A DNA stretch of 64,000 bases. Source: Warburgia ugandensis. Its lineage: Eukaryota; Streptophyta; Magnoliopsida; Canellales; Canellaceae. The position numbers and the translations under genes were made by a program. Positions 1-64,000 of this stretch are shown one piece after another (the first letter of the stretch is position 1; each line of letters starts with the position of its first letter). The stretch spans positions 1,398,001 through 1,462,000 of the forward strand of contig CP141135.1 of the NCBI GenBank assembly GCA_035236585.1, given 5' to 3'. The notes under the pieces are model-generated. The model was not told the DNA's origin. It made no database searches and was given only the letters and a program-made list of their open reading frames with translations.

Positions 1-3000
1 ATTTTATTTTTATGATTAATTCATGTGGCTCATTTTTATTGTGGATGTTTTTCTAATCTCCATTTTCTTTAGTTAGAAATGCGTGAATATCGCCATCTTG
101 GGGATTTTTGTTTGTGTGGGTTCCATGGAGTTGTTTGCAGCATTCATGGAGTGACAGCCTAGCGGTGTTATACATGCCTATGGAGATGTAGGAGGCTAGC
201 ATGTTTCGTGGACTAATTATGAGTTCTTAGTAATGAAGAGAGCAGAAGTATATACTGTGGTCAAAGTAAAGTATTGAAGTATGTCCTTTTCAGTGTAACT
301 TTGAAGAAATATAGTTTGCAAGACATTGATAAAGGTGCAAGTTATGTCTTCCATGAATGTCCTTCGGGAAGCAGCAAGAGACGTAGATTTTTTGTTGAAT
401 CATCTGTGTTCTGTTTTCTCGTAAAATGGTTCCTTTAGTATATAGTTATATCTATTTAACACATCTAATATGCAATGCCTTTCAATTATGTGAGATATTC
501 TCTAGTGTAATGATGATCATGATAACCTGAAGACCTCTTTCTCTTCTCTTGGCTTTACTAGTGAAATGTGCAGCAACAAGCACATAAGAGAGGGGGAGGG
601 GGTGAGAAGAAAGAAAGAAGAGGATAAGAAAGGACATGATATGAGAGGAAGTATGAATGTGAAAGATTCGGGCTTTGGAACTGACCTGAATGGAAGTAAA
701 AGTAAATTAGAATATTAGATTTTACCCAAGGTCCTCAACCCCAATCGTAGACTTTTGGCTGTGGCTTTCTTGCTGGCCCTAAAGTAGGAGCTCTTTGCTT
801 TACGTACAACATGCACATATGGTTAGTTTATATTACTTCAGACATTTGGCATTGTGACTTAAAAGTCAGCAAAAGAGCAGTTACAGTATATTTAATATCA
901 GAACTGAATTTGAGAATTATTTTCTTTTCCTTCTTTCTTCAAAATTTTCTGAAACAAGTCTCTTTTCTAATGCCCAGTAACTGGTACACAAGGCAAGTAT
1001 AATAACATAAGCTTTGCACTCTTATTGTAATGGTTGCTTTGTACAAGTAGTGCGACAGAAAAAAGTAGGATTTTGGAAGCATAATGAATGATGGACCAAA
1101 TGATGTGGACTCCCCTTGGCTGATGTCATCAAGCTCAAGTGGTTGTTCCTAAGAAAGGAACCAAAAGGTTTTAGGGGAGAGAGTTGAATTCTTTAGCAAC
1201 ATGACTGGGAACATTAGTTTTTACATTTGGCTATTGTGGAGACAGAAAATGGCTATTATCCTTATTTCATTGATATTGGGTCTTAATTATAAAATATCCC
1301 GTTACTGTTTTAAGAAGTGCTATGTGCTTTCCACTCTTGTTGATCTTTTTCTTGGTGGACTTTTTCTCTCTTTAGGTTTTAGGTTGAATTACTGCAAAAG
1401 GTGTCAATTAATATGGAAAAGTCGAACTATATCCTCACAGCATTTTGAGGGCTAACTGCGAAATTTACTGCATTACTGAAGTAACCTTTAAGTCTTTATG
1501 ACTATTGAATTGGTGATGGGTTTCTTCTGCGATTGTTATTAATTTTGGATTAGTACAGGCACCCCATATTTCTTCACATCTTGGTAATATGAGGCGTGGG
1601 TGGGGATAAGTGGTGAAATGATATAGATGGAGGGAGAGGATCTAGGGCATGCCAGTCAGCTTGTTACGTCAAGTCTTTTTATGCCTTACATTTGTTTTGG
1701 GGTAGGAAGAGGTAACACTGACATTTTGGGAGGAAATCAAGAGATATACCGTGCCGTATTGGAAATTTTATAGTTTAGTCAGAGGAAGAGGATTTTCACC
1801 TAAGATCAATATGGAGGAGTCGGGATTATGGAAGTGGTCTTTTGTGGCAGAACCTGGAGATGAGGAAGACATCTCATGTATTAACCTTCCGTCTTTTTTT
1901 TTTTTGCTTCAATATCTTTATTTCTTGCTTCTTCAAGATAAAATAATTGAATCTTGAACCTGAATGGCCTATTCTTGTTCTTATCCTTTCTGGCTTTCAT
2001 AATATTCCCAGCCACTGGAGGAAACTATGGACTTCAAAATATCTGGCACATCTCTAACATTTTTTTGCGTGGTTTTTCACTGAAAGGAATGCCTTTTGTA
2101 TTCTTTATTGTAGGAGTTACATCTTTACTAGCTGTTGAGTGATGATCAAGAGTGAAATGGAGAGTAGTAAACTCTAATCACTTATTTTCTTAGTGTAGTA
2201 GTTGACTGAGAATGTGTGTTCTTCGTTTGTTTTCAATTCCTTGGTTTATTTTTTTTTCCTTTCTCTTCATGCACTGGGGCTGCCCTTTTTTTTCTTTCTC
2301 TTCTAATTTATGGAGCTCCTTTTCTATTGTCTTTGTTGAGAATGGGAGTCTTCTATGAGAGTTGGTTCATTCTGCTAGCATATGGGTCGTTTTGGTGGAG
2401 TGTATTTTTTAGAACCATTTTATGGCAAGGGCAATTTGTCCTTTTCTCATAGAGGCCGCATGCAGTAGCTTTCTGGGGCATATTATAGGAAGGAATTCAT
2501 CGACTGTTCTGCAAGGCACTTGTTGAAATTGGGAGTACATTATTCTAGATAGAATTGGGATAGCAAAGACCCAGGTCATTAGGAAGCACTTTGGCCGCTT
2601 GGATGCCACAAGTTGAATAGCAGTGGTTGGCTTGTGGTAATGCAGGGTTGAAGGTGTGATCTGTAACCATAGTCAGAATTGCTTGTGCTTTTTCCTATCC
2701 TATTGATCATCAATACTTTAACGAAGCACAAGTCTTCCACTTTTCCATTTGTATCGGCTTCTCATGGCCAATTTTGACCAGCTCCATTTTCTTAAGAAAT
2801 TTACCACATCCTAAAGGAGAGCCACTTTCTTGAAACTAATTCATTGGGGGTCCATAAATGTCATCCTTGTTCTTGGTTCATAAACAAAACTTACCCAGCC
2901 ATTGTCAGTTAGTTATAATCATTCTTTGCGCACTGCCCTCTTCTAATAGATAGTGGATGAGTAGCAAAATTTGTTGGCATGATCATTTAATAATAGAACA

Positions 3001-3161
3001 TAGCCTTGGAGATCCCCGGGGGACAAAGTCGAAGCACTTGATCTTTTGCCCCATATTTTGAGATGCTTCTCTCTGCTGACCCCTTGCTTTAAAGTCAAGA
3101 ATTCTCTTTCTTTATTATTTTTCTCCTTTTCTATTCAAATTGGCGCAAACTCTCCCTCCAG
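1..3161. other. No recognisable gene (intergenic or intronic DNA)
   Basis: I see only short open frames broken by stops, T-rich tracts and no protein domain I recognise. It could be intronic DNA of a plus-strand gene whose possible exon lies just downstream at 3162, but nothing in the stretch itself proves that. Confidence 0.5.
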
Positions 3162-3330
3162 TTGCTTAATCTTAATATGGAGATCATATCTGTGCTGGTT
3201 TTAAGAAGTCTCAAAAAAAGCACCTCTATTGCAGAGGGGACTAGTGAGCTAGTGAATGAAACTATTGGTGAACCTGCAGATCTACTTCATATATTGCTCA
3301 ACCAGTCTAGAATCTACTTGTCCCTTAATG
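3162..3330 (+). CDS. Possible internal exon of an unrecognised gene
   Basis: A 169-nt stretch is open in one frame and bounded by a pyrimidine-rich acceptor (tctccctccag) and a consensus donor (atg|gtgagt). The peptide includes EGTSELVNETIGEPADLLH and then ILLNQSRIYLSLNG. I do not recognise the family. A second open stretch (3660 to about 3830) contains KRKSPGRGRTLFQKINHA in the same orientation, but I cannot place a good donor for it. No start codon, terminal exon or neighbouring exons could be linked, so this may be a fragment of a gene lying to the left, a decayed exon or chance. Confidence 0.2.
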
Positions 3331-4216
3331 GTGAGTCTCTTGTGCCTTCTGTTATGATTCTATGGCTTTACAGTAAGAGATGTTAGTCAAATGTAATAGC
3401 TTGAACCATGAAATTTTAGGTATTACTTCGCTCTAGCCTTCGGATGCAGTCATTCACTTTCGTTTCGCATGCTCTCTGCCTTCATATTCCCTTGCAACCT
3501 TGGCTATCCCTCTGACAGTACAAAAATTATTCATGCTGTTGTTGACAGTGGTGTATTTCCTGAATTAGGCATTGTTCCTCTCAGTGCTAGTATTTACATC
3601 TCAATGCTAGGATTTACATCTTTCAACTAATGCTTTCAATAGTTTTCAGTAGATGGCAGGTTAATTTTAATGTTAAGAGAAAGAGTCCTGGCAGGGGTCG
3701 GACGCTCTTCCAAAAAATTAACCATGCACGTCAGAAATGGGCGATGACTTCTTCAGACCCTCCTGAGCGTCCGACTCCAACTGGACTTCCTAGAGAAAAA
3801 CATGTACTGTTATCATACTTGCCTATGGATCACAGCATTTACCCTTTTAAATTTGAGCTGCGGCCTATTCTTTTCTTGTTTCCAGTGATATACCCTCTGT
3901 GTTATTCATTGTTCTATTTACTATGTGTACAGTGAAATGATTAAGGAGATTGGATTATTCATTGTTCTTTTCATTTTTTCACAGTAATATACCACTTAGT
4001 TTCCTGGAATCTGTTTAAGGTGTGGTATGGGGCGAAATACATGGCCCATGGACAGGTAATCAGGAGCTGTAAACCAGGCTAGAACAAGGACCGTGCATGA
4101 AAAGCATACTGAAGGTTTCAGTTCATATGTTCGTAAGACCATACAATCCGTTTTTTCTCATTTTACATTTTTTGCCCCTTCCCTTGTTTGATTTTTGTTT
4201 TGTAATTTATATATTT

Positions 4217-4380
4217 ATGGATGGCATAATGGTAGAGTTGTCACCATGTGACTTGGAGGTCATGGGTTTGAAGCGTGAAAACAGCCTCTTGTGAAAATGG
4301 TGTACCATAGACCCTTTGTGGTCTGCCCCTTTCGCCAACTCTTTATACGCTGAAGCTTCATGCACCGGGCTGCCCTTTTT
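4217..4380 (+). mobile_element. Au SINE copy, near full length
   Basis: It runs from a tRNA-like head (ggcataatggtagagttgtc) through the ccatgtgacttggaggtcat block and the acagcctcttg block to the diagnostic 3' end tgcaccgggctgccctttt. This is the layout of the tRNA-derived Au SINE of angiosperms. Flanks (taatttatatattt left, taattgtttattt right) resemble a diverged target-site duplication. The copy is inactive by divergence. Confidence 0.75.
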
Positions 4381-4589
4381 ATAATTGTTTATTTCTAATC
4401 CATATTTTCTTAAGGCTATAAGCTAATGGTTTCTGTCTGTTTCCATCAATTTGTGATGGCGATCCTTCTAAACTTGCAGCTGTTGATAAGCGGCCAGTGT
4501 ATGGCCGGACGGTGAAATTAAAAAGGATAAGTATCTGATTCCTCAAGTTGAAAGTTATGTGAGCTTTTGGGCCATTTATAATGTATGAT

Positions 4590-4695
4590 GGTGCACTAGA
4601 TGGACGGCCAGGATCATCTTGCTTTTCTGGGTCTTTCAATTTTTGGCTGTCCAAGCAGACGTCCGGTGGTCATAGTGAGGATGTTCCTATCCATG
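4590..4695. repeat. Dispersed intergenic repeat, copy 1
   Basis: The stretch from ctagatggacggccaggatc to gtccaagcagacgtc and gatgttcct recurs in the same order at 11320-11445 (ctagatggatggccaggatc, gtccaagcagaagtc, gatgttcct). The two are clearly related but diverged, with small indels. No coding potential or terminal repeat is obvious. Confidence 0.5.
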
Positions 4696-4699
4696 CCCT

Positions 4700-6150
4700 T
4701 TGGCTGGTTGCAAATGGACATGGACATGAATATGTTAGGCAATGGTTGGGGGATTTGTTTAAGGCTAAACCTTAGAACAGTTCTGCAAGGGCATGCAGAA
4801 CCTTCACCTCAACCTTATGTCTCATCAAGTGCATGAAAAGACTCAACTTGAATTGTTCCTGATCAAGTTGAAGGCTTCATCAAGGCATCTCAAAGAATTG
4901 TCCAAAGCTTCAGCTTGGCCTTGATGAGCTTCCGAAGGGCACGCAAAGCTTTAACATGGTGAAACACAAAACAACCCGCAGCCATTATATTCCTCTAGGG
5001 CACAAAAATGTTTTCCTTCAACCTCAAAATGTTCAGAATTATGAGGATTAAGATGAACTACACCATTCAAAGACTTGCCATGAGGAAGCCCACCAATGCG
5101 AGAGTAATAATACTTTTAACAAAATGGAAGCACATGGAGATGTGAGACTCGGTGGGAGTAGACCCATCAATGCATTTGGAAGATCATGATGGTTCTGATT
5201 TACATTTAAAGAAGCATAATTTAATGGCATTCAAAGGACATGAAATTTGAGATATAGCCCATCTAAGCCATTTCAAATATATTGAATAAATGAGATTTAC
5301 AAAAAAATTGTCGCTTTGTACAAGAGTTTACAGTAGGAGGCATACTATACGTGCAAGAACTCAAGAGATACCGGAGAACAAAAGAAAAGGTCAGTAACAC
5401 TGTTACCCATTGCGATGCGACCACTTTATCATGGTGGCCCCATCTGTGGTTCATTAGAACTGTGCACAGAATCTCTCTTATGGTGGATGACTCATAACCC
5501 TAAAACAGTGTTGATTGGAAAGTGAGAACTGTAGATGAACGAGCTGAAAGCACCTGTATTGGATGTTAGAATATTGAGACATATAAATCGGATGAACAGT
5601 TCTGATGAATCAAAAGCGGGGCTCACCAGCAGGGAACTTGCTTGCGTGTGCGCGCAGGTCTGGCGCATTCCTCCTTTTGTCTATGACTAACTATGTTAGA
5701 TATTTGTTTGATTTGGCCCAATTATTCAACTAATAAAATAATCTAATCTTTTAGTACTCCACTTATTCAACTAATGAAACATATTTAAAAAGATAATTTA
5801 AATATTCAAAAAAAAAAAAAAAAACTATATGTGAGATGAAAAAATAGGGTTCATGTAACATAATCCCCGTAGCTCAAGCTTTGACAGCCCATAACACTAC
5901 AATAATTTCTGTTTCACAAAATCTGCGATTCCTAGGGAAAACATCCAGTAGAGAATCTCCCTAAGAGGTTTTACAGAATCCAGAATGGGGTTACCATAGG
6001 AAGTTCCATCAAAGTGGGATGGAAATGATCGTATTCAGGTTGGGTACGCCTATACTGCAGTCTCGAACCATGAGCATCATAATCATATAGATTTTAATCT
6101 GATAATAGAAATTACTTATGATCAGAAAAAAATTTGAGCATATATGTAAT
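4700..6150. other. Intergenic, no gene seen
   Basis: Short chance frames on both strands, an A-rich tract near 5809-5823 and no recognisable domain. Confidence 0.5.
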
Positions 6151-6154
6151 TTGT

Positions 6155-6238
6155 AGAAACAGCCTCTTATAATGCAAAGTAAGGTTACGTATTATTGATC
6201 CTATATGGTTAGTCCCTTCCCCACCCTTGCTGCCCTTT
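6155..6238 (+). mobile_element. Au SINE fragment (3' part)
   Basis: agaaacagcctcttataatg, then aaagtaaggttacgtattat, and the end cttgctgcccttt match the 3' half of the other Au copies here in the same order. The tRNA-like head is missing. It lies just upstream of the LINE insertion site. Confidence 0.6.
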
Positions 6239-6257
6239 GTAAAACTTCGCCTATGTA

Positions 6258-9200
6258 ATTTTAGTTCTATATAGTTTTATTGTAGCCGATCCCAAGCTAG
6301 AATAAAGGAAAAGGCTTTTGCGTCAGGTCCTAGCCAGCAAGGAAAACCCGTGGTAAAGCCCATGCATGAAATAATCAAATGAAATAAAAATAGCGGTGTC
6401 AAGTATCTAGCTTTTTGTAATTCTTTCTTAGCCACTCTGCTTTTCTTGCTCTATCTGTACCCATTCACTAATGCTCTGATAGATTCCATATCATGTACGG
6501 ATAACGAGAGAAAAAAAAATAAAAATTCTATTGATATGAGGCAAAAGAAAAAAGATTAAGTGAATAGATGAACTAATCGAATCTACAAAATTTTGAGATT
6601 CCAACCAATCAGATGGTTTTCTTTGGGACTCCATCAACAGACAAGGGGTCATCTTTTCTATTGTACCCCTATTGAATTGAATAAGAAGAAAATTGAGATT
6701 TTTTCTTTATTTATTCCCTCATTCACACTTTGTTTTTTATTTGTGTAGTGCCAATCCAACACAAATATTTATTTTCTTTAAGTAAATTTGTTTTCTTAAC
6801 ACTCAATTCATATTGATAATATTGTATCGAACAAATATAATGTGATCGTGGATAAATAGATCCATTTATCTCAGTCTCATTCCCTCAAGTTAGAGTGTTT
6901 CCCATAAGCAACCCGCTGCATCAAATCCTGGATATGGTGAAAAATAGACAATGGCTATTAAAGAGTTCTCCCAGAAGTAATGCATTGCATTGGATCTCGA
7001 GTGTAGTAGCAAATAGACAAGGACTACTAGAGCATTTTCTCAAACGCAGTGTGTTGCATCAAAATTCAGGTGTAATAGAAAGTATGCATGGGTCTCTACA
7101 CCATTCAAGAAGTGTGTGGGTAAATAAGCTAAGTCAAGAGAACAAAATTTGTATCGCTATATATAGGCACATTGACGTATAAGAGTCTAGAGTTAGTGGA
7201 TATGATGAAATATGGGAGAGTTAACATTGCTTGTATCCAAGAAATCAAGTGGAAATGGGTTAAAACTAGAGAAATCTATGTGTATAAGCTGTAGTACATA
7301 TGAGAGAGCAAAAATAGAAATTGTGAAGGGATAATGGTAGATAAAGAATTAAAAGATAAAGGTGTAGACGTTAAAGGAACTAGTGATAGAATGATATTAT
7401 AAAAACTTATTTTAATAGAAAAGTTCATAAATGTCATTAGTGCATATGCACTATAAGTAGAGTTAGTGGATAGAATCAAGAGACAGTACTAGGAAGATAT
7501 TGAGGAAGTCATGCAAAATATTCCCAATACAGAGGGAATATTTATAGAGGCTAATTTTAATGGTCATATAAGAAAAGAAAAAAAATGATATGATAAGGTA
7601 CATAGGGTGTATGGTATTTGAGAAAGAAATGAGATGGAGGAAGCTATACTCAATTTTGCCTCAGTATATAACCTAGTTATAGCAAATACATACTTTAAAA
7701 AGAGAGATGAACACTTACGGACATTTAGAAGTGGACCATGTAAAAGCCAAATAGACTTTTTTCTATTTAGGAATGCTAAAAAGTCAATGGGTAAGAATTG
7801 TAAAATGATACCTGGTGAAGGTTTAACCTCACAACATAGATTAATGATTATAGATATCAATATTAAAGTATGGAAGAAAAGAAATGAACTTAATAGATGT
7901 TCAAAAATTAAGTGGTGGAACTTAAAATGACAAAAGATAATACCATTTACAACACGTCGATAGTAAAAGGAAACTGAAACGATGAAACAAAAGTAAATAC
8001 CATGTGGACTAATATGGTCATGCCCATTAAAAAAGTGACAAAAGATGTCTTAGAAGTATCTAAAGATAAAAGGCAACTAACAAAGGAAACTTGGCGATGA
8101 AGTGAAAAAGTTATTAAAGAGAAACATGTGTATTTTAAAGCATGGCAAAGGACAAAAAAATAAAAACTTTGAGCAAATAAGAATGCTAAAAAGGTTGCTA
8201 AGAGCGTAATAAGTGAGGTTAAACTCAAGGCATATGATTATCTATATAAAAGATTAGGAACAAGATAAGGTAAGAAAAATGTATTTAAACTCGCAAAAGG
8301 AAGAGAAAGGAAGAGTAAGGACCTAGACCACATTAAGTGTATTAGAAGTGATGATTAAACGGTATTAGTCAAATATGACGAGATCAAACAAAGATGGGAA
8401 AGTTACTTTCAAAATTTTCTAAATGACAATTACCTTGAGAATATAGGGATTGAAAGTATTGTAGATCCAAATAACATTGGGCATTATAGATATCACCGTA
8501 GGACTAGAATATCTTAAGTGAAAGATGCCTTGAAAAAGATGAAATTAGGAAAGGCTCTGTGACCTAATGATATATCGCTAGAGGTTTGGAAGTGTAAGTG
8601 AGATACTATGGTAGTTTGGTTAACAAACTTGTTTAATAAGATTGTGAAATCGAAGAAAATGCCAGGTAAATGGAGGAAGAGAAGAGCTTTATTATACCAA
8701 TTTCAAGAATAAATGAGACATACATAGTTGCACTAATTATCAGGGGATCAAACTTATGAGCCATACCATGAAACTTTTTGAAAGAGTAAAGGAGGAGTCT
8801 ACAACATGAGACAAGTGTATCATAGAATCAATTTGGTTTCATGCTTGTGAGGTCTACCATGGAAGCTATTTTCTTGCTTAGACAATTAATAGAGAAATAT
8901 AGGGAGATGAGGAAGGACCTCAACATGGTCTTTATTGATTTAAAAATGACTTATGATAGGGTTCCTAGAGAATTAATATTGTAGGTCTTTTGCAAGAAAG
9001 GGTTTTCACGAGACTATATAAACATAATTAAGGATATGTATGAGAGAACGATAATAAACGTTAAGACCACTAGCGGAGACCAATAATTCTTCCATCACTA
9101 TAGGATTACATTAAGGATTGGCATTGAGCATATACCTTTTCACGTTGGTTATTGATGAGTTAATAAAATATTTGCACAAGGAGATTCTGTGGTGCATGTT

Positions 9201-10005
9201 ATTTGCAGATGATAGAATTTTGATTGATGAGACAAGTGTGGGCGTAAACACAAAGTTCGAGTTATAGATAGATGCATTAGAATCTAAATGATTTAAATTT
9301 AGTCAAATTAAGATGGAGCATATAGAATGCAATTTTAGCAAGGAGAGAAGTGAGAGTGGAGCATCAATAAAGATTGATAACCAAGAAGTCCCCTTAAAAG
9401 AACACTTCCAATACTTGGAATCGATAATTCATGAGAGTGGAGGATAGATAGAGAGGTTACCCAGAGAATCCAAGTGGTTGGAACAAATGGAGATGTGCCT
9501 TTAGAGTTTTGTCTGAGGGTGCCACTCAAACTGAAAGAAAAATTCTATAGGATAGCTATAAGGCCAACCATGCTCTATTTATCAAAGTGTTGGGTAGTTA
9601 AGGAACAACATGGACATAAGAAGAATGTAAGTAAAATATGAATGTTGAGATGGATGAGTGGCAAGACAAGAAAGGATAAAAATAGAAATAAAAATATTAG
9701 AGGAAATTTAGAAGTAGCACTAATAGGTAACAATATGAAAAAGATTATACTTAGATAGTTTAGACATGTCCAATATAGATAAAATAAATGCACCAATTAG
9801 AAGGAATGAGGCTATACAAGTCGAAAGTTCTAAAAGGGCAAGGAGAAGGCCAAAAAGAAGGTGAATAGAAGTCCTGAGAAAAAACTTTAGGACTAAATGA
9901 AGCTATGACACTTAATAGAGGGGAATGGAGGAACACGGTTTATGTGACCGACCCCTAATCAGGATAAGATCTTAATGATGATCAAGATGATTTTAGTTAT
10001 ATATA

Positions 10006-10006
<1 letters not shown>
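6258..10006 (+). mobile_element. RTE-clade LINE, near full length, dead, with TSD
   Basis: A non-LTR retrotransposon of about 3.7 kb. Its 5' end (tagccgatcccaagct, about 6282) matches the start of the second LINE copy at about 41484. An endonuclease-like stretch (NIACIQEIKW near 7220) is followed by reverse transcriptase with the family's FGFMPVRSTMEAIFLLRQL-like motif (near 8828), VFIDLKMTYDR (near 8935) and the catalytic FADD (near 9200). The C-terminal region is typical of the plant RTE clade, and the 3' end is cccctaatcaggataag followed by GATGAT-type repeats. The body is flanked by attttagttctatatag (6258-6274) and attttagttatatatag (9990-10006), a 17-bp target-site duplication with one mismatch. 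Many stops and frameshifts mean it cannot make a working protein. Confidence 0.85.

Positions 10007-10042
<36 letters not shown>
10007..10042. repeat. (AC)n microsatellite
   Basis: About 17 AC units directly abut the right-hand target-site duplication of the upstream LINE. Confidence 0.95.
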
Positions 10043-10045
<3 letters not shown>

Positions 10046-10329
10046 AACGATATAGTCATTCCCACCAATAAAAAGAAAATTATCAATCCCAACTAAAAAA
10101 TAGTCATATTAAAAATAATCCATAAATAGTGACCACTGACAAAAAGTTTAAAAGCATGGTCCTCTATTCATAGCCAAAATACTGAATTTGACACCAATCT
10201 AACCTACATAAACATATAATAAGCAAAATAAGTAGCATATAAATACATAAAATATATGTATGTATGTAAAAATAGGTAATATATTATAGATGTAAAAATG
10301 ACAAAAACAAAATTCAAAATGCCAAAGTA

Positions 10330-10435
10330 AAGGGGTAGTCCTGGTGCACGAAGCTCCCACCTATGCAGGGTCCGGGGACCACAAGGCCATATAGTACACA
10401 GCCTTACTTTGTATTTTTGCAAAGCCTAAAGTCTT
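10330..10435 (-). mobile_element. Au SINE fragment
   Basis: On the minus strand this is the 3' two-thirds of an Au SINE: tcctggtgcacgaagctccc, a gggtccggggaccacaaggc block and the gtacacagccttactttgta block. The tRNA-like head is missing or unrecognisable. Confidence 0.7.
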
Positions 10436-10439
10436 TACT

Positions 10440-12155
10440 CACCATTTTCTTTCAAGGATATCAATATGGATGGAATCGACAACACCTATATAATAAAGCG
10501 AATCTTGACCGAATTTTGGATCGACCAATGTAGTATGTTCTTTGATCACGTCCCTTTTTTAATGAGTTGGATCTTATAGAAAGGATCCATGAAAGATCCA
10601 TTAGACTAACATGCTATGTTCAAATCGTTTTGAATTCGGTTGAATCTTGTAAATCCGTCAGACTAACAAAGTCCATTTAATCGAAGTTTACTTTGAAGGA
10701 ACCCAAAGGTACCATGACCCACCTCCGGAGACTGTTTTAGCATCAATCTCGGCCAAGCCTACGTCACCATAGGAAGTTCCTTTGAAGTTTACTTTGAAGG
10801 AGCCAAAATCCAGATTGAATCAAGTGGAAGAATTTAAAATCTTTCCAAGTTTAGGCCCAAGAACACTTCCAGTAGAAAGCCCAGAAAACAATCTTTTGTT
10901 TCTTAACCAAATTGACCTAAAACAAACCGTCAGAACTTGCCTGGTGACCATTGATCAAGGAGATCCCACATCATATGGCATACAACCTCCAGCAGAGAAC
11001 ACAAATCTATGGACCATAAGCCCCTGCTCACTCTTTTATCATGTGTGAGCATGTTGTTTAGAGCAACGGTCCACATGAAACCAGATGTTCTGAATAGGTG
11101 TGAGATTGTCGCATGAAGGCTGGACCCATCAAACGAAAGTAATCACCATCTATAGAATAAGTGAGAGGCTAATGACTCAAAAGTCGGGAGAGACTGTATC
11201 ACTGCCCTTCTTGAATATGTCAGAGCCACCGTCCATATCTTTTAGCCTAGATGTCCTACGCAATCCTCCAAGTAGAAAGTCATGTGATTTTTTGGACTAT
11301 TGGTAGTCTATGATTAGCACACTAGATGGATGGCCAGGATCCTTCTGTTTGCTGGTTCTCTCATTTGCCTGGATCACTCGTCTTTGGTCCAGTCCAAGCA
11401 GAAGTCTTGCTGTTCACATGATGAGACAGTGATGATGTTCCTCCATTCGTCTAGCAGCTCTCTGATAAACAACTCATTCAACAATCCCATTGTGAATAAG
11501 ATATCAGGGCATGACCGATGTTTTGGAGAGATGCCAAGCGATGAACGGTGTGGATCACCAGTTATCTGGGTCCCACTCATACTCAGCCCACTAGAGGCAA
11601 CCGCTTCCAATCATCTGATTTCTTGAGAATGTGGTGACTGAGATAACCGTTGTGTTATGAGTTTGAGGTCGTCTGATCAACAGTAATAGATGATCTTGAC
11701 AAAAGGCGAAATTGGTGACTCAAAACCTGGGATCAAGCTCACTCCAAAGGGAGATGTTTAATCCTATAAGATGTGAAAGGCATTTGTGATATCCTATATA
11801 TCTAGCTAGTTCAGGTGTAGCTAGAGAGGAACCAAGTGACAATGAAGACATATATTAACCAATTTGATAATTTTTAGCTGAAATGCAGTTGAAACTTGCA
11901 TTCTGCAGACCAAAATTCAGCAACAATTGTTTTTGCAGTCTTGTTCTAAATAATGAATCAGTTTGGACCTATTGATCCTCGACACAAATAACAGAAAGAA
12001 AATGCCTCGAGTATATGCGCATCTCAACGGGCAACAAGACGATCCTTTTCGCAGAAGAACATCCTCTCCCAAGGTTATCTGCAGAAGGGCTTAGCCTGAT
12101 CTGAAGCAGGTTACCTGCCCAAGAACTGAAGGAGATCTCTGGACTAAAAATCATT
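10440..12155. other. Intergenic, including dispersed repeat copy 2 (11320-11445)
   Basis: No credible gene. A roughly 24-bp duplicate (gtttactttgaaggancc) occurs at about 10687 and 10786. 11320-11445 is related to 4590-4695. Open frames on both strands at 11330-11626 overlap each other and lack splice or domain support. The end of the stretch (about 11970-12155) is probably 3' untranslated sequence of the PPR gene. Confidence 0.5.
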
Positions 12156-14504
12156 TCAATTTGCGGTCACAGTTATTTTCTTCCCTTTCTTCTTCCCTTT
12201 GATCATCCTCGACAAAATGTCAGCTTGCGCCGTGTTCCCTTCTGCATTGAGGCTTTTGATCAGATCCTCAGAACTGCTCCAATCTGTAGCCCCTCCTTTC
12301 TCCATTATCTTGCACAATATTGAATAGGCATTCAGTGTTTTCCCAGCAGAGCAAAGAGCGTCCAACACACGGTCATAGCTCGAGAAACTAATGTTGCAAT
12401 CTCTCTCCAAACCGAAGTCTAATAACTTCAAAGCAGCAATCGTCTTACCCTTCTCACAGAGAGCAGTTAGTAAGTGATCAAAATCAGGAATGCACTGGTT
12501 CTCCATCAACAAATTGATCCGCCCCAGGGCTTCCTCAATGTGACCCCTCATGAAAAGTGCCTCCAGGATCTTGTAAACCAAGTCCATGTGCTCCTTCACC
12601 CCCTTCTCCATCATGCCTTTCATAACCCGACTGGCTGTCTGAACTCTACCGTCGTCATATAGACCTTCCATCACCGATCTAAACAGTGAAGAACTTGGCA
12701 GATACCCATTTTCCATCATACCATCTAATGCACTCTTGGCATCAGCAGGCTCTCCTTTCTTCAAGAAACTCTCAACAAGCAACCTGTAAGTATCAGCATT
12801 TGAAACTACTCCTCTCCTTTTCATAATGTTAAGAAGCTCAATACCTGATTCTGGCTTGCCTTCCTTTGCATGCCCATGAATCAAATTGTTAAATGCAATC
12901 GGATCTTCGATACCCTTCTTCATCAGCTGCCTAAAGAACACCTCTGCCTTCTCTGTCTGCTCATGGTTGCATAAATACTCAATCATGGGGTTATAAGTTG
13001 TCGCTTCCATCTCCGAAGAACTACCTGGACTTAACAGAATGCCTTTGTCAAGAACCTTACCCAACAACTTAACAGCTTCCTCATACATTCCTTCCCTGCA
13101 ACAACCCTCAATTAAGAGACCATAATGCGATGGTTCAGTCGGAATACTCAATCTGATCATCCCTTTAAGTACGTCTAGTGCTCCATCAATGTCTCCGGAC
13201 TTACACATACAAGATATAAGCCTCAAGAAGATTGAGTTATCCTTTGGCACTAGATGCCTCTGCACCATCTCCTTCAACAGCTTTCTAGCCTCCACCATCT
13301 TGTCTACATCACAAAGTCCAGGCAACAATGTTGAATATGTATGATCATTCGGCCTAATTCCTTTTGAATCCATTTCATCTAACAAACGCAATCCATCATC
13401 AACCCGACCTACAGTGACATACCCTTTGATCATCGTTGTGTAACTAATCACATTAGGAACCGAATTCTTACTCTTCATCTCATCAAAAAATGTCTTGGCC
13501 TGCTCCATATTCTTAACCCGACAACATCCATTAATCAAAGTATTATAAGTCACCTCATCCGGAATAATCCCCCGACTCTTCATATCATCAAAAAACCGAA
13601 ATGCAGTCTCTGTTCTAAGCGAAAGAAAGAAACCCCAGATCAATAGATTATATGTATGCCGAGTCGGTTCAATTCCCTCCCTCAACATCGCATTGAAATA
13701 CCGTTTCGCCATCATAACCCGTCCACGCCGTAAGATCACCTTAAACAATGCATTATATGATTTAATCGATCTTTCGACGCCCAATTCTTTCATTTTCTGA
13801 AATATCTTAACAGACTCTTGAACAATTCCAGCTTTCCCGTAACTATCAATCAAAAGAACAAACAAATCCTCATCCCATTCAAGACCTTTCTTTGGCATAT
13901 CAAACAGAATACAACGTGCATGATTTAACTTCGATGCACGGCCTAGAATTTCGATTATCTTGTGATGGGTCGTTCTATCATGTCGAAAACCGGTTTTCTC
14001 TACCCATCGGAAAAATTGCAAAGCGTGTTCCGACTTCCGGGCACCATGTAAAACATTGTAAACTAGAGAGTTATCAAATTGTGGGACTAATGCTCTAATG
14101 GAGTTCTGCAAACGGGTGGTCCATTCTCGTTTAGCCATCATTCTACAGATAATATCTTCTAATTTTTCTGGGTTTGGACGCTTACCTCTTGGAACTCTGA
14201 AAGGGATCTTCTCTTCTTCTTGACCTGGAGCTGCATCTTGAACCGTGTATGATTCTGAAGTGCGTTTTTCTTCTGTAGGTACTGGATTGTGGTTGGAAAT
14301 GGATGCGAGTTCTGTTGGTGGAGGGTTTGGCAGATTGTTCGAGCAAAACCCATTAAGGAAAGTGAAAGAAGATGGATTTAGGACCCTACAAATGCTTGGA
14401 ACATCGGTGTTTTGGAGGGGAAATGGGGTTTGAAGGAGGGTTTTTGAGATGGGTTTTAATGGAGCAGTCATTTTTTGCCTGGATCTGGCTGCGTAGAGGA
14501 TCAT
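12156..14504 (-). CDS. P-class pentatricopeptide repeat protein, 782 aa, intronless
   Basis: A single uninterrupted reading frame encodes a PPR protein, a family that binds organellar RNA one base per repeat and stabilises, processes or helps translate it. The first ~100 residues are low-complexity, Ser/Pro-rich and short of acidic residues early on, as expected of a mitochondrial or plastid transit peptide. A second Met at residue 12 could be the real start. From about residue 150 to 770 there is a run of roughly 15 canonical 35-residue repeats, for example TYNTLINGCCRVKNMEQAKTF and SYTTMIKGYVTVGRVDDGL, without E or DYW domains. The C-terminus is basic (KGKKKGKK). Layout and tail recall the At2g37230 type; that link is from memory and not proven. 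No introns, which is usual for PPR genes. The start is well placed, with the upstream reverse-strand sequence closed by stops. Confidence 0.93.
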   Translation of the reverse strand: MILYAARSRQKMTAPLKPISKTLLQTPFPLQNTDVPSICRVLNPSSFTFLNGFCSNNLPNPPPTELASISNHNPVPTEEKRTSESYTVQDAAPGQEEEKIPFRVPRGKRPNPEKLEDIICRMMAKREWTTRLQNSIRALVPQFDNSLVYNVLHGARKSEHALQFFRWVEKTGFRHDRTTHHKIIEILGRASKLNHARCILFDMPKKGLEWDEDLFVLLIDSYGKAGIVQESVKIFQKMKELGVERSIKSYNALFKVILRRGRVMMAKRYFNAMLREGIEPTRHTYNLLIWGFFLSLRTETAFRFFDDMKSRGIIPDEVTYNTLINGCCRVKNMEQAKTFFDEMKSKNSVPNVISYTTMIKGYVTVGRVDDGLRLLDEMDSKGIRPNDHTYSTLLPGLCDVDKMVEARKLLKEMVQRHLVPKDNSIFLRLISCMCKSGDIDGALDVLKGMIRLSIPTEPSHYGLLIEGCCREGMYEEAVKLLGKVLDKGILLSPGSSSEMEATTYNPMIEYLCNHEQTEKAEVFFRQLMKKGIEDPIAFNNLIHGHAKEGKPESGIELLNIMKRRGVVSNADTYRLLVESFLKKGEPADAKSALDGMMENGYLPSSSLFRSVMEGLYDDGRVQTASRVMKGMMEKGVKEHMDLVYKILEALFMRGHIEEALGRINLLMENQCIPDFDHLLTALCEKGKTIAALKLLDFGLERDCNISFSSYDRVLDALCSAGKTLNAYSILCKIMEKGGATDWSSSEDLIKSLNAEGNTAQADILSRMIKGKKKGKKITVTAN

Positions 14505-16255
14505 GGATCTACCAAGAAATGTTTCGAGATGGAAGAAATGGAAAGGCCTTCTGGGTTCTTAGGGTTTTGAGTTTCTGTGAAGGGTTTTACGTCAAAGTGC
14601 TATTGCCAGACGCGAAGTCTGTGTAATTCAGGCAACTGCTAACTTACTAGCTCAGTTGCTGGGCCACCCTTTCAGGTGAGGTTCACTGTGGCCCACTGAA
14701 CTGATCCTTACCAGGTTAATGGTAGAAGTTGGAGTTTTGGGGACAGTAGGTTTGTTTTACATTTGCTTCACTGGGGGCCCAATCCATGACATGATTGTGG
14801 TCATCCTGATCTTGATCTGTACAGATTACTTCTGTAGGAGTTCCAGTCTACAAGAAGTCACAGATAAAAGTACATGGGACCCATAAATTTGGAAATCCAA
14901 ACTTCCACATCTAGAGATGAAAGCAACATAGGAAAATGGTAACCAATTGAAAGGTCAAAAGCATCCAATGGATGCTCTGGGTATCACCTATATAGGATGT
15001 TTCAGGCATTGAACGGTTTGGATAATCGACCCTCTCTGTCCCACATGTTCTTTTTTAGTTAAACTGATACCATATAGTTACCCTGAGAATTGATGCTAAA
15101 ACTCCTTTCCACGGTGATATTATGGTGTAGCAAAGTAAGTGCTTTGATTTCACCAAAAAACCGCAAGTGCTCTGTCCCACCATCTTCACCTTAGTTAATA
15201 GACACATTGATGGTGATTACTGTTGGATGATGATCATAGTGCTGGTTCAATCTGCGCCTGTTTCTCGTTCGGAACTGCATGGACAGACCAGTACTTGGAT
15301 GATCTTTGGAAGGAGCGAGAATCTGAGACTAATGATTAAGTCAATTGGTATATGATCCTGAGAAGATTTCAGCATTGGATAATCCATCATTTTAAAGAAC
15401 ATCATGGGATAATCCATCATTTTAAGAAACTACTGATAGAATCATCAAATGGGTGTAGAACAATAAGATTTCTGTGGAGTCCCTGCAAACCGTCGGCCCT
15501 GCCAATGTTCCTATGAGGTACACTACTGAAGCTTTTCTCAATATCTTTGCTTATCGCGAGAAGAACATGTTCTGCTGACTAGACGGCACTGTTCAAGCAG
15601 CGGTTTGGCTTCCCCTTAGTCTCGTGCATCACTGATAGAGCACGAAGACAGCTGCACGTTACATCCTTCACTGAGATATTTGATGCACATTCTTTGCTTC
15701 AACATCTGCATTTCCTGTCCTGGAAAGACCATTTATTCAGTATTTTCCCAAAGTTCTCCCTGTCCCATGATTAGCAGAGACTCAAATGTGAAAGACCTTC
15801 CCCTAATCTGAACTCTGAACCAAAATTATAAAACCGATATTTTGCATTTGTTATCGGTTCATGATAACTTCCCTTTCCTGGTACTTTAAGCTATAATACA
15901 CACAGAAATATTGAACTAGTCTATATACAAAAGCTAGAGATGATGCTTCAACAGAATCATATTGTATCGAGTTGAAGCAAAGATAGTATCATTTGAAAAA
16001 ATGTACATGCTCTAACAAAATATATCACTCCCATCATTTCTCGAAGTTCCCGGACATAATTATGTGGAACTATGGGAAAGCCATGTCGCTTGGATATTGT
16101 TTGTCCGAAATGACACCAATCCTGAGCTTCCTTGAAAGTCTGCGTGAGAAGAAGAAAATGCCAAGATGTTCTTCATCCCACTTGTCCGGGGTCTTCACCA
16201 AGTTTCTATTGATTCACTGTGCTGGTCAGACAAAATCAGTTAGTACATCTGAAAA
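14505..16255. other. Intergenic, upstream of the PPR gene
   Basis: No gene recognised. A short direct repeat (gataatccatcattttaaa) occurs twice at about 15377-15425. The PPR promoter should lie in the first few hundred bases, but I see no clear TATA box. Confidence 0.5.
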
Positions 16256-16857
16256 TATTTCAACATCACCCTCCAACTAGAAAGATTCTGCAAGTTGTGA
16301 TAGGAATTAGCAAAGAAATGAGAAGCTGAAGGCAGACCCTCAAATGAAGACATAATGCAAGATTCGAATGGTAATGATCCTGGTTAAAAGCTTGGTGGTA
16401 GCAGCATGGCAGCAATCGGTACCTGATGACTGGTTGATTTGCATCTAGGACAGCACGGGCAGGGGGTTTCGTCTGGGATAAGAGGAGATCTTCTTGGGCT
16501 TTAATGATCCGAATAAAGGAACTGAAATGAAGCAGGAGCTCTGCTCTTTTTTCCAGAGGCCCGATTTCCCTCAGAGCAATTGCTTGGTCCAATATATGAT
16601 CTTCGACCATGGCAATTGTTTCATAGCATTGCCAGGACTTGCATTGGACACTGGTCAGCATTCCACAAGCTTCATCGGGGTCAATGATCTTGCTGTTTGA
16701 AAAAAAGAGTGATGCTCAATGTTGCTAGGATTCGTCCCGCTGCAATTTCTATTCTTACTGCCATTTTAATCGAGCTTCCTTTTGTTTTCTCAATTAGGTT
16801 CAATAAGACTAGTTGGCTATTGCACATCACCTCGATCCAACTGCATCCAGGCACTCT

Positions 16858-18463
16858 CTACTTCTCTATTCTCCATAACTCTCTCAACTTCCCCACACCA
16901 TCCCAATTGCTCGAGTCTGCATACATATTAGACAATAATATATAAGTTAACAAATCTTGCTTATCCAAAGCAAGTGCACACTCAGCTACTCTCTTTGCAT
17001 TCTCCAAATACCCCTGAACACGGCATTCCAGCTCTACCAAGAAGATCAGCCATACAAGCGTAGTGGTCATCTCCTGCAGTAATGCCACAATCATGAGTCA
17101 CGGGAGAGAAGTAACACCATCCTTCATCAACAGATCCTCCCAGATGAAAGTAATGTCATTTGGCTCGACATGTTCCAACCTCATCCCATCAAAAACCTCT
17201 AGAGCTTCCTTGGGTTAGCCACCTTGAGCAAAACCGATGATTATTGTGGTCAAGTAACAAGAGAACGATCATTTATTGTCTTAAAAACCCTCCAAGCAGC
17301 ATCCTTGCATCCACATTTAGCGTACATATCCACAAGTGATGCATGCATTGGTGTCATCTCCTAGTTTAATTCTCAAAGAGTGAGCTTTCTTCCCTTCTCC
17401 AAGTACCATCAGATTAACAGAAGCATTGAGGGCAGTTGTTAATGTGATTTTGCTCGACTTAACACCCATCAATTTCATCCGTTCAATGATTTTGAGCGCT
17501 TCGATTGGTTGCCCACACTGCAACCAACCCAGAAGCCATCTGAGTCCATGATGCCACATCTTTTTGTGGCATCTCGTCAAATGCTTTCATAGCTTCATTC
17601 AATTCCTTGTTCTTTAAGTACATGTCAATGAAAGAATTCCCACAGAGATATCCTTTCCCTGCTACGCTTAACTAGCTGAGCATGCACTTGCAAAGCCACT
17701 TTTGAGACTCAAAATAGCAGCCAAACCCGGCAAAACACTCGCAAAGGTAAAGTTATCCGGCTTCACTTCTTCAATATTCATTCTACACCAAAGCTCCAAA
17801 CTCTACGAGTAACAAAATTGCAAGAATCCCTATATCATCATGTTCCAAGAAACAGTATGCTTCTGCACACATTTCTCGAATGATTCTTCGGCTTCCACCA
17901 ACTTCCCATGCCGAATCAAGACCGCAAGGAATGCATTCATCAGACATGCATTCGACTCAAAACCAAACTGAATGATTTCCGTGTATATTTGGTGAGCATG
18001 AGCCAAATTCTCGGAGAGAGAGCACGCTTGCAGAGTACCAACAAGAGTGAATTCATTGGGCTTTACCCCGCTTGTTGCATATCTTTAAAGAGAGAGGGAG
18101 TGTCTCTGGGGCGCCCATGTTGAAACAAGGCCTGCAATAACTGCAGACCATGATACAATGTTCTATCAGACATTTCGCCCAACAACTGGAGACTCTTATG
18201 AGATTACCACATTTGCAGCACATGTTAAGCAGATGGTTATGCAGCACCACCGACGAAAGTAATGATTGTTTGATGATTTTACCGTGAATTGCTTCCCCAT
18301 GATCTGAGGAATAGGTTTGGTCACATCTCGGCAAGAGATTGGAGTATGTATCGGGTTTATGAGATGTTTGATGAATGGACTGCACGAGAATTTCTTCCAA
18401 CAAATGAAGATTGGAAGCTACGGATAGAAATTGAATGTAGCATTCGGTAATGCATCTAGTCAT
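16858..18463 (-). pseudogene. Decayed PLS/E-type PPR pseudogene
   Basis: Read on the minus strand, PPR-like pieces follow one another in the right order but in different frames with stops between. An N-terminal part (18463-18053) contains DTYSNLLPRCDQ and IHGKIIKQSLLSS, then LHNHLLNMCCKCGNL, typical of editing-type PPR proteins. A middle part (17580-17317) contains QPIEALKIIERMKLMGVKSS. The end (17094-16858) contains ALDKQDLLTYILLSNMYADS followed by NWDGVGKLRELW, which is the E motif. Several frameshifts and stops show it is not functional. It shares strand with the intact PPR gene but is of a different subclass, so it is not a simple duplicate of it. Confidence 0.75.
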
Positions 18464-19845
18464 TCATTGGCTGTTGGGCGACCGTCTAAATTTCCACTTC
18501 AGTTTAAACACTTGACCGTAAAGAGGAATGCTATGCCTAGGCCCCATGAGGCACTTCCCTAGAGCCTTTCATTGTTGCATGGAGATGACCCAACTTTAGA
18601 TGATGGGATCCGTTTATCTTACACTCTGGTCTTGGATATCTAGCAAACAAAAAATATGATGAATGTGTTTTTTGGAGTTGAATTTAGACCATTGTTTATA
18701 TAAAGTTTGTAATTATCTATGTTTTGTGATAAATATAAACTAGAATTGTCAAATTCATGTATTATTTGAACAGCCGCATATTCAAGATCACAACAATGAG
18801 ATGAACAGATTTGATCATCCAAATATAATCCTATCCACTCAAAAAGGAGTGCGTCTAAGGAAAACTGAGTACCATGTAAGGCCTTTAGCCTAGCATTCCT
18901 CGACTGTAAATGCCCATCGATATAGAGTGAGCCCACCATTGATTTATATGCGTGCCGTGTGTGGTGGACGTATAGTTTGATCTCTAACTATGAACAATAC
19001 ATGACACAATGACAAGCCAGAGGCTATTGCAACGCATCTCAAGTGGTGGTTTGGGCTAAGGAGTTAGCCCATAAGGTTCGTGGACTTGGCCTAAGGGTTA
19101 GGCCTGATTTCGAAGATCTATGAAGTTGGCCCAAGGATTTGGTCTGCATTGAGAGGCCTGTGGTGCCCATATTCTAGAGTATTATATGTAAAACCATCTA
19201 TGTAAATATCTGGATATGCTAGAAGGGTTCTAGTTTAGTCCTTAAGCAAGATTTAGGCTAGCCATTTATAGTAGAAGTGTATAGAAGATTCTGAGCTTCT
19301 AGATATATTCTAACACATGATGATTAACATGTGGTATGATCTTAGAGGAGGTCGACAGAATAGAGTTCTATAAACAGCATCTAAATTTGTAAGATGTCTT
19401 GAGAGTAATGGAGAGCTTTCTTTGAGACTATGCCGATCTCGAGTACGTTTCCTTGTTTTCTTGTGGTGGTCTAAGTGAGAAGGCTTGGCTCAGGGCTAAA
19501 GAGTGGCTAAGGCCATGACAATGGATGTCGGAGGAAAGTTGGAACATTGGTGCCTTTTCTACTTGGTAGTAGCTAGGCTTGGATGGCAGCACAATGGCCA
19601 CCGTGGTTCCTGGCATGGAGGCAAGCAACATAGGTGGCAACTCAAAAGTGGTGCCACGAGGGCAAGAAGTATGGTATTAGAGACTGAGCAGAAATGGAGG
19701 ACTAGACCTAGCTGCATGGGGCAGTGCACCTTGCCAAGTTGAACTTTTGGCATGACACAACAGGAAGAGCACTTGGGCAAGATTGAGCTTGTCAAAACTT
19801 TTGGGATGAGAAGGCGATTCCCTTGGTGGAGAGGTCCAACAGGTG
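18464..19845. other. Intergenic, possibly old LTR-retrotransposon DNA
   Basis: No gene recognised. Sequence around 19060-19330, with repeated 'ggcctaagg/ttggccc' phrases and AT-rich ends, looks LTR-like and precedes the gag-like stretch downstream, but I could not find matching ends. Confidence 0.35.
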
Positions 19846-19849
19846 AATG

Positions 19850-20285
19850 TCCACCTTGACGAGCTTGTCTTCTTCAAGGTTGCAATGGAGGTCTTCGAGA
19901 TGGAGATCTTGAAGTTGAGTGGAGGGTACAGTGGAGCAAATGTTGCAGAGGGTAAGTACTAACTTTGAGAAGTTCAAGTAAGAGATGACCCATGACATAG
20001 GGCAAATGAAGGTACATCTCGGGGATGTAGAAGCTATGAGGGCAACTATAGGTGAGTACAAAGACTCAAGGAACAAGGTGGTGCTTTAGAGAAGGTAGTT
20101 GCCAACAAGGTTATAGCCACGCGTGAGAGCATAAGATAGAGGGTGGTTTCTACGACCAAAGAACTTCATTTTGAGCGTGAAGCAATACTTAAAAGGCATT
20201 GAGGATCGGGGCCTAGACGAGAATTTTACAAAGTTTTGGGGAGGTTTTAAATAGCACAGAAGGGCCATCTCTCTAGAGAAGGAAT
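19850..20285 (+). mobile_element. Probable Ty3/gypsy gag relic
   Basis: A stretch around 20140-20215 reads approximately VVSTTKELHFERE then AILKRH with a frameshift. It resembles the conserved plant gypsy gag block where a 'KEL.NFLW..EQYF' motif precedes a 'RIEDE' stretch. The upstream part is rich in Glu/Lys/Val like the gag coiled coil. Stops in every frame show it is dead. Assignment rests on a short motif and is tentative. Confidence 0.35.
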
Positions 20286-21028
20286 TATATGATGGTATCA
20301 GGGAGCATATATGATAAGAGAGAAAAGTGGCTCATGGGCTCACTTTTTGTATGTTTTCAAAGATCAAACCCTTCATCTAATTCGATCCATCTTGGCCTTT
20401 TTAGTTGTAAAATTAGATAGTTTCTATGTATTTTAGGCCTTTCACTTTTGCACTGTCTATTCACAGGTAGAAAGAAAAACTTTGGAGTTATCTTTTTAGA
20501 AAACAATCCTCGGACTAAGGGGATCAGGCTGGGATGAAGAAGATGAATTATTTGGATCCAAAAAACCGTAAAAGTGTAGGCCTGCTAATTATTTTTCCTT
20601 TTGCTTGATATATAATTCTAGTACATCGAAAGAGAGCATCATATGACGATAAATTAAAGGGTCTTTAATAGAGATGAGGTTCTAACCTAGCATGTTTTTT
20701 AGAAGATCTATGTCATTCATCTTGTTGTCTCTTTCTTTTCAAGAAGACATGTGAAAAATGCCCCCAATCAAATAACATTTTCTATCTATTTTTCCAGTTT
20801 TAGAACCAACGGTCATGATTTCTATCCAAACTAACATAATCGGTTTTTGAGAATGAACTCAAGTTCCCCTTTCAGAGGAACTCCTGGAGAGAGAGAGTTG
20901 GCCATTTTGCCCCCTTCAAAACCCCTCTAAAACCTCGAGCGAAAGACCTTCCTGGATGCTCCACGCTGCCGCAAGTGAGGCCGACAGAGCAACACCCCAA
21001 CTGGTTTCCCATTACCCATTTGGGCGAA

Positions 21029-22758
21029 ATGTGGAAGCTCCATCGCCGTCGCTCCCTCCATTTAATCGCCAATCAATCCCTTCTGGGTCTTGGATCCCTC
21101 TCTCAAATGGCAACACTAGCAACATCAGCCGCAGTTTCTGAAGAGACCCCGGAACCTCTCTTCACTTACCCAGAAGGCTTCCCCAGTCCCGACCCCAAAT
21201 ACGCAGAAACCATAAGGGCGATTCCCCGGGAGACGTCCGGCAAAAGCATAGCGGCCAAATTGAGGAAGAAGGGGCTGGTACCCAGCATCGTCTTCGAGCA
21301 GGAGAAGGGAGAGGAGGGCGGCAATAAGCGCCTTCTTGCCGTACAGAGGAACCAGATCTGGAAACTCCAAAATCATCTCGGTCGTTCTTTCTTCCAATCC
21401 AGGCTATTTGATTTGGAAGTACGCTCCGATTTTGATTCTGGTGAACTCATTGAGAAGGTTCGCGTGTTGCCGCGATGGGTACCTTCTGTTTCCTCTATGT
21501 TTCTCTTCTGTCTTCATCCCTTTTGTTAATGGGGGCGGTGATTTTTATTTATTTATTTGCCTTTTGTTTTAGTTGGTATTTACTTGCCTGCTTATAAATT
21601 CATATGACTTCTTGAGAAATACACATATTTTGGCAGGAAGGAATGCAACTGTGTGCAGTTCATGCTGCCACCGTTATGAATGCAATGAATCTACTATTAT
21701 ATTGTCGTTATACCTTCGTTTAAGCCATGATCATCCAAGTCTCCTTGTCTGAATTTCTGTTCTGAAGCTTAATGTCAATCTAATAGAAAAAAGGTCCAAC
21801 TTTACCATCACATTAGATGATTATTTGGTCAGTTTATTCATTTACAAAGATCCATGTCATGAGTTCCATCGTATTGAGTTACATGGATGTCAAGTCTCAA
21901 TTAGAATCTTATCATCGTCGTGATTATGGACCTGTGCACATCATTCTTTGATGATACCCAGTGACTAAGCACGTTCTGGCATTATGTCAAACCAAAAATT
22001 GATAATCTTGCCCCCCTGCAAACATAGATTCACTTTAATTATTTCTCTACATTTTTGATCCGTATAGAATTGCTCTTGCTTGATGTTGGTGAATCCCATG
22101 TTGCAGCAGGCCACATCAACCAATTGGCATGCTCATCTGTGACTGGGAACGTTGTTCTGCAAACAAGTCACAAATGTTGACTATGGTGAAGACAAAGAAA
22201 ACCCACTGGAAAATATGTCAGTACGCTACCTCTGTCCCATGTCCAAATTCATTTCTCACTGCTTCCAGCATTGCTTTTTACTTTCATTTCCCCTCTGGGA
22301 AGTATTTTCTCTGAATAGAAGTACTAGTGCAAAGAGCAATGGGACAAATTCATTAGCCATAGAAGCCAATAGCTGCTATAATTTTTTCCATGCAGCCATA
22401 CTTTGTGAAACTAGTAAGGTTGTCAATGTGGTGAATGGACCGTTAAGGTTATCTCTTTGCAGTGGTCAACAAGAATGGTCACCATTGGCAATGTTTGACT
22501 ACAAATGACACTCAGAAATTTTATTTAACCAACACTGATAAGCCATCTATTTTGAAAATGGAAAAAGAAGTATCAGAGTTGTCTTGACAAGGTTTACTAA
22601 AAAATAGTGACAACTATGTGTTGTATTTCATAACATGTTAAATGAGTTTACAAGGGTATAACATTGTATTTCATACCATGTTGCATGAGTGTGTGTATAT
22701 AACGTTGTATTTCATACCATGTTGTGTGTGTAGGTGGGTGGGTGGTGTGGGTGCGTGC

Positions 22759-22814
<56 letters not shown>

Positions 22815-25800
22815 TGAAGAGTGATTTGGAGAACCTTTCTAGTTAGTCTGATAAAAAAGCTGTGACTATGATTGCAAAAGATGGACAAGACTTATCCAAA
22901 TTAGAGGATATCATCTCGAGTTCTCATTTTATGTATAACAAGTCAGTTTGAGAATCTCTAAGCGAGTGGAGTGATCTACTTAAAATTTTCTTTAAGGAGT
23001 TCTTTTGGACAATAACAAACTCATGTAGAGGAAAGATGTATAAGTGACATGGTATAGCTGTGCATATCTATCAATGTAGGTAATCTCTAGCAACTCAAGA
23101 TCCAAGCACAAAACCACAAGGCAATGACGTCTAACCCCATTATCCAACAGTTGTGTCACCGAATCCCTCTTTGGACAAACAATCAGCTTTCTTGCTCATA
23201 TATCTACTGACTTTGATAAATCATACTTGGGTTCTGTGAGTGCATTGAAAAACTTCTTATCACAAATGCGGACTGCCATGGATAGATTGAAACCAAATTT
23301 AGCAAATGAAATACACATCAGCCTAGAGCTTCGTTCTAATCAAGTTCCAAATGTCACACCCATGGCCTGCGCTTCAGCATAATTCGAGGCTGTGATATCC
23401 TATTGGACTTGAAAACTCCATTAACGTCATCCTGTCACAACCCAGCTGATGCTTTCTAGTTTCTCGTGTGGCTAAAATCAGCCAAAATTAAACTTAAGCA
23501 TACCTGATAGGGGAGACCAGTGTGGTGAAGATGTTACCTTGTGGATTAGGTCTGTATTCTGAATACCACCACAGCTTGGTTGTGTAAATGCTTGAAAGAG
23601 GTTTTGTTGTGCAGGTCCAACATATTGACCTGGTTAGATATTCTTTTACAAATGATAGCGGACCTGCTGTTTTATCTCTTAATACCTGACAAAGACACTC
23701 CTTCCTTGAGATTCTACCAGGTACCCATACCATACAAGGTATAATCTCCTCTAACCATGGCCTTGACAATGACCATGCCTCCATGAGCTCAACCATTGCA
23801 TCTCCAGCTCATATCAAACTAAAGGGAATTTATGCCCCTAAGACATCTAGAGAGTATCAATAACATTCAAGTCAGCTCAGCATCCTTATAGCACAGTGGA
23901 AAGAGTCATGGACAACTAACAATGTGTGGCATGGTCCAGAAAGTGGTCCAAACACCTACAATTAAACAAGGACCCACAGGAAGACTTGAGATACTATCTA
24001 ATTGCTATGTTCATTATGTATAACTATCAAGAAGGGGAGCCTTGGCGCAACGGTAAAAAAAATTATGTATAACTATCAAAATGGTGATAGAATGCTCAAA
24101 CAGAAAAGACACAAGTGCTTCCATTTCCATATTCTACTGTCATCCTTGGACTGGCAGAGGTAGTGGTTCTCAAGCATCCAAGAAGACCAGCATGTAGCCC
24201 CACCTCGTGCTTGAAGAAGTGTCAGTGGGAACTTATTGACTGGAGTGGCTTGTCTATAGCCACATGATAAAGTCTCTTAAATGTCTCCACCGGCAGAGTG
24301 TTTACCATGCCAAGTACAGCCCAGAATTGAATCTGATCAACATCTGTTTGGAAATCAAATCCCCTCTAAAGGCTTCCTACTTGCTCAGCTTCTATCTTGT
24401 CTCTTACATAGTCATGATCAACAAACTGGCATCATAAGTTAGCAGGTGACAGAGATTTTATATTTTTTATTAATATCTTTCCAACAATGTGTTCTAGGGC
24501 ATTTCATTGAGATGGGACCTAGTGTAATGGAAGTAGCAGGTCTTTGTGCTCGCTTTGAGTTGGTAGGACTTAGCAGCTTGTAGTAAGCGTCAGCTTAACT
24601 GAACTTTGCTTTCACTGTGGATATCCAGGAATAGTTAATCTAATATTGGAAAGGAGCATGTACTTACATTGACTCCTTCAATTGACTTTTCTAATATATT
24701 GTGATCAACAGTGATTTATTGATTGCCTGAACAAACTGGGATGAGGTAATCCCTCTGGGCTAGATCAAAGAAACAAGGAAAGAAAATGAAAAAACTTAAT
24801 GTATTAACCTCTTCTCTGACAGTATTGTCTGCAACATCTTGCTACCTAGTAATAAACTTATGGCAGGCAATTAACAAAGTTAAAATGTCTAATACTTTCA
24901 TGATTTTGTTTCCTAAAAGGTGAATGATGGGAGCTCTTTCTTGATTCTCAAGCAATCACCTTGTTCAAATTTCCTATTAATACTCAACTTGACAGTTAGT
25001 CCTGATATCTTTGCAAGTTACAGCTCAACTTTCTCTTCATTTGAATCTTAAATGACAATAATAAGAAGAAAACTTATAGTTTCCCCTTCTTCCTCTTACA
25101 ATGATTCATTTTAGTGAATGTTAGTTTGAAATGATGACCTTCTTAGAATTGATTGGACAGTGTTCTCATTCATTCCCCCCAAAAATGATTATATGGTGCT
25201 TACTTGGTTTTTGAGAAAGGTAACTTTTGGGAATCAATCTATTGGGATGAGAAATCAATCAGGAGCTACTTAGGTTCTGTTGAGCACATCTAAAAGTGTT
25301 ACGGTAGTGACTGAAGATGATAAGATTGATGGTTCAGGGTGAAGAGTAATTTCTGTCTGCTTGATGGAGAGTTTTAAATCAGTAAGCAGCCTTGACATTT
25401 CTAACAGAGCAAAATGCTGTCTGAAGTACTCTGGCAGCTTTAGATTATACAGAGAAGTTGGTGGTTATGATGACTTGACCAAACAGGCAAAGACTTGGTC
25501 GATTTGACCCTATAACTTTAACTTTCTGTGCTTTTGCATTGTCTAATTGCTCACCAGCTTCTGTCTGTTGAAATCTTCATATTTTGGCCGCAGCTAAGTT
25601 ACTTAGACCAAGATTTAATTTTACGTATTTGTTCTAAGCAATAATTCCAAATTTTATGCTGATTTACTTCAATAACCATTTCATGGATAGGAGCCCCTTA
25701 AATTAATGTCTCAAGTTGCTTTCTTTTCTGTTTTAGTTTATCAAGTTTCTGTTTGTCATCTGAATTGCGTCTTACTGTTATCTGTTAGTTACATCTACAT

Positions 25801-26588
25801 TCGGGAACAGATGCGGTTCTAAATGTTACATTCATGAGAGCCCCTTCACATGCTTTGCTGAAGGTGGATGTTCCTCTTGTATTCAGGGGAGACGATGTAT
25901 GCCCTGGAATAAGAAAAGGTATCACTACTGCTCCTGTTAGTTGCTACTAAGTTGTTTGGGCTCGTAGACTTATCAGAGTTGGTTAATTACCTTATTTCCT
26001 GACCAAGAGATTGTGTTCCAGTCCACTTACCATTCAGAAAAAAAAAAAGGGTTACCACCAAGTTTTTTAAGTGGACAATCAAGAATCATTCCGAGATGTC
26101 TGGTTTTGATGCAAATTTTTGAGACATGACCAAGTCATCTCTGCTTTGTCTTTTCCAGCCAGCTTCCTATTTTTACTTGAAATGATCTTTCGTTGCTGTT
26201 ACAAGGATTTGATTGGTTGCAACCTCATTCTTTATGGTGTCAGAAAAACTTATGACTAGTGTGCAAAGAAGAAGGAAAAAAGCTGTTATGATTATGATTT
26301 GTTCTAATTGTAATAAAATCCTGAACAAAATCCTTCTCATTGTTTACTGCTCTTTATTTTACAGGGGGTTATTTTAACACCATAAAGAGGACGGTCAAAT
26401 ATCTTTGTCCTGCTGACATCGTCCCACCATATATTGATGTGGATTTGAGTGAGTTGGATGTGGGTCAAAAGGTGGTTATGGGGGACCTCAAAGTTCACCC
26501 AGCATTACGGCTTTGTCAGTCACCACAAGAACCTGTTTGTAAGATTGCAGGAGCAAGGGTCACTCAAGAATCAAAGAAATCTAAATGA
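21029..26588 (+). CDS. bL25/TL5-like ribosomal protein, organelle-targeted, 3 exons
   Basis: Deduced exons: 21029-21478, 25789-25918 and 26365-26588 (stop at 26586), joining in phase to 267 aa. Introns use GT-AG (tgg|gtacct, ttag|tta; aaag|gtatca, acag|ggg). The N-terminus MWKLHRRRSLHLIANQSLL is basic and amphipathic, as in mitochondrial presequences, followed by IRAIPRETSGKSIAAKLRKK, the start of the bL25 fold. The last exon (PADIVPPYIDVDLSELDVGQ, then VVMGDLKVHPALRL) is the TL5 C-terminal domain. Bacterial bL25 binds 5S rRNA in the large ribosomal subunit; the plant homologues with this layout are nuclear-encoded and probably mitochondrial. The open frame extends upstream of 21029 without another in-frame ATG, so that ATG is preferred. 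Intron 1 is long (4.3 kb) and holds repeats and a tiny SINE insertion. Confidence 0.88.
22617..22812. repeat. Short tandem repeat grading into a (GT)n microsatellite
   Basis: Three imperfect units of about 50 bp share 'gttgtatttcataccatgtt' (about 22619, 22665 and 22710); a GT-rich run follows and becomes a pure (GT)n tract to 22811. It sits inside intron 1 of the bL25-like gene. Confidence 0.85.
24013..24079 (+). mobile_element. 31-bp Au SINE head insertion with 18-bp TSD
   Basis: attatgtataactatcaa occurs at 24013-24030 and again at 24062-24079. Between them lie 31 bp (24031-24061): a ggggagccttggcgcaacgg core that is the first ~25 nt of the Au SINE tRNA-like head, ending in an A run. The rest of the SINE is absent. 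The identical head is present in the longer copy at 31565. The perfect duplication shows this is an insertion and not a chance match. It lies in intron 1 of the bL25-like gene. Confidence 0.85.
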
Positions 26589-27409
26589 GTAAATTTATTT
26601 CAGAAGTTAAAGGGAACCTTTCTCTGCAAAGTTTTCTATCACATTCATTGTTTCTCAAATAGATGAATCCTATGTATTAGCTGCACAAATAACTGTCTGT
26701 TTCCAATTTTCCTAGCATAATACTATCTGTTGTCTAAATGGAAATGACATAGTTGTGACTTGTGAGGCATCTTTTGGAACTCGAGTCCACGAACAGTGGC
26801 TTGTTTTTCACTGTTAAATGAATTGATCACCTGTTTTAGCAGAATTTTGTGTTTTTATAAATAAGTTACAGATAATGGATGCAGGCTCTGTTGTTACGGC
26901 ATTAAAGACATTGCTGCATCTTCGCTGATCATCTTTTGTCTCTGAATTCAATGGAAGGGGAAGTTATAATTTACTGGCCCTTTCTTAGACTGACTATTTT
27001 CTAATAAATCCTCACCTGCCTTTTTAAAAGAGTCTCAAAGCAAAGCCCCTGAAACAAGCTCGCTTTATTTCAGGAACCAACAAGTACACTTCAGTGCCCA
27101 AAAGGCATGCAGCTGGGTCTAGGAAATGCTAGAAAACCATAAACTATATAAAGCTATAGAGTGAGAGAAGGAATGACATAAAAGGAACCCCCTTGTATAG
27201 GAGAGTCCTAGGGGTGGCAAATCGTAGTAGCGAGTCGTGTTTGTGTCATGTTAAGGCTGATCCATTACAGCATATAGGTAGACATGAACACGATCCGCTT
27301 AATAATTGTGTCAAGAATCCATAACTCGAACATGATATGACTCGTATAACACAATTAAAGGAATGTAAAATAACTAATATAAGACGGTTTTTCTTATAAG
27401 AATATAGGT

Positions 27410-27710
27410 GGTTGATTTTTCAAAAATCCTAAAAATATAGAATGGTTTTTGAAAACTGGCCCTATATTTATATTACGGTTTCTTAAACCTGGCCCCATAT
27501 TCTTATAGTTTTTGAAAAATTGTATGAATATGATGCTAGTTTTCAAAAACTATTCTATATAGAGTATAGGAATATATGATGGTTTTTGAAAATCCGTTCT
27601 ATATTGATGGGTTTTTAAAAACCATAAGAATATGGGACTGATTTTTAAAAACTGTCTTATATTCCTATACTAATATATGACTGTTCTTGAAAAACCATTA
27701 TATATTTTCA
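27410..27710. repeat. Array of short quasi-palindromic repeats
   Basis: Seven to nine copies of a near-palindrome of the type gtttttgaaaac alternate with ctatat/atattc spacers at roughly 30-45 bp steps, in both orientations. It lies in the left arm of the hAT-like element, where subterminal transposase-binding repeats are expected. Confidence 0.6.
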
Positions 27711-27736
27711 ACTAGACTGGTTAATAAGTTGCAAGT

Positions 27737-30364
27737 TGTAATGACTCCAATTTTGTAATATTGAAATTTCAAGTTTAGCAATGAAAAGTTCAGTTTTTGA
27801 AGATAAGGGCATTTTAATCATTTTACCATTCACCTTAACTAAACCCATGAATTTGGTTCAGTTTTTGAAGATAAGGGCATTTTAGTCATTTTAGATACGT
27901 CTCGAAAAAAGGAATTCAACGAGACCAAAATCACCCAAAACTGAGTTAAAATGAGCAAGTTATGACCCTTTGAAGTTTAGGGGCAAAAATATAATTTTAT
28001 TAAAAAACGAATTTACCCTGCAAAAACATCGGGGACCGTTTTGATACGGGCACCCCTTCATCTTCAACCTCTATAGGGTTCTAGAACGGCGGTGATTGGA
28101 GGAGAAATCACCGCCATTCTGGAGGTTTCTCCACTGCCATTCAAAGGCGGTGAGAGCCCCCTCAAGAATCCTCTCTTATCTCTATAAATAGAGCTCTTGG
28201 GCACCTCTAATGGCAGCCCAAAACGTTGAAGAAAACCCGTTGAGAAGCAGTGACCTAGAGGAGAAAACAAGGAGAAAAACCTAGCAACGAGCTAGGTACG
28301 CCCAAAATCCCTCAAAACCCATCTCTACCATAGTTCCAAGATCAATTTCCTTAGGTTTTTGTATGAAAAACCATGCAAAATGGAGTCTTGGAGACTCACC
28401 AAGGACCCAAGGACGTTCCCTGGGCCGCACTAGTTCGACAAGGTCGAACCAGGGTGTCTTGAGGACGCCCCAGTTCCCCACCAAACAAGACGTTCCAGTC
28501 GGAACATCCCACGTCGACGTGTTTGGTAAAAACCAAACTGGCGCGTTTAGGGGACGCGCCCGCAAAAGAGAGAGAGGGGCGGGAAAACTCGGCGCGTCTA
28601 CAAACACGCCCGCTAAGGCACATGCCGCAGACGCGCTAGCAGTATGGAGTTTTTTCGTTCTTTAAGGAAGTCGGGGTGCACGACGCAGACGCGCAGCGCC
28701 CTAGCATTCCGTTTTTTTCATTCTTAAGAGGCTTATGTACATGCGACACTAAAACGCTTATAACTTGAGATCTAGAGCTCCGATTGAGGCGCCGCAAAAG
28801 GCGTTGTATCCGTGTCGACGACGCGAACACATCTAAACTATAAAATCCCTAATCAAAGCCCAGTCAAAGGTGGGCATGACCCTTAGAATAGGATGGTGGC
28901 GCGTGGCCGTTAGACCTTTGGAAAACTGATGATACCAATGCCCAATTAGGACCTTAGGACACCCATAGGCATAGGGATGGACCCCTTATGCCTAAGTAAT
29001 AAGACCAACCACTCTAAAACCCATAAAAGATAGACTAAACTAACCTTGAGTCCCCAAACCATGTTCAAAAGTATACGAGGACAAGGGGTTAGCGCGACCT
29101 AACCAAGTAGGTGCTCTATTACTATTAGATTCTTGTAAAAGAACTATTATTGTTTTGAGAACATATGTTTTAAATATATGACTTGTTTAGCATGACTTAA
29201 TTCAGCATGCATGTAATAAATGCTTTGTACATAGACATGTTTTGTAAATGATTGCATATACATTATGCACATATATGTTTTGCAAACAAGTGCATGCATT
29301 GCATGATTTAAGTACTTGCAAAGATTGCATGTCCTTGAGGGTTGCCAAAAGACGCTGGAGTGCGGAGGGGCAGGCAGTTGTGAGGGACTTAAAGAGGACA
29401 GGTTTTGAAAAGAGGTTTTGGCTTATTTCATCTTATGTGATTTGGGCTAGTAAGCCCGTGGGTGCTATGCCGAGGGGTCTGGGTTGGCCACCCAGCCTCT
29501 ACCACTATTAGGTGAGTGGGTACTACACCCAAAAACAGGCAAGTCCCTACGTCAACTGCATGTGGTACAGGAGGCTATCACTTGTGTCACGGCACTGGGT
29601 CGACATGTCATAGGCCCTGTGGAGGCTATAATCGAGTGTCCTCAAGTACCCGGGGACCACACAGCAAGGAGGTCGTGGGCATAGTGGACCCAATGGTTTG
29701 ATGATTTATGTGCATTGCATATGGCATGATATGAGGTTGGTCGACCATACCATACTAGAGATTCATGAGTTGGATTCTATGAAGCATCTTATGCATATCA
29801 TGATGTTATGATATATATGTATATGATACTTTCGATTTTGGATTATATGATCCTTTAAGTCGTTAGTATTTTAGTTTAACAATGGATTTTAATATCGATG
29901 TTGCACTTGAGTATTCAAACATACACATGTTTTGAATGAGCATATAATTTTAAAACATCTCATGCATTATAAAACTAGTAGTGATAGGCTCCTACTGAGT
30001 ATAATATATACTCACCCAATCCTCAACATTTTTCAGACACCAAGTAAATACTTAAAGGCAAGGAACGCTTGTGCTAGGAACCACCCAGACTAAGTGCAAG
30101 TAAGTAAAACCCCTACCTTATCTTTCAATGTTACTTGATTGTAGTTACTCTCTAATAGCTGGGGCTGTAACTAACACTTTCTTGGGAACAATAGTGATTT
30201 AAACTTTGCCATAGCTAGATAATTTGATAATGTGTTTTGACACTCGGGGTTTTTATGAAAGATTGTTTTCCAAATGAAAAAGATTTTCATGCATTTCATA
30301 CTTATAAAACAAGAGATCTCGCCTTTTATCAAAATTGTATTATATAAAAACCCGGGTCATGACA
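27737..30364. mobile_element. Solo LTR (2,628 bp) with perfect 5-bp TSD
   Basis: It starts tgtaatgactcc and ends cccgggtcatgaca, so TG...CA ends with an extended inverted terminus. The 5 bp before it (caagt, 27732-27736) are repeated immediately after it (caagt, 30365-30369). There is no internal gag-pol, primer-binding site or second LTR, so this is a solo LTR left by recombination between the two LTRs of one element. A TATA box (28182) precedes a CG-rich stretch (28400-28830) that would be the start of the transcript. An LTR this long suggests a large Ty3/gypsy family. It is nested in the hAT-like element, so it is younger than that element. Confidence 0.85.
28182..28189 (+). promoter_or_regulatory. 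TATA box of the solo LTR
   Basis: ctctataaatagag is a strong plant TATA box about 445 bp inside the LTR, suggesting transcription started near 28210. The second LTR-like region has the same ctataaatag motif at 53315. Confidence 0.55.
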
Positions 30365-30589
30365 CAAGTCAAATGGGCCAACATAACAAATTAATAGGTT
30401 GCGTGTCAAACAAGTCAATACGACAGGTCAACATTGATTGACCTGAATACGACACGATTTTTGGTGTCATTTTCGAATTGACTCGAGCATTACACGAGCA
30501 TGATAAGACTCGACCATAACCCATTAAATCCATATTGAGTTAGAATCGTATTATCATGTCATATTATATTTTACCACTCCTAAAGAGTC

Positions 30590-31560
30590 TTGCTTTGGCA
30601 TCAAGTAACCTTGCTCCGCAGACAAGACACCTTAACCCCACTAGAGAGAGTTGAGCCTTGGACTGTCAGCGTAGGTGTACATCAATTCAACCAAAACGCA
30701 CTTCCAGAATTTATTTTCAAACGTAAAGGTAAATGGGCCGATGGCTTCATATAGGGTTGGGCATGTTCATGGACGCGATTGAAACCCAAATAAATCCTTG
30801 TAGCCACATGTTGCAAGGATCTTCTATCACCTTCAAGAGTTCTTCTTTAGAAGAATATTTGCGAGTATTTCTTTCTAATACTCTTGTTATAGATTTTCTG
30901 AATTAGAAAAGTTCTTTTTTTCTTGTTTTTCAGTTTCTCTTGAAACTTTAGATTCCTAATTTATTTTGAGCTTATTTCTAAAGTAAATATAGTTATGATA
31001 TTGTTTCTCGTTAAATGTCTCATTGTGAATTGAAGAGAGATAATTTGAAGATTTTATTTTGGATATTTACCTTAAAGACAAAGTATGAACCGAAAGTCAC
31101 AAATTGAGTTTAGCTTGGCTAAATCCCAAACGTAAAGCTACAATATTCCTTCACTTGTTGAGAGGCTTTAATTGTGTTCAAGAAACACATTTCGACGCTT
31201 GCCTCTAAGATAAAGTTGATAAATTTTATATTTTCTATGTAAAGTAGAAGTTCTCTATATTTTTTACATCATTATGTGAAGCTTACAATCGTGCCATCTC
31301 CTGAATCACTGACCTTAGTGGGGCAATGACAGGGATAGCCAACGACAATCCATCCTTGGGCAAATCTAGTGAGGCTGCCGTTGATGTGCCAGGTGAATAT
31401 GGACCGAAGGTGGTACTCGTTAATCATGTGAGCCAGCCACAATGGTGTGGCAACGACAATGGCAATGGATTATTTGAGGATGAATATTTTGACCCCAAGG
31501 AATGCTTACAACGTCTAGCCACGGTTGCTTCAAGGTTTTTATTTTAGAGGTGAATAAACT
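30590..31560. other. Intergenic, no gene seen
   Basis: AT-rich sequence with short chance frames only. Confidence 0.5.
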
Positions 31561-31564
31561 GTGG

Positions 31565-31665
31565 TAGAAGGGGAGCCTTGGCGCAACGGTAAAAGTTGTC
31601 GTCATGTGACTTTAAGGTCATGGATTCAAGGTGCAGACTTGTAAAAATACAAGGTAAAGCTAAGC
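31565..31665 (+). mobile_element. Au SINE, 5' part
   Basis: Starts ggggagccttggcgcaacgg, then agttgtcgtcatgtgacttt, ggtcatggattcaagg and tacaaggtaaagc. The 3' end with the gggctgccc block is missing. The head is the same as the 31-bp insertion at 24031. Confidence 0.8.
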
Positions 31666-32410
31666 ACTATGCAACTTGAAGAAGAAAAGAAAAGACTAGT
31701 GGAGATTTGATTTTGTTCCAATCAATGACTATAAACACTATACAACGTCCCACGTTTCGTTTCTTTTCTTTTGTCTAATTTTTTCTCTATACTTCTTGTA
31801 AATAGGAAGCAATTTTTTCTAGTAGGTAAAATAGGGAAACTATTTTTTCTTTTCCCAAATTTTAGAACATTTGCCTTACCTTAATTATTACCAAATTCCA
31901 ATTATCAAACAGGTCCATTCTCTTGAATGGTCTTAACCACTCAAGATAAGTTGGATAACTTCAAAAGACAGCAAAAAAGAAGAAGAAAAGGTCACATTCT
32001 TTTAAGCAATTGGAGGGTTTAGATCATCCATCAGAGAAGACTTTGTTAATGTCATTTATCGAATATGTATAAAATTCAGAGTTATTATTGGGTTTGGATT
32101 ATCCAATAATCTGATTGGACCGAACCAGAATTTATAAGTATTTGGTTATTAAATTGCACATGCTAATTATTTTTTGGATGTTATCTTAGACATCCAGAAA
32201 ATTTTGTAAGAGGGGTATGTTTTTGTAAGTTAGAAAACATGAAATCCCTCCATAGAAACATCGTAACGACCATGAAAATATTATATAAAATGCTGTAAAT
32301 GGTGATTCTTGGGACCCAATTGTCAAGAGTTATATAATATAGTTGACACAATTATGTTGGATTTTAAATAGGAGGAATTTAGATTTAATCATATAAACTG
32401 AGTCATATTA

Positions 32411-32565
32411 AAGGGGCAGCATGAAGCTCCCACCTGTGCAAGGTTCGGGAGAGGAGGACCACAAGGACTTATAGTAGGTGGCTTTACCTTATATTTTTGT
32501 AAGAGTCTATTGCCACGCCTTAAACCCATAACCTCAAAGTCACATGACGACATCTCTACCTGTTA
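32411..32565 (-). mobile_element. Au SINE copy
   Basis: Minus-strand copy: ggggcagcatgaagctccc, gaccacaaggactt, a ttacc...gtaagagtct block and aacctcaaagtcacatgac. The tRNA-like head is worn. Confidence 0.75.
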
Positions 32566-32665
32566 TAGAAAAAGACAAGCTACAATTACAATAGCCTTCC
32601 TTTTTAGGTCCTTGAATAACACACCATCTTTAAGTTTTTTTTGTGCAGTTCAATGCATCATCAAT

Positions 32666-32836
32666 ATAGATAAAAAAGGGCAGCTCCACATATCAGGGTT
32701 GGGAAGGCACAGACCATATAGAATCGATAGTATGCAGCCTTTCTTTTATTTTTATAAGATGCTATTTTTTATGCCTTGAACCTATGACTTTCAGGTCACA
32801 GGTCACACAGCAACAACTTTACCATTGGAGCCTCCC
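32666..32836 (-). mobile_element. Au SINE copy with TSD
   Basis: Minus-strand copy from aaaaagggcagctcc to accattggagcctcc, so nearly full length. It is flanked by atgcatcatcaat (32653-32665) and atgcatcctcaat (32837-32849), a 13-bp target-site duplication with one mismatch. Confidence 0.8.
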
Positions 32837-32879
32837 ATGCATCCTCAATGTTTGCATATGTTATTTATTCATATCTCAA

Positions 32880-33204
32880 TGCTTGAGAGGAATTGTCGTA
32901 TTGCTACGGTAGACAATAGCCCTTCGGACAATTAGAGCTAGCTAGATGGTTTAAACTGCTTCGGCAGGCTTCCTTTGCACCAGTCTCGAGCAGTGAGATT
33001 GAGACCATTATATATTTTTATTTTCACAGAAGTTGTCCCAGCTGTTCATACCACCTCTGCCCTAAATGTTGCTGGAACATCCAGACGGATACAAGGAAAA
33101 TAGGGATCAAACGGAGATGGGCTACTATCCAAATGATAATGGCAGAGCAGATACAGTATCCCTTGTCCTCAATACGAAACTAGCGGCTGCAGAAATTGCT
33201 TTCT
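32880..33204 (+). pseudogene. Relic of a JMJ25-like zinc-finger exon
   Basis: From 33025 the frame reads HRSCPSCSYHLCPKCCWN, matching [18 protein letters not shown] of the truncated copy at 50141; downstream 'cagtatcccttgtcctcaa' matches 'cagtattccttgtcctcaa' there. Upstream, gagaggaatt (about 32886) and the agatggtttaaactgcttcg block (32948) match gagaggaatt (48370) and agatggtttgaattgcttca (48422). So the piece derives from a JMJ-like locus equivalent to 48.37-50.37 kb with most of the middle deleted. No intact frame remains. Confidence 0.75.
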
Positions 33205-33632
33205 AAAGCTAAAGCATGCTAGGCCTACAACCTGTTTGATAAATGGTGTCATTCTTCTTTATTTCTCTGTTTTTCTAAAGTCGAACGCCTACACAGCCCA
33301 TGAGCTTGTTTTGCTTGGACATGAGAAGGCATTTACTCCATTCTTATTGTATACTACCTAATCCTCTACTGCATGCAGAACACAATGCATGCAGCCGTTG
33401 CCTGTAATGTCTATATGAAAGCTAAAGCATGCTAGGCCTACAACCTGTTTGATAAATGGTGTCATTCTTCTTTATTTCTCTGTTTTTCTAAAGTCGAACG
33501 CCTACACAGCCCATGAGCTTGTTTTGCTTGGACATGAGAAGGCATTTACTCCATTCTTATTGTATACTACCTAATCCTCTACTGCATGCAGAACACAATG
33601 CATGCAGCCGTTGCCTGTAATGTCTATATGAA
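33205..33632. repeat. 213-bp perfect tandem duplication
   Basis: Two copies, about 33205-33419 and 33418-33632, appear identical base for base (period 213), running from gctaaagcatgctaggccta to gtaatgtctatatgaa. Identity means a recent event, or a local assembly error. Confidence 0.9.
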
Positions 33633-34512
33633 TCAGTGGGGTCCACTTGCAGTTAATGTTTTTCTTACATGGGCAAGGAACCGGACGATAAACGAAATGT
33701 GAGCAGTCGAAACTGCAAACTGTGGCCTGGTCTTTCCGTCATCCAAACCTTTCACTTTGGGTAAGCATGTTATTAATCGTTCATACATAAAAGCTCCCAA
33801 CCGTTAGATTATCCGAATCCTCAGACGCGTTATCATATCTAAGCTTCGAGCCATCCAATGGTGCATCTCTTCCCGTCCGAGTCATCCATAATGAACCATC
33901 CAATCAAATACACGGTTGTGCATTTAAGGAGGGAGCTTGGAAGAAAGTAAATCGTAGCCGCCGGTTTCTCTAGATTCTAGAGAACGGGGTTGTGATGTGA
34001 CCCCCTAGAATTTTGCCAGTTATTGTCCGGGAAAACTTTTCCCACTGAGTGGGCGTTTAGTGGGCGTTTTCTGTCTACTTTTCTCTAGGAAGAGACTTGC
34101 TGTAGGGGACGTTTGACGGGTAGCCCGATAAAGATAATTCTCTAATTAATGACGTTTTGGGTTGTGAAATTGATATTGACACTCCTAAGTCTGTCGTTTG
34201 TGGCACCTGGCCGATAACACAAGCGGGGAGGCTACGAGCATAATGATCCACAAGCGGGTCCTGCTCTAGAAATTCATCACGACCATCCATTACTCTACCA
34301 TGTTATGGATGAGTCAATCATAATCCTCGCCGTTGGATTTGTTAATGGAGGAATTCCAGGAGTTCCAATTAATAATGGTGGTAAAACCAAAGCCACTTTT
34401 CTACGCGGCGTCCGCTTCTAGTAAGCTGTCGCCACATACTTCCACCAACTCTACTCCCGTTTTCTTCACTTTTAGAAACCGGATTTGCAGAACCAGAAGA
34501 AGTTTCCCGGCA

Positions 34513-37500
34513 ATGGTGGTGAAAGGGAAGGATTCTACCAGGTTAAAGACTGTAAGTAGAAGTCTGTCCTTCTCTTTCTACTTCTTCTGTCCGATTTTGT
34601 GGAAGTTTCATTTGGATTTGTTGTGGGTTTTGGGTCTCAGAGAACTGTAGGGAAGGAGAAGGGAGGAAACACGACGTGCCATCAATGTAAGAGGAATGAT
34701 AAAGGAAGGGTGGTTTGGTGTGGCAAGTGTGGAAGGAAGCGCTATTGCTTGCACTGCATGCGAAGATGGTCAGTTCCCCCCACCCCCCCCTTCTCTCTCT
34801 TTCTCTACCTACTAAGGAAATTAATCGGTGGATGCCATTGTTGGGACATAGCTCTCTGAGATGGTCTTATGAGATAAACGGCTTTGATCATCGAAACGAT
34901 GGGGTCCACATGGCATTTTCTCCCTCTCTAGATTACTGAGTGGTCGAATGAAATTCGACGGTGGATTACTTGTGGGACCGGTTGTTTTGGCGATGACGAT
35001 CCTAAGCCATTTGTCTGGTAGGTCCCGTTCTAGGTAGTCCGGGTCAGCCTCTCCCTCCCTCCCCCGGAGGATTCCGGATCATCTTGGCCGTTGAGCAAGT
35101 GGACCAACCGTAAAGATGATCCGCTTACATCCGATGAAGACCGTGAACGGGCCCTACTGGTGGCCCCCTTGGCTACTGTTTGATACTGTGGGGTTCACAT
35201 GCTCGCAGTTTGTCCACTTCTTTCTTTATTTTTAAATTTTTATTAAAATTAGGACTGCTAGGACGACGTGCGTGTGTTGGTGAGGCACGTAACACTGTAA
35301 CAGCCTCCTTGCTGCACTATATTTCAAAAGGTGTGGAGAAAATTATTTCCATGTGACATTAATACCCTTGTCTTTTCCATTAATGGCATGCATATCCTTA
35401 GTATACCATTAGCAGAACTAGGAGCTCCCTTCCGTTGGAGTTTCTTTATGGTGGGCAACAATGCAACTCGGCTGAGCCTCGTCTTGTGGAGGCAACTCCA
35501 CTAAGCCTTATGCATTGGATGAGCCTAGCTTTATTGTTTTGAGGTGTTGTGCTATGTTCCATGAAGTAGAGTTAGGGAGCAAAATGAGATTGCAAGACTT
35601 GCTTTGCCGTTCGTCAAAGCGTCTGAATTGCTTGGCCAATTGTTGGTAGAGTTGGACAAAGTTAGGATTCAAGTGAGTAATTGGGATTGATAAATTCTTA
35701 TCAACTCAAAAGCAGCTAAGGACTTGTAGCATAGTGGTTCAATAATTAGCTTTCTCCGAGCTAGATGATGGGTTTGAGGAGGCTCATGAGTGCATCTTAA
35801 TGTTCAGAAAGGTGGGAAGAAAATCTCATAGTTGAGTAATGACCATCGGAAGTTTTTAATAGTTATATTGAATATGGGACATTTGTAACATGATGGAGGT
35901 TTTTCTGCCAATACTGTGAATCTGCCTCACCATAGATAACCGTCACCCGTAATCACGCTGCAAATGCTTAACAATTATGGAGAAAAAGTTTTCAAATGAT
36001 ACATTCTGCGATTAAGATTTTCTAAGAGGATAGAGAATAGCATCTACAATCCCTTGTGGTTGTTGTTGTATACCTTATATATGTATTGCCTTTGAGGGAA
36101 AATATTTGTTATTTAATTGAATGGTCATGAGCATGGTTTCTGCAAACCAGTCAATGTGAATAAGTGTAGTATGAGCCGTGCCCACTAAGAAGCTTTGTGG
36201 GAGAGTTTTATTCGAGTACAAATATGGTGGTGAAACAAGTGTACAGAATGCCTACATACCTTCTTTTGATGTCTGTTTTTCAGGTGGGAGCATAAAGGTA
36301 GAGAAATTAATGCAGTATCCCTCTTTCATAGCAAAGCTTTATGAAAGAACTATGAGGTATATACACCTCTTGCATTGCTTCTCATGTAATATAGATGGGC
36401 ACCATGTCACGTAGTGTTTATAAGGAAAAAATTGCAGAGTAGCATGGTAGCAAGGATCTAATCTGGAGTAAATAGATTCTAGGCAGCACATGCCAATGTC
36501 TAAAAGTTGAAAAACTTGGAGATCTCCATTTTAGCAATCGACTAAACTAGAAGCTCAAAGTGGACAATATGCCATAGATGAGGCTTGATAAGTTTATTAC
36601 AAGTTAGATCCCAAACATGTAATGTACTAGACTTGGTCTTGGTCCACTGATGATGCCAAAGCAGCCAAACAGAGATTGATCAATGCTGCTCATGCGATAA
36701 ATAGTAATGACCTTGAGGTTGGAAGGCAACTATGACATTAGCATAGCATAGAAGCTCACAGTAAGAGGCTTCTGGTCCTCACAGTTTCCACTTAGGGACT
36801 TGGAAAAATTGATGCATAACTCCATAATATCATGTGGGTGACAGCTGTTTGGTTATGTCAGCGATAATCATTGTGAAGTAAAAAAAAAAAAAAAAAAAAA
36901 TTCCATCTATTTCCTTGTGGTACTTATTCTCTGATTTCTTCAAGAATATTGTTGAAGCACACCTACACTGGCTTTTTGTCAAGGTTGGTTTCATACATCT
37001 GCAGGACCAGCTAAAGACTTGTGCATTCTGGTACCTGTGCTGCTATTTTCCAGTGGAGATAATATGCAGAATTACACAAGCACTGCTACTGTATTTTCCA
37101 TTCAAGATTTATAACCGGCCATTCTCATCTAATTGTTGCATCTGGATAGAACTGTGCAGTGCTTCTTGTCACTTTTTTATACTTGACCTTGCAACTATCA
37201 CCCTTATCTTTTAGTTGCTTGCAAGTTGCTCAATCATGCTCACATTATTGTTCATCTTGTAGAAGGAAGTCATCTCAGTGAGGAGACTCTTAAGGCAAGA
37301 TTGTTGGAGTTGAACACAATGCCATTACCCTTGTATTTTATCTTACTGTGTAACTCTTAATTCCTTCACATGTTTCGAGTGAGACGTTTACTTTTAGAAC
37401 TTGTGTGTGTATCTTTAATAGCTTGTTTATCTTAAATAGAACTATTCTAAAAATAAAAAAAAAGGAAGCCTGGTACAAGAAGCTGCTGTGTATTGGGGTC

Positions 37501-40500
37501 CCTGGGAAGTGGCAGACCACAAGGGGTCTATGGTATGCAGCCATACCTTGCATTTTGCAAGAAACTGTTTCCACGTCTCGAATATGTGACCTCCAGGTTA
37601 TGGCAACAGCTCAACCATTGCAGAACTGTTCTACTTTATTTAATTTATTCATATGACTTGTGGAAATTTGTCTTTGCTAACCTTGCGCACTCTTTTTATC
37701 ATGAATTATGTAGGTATCCACTGTTGTCAGAGGTAGACTTTGCAGAGTGTTGCCCAGTCTGTCGTGGAAATTGCAATTGTAAGGCATGTCTGCGTATTGA
37801 CAAAGTAGTGAAGGTAAGTTTTCGGAGTTTTCTAAAGTGTGTTAGTCTTTGAATTCACTGGTGTAATGATTTGGCTTCCTATTCAACAGATAATAAATAG
37901 TAACCTTTTTCTTTGTTCAGCTGAAGAATCCAGTAAGAATTGTATCCGAAGTTGATAAAAAGAAGCACTCTTGTTATTTGATACTTAAACTTCTTCCATT
38001 CCTGAGAGAAATAAATCGAGTTCAGAGAATGGAAAAAGAGTTGGAAGCCAAAATTCAAGGTATCACTTACATTGCAATGGACCTGGTATCCTGAATTGTT
38101 TCCTGACTTTAGTTTAATATGACTAGGAAAATTACCAGCCCAAGTGGAACTTCAGCATGAGGTTTGCTTTGGCGAGCGTATGTACTGGTAGGTCTCACTT
38201 TCTAAAATATAGTCACTTCTATTCTGCAGCTTGCTTAGCATTTTTTACTTTTGCCGGTACCTATATCTGTTGACGACTAATTGTATCATAATGTTTGGGG
38301 CAGTAACAACTGCAAAACATCCATTGTTGATTACCACAGAAGCTGTCCAAACTGCTCATATGATCTCTGCCTTAGTTGTTGCCGGGAAATTCGGGGAGCA
38401 CACCTACAGGATGATGGCAAGGCAGTAGATCCTGTTCCGAGGACTAATGGGCAAAAGATAAGTTCAGATGCAGCTGTTACGATAAGCTCTTCAGATCAAT
38501 TTCAGTCTGTTACAAATTGGAATGTCAGCCATGATGGTAGCATCTGTTGTCCCCCCAGGGAAATGGGTGGTTGTGCAGGTTCCCTTCTGATTCTGAAGTG
38601 TATCTTCCTGCAAGACTTTGTCACTGAGTTGTTAAAGAGAGCAGAAGAAATAACATGCGGCAATGAATTTTGTGAAGCGCCTGATGAATTTGCTCAGTGT
38701 TCATGTGTTAACCCAGATGGCCAAATTGAATTTGGTAATTTCCAAGAAGCAGCTTGTAGAGAAGGTTCTAAGGACAATTATCTATATTGTCCTACTGCCA
38801 CACATGTTCAACTTGGGGGGCTGGAGCATTTCAGGAGGCATTGGGTTAAAGGTGAACCGGTGATTGTACGCAGCGTTCTTGATCTGACATCAGGCTTGAG
38901 CTGGGAGCCAATGGTTATGTGGCGTGCATTTCGTGAAATGAGAAATTCCAAGACTTGCTCAGAATCTTCAGTAGTGACAGCTCTTGATTGCCTGCTTTGG
39001 TGTGAGGTTACTTATATTACATTCCTCGTGTTTTGTCATGAAATAAATGTTCATCATTCTCATCATCAAAGCCTTATCCTGATTAGGGGTCGGCTACGTT
39101 GGCTACACAATTCTTGTTCCACTATTCCCCTTTATTGAGAGTCGTGACTTCATTTAGTCCAAAAAGTTTTTAAATCTTTTCTCACCAATTCTACTTTTGG
39201 GCCTTCCCCTTGCCCTTTTACCTCCTTTGACTTGGATTGACTCAATCCTTCTAACTGTTGTTTTCGGTCTTTGTTGGACATGTCCAAACCATCAAAGTCT
39301 ACCCTTCGTCATCTTGATACCTATTGGCGCTACTCCTACGTTTTCTATAGTGTTTTCATTTCTAATTATATCCTTTCTAATCTTGCCACCTGTCCATCTC
39401 AACATCCTCATTTCGGCTACACTCATCCTTTGTACATGCTGTTCTTGAACTGCCCAACACTCTGATCCATAAAGCATGGCTGCCTTATAGCCATTCTCAC
39501 TATTGTTTGTATTTTAGATTAGATTTTATCCTTATTTTTGTCATTTGTTTGATGAACGTGGTTCTTGTTATAATATAGCGACCTTGTCTCTGAACTTCCA
39601 AGCGGGTGACATATGTTGTAAACATGCGTAATTTTTGCTAATGCTGCAAGATACCTCAGTGGCATGTGAAGCAGTCTACTGTTTCTCTCCTATTGGGCAT
39701 AACTCTTTCTTATATTTATGTGTAAGGTCGTAAAGAGACTGCTTATTTTTAATCTTGAGATTTAGCGTGTTGGCTATTTTCACTAGTTTAGAGTGCATTG
39801 ATCATGTTGCAATCGTGTTTCTTGTTTTGGATGTTTGCCTTCGGTGAATAGAGGTATTTTGATTGGGACTAAACTGAAATTGAGTGGGGGAACCAGCATC
39901 CTAGTTTGAATGATTTATGGAAGAACTGATTGATGTTTCTGTCTAATGGGCACTTGATTAGGGGTTCTCTCTATAGAAACACACACACGCATTATGTATT
40001 ACATGTGTGTATATTATGTATATTAATATTCATAATTATGCAGTCCATATTTCTAATATTGTTCTGTTGCAATATTGGGCACTTTTCTTGTTTTGTACCC
40101 TTTTTTTGCTGTTAATTGCTCATGCATAGTTGTTTGTAAATGGGTGAATAATAACCTTGGTAACAATTTTCAGGTAAATATTAATCTTCATGAATTCTTC
40201 AAAGGATATATGGAAGGACGAACGTCCAAAGATCTTTGGCCTCAGATGCTCAAAGTGAGCGATTGGCCCCCTTCTAATTTCTTTGAGGAGCGATTACCCC
40301 GCCATAGTGCTGAATTTATTGATGCATTGCCATATAAAGAATATACGGATCCCAGCTCTGGCACTCTTAATCTTGCTACAAAGCTGCCACCAGAAGCCGT
40401 GAAGCCAGACCTCGGGCCAAAGGCATACATTGGTTATGGGTTTGCTGAAGAGCTAGGAGTGGGAGACTCTGTTACAATGCTTCATTGCAATGTGGCTGAT

Positions 40501-43500
40501 GCGGTATTTTAGTTCTCTCTTATTTCTCTGTCTGCACTTTCAAACCAGTTCTATTGCACTGTTTAACTTCTGCCACAGTAACCTATTTTCACCTGTTGTT
40601 TCCTCTGATTGAATATCAATGCATGGAACTGTCCACCGCAAACATTGATTCATATTTGATTCTTGGTCATATTTGCTGAATTGCCCTTTAATTTGATGTT
40701 TCCTAGGTGATGTTTTATAATCGTACGATATGACGCACTTAGAATGCTTGATGAACTTTACATATCTATCAATAAGTGGAGATCCAATTCAGGACGTTAT
40801 AAGCCCCTCGTCTTGGCTTTCAAAATTTTGAGCCAAGTGGGAGTGAGTAAAAATTCTATGCATTCGTTTCCCTCAAAAATATATTAATTGTTGTTACTTA
40901 AGATATTCCAGTGCTTCAGCTGTTCTTTTGAAATGTTTGTAAATATTTTGACTTTTTTAATTATCGTACTTGGAGTTATGTGTGTGCAAGCTTGAGAAAA
41001 TGCTATAATGTTTGAAGAAAGAGTTCTTGTTTCTCTTGTTCCAATATAGAAAATGGTTGACTTCCCTCCCATCTATGCCTTTTGTCTTACGAGTCTCTTC
41101 ATGTTACTGAAATTCCCTCATTTACTCTGTCAGTGAATGCACGCCATGATGAATGTTTGGTCAAGAGCTGGGTTATCATGTGTCAGTGTGAATCCCCGAT
41201 AAAACTAGCTTTACATTGTTAGTGAATGCACACCATCATGAATGTTTGGTCAAGAGCTGGGTTATCATATGTCGGTGTGAATCCCCGATAAAACTAGCTG
41301 CATGTATATGTGTCATCCAAGAGGGCACATAGGTCTTTAGAACAGCTTAATTTGATATGTCTCTCAAGCTTCCACTCTAACAGGTTGTTTTCATTCTCTA
41401 TTATGTTCACAATATTCAGTGATTTATTGTGAAATATGGGCTGCAATTTGATATGTAAGTGGTTGGTCATTTTGATTACTTCACTGCTGCCGGTCCCAAG
41501 CTCGGATAAAAGTGGATGGTTTTGCAATAGGTGCCAGCCGCAAGTAAAACCCTTGGCAACCCCATGCATAAATTGATTTTGAATCCCTCAAGCTAGGGAA
41601 CAAGCTAGGGTGTTCCCATAGGCTACACCCTACATTTGATCTTGGATGTAGTAGAAAATGTACAAGGACTATTAGGGCACTCCCTCGGAAGCGACACTTT
41701 GCATCGGATCCTGGGTGCAGTAGGGAATGTGCAAGGGCTAATAGAGTGTTCCCTCGAAAGCAATGTGTTACATCAGAACTTAGAAAGTATGCATTGGTTC
41801 CCGCACCATTTGGGAAGTGCACAAGTAATTAGGCTAGGTTAGGAGGGTAAAATTCTTATCACCGCATGGAATATATGAACAGGACACGTAAAAGTTTGGA
41901 GTTAGTAAAAATGATGAAACATAAGAGTCAACATTGCTCATATCTAAGAATCCAAGTATAAAGGGGCTTAAACTAGAGTCATCAATGGGTGTAAGTTCTA
42001 GTAAGTAGTAAAGAATAATAATAGAATTGGTGTAGGTATAGTGGTCAATAAAGAATTAAAGAATAAAGTTGTAGACATTAAAAGAACCAGTGATAGAATT
42101 ATATTAATGAAACTTGTTTTGAGAGATAAGATCATAAATGTTACAAGTGCATACACACCACAATTAGGGTTAGAAGATAGTCAATAGACAATTCTGGAAA
42201 GATATGGAGTGAGTTGTGCAAGAATTTTCCAATGTAGAGAGGATATAATATGAGCATACTTTAATGGTAGTCTTGCGTCAAGTAGCTAGCTTGCAAGGGT
42301 GAAGCTGAAGATGATTTTAATGAAAATCATTAAAATATTAGAGGAAATTTAGGGATAGCACCAATAGGTAACAAGATGAGGGAGATTAGACTTAGATGGT
42401 TTGGACATGTTCAAAGGAGACCAACAACGGCACCAGTTAGAAGGAGTGAGGCAATACAAGTTGAAGGTTCTAAAAGGGCAAGGGTAAGGCCCAAAAGAAA
42501 GTGGATAGAAGTGGTGAGGAAAGATTTAAAAACTTTGGGACTAAATGAAGCCATGGTATTTAATAGAGTGGAATGGAGGAATAAGATTCATGTGGCTGAC
42601 CCCTAATTGGGATAAGGTCTTGATGATGATGATGATGACTTTAATGGGAATGTAGACAAAGAAAAGGAAGGATATGATATGGTACGTAGAGGGTATGGTA
42701 TTGGAGAAAAAAAGTGAGACGAAGGAAGCAATCATCGATTTTGCTTTAATGCACAAACTAGCTATAACAACGCATACTTTAAGAAGAGGGATGAATACTT
42801 ACCTTTAAAAGTGGACCATATAAAAGCTAAATAGACTTTTTTCTACTTAGGAATACCAAAAGATCAATGTGTAAGGCTTGTAAGGTGATACTCGATGAAA
42901 GCCTAATCTCACAACATAGGTTAATGGTTATAGATATCTACATTAAAATAAGAAAGAAAGGAAATAAACTTAATAGGTGAGAAGATAGCATCACGCAAAA
43001 ACAACTTGAGTGTAGAAGGAAATTGAAAAAATGAAGCAGAAGTAAATACCACGTGGACTAATATGGCCTAATCCATTTAGAAAGTGGCAAATAATATCCT
43101 AAAGGTAAAAGACAATTAGTAAAGGAAACTTGGTAGTGCAGTAAAAAAGTGTAAAAAGTTATTAAAGAGAAATGTATGTGTTTTAAAGCATATCAAAGGA
43201 CTAAAAATAATGAAAATTTTGAGAAATATAAAAATGCTAAAAAGGCTGCTAAGAATGTAGTAACTGAGACTAAACTTAAGGCATATTGTGATCTCTATAA
43301 TAGATTAGGATCAAGAGAAGGTCAGAAAGATGTGTTTAAAATAGCAGAAGACAAGAGTAAGGACTTAGACTAGGTTAAGTGTATTAGAAATTAGGGCCAA
43401 AGGATACTGGTCAAAGATAACGAGATCAAACAAAGGTGAGACAGTTATTTTGAAAATTTACTAAATGACAATTATTTGTGACTATAGGGATTGAAAGTAC

Positions 43501-46500
43501 CGTAAACCCAAATAACACTGGACATTATTGGTACAACTGTAGGATTAGAATACTTGAAGCTATAGAGGCCTAGAAAGAGATGAAATCAGGAAAGGCTTTA
43601 GGACTGGATGGTATACCATTAGAGGTTTGGAAGTATATGGAAGATACATTGAGTGGTTTGATTGACTAAGTTCTTTAACAAGATTGTAATTTAGAAGAAA
43701 AATGCTAGATGAATAGAGTGAGAGCTCTATTGTACCAATTTATAAGAATAAAAGAGACATTCAAAGTTGCACTAGTTATTGTGAGATCAAACTTATGAGC
43801 CATACCATAAAACTTTTTGAAAGAGTGATTGAGAAGAGATTGTGGCATGAGACGGGTGTATCAAAGAACTAGTTTGGTTTCGTGCCTAAGAGGTCTATCA
43901 TGAAAGTTATTTTCCTACTTAGACAATTGACAGAGAAATATAAGGAGAGGAGGAAGGATCTTTGCATGGTCTTTATTGACTTGGAAAAAGCTTATGATAG
44001 GATTCCGAGAGAGTTATAGTGGTGGGTGTTGGGCAAGAAAGGGGTTTTATGGGGGTGTGTAGACATAATTAAGGATATATACGAGGGAGATATAACAAAT
44101 GTTAGGACCACTAGCATAGAGACTGGTGATTTTTCCTATTGCTATAAGATTGCACCAAGGATTGGCATTGAGCTCGCACTTTTTCACATTAGTTATAGAT
44201 GAGTTAATAAAACATCTGTACGAGAAGATTCCAAGTTGCATGTTATTTACTGATGATAATAAGATAAGGGAGGGCTAAACACAAAACTAGAGATCTAAAG
44301 AGATGCATTACAATCCAAAGGATTTAAAATTAGCTATATTAAGACAGAAATAGAGTGTATGGAATCCAATTTTAGCAAGGAGAGGAGTAGGAGTAGAGCA
44401 TTAGTAAAGATTGATAACCAAGAAATGCCCCTTAAAAGAACACTTCCGATAATTGGGATCGATAATTCATCAATGTGGAGAGATTGAGAGGGAGGTTACC
44501 TAAGCATTCAATGTGTATTCTTGAATAGTCTCATTTTTCAATTATTCAACCATTTCATTTTACCAAGATAGCCAACATTTATATGTTTTGATGCAATAGA
44601 GAATCCAAGCGGGTTGAAACAAATGGAGATGTGCCTTTGAAGTTTTGTGTGATTGGCAGGTGCTACTCAAACTAAAAGAAAAATTATATAGGATGGTTGT
44701 AAGGCTGGCTATGCTCTATGAATCAAAATGTTCGGCAGTTAAGGACAACATGTGCATAGGATGAGTGTTGTTGAAGTCCAAATGTTGAGATGGACGAGTG
44801 GTAAGACAAGAAAAGATAGAATTAGAATGAGAACATTAGAGGAAACTTGGGAGTAGCATCAATAGGTAATTAGATGAGGGAGATTAGACTTAGATGGTTT
44901 GAGCATGTCCAACGGAGACCAAATATGGCACTGGTTAGAAGGAGTGAGGCAATCCAAGTCAAAGGTTCTAATGGGTAAGGAGAAGTGCCACGATGGTGAG
45001 GATAGAAGTGGTGAAAAATGATTTAAAATTTTGGGGATGGAGGGACAAAATTCATGTGCCAACCCCTAATCTGGATAAGGTCTTGATGGTGATGATGATA
45101 AGTTATTTGCTAATTTAGGATAACATTGCTCCCATAAATCTCTTCAAGTGGATGCCAAACTTTGGGACTTTTGAAACCACTGGTACATCACATGAAATTT
45201 TCTTAAGTAAAATTCTTGTTGCACTTGCCAGTAGCATAGGCATTTCAACTTATTTTTTCATACTGATTTTAAGTCTCCAAGCTCATTATTCCCAGTACTC
45301 TGTGGCTCAGGTTTATATTTTGATGCATAGCACTGGAGTTGTTTTAACTCCGGAGGTGCTTTCCAACATTGATAAGCTGAAGAAAACATATTGTGATCAA
45401 GATCAAGGAAAACATCTCGCTGCTGTTCAACAGAGGCAGGCAAAGGATGGTGATAGATCCACAGATCTGTCAGTAGAAAAATTTGCAGTAGAGGTCGATG
45501 GTATCCAGTCAAATGCTGTAACTGCTGATGGCAACAATGAAGAGAGAATTCTGAACTCTGTGGATGGAATCCAGTCTGTTTCCTTCACCCTTAATGCTGG
45601 GTCCAAAGATAGAAATGAGAACTATGTCAGAGAGGCAGCTGGTAGATGCCAAAATATTTCTAAAGTTTATAAGAGTGTGCCAAGTCAGAAAATTAGTGAT
45701 GTAAAGAGCAATCTGGGTGAAAAATCTGCAATTTCTGAAAATAAGGTGACATACAAATCAATACCAGGAGGTGCTCTTTGGGACATTTTCCGAAGACAAG
45801 ATGTTCCTAAGTTGCAGGAATATCTTAGCAAACACTCTAGAGAATTCAGACATGTCAAAGTGGAGGAGGTAAATACATGTGGTGAAAATAAAGTGATGAT
45901 TGCTATTAATAACTGCATTGCAATTTACTCCAATTGTTTAGCAGGTTGTTCATCCTATTCATGATCGCAGTTTCTATTTAACTTTCAAGCACAAAAGGAA
46001 GGTCAAGGAAGAATTTGGTATTTTCTTAGCTTGCTATGTCTTTGTTCCAATTCCTTGTCTTTGGTTTTCAGTGTCTAGAGTGGCTTCTTGGGTTGCATTA
46101 ATTTATGTGAGACTTAAAACTAACAATTCTTAGATTCTTCTTATTTGTGCAGGAATTGAGCCATGGACATTTGTGCAAAAACTTGGAGAAGCGGTCTTTG
46201 TTCCTGCTGGTTGTCCTCACCAAATAAGAAACCTAAAGGTTTGAAATTCATGAATTTGCTTATATAATAAACATTAGCTCATAGTTATCTCTTATTGCTC
46301 TAGAGGAAAATAGAAACCTATTTGAGGTGCTCGTGTACAGTGATTTCAGCTTTACAGAAATTAATACACCACTGAATTTACTATTAACTGGAATCAGTTG
46401 CCTTAAACTTTATTGTTTGAAACTCCTTTTCCTTTTTCTAGTCATGTACAAATGTCGCAATGGACTTTGTTTCACCTGAAAGTGTCCAAACGTGCATCCA

Positions 46501-48699
46501 TTTGACTGAAGAGTTACGATCACTTCCCCATGATCATTGTGCTAAGGAAGACATACTAGAGGTAGACCTTCTCCTTTGTAGTTAATTTAATGTGCTTCCC
46601 TCCCTCTATCTCTCTGTATCTCTCTTTCTTTTTATATGTACGTATGCACACATGCGCCCATCCATAAATCCAGTTTTATCATGAATTTGGAGCGATTACA
46701 TGTATGATTCTAAAGTCTGAGTTCAGATGCTCTGTCAGTACCAAGTGCATGCAGCTAAAAGGATTTTACTCTCTATCTGATTTTGGCTGCACCGGGATTG
46801 TGCGTATGGCTGGGAAAATACTGTAGCTATAGTCGTTAGCTGCAGTGGCAGAGCCTGAAATTTTAAGTCAGTAGAGTCTTATAATAACCATTAGAGTCCT
46901 GGTAAGAGTCAGTGCTCATGGGTGTGCAAAGAAGTTGATGCTTCACTTTTTCATAAATACCAACTTCTTTTGAAAGATCAAAACGCATCATCTTGTTCGG
47001 AATGCCTTAGGTAGGCTGGATGCCAAAGTTCAAGACCAGTGGATGCTTATAGCCTAAGTTATAGTTGTTGAAATTAGATCCACTAATATTTTTTAACTTT
47101 TTCAGGGTATAAAAATACAGATGGCTAGGATCAGCCAAATGAAATAATTTTTCATGGGTCACCTATTTTGGGGACACTAAACATGATGAACGGTTTAGAT
47201 CTTCAAAAGAATTAAGCATCCACAGAAAAGTAGACTGTCTACTTCTTTGCACGCCCATGAGCTCTGACTCCTATCAAGACTCTAACCATAAATATAAAAA
47301 TACATCTTAAGAAAAAAAAATATTTATTTGAACACAATAAGATGTTGAAATAATATTGACATATTTGTACTATATTTGGAAAATATCAAGACCATCAACA
47401 ATTTAAGAACAGTAGAAATATCAAATACTATAACTTATAAGTTAAAACTAGTGTATTTATAATACTTTACTATATTTGGACCTACGAAATCAAATAATAT
47501 TAGCCATATAATGTCGTAAAAGTGAAAATTTATAAATAATTTTTGTGGGGCCTTTTCTGAGTGGGCTCTTAAGTGGGTCTATTTATAATCAAAATTAATA
47601 TATAATTTAGGAATCTTAAAATTTTGAGTGGGATCTCAAGACCCCACTACCATGCATGGGCACCCACCCATGATTAGCTGACAACATGTTAAGTTGTCCT
47701 GGATTATGTATGTACATTTCTGTTACTGATTTCATAATGGATTTATTAATTCCAGTAATTGATGCAGGTGAAGAAAATGATTCTTTATACAATCAGCCAG
47801 GCTCTAAATGATCTACAGAATATCCATACTCCAAATGTTGTCCCTAGTAGCCCACCTGAAAATGCCCGTGATTGTATACTCTTGAGTAAAGAACGTCAGT
47901 CGCTTATTCAGCATTATCGGACTGAGAAAGACAAACTAGAGGTAGACCTGTCGCTATCATCCATCCTCCTCTCTATGCATATGAATTTTCCTCTACGGAT
48001 TAATTACCATATGCATGTTTGTCTGCATGCTTTTACTGGTAATTAGGGGTAGATGCCAATATGTTATAACCACTAACTGACCCTATAAACTCATCTGCTT
48101 TCCCTGCATTATCTTTATTATTGAGTCCCTTATATTTGCATTTCACTTCAGCTCCCCAAAAAATATTTATGAGTGCATCCATTATTCTTTTCTTTAAAAT
48201 GGTCCACGAGTGCCTAGCCTAAGTGTTCTGCATGCATCTACAGGATAACTGTTGTTTAAAGAAGACAAGGTAACATAATTTCTTTCCTGTTTGTTTGCAA
48301 ATGCATTCTTAGTATATGTATTTCTCTATCATTAATTAGATTATGTAATTTATTGGTATGTCAATCATGAGAGGAATTAAATATTACTCAACTAGCTGAC
48401 AGCTCTTTCAGATGCAAGAAAAGATGGTTTGAATTGCTTCAGATGGCTTCCTGTGCACCAGACTGATGTGTTATAGAAGTGAAGCTTAGATTGCTGAGCT
48501 GCCTATTATCTGTCATGCACGTGTTTATCAGATATAAATGTTCTTGTGTGATCCTTTCTGTCTGTATTGCTTTCTTCACCAGGTTATGGATGCTACAAAT
48601 ATATCCATCCTTAATGTTGAACTGGACTTTGTTTCTCCTGAACATCTCCATGGGTGGCTCTTTGGCAACAGATCCGTGTACATTTCCTTGTATTGCTGA
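34513..48699 (+). CDS. JMJ25/KDM3-like JmjC protein, gene A, 13 exons deduced
   Basis: Exons deduced: 34513-34551, 34641-34768, 37714-37813, 37921-38059, 38127-38187, 38304-39006, 40174-40503, 45311-45868, 45945-46017, 46153-46238, 46442-46561, 47768-47941, 48583-48699. All join in phase to 875 aa with GT-AG introns. Family role: nuclear histone H3K9 demethylase. Domain order: Cys-rich zinc finger ([34 protein letters not shown]), a second finger ([16 protein letters not shown]), then JmjC from [17 protein letters not shown] to [16 protein letters not shown]. The first Fe ligand His and the distal His (GCPHQ) are present, but the Asp of HxD is Asn (HCN, codon 40489-40491), so demethylase activity is doubtful. 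The ATG at 34513 aligns with gene B's at 58501; a longer frame from 34345 is possible. There is no WRC or AT-hook. The last exon is the least certain part. Confidence 0.82.
34769..37713 (+). other. Intron 2 of gene A (2.9 kb)
   Basis: Donor aagatg|gtcagt, acceptor tatgtag|gtatcc. It contains an A20 tract near 36880 and an Au SINE at 37450. An open frame at 36178-36414 has no homology that I recognise and no supporting splice sites. Confidence 0.6.
37450..37621 (-). mobile_element. Au SINE in gene A intron 2, with TSD
   Basis: Minus-strand, near full length: aagcctggtacaagaagctg, ggcagaccacaaggggtcta, gaaactgtttccacgtctcg, gacctccaggttatggcaac. It is flanked by agaactattcta (37438-37449) and agaactgttcta (37622-37633), a 12-bp duplication with one mismatch. 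Confidence 0.8.
39055..39490 (-). mobile_element. RTE LINE 3' fragment in gene A intron 6
   Basis: In reverse orientation it begins with the LINE tail (catcatcaaagccttatcct, then attaggggtcgg). On the minus strand, 39477-39292 encodes [19 protein letters not shown] and [13 protein letters not shown], the conserved end of RTE ORF2. It is strongly 5'-truncated. No clear TSD was found. Confidence 0.8.
41132..41300. repeat. 89-bp tandem duplication in gene A intron 7
   Basis: Two copies (41132-41220 and 41221-41300) share agtgaatgcac, then gaatgtttggtcaagagctg and gaatccccgataaaactagc, with a few differences between them. Confidence 0.85.
41484..45101 (+). mobile_element. RTE LINE copy 2 in gene A intron 7
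   Basis: Same family as the copy at 6258. The 5' end is gctgccggtcccaagctcgg. Reverse transcriptase contains [17 protein letters not shown] (near 43880), [16 protein letters not shown] (near 43971) and FTDD where the catalytic FADD belongs (near 44248). The 3' end is cccctaatctggataaggtc plus GATGAT repeats (45064-45100). It is interrupted by a nested younger LINE (42268-42637) and by an ~85-bp AT-rich insert at about 44505-44590. Stops and frameshifts throughout; it lies in sense orientation in the intron. No matching TSD seen. Confidence 0.83.
42268..42637 (+). mobile_element. Younger 5'-truncated RTE LINE nested in copy 2
   Basis: Flanked by actttaatgg (42258-42267) and actttaatgg (42638-42647), a 10-bp duplication, and the host LINE resumes exactly after it. 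It retains an open end of ORF2 (42376-42606, [20 protein letters not shown] and onward to HVADP and a stop) and a clean GATGAT tail. Its better-preserved frame fits a later insertion than the host copy. Confidence 0.8.
46891..47285. mobile_element. TIR element (MITE-like) in gene A intron 11
   Basis: About 45 bp at 46891-46935 (ttagagtcctgg, then gctcatgggtgtgcaaagaa) is inversely repeated at 47241-47285 (ttctttgcacgcccatgagc, then ctctaa), giving a 395-bp element with no coding capacity. The superfamily is unresolved because the flanking TSD is not clear. Confidence 0.7.
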
Positions 48700-48810
48700 A
48701 AGAAATGTTCCAAGCCTATCCCTTCCTAGTTCCTAAATCATTTCTTTCTCTTGTTTTATGTGTTGGTGCATTCCTATATTCATATTGTAGCATGTATTAT
48801 TACATAAGAA

Positions 48811-48989
48811 TGATAGCCTTGTTGCAATGGCAGAGTTGTAGCCATGTGACCTGGAGTCACGGGCTTGAGACGTGGAAACAGCCTATTGCAAAAATGCAAG
48901 GTAAGGCTGTGTACTATTGATCCTTTATGGTCCGCCTCTTTCCTAGATCCCACATGTGGGGGCTTTGTGCACCAGGCTGCCCTTTTTTG
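48811..48989 (+). mobile_element. Au SINE, near full length
   Basis: Runs tagccttgttgcaatggcag, tagccatgtgacctggagtc, gtggaaacagcctattgcaa, gtaaggctgtgtactattga and tgcaccaggctgcccttttt. It lies just downstream of the proposed last exon of gene A. Confidence 0.82.
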
Positions 48990-49240
48990 TACCTACATGA
49001 ACACATGGGGAATCCTATAAGTGTGACTAGATGCAAATTAATTTGGAGAACAGAAGTCAAAGGTAGGACACTTGTATTCCCCTGGCTCAATTGCTTTCCT
49101 ATAAGCTGAAACTAAGCTTTTCAAGTATCAGTCTACAACGCTTGGCCAATTTACCTGCTTATGTCGAGTTGTTTGTGCTCATCAGGCATGTTTTTGTGAT
49201 CTCTTTCTTATGTATTTGTTGAATCTACACTGTGAGGCAG

Positions 49241-49309
49241 GTAAAGAGATTGATTCTTCATGCCATCAAGCAAGCAGTGAATGATTCACAGGAGCCACCC
49301 TCGCCAAAG
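49241..49309 (+). pseudogene. Duplicate JMJ C-terminal exon remnant
   Basis: Between a gaggcag acceptor and a caaa|gtgagt donor the frame reads VKRLILHAIKQAVNDSQEPP, clearly homologous to [18 protein letters not shown] in exon 12 of gene A. It could be an alternative last exon of gene A or left over from the duplication that made the truncated copy downstream. I favour a remnant. Confidence 0.5.
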
Positions 49310-49606
49310 TGAGTGCCTTGGAAATTTAGCAAGCATAAGCTTTGACATGGTTATCATTTGTGCTCAGCGTCTGTGCAGGCTTTGGATCTGTGTATTTATG
49401 TTTTTCAATGACTTAAGTTTAGTGCACATAATCACAATCACAGAACCATCCCGTGATACCTTGGTGCTTGCTGTGATAAAACGACTTCAAAAAGATCTGA
49501 ACCTTGAAACATGAAGCAAACGTTGCAGCCTGAGATTACCCCGACCCATGTGGCTTACTGTTGCAAAATTAGTATACCTTTTGAATTTTGTTTGGATCAA
49601 GCGCAG

Positions 49607-50465
49607 GTGTCCTAAGATGTTGGAGGCTGAAACTGCAGGGACGTGCTCAGAACGTCATGCTAATTGCAATTTCAATGTATGTGAGGTATGTTTCCACAAA
49701 AATCGGTTGCGTCAACCCTTTTTTTGTAAATAATCACATCAGATCATCGCCATAGATGGTATGTAATTACTTATTTGTTCGTGCTAGGACTCACAAAGGC
49801 AGACAAAAAGAGCTTGCAATTTGATAGATCAGCTTCTTCCAATTATGGAACCAATACAATTTGATCAAACTATCGAGAAGACAATAGAGGCCAAGATTCA
49901 AGGTATAACCTCTCTGATTCTAGGCATCTTCACTTAACTCTTCTAACCGGCATTCTCTTTTCAATTAGGAATGTTACCATTGGAAATGAAGCTTCAACAG
50001 GCTACCTATCTAGGCGATGAATATGTATATTGGTAAACTTCTCTTCCCTGAAGATCCCTGGCCATTAATATGCATTTTGTGTGTCAGTGGTTTCTGCAGC
50101 ATACTCATGATTTGACCCAAACCTTGTTCCTTTGGAGCAGTGACAGTTGCCAAGGATTTATTCTTGATTTTCATAGAAGTTGTCCCAACTGTTCGTATGA
50201 CCTCTGCCTCAAATGTTGCTGGGATATTCGTGACACTAAAATTTCAGGTGTATATAAGAAAACCGCAGAGCAAATGGAGATGGACTCGCTAAGCGGACTT
50301 GGGCTACTAACCAAAGAGGAATTGCAGGCTAATTACAGTATTCCTTGTCCTCAAAAGCAAACTAGAGAGTGTGGGGATTCTTTTATGGAGCTGAAGCATA
50401 TATACCCAGAAAACTGGATTCCCTTGGTCACAGACTGGTTTCAGAAGCAGAAAAATGCAAATTAG
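49607..50465 (+). pseudogene. Truncated JMJ25-like copy (zinc-finger exons only)
   Basis: Four exons with intact GT-AG sites match exons 3-6 of gene A: 49607-49685 (CPKMLEAETAGTCSERHANC, where several Cys of [13 protein letters not shown] are lost), 49788-49902 (LLPIMEPIQF to EAKIQ), 49969-50032 (MLPLEMKLQQATYLGDEY) and 50141-50465 ([18 protein letters not shown], second finger, stop at 50463). They join in phase with each other. The exon before (first zinc finger) and the whole JmjC domain are missing. It could still be transcribed as a short finger-only product or spliced onto gene A; called a pseudogene because of the missing parts and damaged first finger. Confidence 0.7.
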
Positions 50466-51696
50466 CACCATAACATCATTGCAACCGGAAGAGCGTAGAG
50501 GGAGGCAGACTCACAACAAGGTTAGATGATCTAGAGTTTTTTGTACATTCAATCTGCTTATGATGAAACCTCTGAAGATTGATATTGAAGACTTCTTTTT
50601 GCGGAGTATTCTACTCCCGACTGTAACATTTGCCTAAGGAACGAAAGAATGGGTAGTCAACTCGGCCATGATTTTGATTAGTTCAATTATGGAAAGGATT
50701 CTACAACATGGTAACAGAGAATTTTGGAAGAAATCACTCTTCATATGGCTATTCTGGAACTGTTATGGTCTTGAAATAATACTGACCAAAAGTGACAGTT
50801 CATGGTATTCATTTTTCTGATTCTGAATACTAAGCCAGTCACTAGCTTGCTTAAGCAAGCTGGTCAAATGGGTGACTGCCACACTCTAGTTTTCTCTTGG
50901 AACTTGTGTTTTTTCTGATGTTCAAGAGAAAACATATAGTTCCAAGAAAAAAATGCTTGCTTGATTGGGCTTTTATGCGGATCTTCATAATTGATGAGTT
51001 GTGTGTGGCCTTTGCAATGGATGAAATCATAAATGTAAGTGCGTACTTGGATTTATCACTCCTTAGTAGGTTATGCCATCAAATGTCACAAGTTATGTTT
51101 CTTAGCTCTCAATTTCTTTTGGATGATCCTACTCGTTCATCTGATTGCTCTGGTTTTGGATGTCTACTACGTGGGAATAATAATTAGTTAAGATTATTTT
51201 AGCATCTGTAAACATATACTTTGATTATAGGAAACAGATGGCTAAAAACTTTTGTATAAATAACGTACATTTCCGTTCACAAAATATTGCAATGCAGGGA
51301 AATCAGATGAACGGACCTGATCATCCAAAGGTGGTGCAAAGGCAAGAGCATTTCTATCGAATCAGATGAAAATGATTGAGTAATATTATCAAAACAAGGC
51401 TCGCTTTTCAATGATCCAAACAGTCCCTCTCTTAGGTCTTGCAATTGACGAGTCACGCACTAAAATTCCAACCGATCTGTATGCTTTGATTTCTCTGATT
51501 TTGAACCTTAAAATGGAAGAATGGGAAATCAAGCCGTTATTTGACGCCAATATCAAAATGAAACCCAAATTTGTTTGATCCAGGCCATTCATAACCCCTC
51601 AAGAAATGATGTCTGAAGCTAGATGTCTGAAGCTAACGATGCTTTGAGTCTTTGTTTTCTTTGGTTGAAAAATGGACAAAGGTTTCACCATTCATC

Positions 51697-51700
<4 letters not shown>
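50466..51700. other. Intergenic, no gene seen
   Basis: Downstream of the truncated JMJ copy. Short chance frames only. Confidence 0.5.
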
Positions 51701-51728
<28 letters not shown>

Positions 51729-51737
51729 TGTATGTAT
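51701..51737. repeat. (TGTA)n microsatellite
   Basis: About nine TGTA units in a row. Confidence 0.95.
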
Positions 51738-51789
51738 ATACTAAAATAATAGTGGGTAACAAAAAGGATAAGAGAATAGTGAAATTAAG

Positions 51790-51832
51790 ATATACAGCCC
51801 TGGTGCATGAAGCTCTTGTCTAGGGTGGAAAC
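51790..51832 (-). mobile_element. Possible Au SINE end fragment
   Basis: cagccctggtgcatgaagct, then cttgtctagggtgg, resembles the 3' terminal ~35 bp of an Au SINE on the minus strand; nothing beyond it matches. Confidence 0.4.
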
Positions 51833-52399
51833 GTGTGGATAGCCTATATTAGTCTCGTAAATTCATAAAAGTAAAATAGTATTATAAGATAAAAACTGCT
51901 CTATGATGATTAATATCGTATTATAGGAGGTAAACTTCTCTTGCTTCTACATTTGAGGAGAGATGAGAGAAGACAAGTGTTTTCTCATCATATCTCTCTC
52001 TCTCTCTCTAAATTATACTAGGCAGTCGATTTCTTCACGGTTGGATAATAGGCGTATAAAAAAGTATATGGCGAGCCGACTTTTTGCATTTCTTTCTAAC
52101 ATCCAAACCATTCACCAATGATGTCTTATCTCAAATGCCCTAAGTACAAAAGTGCAAGGGACTGCGTTTATAAGAGACAGTTTATGCAATTGGATTTGTT
52201 TTTCTGTTTCCATTTCATTCTATTTATTGTTCTTTTAGCTAGAATTGGGTTTTTTTCCTTTATAAGAAGAGAATCTCAAATTCCCCTACATGCAAAGAGA
52301 AACTTAAAATAAAAAAGAATTAGAAAGAGAATGACATAATGACGATGCAAGAGTATAAATGAAATCTACATAAAATGAAGTTTTATTTACTATTTCAAG

Positions 52400-55300
52400 C
52401 AATTATCATTTTTCAAATGAGGTAAGAGACCTATTTATAGTAATTAGGGGTGACATAAGCGATAATTCTAAGCGCAGGGGTAATGTTAAAAAACTTATTT
52501 TGTACGTTTAGAAACTTAGTGTTTACAATTGCAAAGTGGCCTTGCATAGCCACTAAGAAAAGGCTTTCTACTTCATGATCACGAGTTTTTTTGACATCTT
52601 GAGTTTACAATCATAAATTTGGATGTTCTATTTTTGAAAGTGTAGAAAGAAATACACTAACATACCAAGTTTAGCATTAAATGATATGTTGAGATCATTT
52701 TTTAGTGGCACTATATAATTGTAAAGTGTTAATTTATGATTGTAAAGTGGGACTTTACAATCCATAAGCACGTTTTTGAAAATCTCATTTTTTGTAAATT
52801 TTTAGTATTTTTGTGCTATTTTGGATCTTTTGTGAAATGTGCTTTTGTAAAATCAAATGGCCCCAATCATGATGGGAAATACAAAGTGTGAAAAACACAA
52901 ATTTTCTAGAATTATTTGGAATTAATTAAATTTTTTACAAAAATCAAGGTGAAATATTATATTTAATATGATATTATTTTTTTAGAAAAAAGAATTAGGT
53001 CTTGAAACATAGATATTTGGAATCATTCATGGAAAATTGGTCAGAATGACTATAAGCACGTTGAAATCTGAGCTCAAGTGAAAAAATTTTATTTTTTGTA
53101 ATTTTTGTGAATTTACCAGTATGGGTAAAAAGGTGAATTCACTTTTGTGTGGGGTCAACAAAAGTTAGGTGAGCTGGTGGACAACTAGTTCAGAGAATAT
53201 TAATGATGAAGAATAAACATGATGAGGAATCTCTTTTGATTTTAATAAGAAAATAAGAAATTTTATTTTAAAATTTTTAATAGAATATTTAATTAAAATA
53301 ATACACAATTAACCCTATAAATAGCCCTCCAATAGGCTGCAAGAAATTGCACAAAATCCCTGGACTCTCCTTTTCTTTCTCTCTCTTGTTTCCTCTTTCT
53401 TCCTTTTTTTCTTTTCTTCTTTTCTTTCTCTCTCTTCCCTTTATAGTGGCAAAGTGCATCGTGGACGCACTGAAGGGAATATTCCCTCACGGAGTATCGG
53501 ATGCGTCTGCGGTCTCGTTGTCCCTGACAGACTCAGGGTTTCACCCTGGTACTCTTTTTCAATTAGTTGTCTGATTATGGCTGTTGAAATCAAGATCTAA
53601 GATGTTTAGTGTTTGCATCATCTCCTCCTTCAAAATTCCTATGATTTTACAAGGATCAGAAAATTATTCACAGTGAAATCACCAGAAAATAGTAACCCTG
53701 GAAAGGTCACTGTCTCCAGTAACTATTTTTCTAAATTCCGATCAATCAGACTAGTAACATTGTAATCATACTTGATCATTCAGTCTAGAACACTTTGACC
53801 TTAAAAAACCCTAAGGTCTCCATCGACGATCGGCAATAGAAACGGAGAAAAGGAGTTCCCATATATTTTTCGACACCAAAAAGGATTGTTGGGATTTTTA
53901 TCTTCTCTGATGACTTTCTTCACTCTAGCAGCCTAAGGTAGGTGGTTTCCTCATTTCCCCCTTCATTCCATAAACTCTGGTTGCAATCTCCAGTCCCAAG
54001 GATCTCCCCGAGCTGTTGATCCATTAGTGACAACAGATCCGGCATGAAGGGTTGAGATCCCATGATACAATGACTCAGATGAAAACTCTGAGCCATTGGA
54101 TGAAATTCTTGGACCCAAAAACCCTAAGCACATGAATCCTAGCCATTGATGGTAAATCAAGGATGATCCGGAGACAGGTGACTCAATGGTCCCGATCGAG
54201 ACGTCTTGCCTATCCTCGGTCACCACTAAATACACACCAGCTATCACCAATGGAATAAGGCAAAGACGGGCCGCTAATCATCCTTGTCAATCCACAAGGG
54301 CCAGATTGAATATGGGCCCTTATTTTAACTGAAAATTTCAAACTTTAATTCAGAGCTCATTTTAACTCCAAATCAAGATCGAAAAAAAGGTCTGAATTTC
54401 TGTGAATAGTAGAATATAATAAAAATATATAATTTAGGTTTTATTCACTGTAAATTTTTGTAAATCACAAAAAGTAGTACTAATTCCCAAGATCAATCAA
54501 ATTTGACACGATTAAACCTTAGAGTTTCAATCCATTAATAATGATGTGATAACTTGAATAAATGGATTGGATGTAACTACTTTGACAAATCATGAGATCT
54601 TGACCATTGAAAGTAACAGAATCATTAAAAATACATAATAATCTCCTCCATCAAATTGATAAAAAACTATGAATCAGTATGGATGCTGATCTAATGATAA
54701 GATCATAAGAAATGAATAGCCTAATGTGGCTAATTTGGGATAGATGAGATCTATGCCCTTAATTTTGATAAAATGGCCTAAAATCTTCTTGATCGGTTGG
54801 ATCAGGAAAGATTAAATCATATGATGAGATGTATCAATGATCTAATGACGATATCACATTAAGAGAATATGATATATCTGAATAAAAATGAAAGATCAAT
54901 ATTTAAACCCTTAATGGGATGAAAAATTATCAAAATATAATCATGGGATCAAAATGGACAAATAAGATATTTTCAAATGAGCATGCGAGTTATTATATTA
55001 TATTATAAATATTATTTTAATTGCTTAGTAGATTTAATTATTAGATTTACTTATTTACGCTTTAATGTTCATGTTATGTAAATTACATAAAAAATATAAT
55101 TAAATAAAAATAGATATTGATGAACATTTACAATAAATATGGACATAAACTTAATGATAGTGTGGGCTATAATTAGCAGAACAATATAAGGAATATCATT
55201 TTCTTGACCCAATTTAGGAGAATAATAAACATATATGATTGATTGTTTATGTTTATGGACATAAGTTAAAATCAAGTATAAATGAAACATAGGGTATACA

Positions 55301-57263
55301 AGCTCATAAGAACCTTATAAAAGGTTGAACTAAGGTTACTCCAGTAAATGCTAAACATAGTGGTTAAGGGGGTTGTATAATAAAGCCTTGCTCTTCCCCC
55401 ACATTCTGGCAATGTTTGTGATAAACACCTCCTTATGCGATGATTGAATTAACTACTCTGTGAATAGCTTTTATCTGGTAAACCTTAGTCAATTGAAAAT
55501 AAGAGGAGCTGTATAGAATTAGGAGTATATAAATTATCTTCAACCGGTAAAACATTAATTGGTTGAATAATAATAAGATCATAAAAGGATGATAAACTAT
55601 ATAATCTTAATAAAAATGGTAATTAAGATAATCAAAGATTAAACAAAATCCATAAGGAGATCTTGAATGATCAAGAATAATAAGAATCATAATATTGTAT
55701 ATATATTTTGAAGTAATATAAATATTAGATTCAAATGTAAATCAATAGATTAGACCCTTGATCAATACGATCCAAGGAAAATGATCCATATCATCCTATG
55801 TAAGGATGATCAAAATAACAATTAGGAAGAATAAATGAGTTGATGAATGACTGTATATATGATTTGATAGGTATATGAAGGATGTGATGATCAAAATTAA
55901 TGAGAAGATGTATTGTTGAAAGTAAAGTATGTGAACCTTAAGAATATATTCAATGTAGAAGATACATGTATTTTATATGTGATATTATCCTGATAATTAT
56001 AGATTGATTATAATTGCCTTAGAATTGTTTATAAATCAACAAATGATTGTTAAATTAATTCAAAGTGATTGATTAAGTAATTATGAAATTACTTAATGGG
56101 TAAAATGAGAAGATTTGAACTGCATAAGTTAGACTCTCAAATCTTAAGAAAATAAGTTATAGGCATGTCCTATTATAACCAGATACACAGTCTGTAAATA
56201 TGAAATATTATTTTCTATACAAGCAAGGAGGCTCGTGATTTTGTTTTAAGATAGGCTTATACACGGGGATGCCAATGTTAGGAGAGTTATGAGGGTTTGG
56301 CCACTCGCTCTCCAAAATTGATTATGATGATGATATCGTGTCCAAAGAGAGGCAAAATGTCGGGTGGGTATCAGTGGAGTATTGATAAGTTATTCGAGTG
56401 TACTGTACGAATTGAGATTGCAAGCATGGTAATCCTTTGATTATTTTGCATTATGAATCAATTGAGATATGACATGATGAGATGCCTTGTGTTATGGCAT
56501 AATGAGATGTCTTATTATTGTAGCATGATGAGATGCCTTATGTTATGCTATAATGAGATGCCTTATGTCTTGGCATGATGAGATGCGTTATTTTATGGTA
56601 TGATGAGATGCTCAATAAAAGTTATTATCGATGTTATATTAGAGGATAATTTTCAATACATTATGATTAATTTATATGTAATATGTATATATAATTCATA
56701 TGATGAGTGAATGATGAAATGATTATCCAATTGTATAAATTGATATATGGATATCATGGATATAAATAACTGTTGATTTTGAGATATATTGATTATATTT
56801 TTTAAATCTCCTACCAAGCATAGCTTGCTAAAATATTGTAAATGTTTGAATGTTTTACAATATTTTAGATACAGTTAAGGAACATTAAAAGCTCAAGACT
56901 TGAGGATAATTAACACCGAACTACTGCTCAGGGTATTTACTTTGAGGAAGATTGTATTGATTGTTTCGAAATTTGGATTGTAATATTTGGACAAGGCATG
57001 TAGTGACTAACGGGTCTGTGTATGTAAACCACTTGATTGATCCTAATTTTAATAAAAGTATTTCTACTGTTATTCAATAGAAATTTTATTTTATACAAAA
57101 ATTTATGTATGATAAGTATTTGAGGTGTCACTTGGATGTTTGACAAATCAATTTAAAAAATAAAATGTTTCTGTTGTTTGTATTTAAAAATTTTCAAAAT
57201 CAGGGTCCTATCTTTGTAAATATTTATGAAAATGTAGTTTTAAAACTCGGGTCATTACAGTTT
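52400..57263. mobile_element. AT-rich LTR-retrotransposon-derived region
   Basis: The right end, aaaactcgggtcattaca (57246-57263), matches the terminal style of the solo LTR (cccgggtcatgaca), and a ctataaatag TATA box lies at 53315-53324, as in that LTR. No gag, protease, RT or integrase frame is recognisable, and I could not find the left end or a TSD, so it may be a truncated or rearranged long LTR. Short chance frames on both strands are not genes. Confidence 0.4.
56477..56612. repeat. 25-bp minisatellite
   Basis: Six starts of atgagatgc/t at 56477, 56502, 56528, 56553, 56578 and 56603, hence a period of 25 (once 26). Units read like atgagatgccttatgttatg plus cata. Units vary by a few bases; the array is too uniform and lacks separate spacers, so it is not a CRISPR. 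Confidence 0.9.
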
Positions 57264-58400
57264 GTAAACTATGAGTGCCTGAGTGCTTGAGGGTAAAAGG
57301 GTGAAAGCAGGAGGGACTAAGAGTTAGTCCAACATCGCTAAGAAAAAAGTTGTTAGGCTGTTGTTAAGGGGGGTTGCAGTCTCTCATAGTAACAACGTGT
57401 TTTTTCTGAAAACTTGAGTTGTCAGGGAAGAACAAAGCCGTGATTGCTGGCAGTGTATAGGTGTCGTTAGTGGGAAGTGAACAATATTATTACTGTGGGT
57501 GAACCCTGATCAGTACACAAAGTGTGGGCTTTAAGAAATCATTGAAGTAGTCCAAAATTTAGTGTCTACCTACATTTTCTCAAAGACTTAAAAAAGTGGT
57601 TAAGATAATTTAATTGCGCTCATTGAGTACTTATTTTTGGTGCTATGAATACAAGACTTATATCTACAAAAAGTTCTTCTTTACGTGAAAATGTATTCCT
57701 CTCTTCTCGAGCACGTACCTTACCAAAACTCATCTTGTTGATTTATGTTTAAAGTTATTTTTACAAATGAATTAATCATCAACCAACAAAGGTTCCTATT
57801 ATTTTCTACAAGTAATTTTTTGGATCATCCTACAAATGCGCAACACAGCCTCTAATAGTATATCTTTGATCACTTCTAGTTGATCTAGGCTCTATCTAAT
57901 TTTCTCGTCTTGTTGCTCCAAATTTAAATGTTTTGGAAATCAAAATATTGTACTTAGGAACTGATAGTTTAGAACTTTTATAAATAATATATAATTTTTT
58001 AAAAGTTAGAATTATTTAAATTTAAATCTATAAGAAATCAGAAGTTAGAGCAACGATATGCCTTCTGGTCGCATCATGTGGTCACTGTCAGTTTGGAATT
58101 CCTCCAAAGTCATTTAGTGTCTGCAGCTTGAAAGGCCGTCCTTCTACTGATATCGCCGCAATATGAACCCGACGGTGGTCCCACCTGTATATCTTGCGGC
58201 CTTATTTTGCAAATGGGCATCTGGTTGATCCAGACCGTTCATCTGATTTTTAATTAGAAGATTCCAGCATCGAAGAAAAGATGTTTCCTGCCCTAGTGCG
58301 ATAAAAAGCACTCCAAATTATTAAAATCTCAACGGCCAAGATCAACCTCACGTGGGTCCCACTTTTTACTCCTTGCATCCAACCAATTATAACCAACCTT
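57264..58400. other. Intergenic; promoter region of gene B at its right end
   Basis: No gene recognised. 57310-57420 contains a phrase (actaagagttagtccaacat) often seen next to LTR elements. The last 200 bp lead into gene B; no clear TATA box seen. Confidence 0.4.
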
Positions 58401-58500
58401 TCGTATGCCTGGCAGTAGCTCACTTCCCGTCATTTCAATTTGCCACCAGCCAACTTTCAGAAAACCGGATTTCTACGTCTGCAAAAGCGGCTCTCCGGAA

Positions 58501-61500
58501 ATGGCGATTACCGGGAAACCACTTCCTCCGGACATTCTCCGTTGCATCCGGAGCGACGGGAAGGGGTGGAGATGTAGTTGGCAGAGAATCGAGGGAAAAA
58601 AACTCTGCCAAAATCATTTTGCTCAGTTTTGTGGTAGGAAGAAATTCGAGGAAGGAGCTAGGGTGCAAGGAGTTCCACTGAGGGGAAGGAAGATGAAGAA
58701 CCTGGAAGTTGGGGGAGTAATGGGTTGGAAAGTGAAGAAGCTTAGAGTTCAGCTGAAGAAGAAGAAGCCAATCGAAATGGAGGTTAAGGAGCACGAAGAG
58801 AACGATTCTGGCAATGTTGAATGGGTAATAGATTTTTCTTCTTGTTCATATTCTTCCATGTCACGTTTTTGCTGTATTGCGGTGGCGTTATTGATATTCT
58901 GGTTCTGGCTTTTGTAGCGGTTTTAGTTGGATTTGATGTGAGTTTTGTTATGTTTTCCTGCTTCTTGACCTTGTAAGTAGATTAATCTTCTTTTTCATCT
59001 CATGTCTATACGTTCATCTCTATGCCACGATAGTGTTATATGTTTCTGTCCCATTTTGGTGGCATTTTGATATGGATTTTGTTTTTTGCTTCTGTTTCTG
59101 CCTCTTTCTCCGTGTGTGTGTTTTTCTGAGATAAGTTTATCTCCGTTCCAGTAGTATTATCTGCTTTCCTGTAGCATTTTGAGATGGATTAGAGGTTTTT
59201 TTTTTTTTTTTTGGGTTTCTGGTTGTGGCTCTCAGGGAGTTGGAAGGAAGATGGGGATAAGGAAGATTGAGGAGTTTAAGGAGATGGAGAAGAAGATTAA
59301 GGAACTCGAGAAGAAGATTGAGAAGCTTGAGAAGGACTCCAGCAGTGTTCGCAGGGTAGCGAAATTTCTATATTTTTGTTGTCTGTCTCTTTGTTTTTCT
59401 ATACTTTTGTTTCTTCCCAGTATTTTATTTGGTTCCTATGTCTAATCTCTGATAAATTTTGGTTAAGATTGGACATGAGTGTTGGTTTTTTGTTTCTGTT
59501 CTTGGTTCTCAGGAAGGTGCGAAGAAAAGAGGGAGAAGCAAGAAACAGAAACTTGAGGAGAAGGATTTGGTGAGATTTCGGAACACAGTTGATGAAAGTT
59601 TAGAGATTAAGAAAGTGAAGGAGAAGGACTCTAGCACTGTTAAGATCATCATCATCTTCTACTTCTCTTTCGGCTTTTTTCTATTTCATTTAAAGAGTGC
59701 TCTTTGTTTTAGTCTTTTGTTTTTATCTCATGTTTGTAGCATTTGGATTGTATTTGATGTGGTTTTGTTTTTCGCTTCTGTTTCTGGTTTTCAGGGAGTT
59801 GGAAGGGAGAGATGGAAGAGGAAGATTAAGCAATTTAAGGAGTTGGAGAAGAAAGATTCTAGCAGCAGCTTTAAGAGAGTAACTGGATTTCTGCTTCCTT
59901 CTTCTTATCTGCTCCTCTATGTCATATTTCTGTTGCCTTCCAGTACTCTTACTTTTCTTTCTACTTCTTTTAGTTTGGATTTGACCTGGTTTTTCTTTCT
60001 TTTCCATTTTCGGTTCTCAGGGAGTTGGAATAAACAGAGGAAGATCTATGAAACAAAAATATGAGGAAAGGGATTTGGTTGGAGTTCAGGAAAATGATGG
60101 AATAGTAACGAGTCTGGAAACAAAGAATGAGGTGAAAGAGAATAATTCCAGCAACGTTTGTGTTGTTTCATCTTCATCTTCTGTTTTTTTTTTTTTTTTT
60201 ACTCTTTTGTTTGAATAATTTATTTTTTTTTTAGTCTTTTATTTTCTTTTGTCTGATTTTGTTATTAATTTGATTTGGATTTGATTTAGGTTTTGTTTTC
60301 TTCTTCTGTTCTGGTTTTCAGATAGTTGGAAGGAAGAGAGGGAGACCAGAGAAACAGAAGGTTGAGAATATGCATGTAAAAGAGAAGGAATCCATCACCC
60401 AGAAAAGAGTAAGTAGATTCATCATCATCTGCATCTCCGGCTTCTTCATCTTCTCTGTTTTTTCTCTCATTTTGAGTATTGTTCCTTGTTTGACTCTTTT
60501 GCTCTCTATTATCTGATCTTCGTAATATTTTAACTCTCTGGCCCTCAGAGTAATGTGGCAGAGGAGGGAGGAAAGAGCAAAATGTGTCACCAATGCCAGC
60601 GAAATGACAGGGGAAAGGTGGTTTCCTGTATGAAATGTGCAAGAAGGCGCTATTGTTTGCGCTGCATGCAAAGATGGTATCTCTCTCTCTTGATTCTTTT
60701 CTGATGAGTCTCTCTCTAGATTGGTACAAGTGCAACCGAATTTTGGACTTATTGTTGTTTTGGTGATCAAATCTATCTATTTTGGTGGGTCCCAATGTTA
60801 GACTGGCTGCACTCCAAAAGTGTCATTCATCAGACAGCCCTAGTCATCCTTTCTTTCCCTCTGTGAGCAATGGGGGGAAGAATATTGTGATTAGTATTTC
60901 TTTTTGTTTCATTGTACTGTTGTATTCTGCTGTAGTTGGGTTGCTCCTTGTTGATTGGGGCCGTTGATCTGGTGAACTGCCAGTGCTCGTTGCCTGTGGT
61001 ATGGTCCTTCTTATCACCTTCTTACAATCAGATGCAAAATGAGTTAAAAATGTGGTTGTCATTGTTATCGTCATCATCATCCTCATCATTATCATCATCA
61101 GTGGAGTCTGTTGGTACGGTCTTCACATACTCATGAGGATTAAAGACAGATCCCAAAGCACGTATGCTTTTGTTGAATTTCCTATTCTAGATCCCTGAGG
61201 ATGGTGATTATGTTGCTGTAATAGGTGAGGTTCATAAAAACAGAATTGATAGCAATTATTCTTGTGGGGTCCATCTGCTATCAGTTTTCTCTGCCTCTGT
61301 CTCTCTCTCTCTTTAAAATTTCTTGTGTTAGTTTTTCCTGGTTCTTCTTTGCAGTTGCAAATTGCTAATTTGGCTCAAACTATGGTGGGGAATGACTTTA
61401 ACAGCCACCCTATTGCATTTGCACCACATAAAGGGCAGCCTTGTGCACGAAGCTCTTGCGTATGAGGAGTCTAGAGAAGGGGCGGACCACAAAGGGTCTA

Positions 61501-64000
61501 TATATTGCATTTGCACCACATCACTGTAGTATTTTGTTTATGACAATAGTACTATTGTCTCTTCCATGAATAACACCGGTAAGGTGACATCAGGGAAAAC
61601 TTTTATGCTAATGTGTCTTGATATGGGATAGAGCAAGACTGTTTTGTAGCTATTGGTGGAAGCCTATATTGATTAAGACGGATTTGGCAACACATATGCC
61701 CATGGATCCTATGACGAATCACTAGCATCACTATGAATGAAGCCTGTTTCTTTTGATCTTTTACATGGCTGTTATTGACCTCCACCATTCATTGGCATCT
61801 GAAGGTACAATTTGGTCCAACCCCAGTCATTTGTTAGGGCTTTTGTTAGATAGACCATGCCCAAAATCTTCTCCATCGAATGTTCCTAGCTTTTGTTGTT
61901 TTTAATGCTCCAAAAGTGGACGCTGAACATTAGTTTGCACTGGACGAAACTAGTTTAGTTTTCTCAACTGCCTTTTGCTAAGTATTGGAGTAGCTATAAC
62001 TAATTTAGTTTTCTCAACTCCCGTCTGCTGAGAATTTTGAGTAGCTTCGTGATCATGACAGTTGAAGCTGCATGCTTGTCTCCATATCATTTTCTGAGTA
62101 CTATTACTAGAACATTTGGCCGATCCCTAATCGGGATAAGGTCTTGATGATGATGATTATTACTAGAACATTTCTTGTATGCATTCATAGTATCTTACAG
62201 ATATGTTAGAAGTATATGTGAGCGAATGACTAGAACAAATTAAATTAGACGTGTATTTCTAAATTAAGGTTATACTTGCATTGGGATATGATTAACAGGT
62301 AGCCAAACATATCTGCTATCATATAATGTCATACTGCAACTATATTTCCAACTACTTTGATTTACTATAGTTGCTGTAGAAGTCTTCTCCTAACTCCTGC
62401 TTGTACTCCTTCCAATTTTCTTTTCTTAGTTGCGAACTTGCAGAACTGCACACCTAACCAGCCTAATAGTTTCGTATCTAGCCAGAAGTGAATGCTATTT
62501 TTCATGAAGCGTGGTATCAGGGGTATGTTAATGACTGCAATTCAATACTTTCTGTCAGTTCTCAGAATTGCTCATTCTCAAGTAGGAGCTGCATCTTAGG
62601 TACTGCATGATCCTGTTATATATGTTGACTCCTTCAGAGCTGCGTTACATTAACTCATATCTTGTTGTTTCTTGCAAGTCACTCAGCCATATTGAAGTTA
62701 TTTTTCATCTGATAGAAGGATGTCAACTCAGTGAGATAAGGTTACATCAAGATCTTGATAGTTGAGAATGCGTTTAGTTTTGCATCTTGTCTTACTGCCC
62801 TTTGCAAGTTCTTATTTTCAACAGATTTTGATAGCTGTGGTTTCTGTTGGCTTTTATTGGTTGCTTTATCAATGTGACCTTTTAGCATCAATAACCTAAC
62901 TAGCAATATACTCCTTTTGAGTTTACTATGACATTCAGTAGTATTTTGGTATGCATTTCAGTCTTAATTCATGTGTCTTTTGACAGAAACTTTATATTCT
63001 TGACTTTGGTATTTATTTCAGGTATCTTGGTCTTTAAATAAATATTTAGATGATCTAATTTGGTTAGATGATGTCTGAAATTTCTTTCGGTCGTTTTGCT
63101 AACCCTTGCGAAGTCTTTGTATGCATCATAAATTATATAGGTATCCTCTCTTGTCTGAGGCAGAATTTGCAGAGTGTTGTCCTGTCTGTCGAGGAAATTG
63201 CAACTGTAAGGCATGCCTGCGTATTGATACAGCACCAAAGGTCTGTTTGTAGGTTATTCTATGGTGTCACTAACAGACAGTTTACTGATGCAACCACTTA
63301 AGTTCCTATATAGATCTTGTAACTTGCATCTTTATACACCTGCAGAATTCAGGAAGATTGATATCCGAAGTTGAGAAAAAAGAACATTATTATTATTTAA
63401 TATGTAAACTTCTTCCATCCTTAAATAAAATAATTCAAGATCAAAGAATGGAGAAAGAGTTAGAAGCCAAACTTAAAGGTACCAGTCACCCGAAATTGTC
63501 TCTGGCATCTTCAGTTAGTTCTTGACTGCCATTTTCATTTGACCAGGACTACCACCATCTGAAATAAAACCTAAGCAAGAGGCTTGCTCCAGTGAGCGTA
63601 TATACTGGTAGATCTCTCTTTCCTACATTATAATTACTTACAATTTTGCAGTTTGCTTAGCAGCTTTGACTTTTGCTTATATCTTCAATTATCAAGTTCT
63701 GATTCTGTCATGATGTTTGGAGCAGTGACAACTGTGAAACATCCATTGTTGATTTCCATAGAAGCTGTCCAAAATGTTCTCTTGACCTCTGCCTTAGTTG
63801 TTGCTGGGAGATGCGGGGACGCAACCTATGGGGTGGTGAGGTAGTAGATATCTGCTATCCTATTGAAAGGGAGGCTTATCATCAAGATAGAGGTCCTATT
63901 CAAAAGACTAATAGACAAAACAGGACATCATATATTCACGTTAATAGGATCCCTTCACGGCAGTTTCAGCCAGCGACTGAACGTAAAGCCCTCCATGATG
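58501..64000 (+). CDS. JMJ25/KDM3-like protein, gene B, 5' part (cut by window edge)
   Basis: Exons deduced: 58501-58824, 59236-59355, 59513-59638, 59795-59878, 60021-60155, 60322-60408, 60549-60676, 63141-63240, 63346-63478, 63547-63607, 63726 to past 64000; all in phase (524 codons visible). It starts with a WRC domain, C-X9-C-X10-C-X2-H at residues 15-39 ([18 protein letters not shown]), a plant DNA-binding or nuclear-targeting motif. Five small exons follow with charged coil ([12 protein letters not shown]) and AT-hook-like cores ([20 protein letters not shown]), then the Cys-rich finger ([34 protein letters not shown]) and second finger ([18 protein letters not shown]). Exons 7, 8 and 10 have the same lengths (128, 100, 61) as in gene A. 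An upstream in-frame ATG at 58405 would add 32 aa. The JmjC domain, and so catalytic status, lies outside the window. Confidence 0.85.
59030..60410 (+). repeat. Tandemly amplified AT-hook/coil exon-intron units in gene B
   Basis: Exons 2-6 all begin and end in phase 0; four of the five begin with a (G/I)VG peptide, and most end with a D/E-K-[DE]SS-type peptide. The intron stretch before most of them repeats a common string of the type ttggatttgatntggttttg, then a T/C-rich run ending ctggttttcag or ttggttctcag. A further copy of the intron string at about 59065-59100 has no exon. This points to repeated duplication of a ~250-bp exon-plus-intron unit. Confidence 0.7.
61062..61105. repeat. (ATC)n-rich microsatellite
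   Basis: gtcatcatcatcctcatcat and similar, imperfect. It could be the seed of, or derived from, the GATGAT tail of an RTE LINE in reverse, but no LINE sequence adjoins it. Confidence 0.7.
61430..61502 (-). mobile_element. 73-bp Au SINE 3' fragment with 19-bp TSD in gene B intron 7
   Basis: tattgcatttgcaccacat occurs at 61411-61429 and 61503-61521. The 73 bp between are the SINE 3' end on the minus strand (aaagggcagccttgtgcacg, then ggcggaccacaaagggtcta), 5'-truncated. The perfect duplication makes it a young or well-preserved insertion. Confidence 0.9.
62102..62173 (+). mobile_element. 40-bp RTE LINE tail insertion with 16-bp TSD
   Basis: tattactagaacattt at 62102-62117 is repeated at 62158-62173. 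Between lie 40 bp (62118-62157): ggccgatccctaatcgggat, aaggtctt and GATGATGATGAT, the extreme 3' end of the RTE LINE family seen at 45060 and 42600. It lies in intron 7 of gene B. Confidence 0.9.

Follow-up and report, generated by a model that had tools for sequence, protein, structure and literature searches.

Asparagine at the iron-binding acid position of a KDM3-type JmjC gene in Warburgia ugandensis

KDM3 proteins reported to be without activity are already known in plants. JMJ24 of Arabidopsis and OsJMJ715 of rice have altered cofactor residues and are reported to be without H3K9 demethylase activity (PMC8657654, PMC8896719), and both are reported to have E3 ligase activity. OsJMJ715 is described with Ala in place of the 2OG-site Lys (PMC8657654), and JMJ24 is reported to counteract IBM1 (PMC9029850). 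Members of KDM3 subgroup IV in Brassica and Arabidopsis are described with Gly and Glu in place of the His and Asp, and with Lys in place of the Thr (PMC8019318). In the same source that describes JMJD1C as showing no H3K9 demethylation, with a site called conserved, the KDM3-subfamily protein Hairless has replaced site residues and is thought to act without demethylation (PMC3623819). Since damaged members of the family are already known in plants, the gene described here is for now a modest find.

We analysed one 64,000-nucleotide stretch of the Warburgia ugandensis assembly (the window), which holds a gene that we call gene A and the 5' part of a second gene, gene B (Table 1). The model of gene A was built by hand and reads through without an internal stop over 15 kb, in line with the earlier note's remark that its exons stay in frame. 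All 12 introns are GT-AG, a count that is partly by construction: each junction was set manually at a GT-AG pair, guided by the frame and by the homology to KDM3B and gene B. The least certain exons are 1 and 13, for which frame and signals were the sole guide, and exon 12 could alternatively run on to a stop at 48046.

Table 1. Coordinates of the features in the window.
Feature	Position	Strand	Remarks
Gene A, whole model	34345-49312	+	13 exons; 916 sense codons, then TGA
Exon 1	34345-34551	+	
Exon 2	34641-34768	+	
Exon 3	37714-37813	+	
Exon 4	37921-38059	+	
Exon 5	38127-38187	+	
Exon 6	38304-39006	+	opens with C4 cluster
Exon 7	40174-40503	+	first half of JmjC domain; 110 codons; phase 0 at both ends
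Exon 8	45311-45868	+	
Exon 9	45945-46017	+	
Exon 10	46153-46238	+	carries GCPHQ
Exon 11	46442-46561	+	
Exon 12	47768-47941	+	
Exon 13	49241-49312	+	
CHQC/CPVC zinc-finger region, zf-4CXXC_R1-like (exons 2-5)	34641..38187	+	Pfam; alignment with gene B
Thr547	40474..40476	+	three residues ahead of the first His, as in KDM3B and JMJD1C
His550-Cys551-Asn552 (CAT TGC AAT)	40483..40491	+	HxD/E iron motif position
4.8-kb intron after the HCN exon	40504..45310	+	mostly filled by a repeat also at 6886-9995
His789, distal iron His	46218..46220	+	in GCPHQ; codon counted from exon table
KDM3 zinc-finger fragment upstream of gene A	33010..33217	+	stops in each frame, 33001-33230
KDM3 zinc-finger fragment between genes A and B	49608..50465	+	stop precedes any JmjC
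Gene B, 5' part	58501..64000	+	WRC exon, short basic exons, zinc-finger exons; ATG at 58501 assumed
Gene B zinc-finger exons	60549-60676, 63141-63240, 63346-63478, 63547-63607, 63726 on	+	

By its JmjC domain and cysteine-rich zinc-finger region, gene A belongs to the KDM3/JHDM2 type. The JmjC domain (PF02373) scored 54.6 bits (cut-off 24) at residues 711-804, and both JmjC halves could be aligned with phmmer to PDB sequences of KDM3B (E 3.2e-53) and JMJD1C (E 7.1e-45). The cysteine-rich region, N-terminal to the JmjC domain, passed the zf-4CXXC_R1 cut-off marginally (23.1 bits against 22.7). It is followed by the C4 cluster, and the CHQC, CPVC and C4 clusters are common to genes A and B. With E up to 1, Pfam gave two matches in gene A, neither of them of the RING family; the modelled protein had no WRC match, though an exon further upstream may be missing from the model. 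The presumed likeness to the IBM1 group is based on motifs, not on a tree. What is shared with proteins of the JMJ25/IBM1 type is the JmjC domain, the cysteine-rich zinc fingers, the Thr and both iron-site His residues, whereas gene A has HxN instead of HxD and, as modelled, lacks the WRC match.

The earlier note had read His-Cys-Asn where HxD is expected, with the distal His retained in GCPHQ. The sequence (CATTGCAAT, inside exon 7), its translation, the exon model and the PDB alignments agree on the first point, and the distal His is His789. In place of the Fe(II) triad His-x-Asp/Glu...His, gene A therefore has His550-Cys-Asn552 ... His789. Seven PDB sequences were matched by phmmer, and in the five listed as alignments Asn552 lies opposite the iron-binding acid: HCN is aligned to HLD in KDM3B (three sequences) and to HIE in JMJD1C (two sequences). 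Thr547, at a 2OG-binding position, is kept and is aligned to the Thr of both proteins. The region between the two JmjC halves was unaligned to the PDB sequences, including where the 2OG-binding Lys would be sought.

Could another exon supply the Asp, which the earlier note had named as evidence against its reading? A tblastn search with gene A (E up to 10) and a six-frame motif scan found no such exon in the window and no alternative JmjC exon in the 4.8-kb intron. The scan, for T..H.[DEN]..D, had the HCN site as its single match. There was also no second copy of exon 7 in the window by tblastn (E up to 10), where the sole other match to that part of gene A was at 6697-6575 with an E of 6.5. 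We confirmed no relatives of exon 7 among 8 pattern-matched stretches of viral_contigs or 64 of genome_contigs, and found none in the plasmids collection; these searches are silent on plants because the collections are viral, prokaryote and plasmid.

Among the literature matches listed there was no plant KDM3 with HxN. The main texts of the family surveys of birch, grape, maize and Jatropha do not contain "Asn" or "asparagine", and that of the Brassica survey does not contain "Asn". With His, Asn and Thr, gene A falls outside the Gly/Glu subgroup IV (PMC8019318). It differs from OsJMJ715 and from subgroup IV as they are described in that it keeps the His and Thr and alters the Asp. Like JMJ24 and OsJMJ715, it is of the KDM3 family and combines damage at the cofactor site with a retained zinc-finger region.

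What would this residue do to catalysis? Human KDM3A with H1120G/D1122N is reported to be inactive as a demethylase (PMC4288188, PMC4991936), and KDM3B with H1560A and D1562A serves as an inactive mutant (PMC13149330); in both the His is changed too. We noticed no test of a single D1122N in KDM3A among the literature matches listed. From these comparisons, demethylation by the gene A JmjC domain is likely lost or strongly reduced.

A protein with Asn at this site need not be inactive, because some 2OG oxygenases, AspH and halogenases among them, have no acidic iron ligand. AspH is described in contrast to the usual triad (PMC13168262), and UTY, formerly termed inactive, proved active (PMC4140284). 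Gene A might then still be an active oxygenase, possibly of changed activity, with the iron site completed by Asn, by water or by some other residue, as the retained His550, His789 and Thr547 would allow. We think this very improbable: the KDM3A mutant is inactive, though doubly mutated, and OsJMJ715, with a different site residue altered, is reported without H3K9 demethylation.

Our preferred reading, to which we give somewhat better than even chances, is that gene A is an intact KDM3/JHDM2 gene in an old tandem cluster whose iron-binding Asp has become Asn, leaving it catalytically crippled and, if it is expressed, with a non-enzymatic role. Asn552 would leave the JmjC domain poorly metallated or catalytically crippled. 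The protein would then not remove H3K9 methyl groups and would work via its zinc-finger and JmjC surfaces, in chromatin or partner binding; in this it would be like the animal protein Hairless. The loss of activity, this role and an origin of the Asn by a G-to-A change at a CpG are what we infer. The earlier note's proposal of a dead yet retained enzyme stands for the Asn at the second Fe(II) ligand position and for the intact frame, with loss of catalysis as a likely consequence; its scaffold or competitor of gene B would be a hypothetical further step. The birch and grape family surveys, as far as their text goes, have no tandem copies, which counts against the reading. A bolder reading takes the HxN to be fixed and selected. 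The tandem KDM3 copy would then have become a dedicated protein without enzymatic function that reads H3K9me or competes, and so tunes its active neighbour, or else an oxygenase whose iron site is open or bound by Asn and whose reaction differs. This seems unlikely to us.

The second explanation to be weighed is that the functional gene has Asp and that the assembly carries a very recent mutation, a minor allele or a base-call error. We regard this as a serious, if lesser, possibility. One base suffices if the ancestral codon was GAT, which we infer; Asn552 would then have arisen by a G-to-A step, and since GAT would have followed TGC, the changed base would be the G of a (methylated) CpG. CpG is scarce in the gene A coding sequence (observed/expected 0.418; TpG+CpA 1.30) and in the whole window (0.437), but less so in exon 7 (0.536). 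The retained first His, Thr and distal His fit catalysis that was selected until recently. The open 916-codon frame speaks against frequent indel errors.

Should the Asn prove fixed, gene A, as a natural variant in a single ligand next to its tandem paralogue, would allow enzymatic and non-enzymatic KDM3 function to be compared cleanly in plants; should it be a base error or a recent allele, its relevance is limited to annotation.

Over 217 N-terminal codons, gene A and gene B gave Ks 0.65 and Ka/Ks 0.38 (bootstrap 0.24-0.57). This pairwise value is an average over both copies and over the whole period after their duplication; it includes none of the JmjC codons and leaves the Asn undated. The ratio was 0.30 in the first 173 codons and 0.80 in the last 44 aligned codons. 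Taken together, the N-terminal codons point to purifying selection in the past on this half of the gene. In neutral simulations of the 916 codons, none of 1500 frames was free of stops at K 0.1, 0.2 or 0.33, nine were at K 0.05 and 157 at K 0.02; for exons 7-11 (389 codons) the counts were 0/1500 at K 0.33 and 21/1500 at K 0.1. Because of the low Ka/Ks at this Ks, and because a neutral frame of this length would gain stops, gene A has probably been under selection for most of its history, which gives no date for the Asn. The earlier note's suggestion of a retained gene is supported by the selection on the N-terminal half.

The cluster itself suggests a third explanation, in which gene A is redundant among dead fragments and Asn552 is the first visible lesion of early decay. 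KDM3 fragments lie on both sides of gene A, gene B has a WRC match that is missing from the modelled gene A protein, and the C-terminal exon of gene A is uncertain. We nevertheless consider early decay improbable: the model shows no break in its frame or at its junctions, and K 0.05 leaves few frames free of stops, although the count at K 0.02 leaves room for very recent relaxation. The WRC match in the gene B exon scored 48.2 bits against 28.6, and the window stops ahead of the gene B JmjC domain. The fragment upstream of gene A matches 50156-50222 at 85% (67 bases) and 50300-50399 at 72% (100 bases), both within the fragment between the two genes.

The codons at 40483-40491 of gene A, a KDM3/JHDM2-type gene model, read CAT TGC AAT, or His-Cys-Asn at residues 550-552. 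In the alignments with five of the seven PDB matches, this motif faces HLD of KDM3B (three sequences) or HIE of JMJD1C (two sequences), which confirms the claim of the earlier note that Asn stands in place of Asp, the second Fe(II) ligand. Thr547, three residues upstream of His550, is kept, and the distal His that the note had described is present as His789 (codon 46218-46220); the comparison covers these four residues, with the 2OG lysine not placed. Read in all six frames, the 64 kb contain T..H.[DEN]..D once, at this site, and tblastn with gene A found no second copy of exon 7 in the window, so there is no alternative exon within the window to supply the Asp. Because exon 7 has 330 bases and phase 0-0, a hypothetical transcript that skips it would keep the frame.

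We picked the exons of gene A by hand, using reading frames, splice signals and homology, and the GT-AG borders of all 12 introns are partly a product of this construction. Joining the exons gives a CDS of 2751 bases, with 916 codons ahead of the stop. Exons 1 and 13 were placed on frame and signals alone, and exon 12 could alternatively run past its splice site and end at a stop within the following intron, at 48046. Pfam matched JmjC at 54.6 bits (cut-off 24) and zf-4CXXC_R1 at 23.1 bits (cut-off 22.7), and the phmmer matches to PDB chains (E up to 0.01, best 3.2e-53) were seven distinct sequences, all KDM3B or JMJD1C. Two pieces near the 3' end, one JmjC-end-like and one taken as exon 13 (see table), may alternatively be parts of a lost paralogue.

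If the ancestral codon was GAT, a single G-to-A step would give AAT, and its G, behind TGC, would have been part of a CpG. Deamination of a methylated CpG would be a natural route to the Asn codon, one not singled out by the CpG observed/expected values of 0.418 in the gene A CDS (where TpG+CpA is 1.30), 0.437 in the whole window and 0.536 in exon 7. This type of context may also be prone to base-calling errors.

By analogy with mutated enzymes, gene A has most likely lost demethylation, or had it strongly reduced, with binding functions kept. In the passages cited, the human KDM3A double mutant H1120G/D1122N, which includes Asp to Asn in HxD, is reported to be demethylase-inactive (PMC4288188, PMC4991936), as are KDM3A H1120A and KDM3B H1560A (PMC3623819), and KDM3B carrying both H1560A and D1562A appears among the inactive mutants of PMC13149330. 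Among the literature matches listed, we found no test of a single Asp-to-Asn change in KDM3. There are 2OG oxygenases without the acidic ligand, such as AspH and halogenases, which counts against a loss of activity. AspH is set against the usual triad in the text cited (PMC13168262), and UTY, by one account called inactive at first and later found active (PMC4140284), counts against it as well. JMJD1C is described as having no activity despite a site called conserved (PMC3623819), and therefore the site residues alone decide activity neither way.

Across 217 aligned codons of genes A and B (gene B being the KDM3-type neighbor), Ks was 0.651 and Ka 0.247, for a ratio of 0.38 (bootstrap range 0.24–0.57, 1000 resamplings), a pairwise value that does not distinguish which copy is constrained. 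The ratio was 0.30 over the first 173 codons, mostly the zinc-finger region, and 0.80 over the 44 codons that follow. We also simulated neutral mutation (kappa 2, 1500 runs per K), counting stops alone; frameshifts and splice mutations would make survival rarer. The 916 codons stayed stop-free in 157 of 1500 runs at K 0.02, so that selection may have relaxed recently, over a K of no more than about 0.02, but in only 9 at K 0.05 and in none at K 0.1, 0.2 or 0.33. For exons 7–11 (389 codons) the counts were 21 of 1500 at K 0.1 and none at K 0.33. With about half of Ks falling on each branch, these counts indicate that selection probably acted on gene A during most of the time after the duplication, which does not date Asn552. 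The proposal of a dead yet structurally kept protein is partly supported: the open frame and, for the N-terminal half, the Ka/Ks ratio speak for the kept part, and the dead part is likely by analogy. A role as scaffold or competitor of gene B is a hypothesis.

Judged by the gene family and its make-up, the source is a plant, and gene A is one of its KDM3 genes, with damage at the iron site. In plants, JMJ24 reportedly works as an E3 ligase and does not demethylate H3K9, and no H3K9 demethylase activity was seen for OsJMJ715, in the parts cited of PMC8657654 and PMC8896719. Family surveys describe His to Gly, Asp to Glu and Thr to Lys in a Brassica/Arabidopsis KDM3 subgroup (PMC8019318), only the third His kept in ZmJMJ19 (PMC6444447), and Lys and Tyr for the two His in BpJMJ03 (PMC8555302), the last two without implying the KDM3 subfamily. 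Damaged sites are thus already a known type, to which gene A adds a milder-looking example; this example would gain weight if the Asn proved to be both fixed and old.

Features of the window
Feature	Position	Strand	Description
Long repeat	6886-9995; 41601-45099	+	two copies
PPR frame	12156-14558	-	uninterrupted, 800 codons; pentatricopeptide repeats (Pfam PPR_2, 7 stretches)
L25-type frame	20840-21529	+	open; ribosomal L25-type match (Pfam 32.6 bits vs 23.6)
KDM3 zinc-finger fragment	33010-33217	+	upstream of gene A
Tandem duplication	33205-33419; 33418-33632		exact, 215 bases, within 33205-33632
Gene A	34345-49312	+	13 exons; frames, splice signals, homology
Repeat-related stretch	39051-39520		inverted relative of the long repeat
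JmjC-end-like piece	48577-48642	+	weak (tblastn E 3.8); downstream of exon 12
Second KDM3-like C-terminus	49241-49312	+	taken as gene A exon 13
KDM3 zinc-finger fragment	49608-50465	+	between genes A and B; stops before any JmjC
Gene B	from 58501 (start codon assumed)	+	WRC exon, short basic exons, zinc-finger exons
Gene B short pieces	59170-60411	+	several, exon-like, starting alike (GVGRK.., GVGRE.., IVGRKRGRP..)

The window holds part of a KDM3/JHDM2-type gene cluster. Gene B, seen in its 5' part since the window ends at base 64000 ahead of its JmjC domain, opens with the WRC exon (Pfam 48.2 bits) and has the same zinc-finger exons as gene A; Pfam found no WRC match in the modelled gene A protein. 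The fragment between the two genes is open across four exon-like pieces, and the two fragments share 85% over one stretch of 67 bases and 72% over a second of 100. Searches with exon 7 among viral contigs, genomes of prokaryotes and plasmids gave no match, which is what collections of this sort would lead one to expect. In the sources as cited, a KDM3 tandem pair is reported for Jatropha (PMC9023485), up to 17 KDM3 genes for A. coerulea (PMC9029850), and no tandem JmjC copies for birch (PMC8555302) and grape.

The surroundings of the short gene B pieces are related (68–76% in DNA). The last piece looks AT-hook-like, and the 42 residues tried had no Pfam match. The 215-base duplication is either very recent or an assembly artefact. 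The long-repeat copies, 71–80% alike in pieces, appear LINE-like as judged by eye only, and the second copy occupies most of the intron after exon 7.
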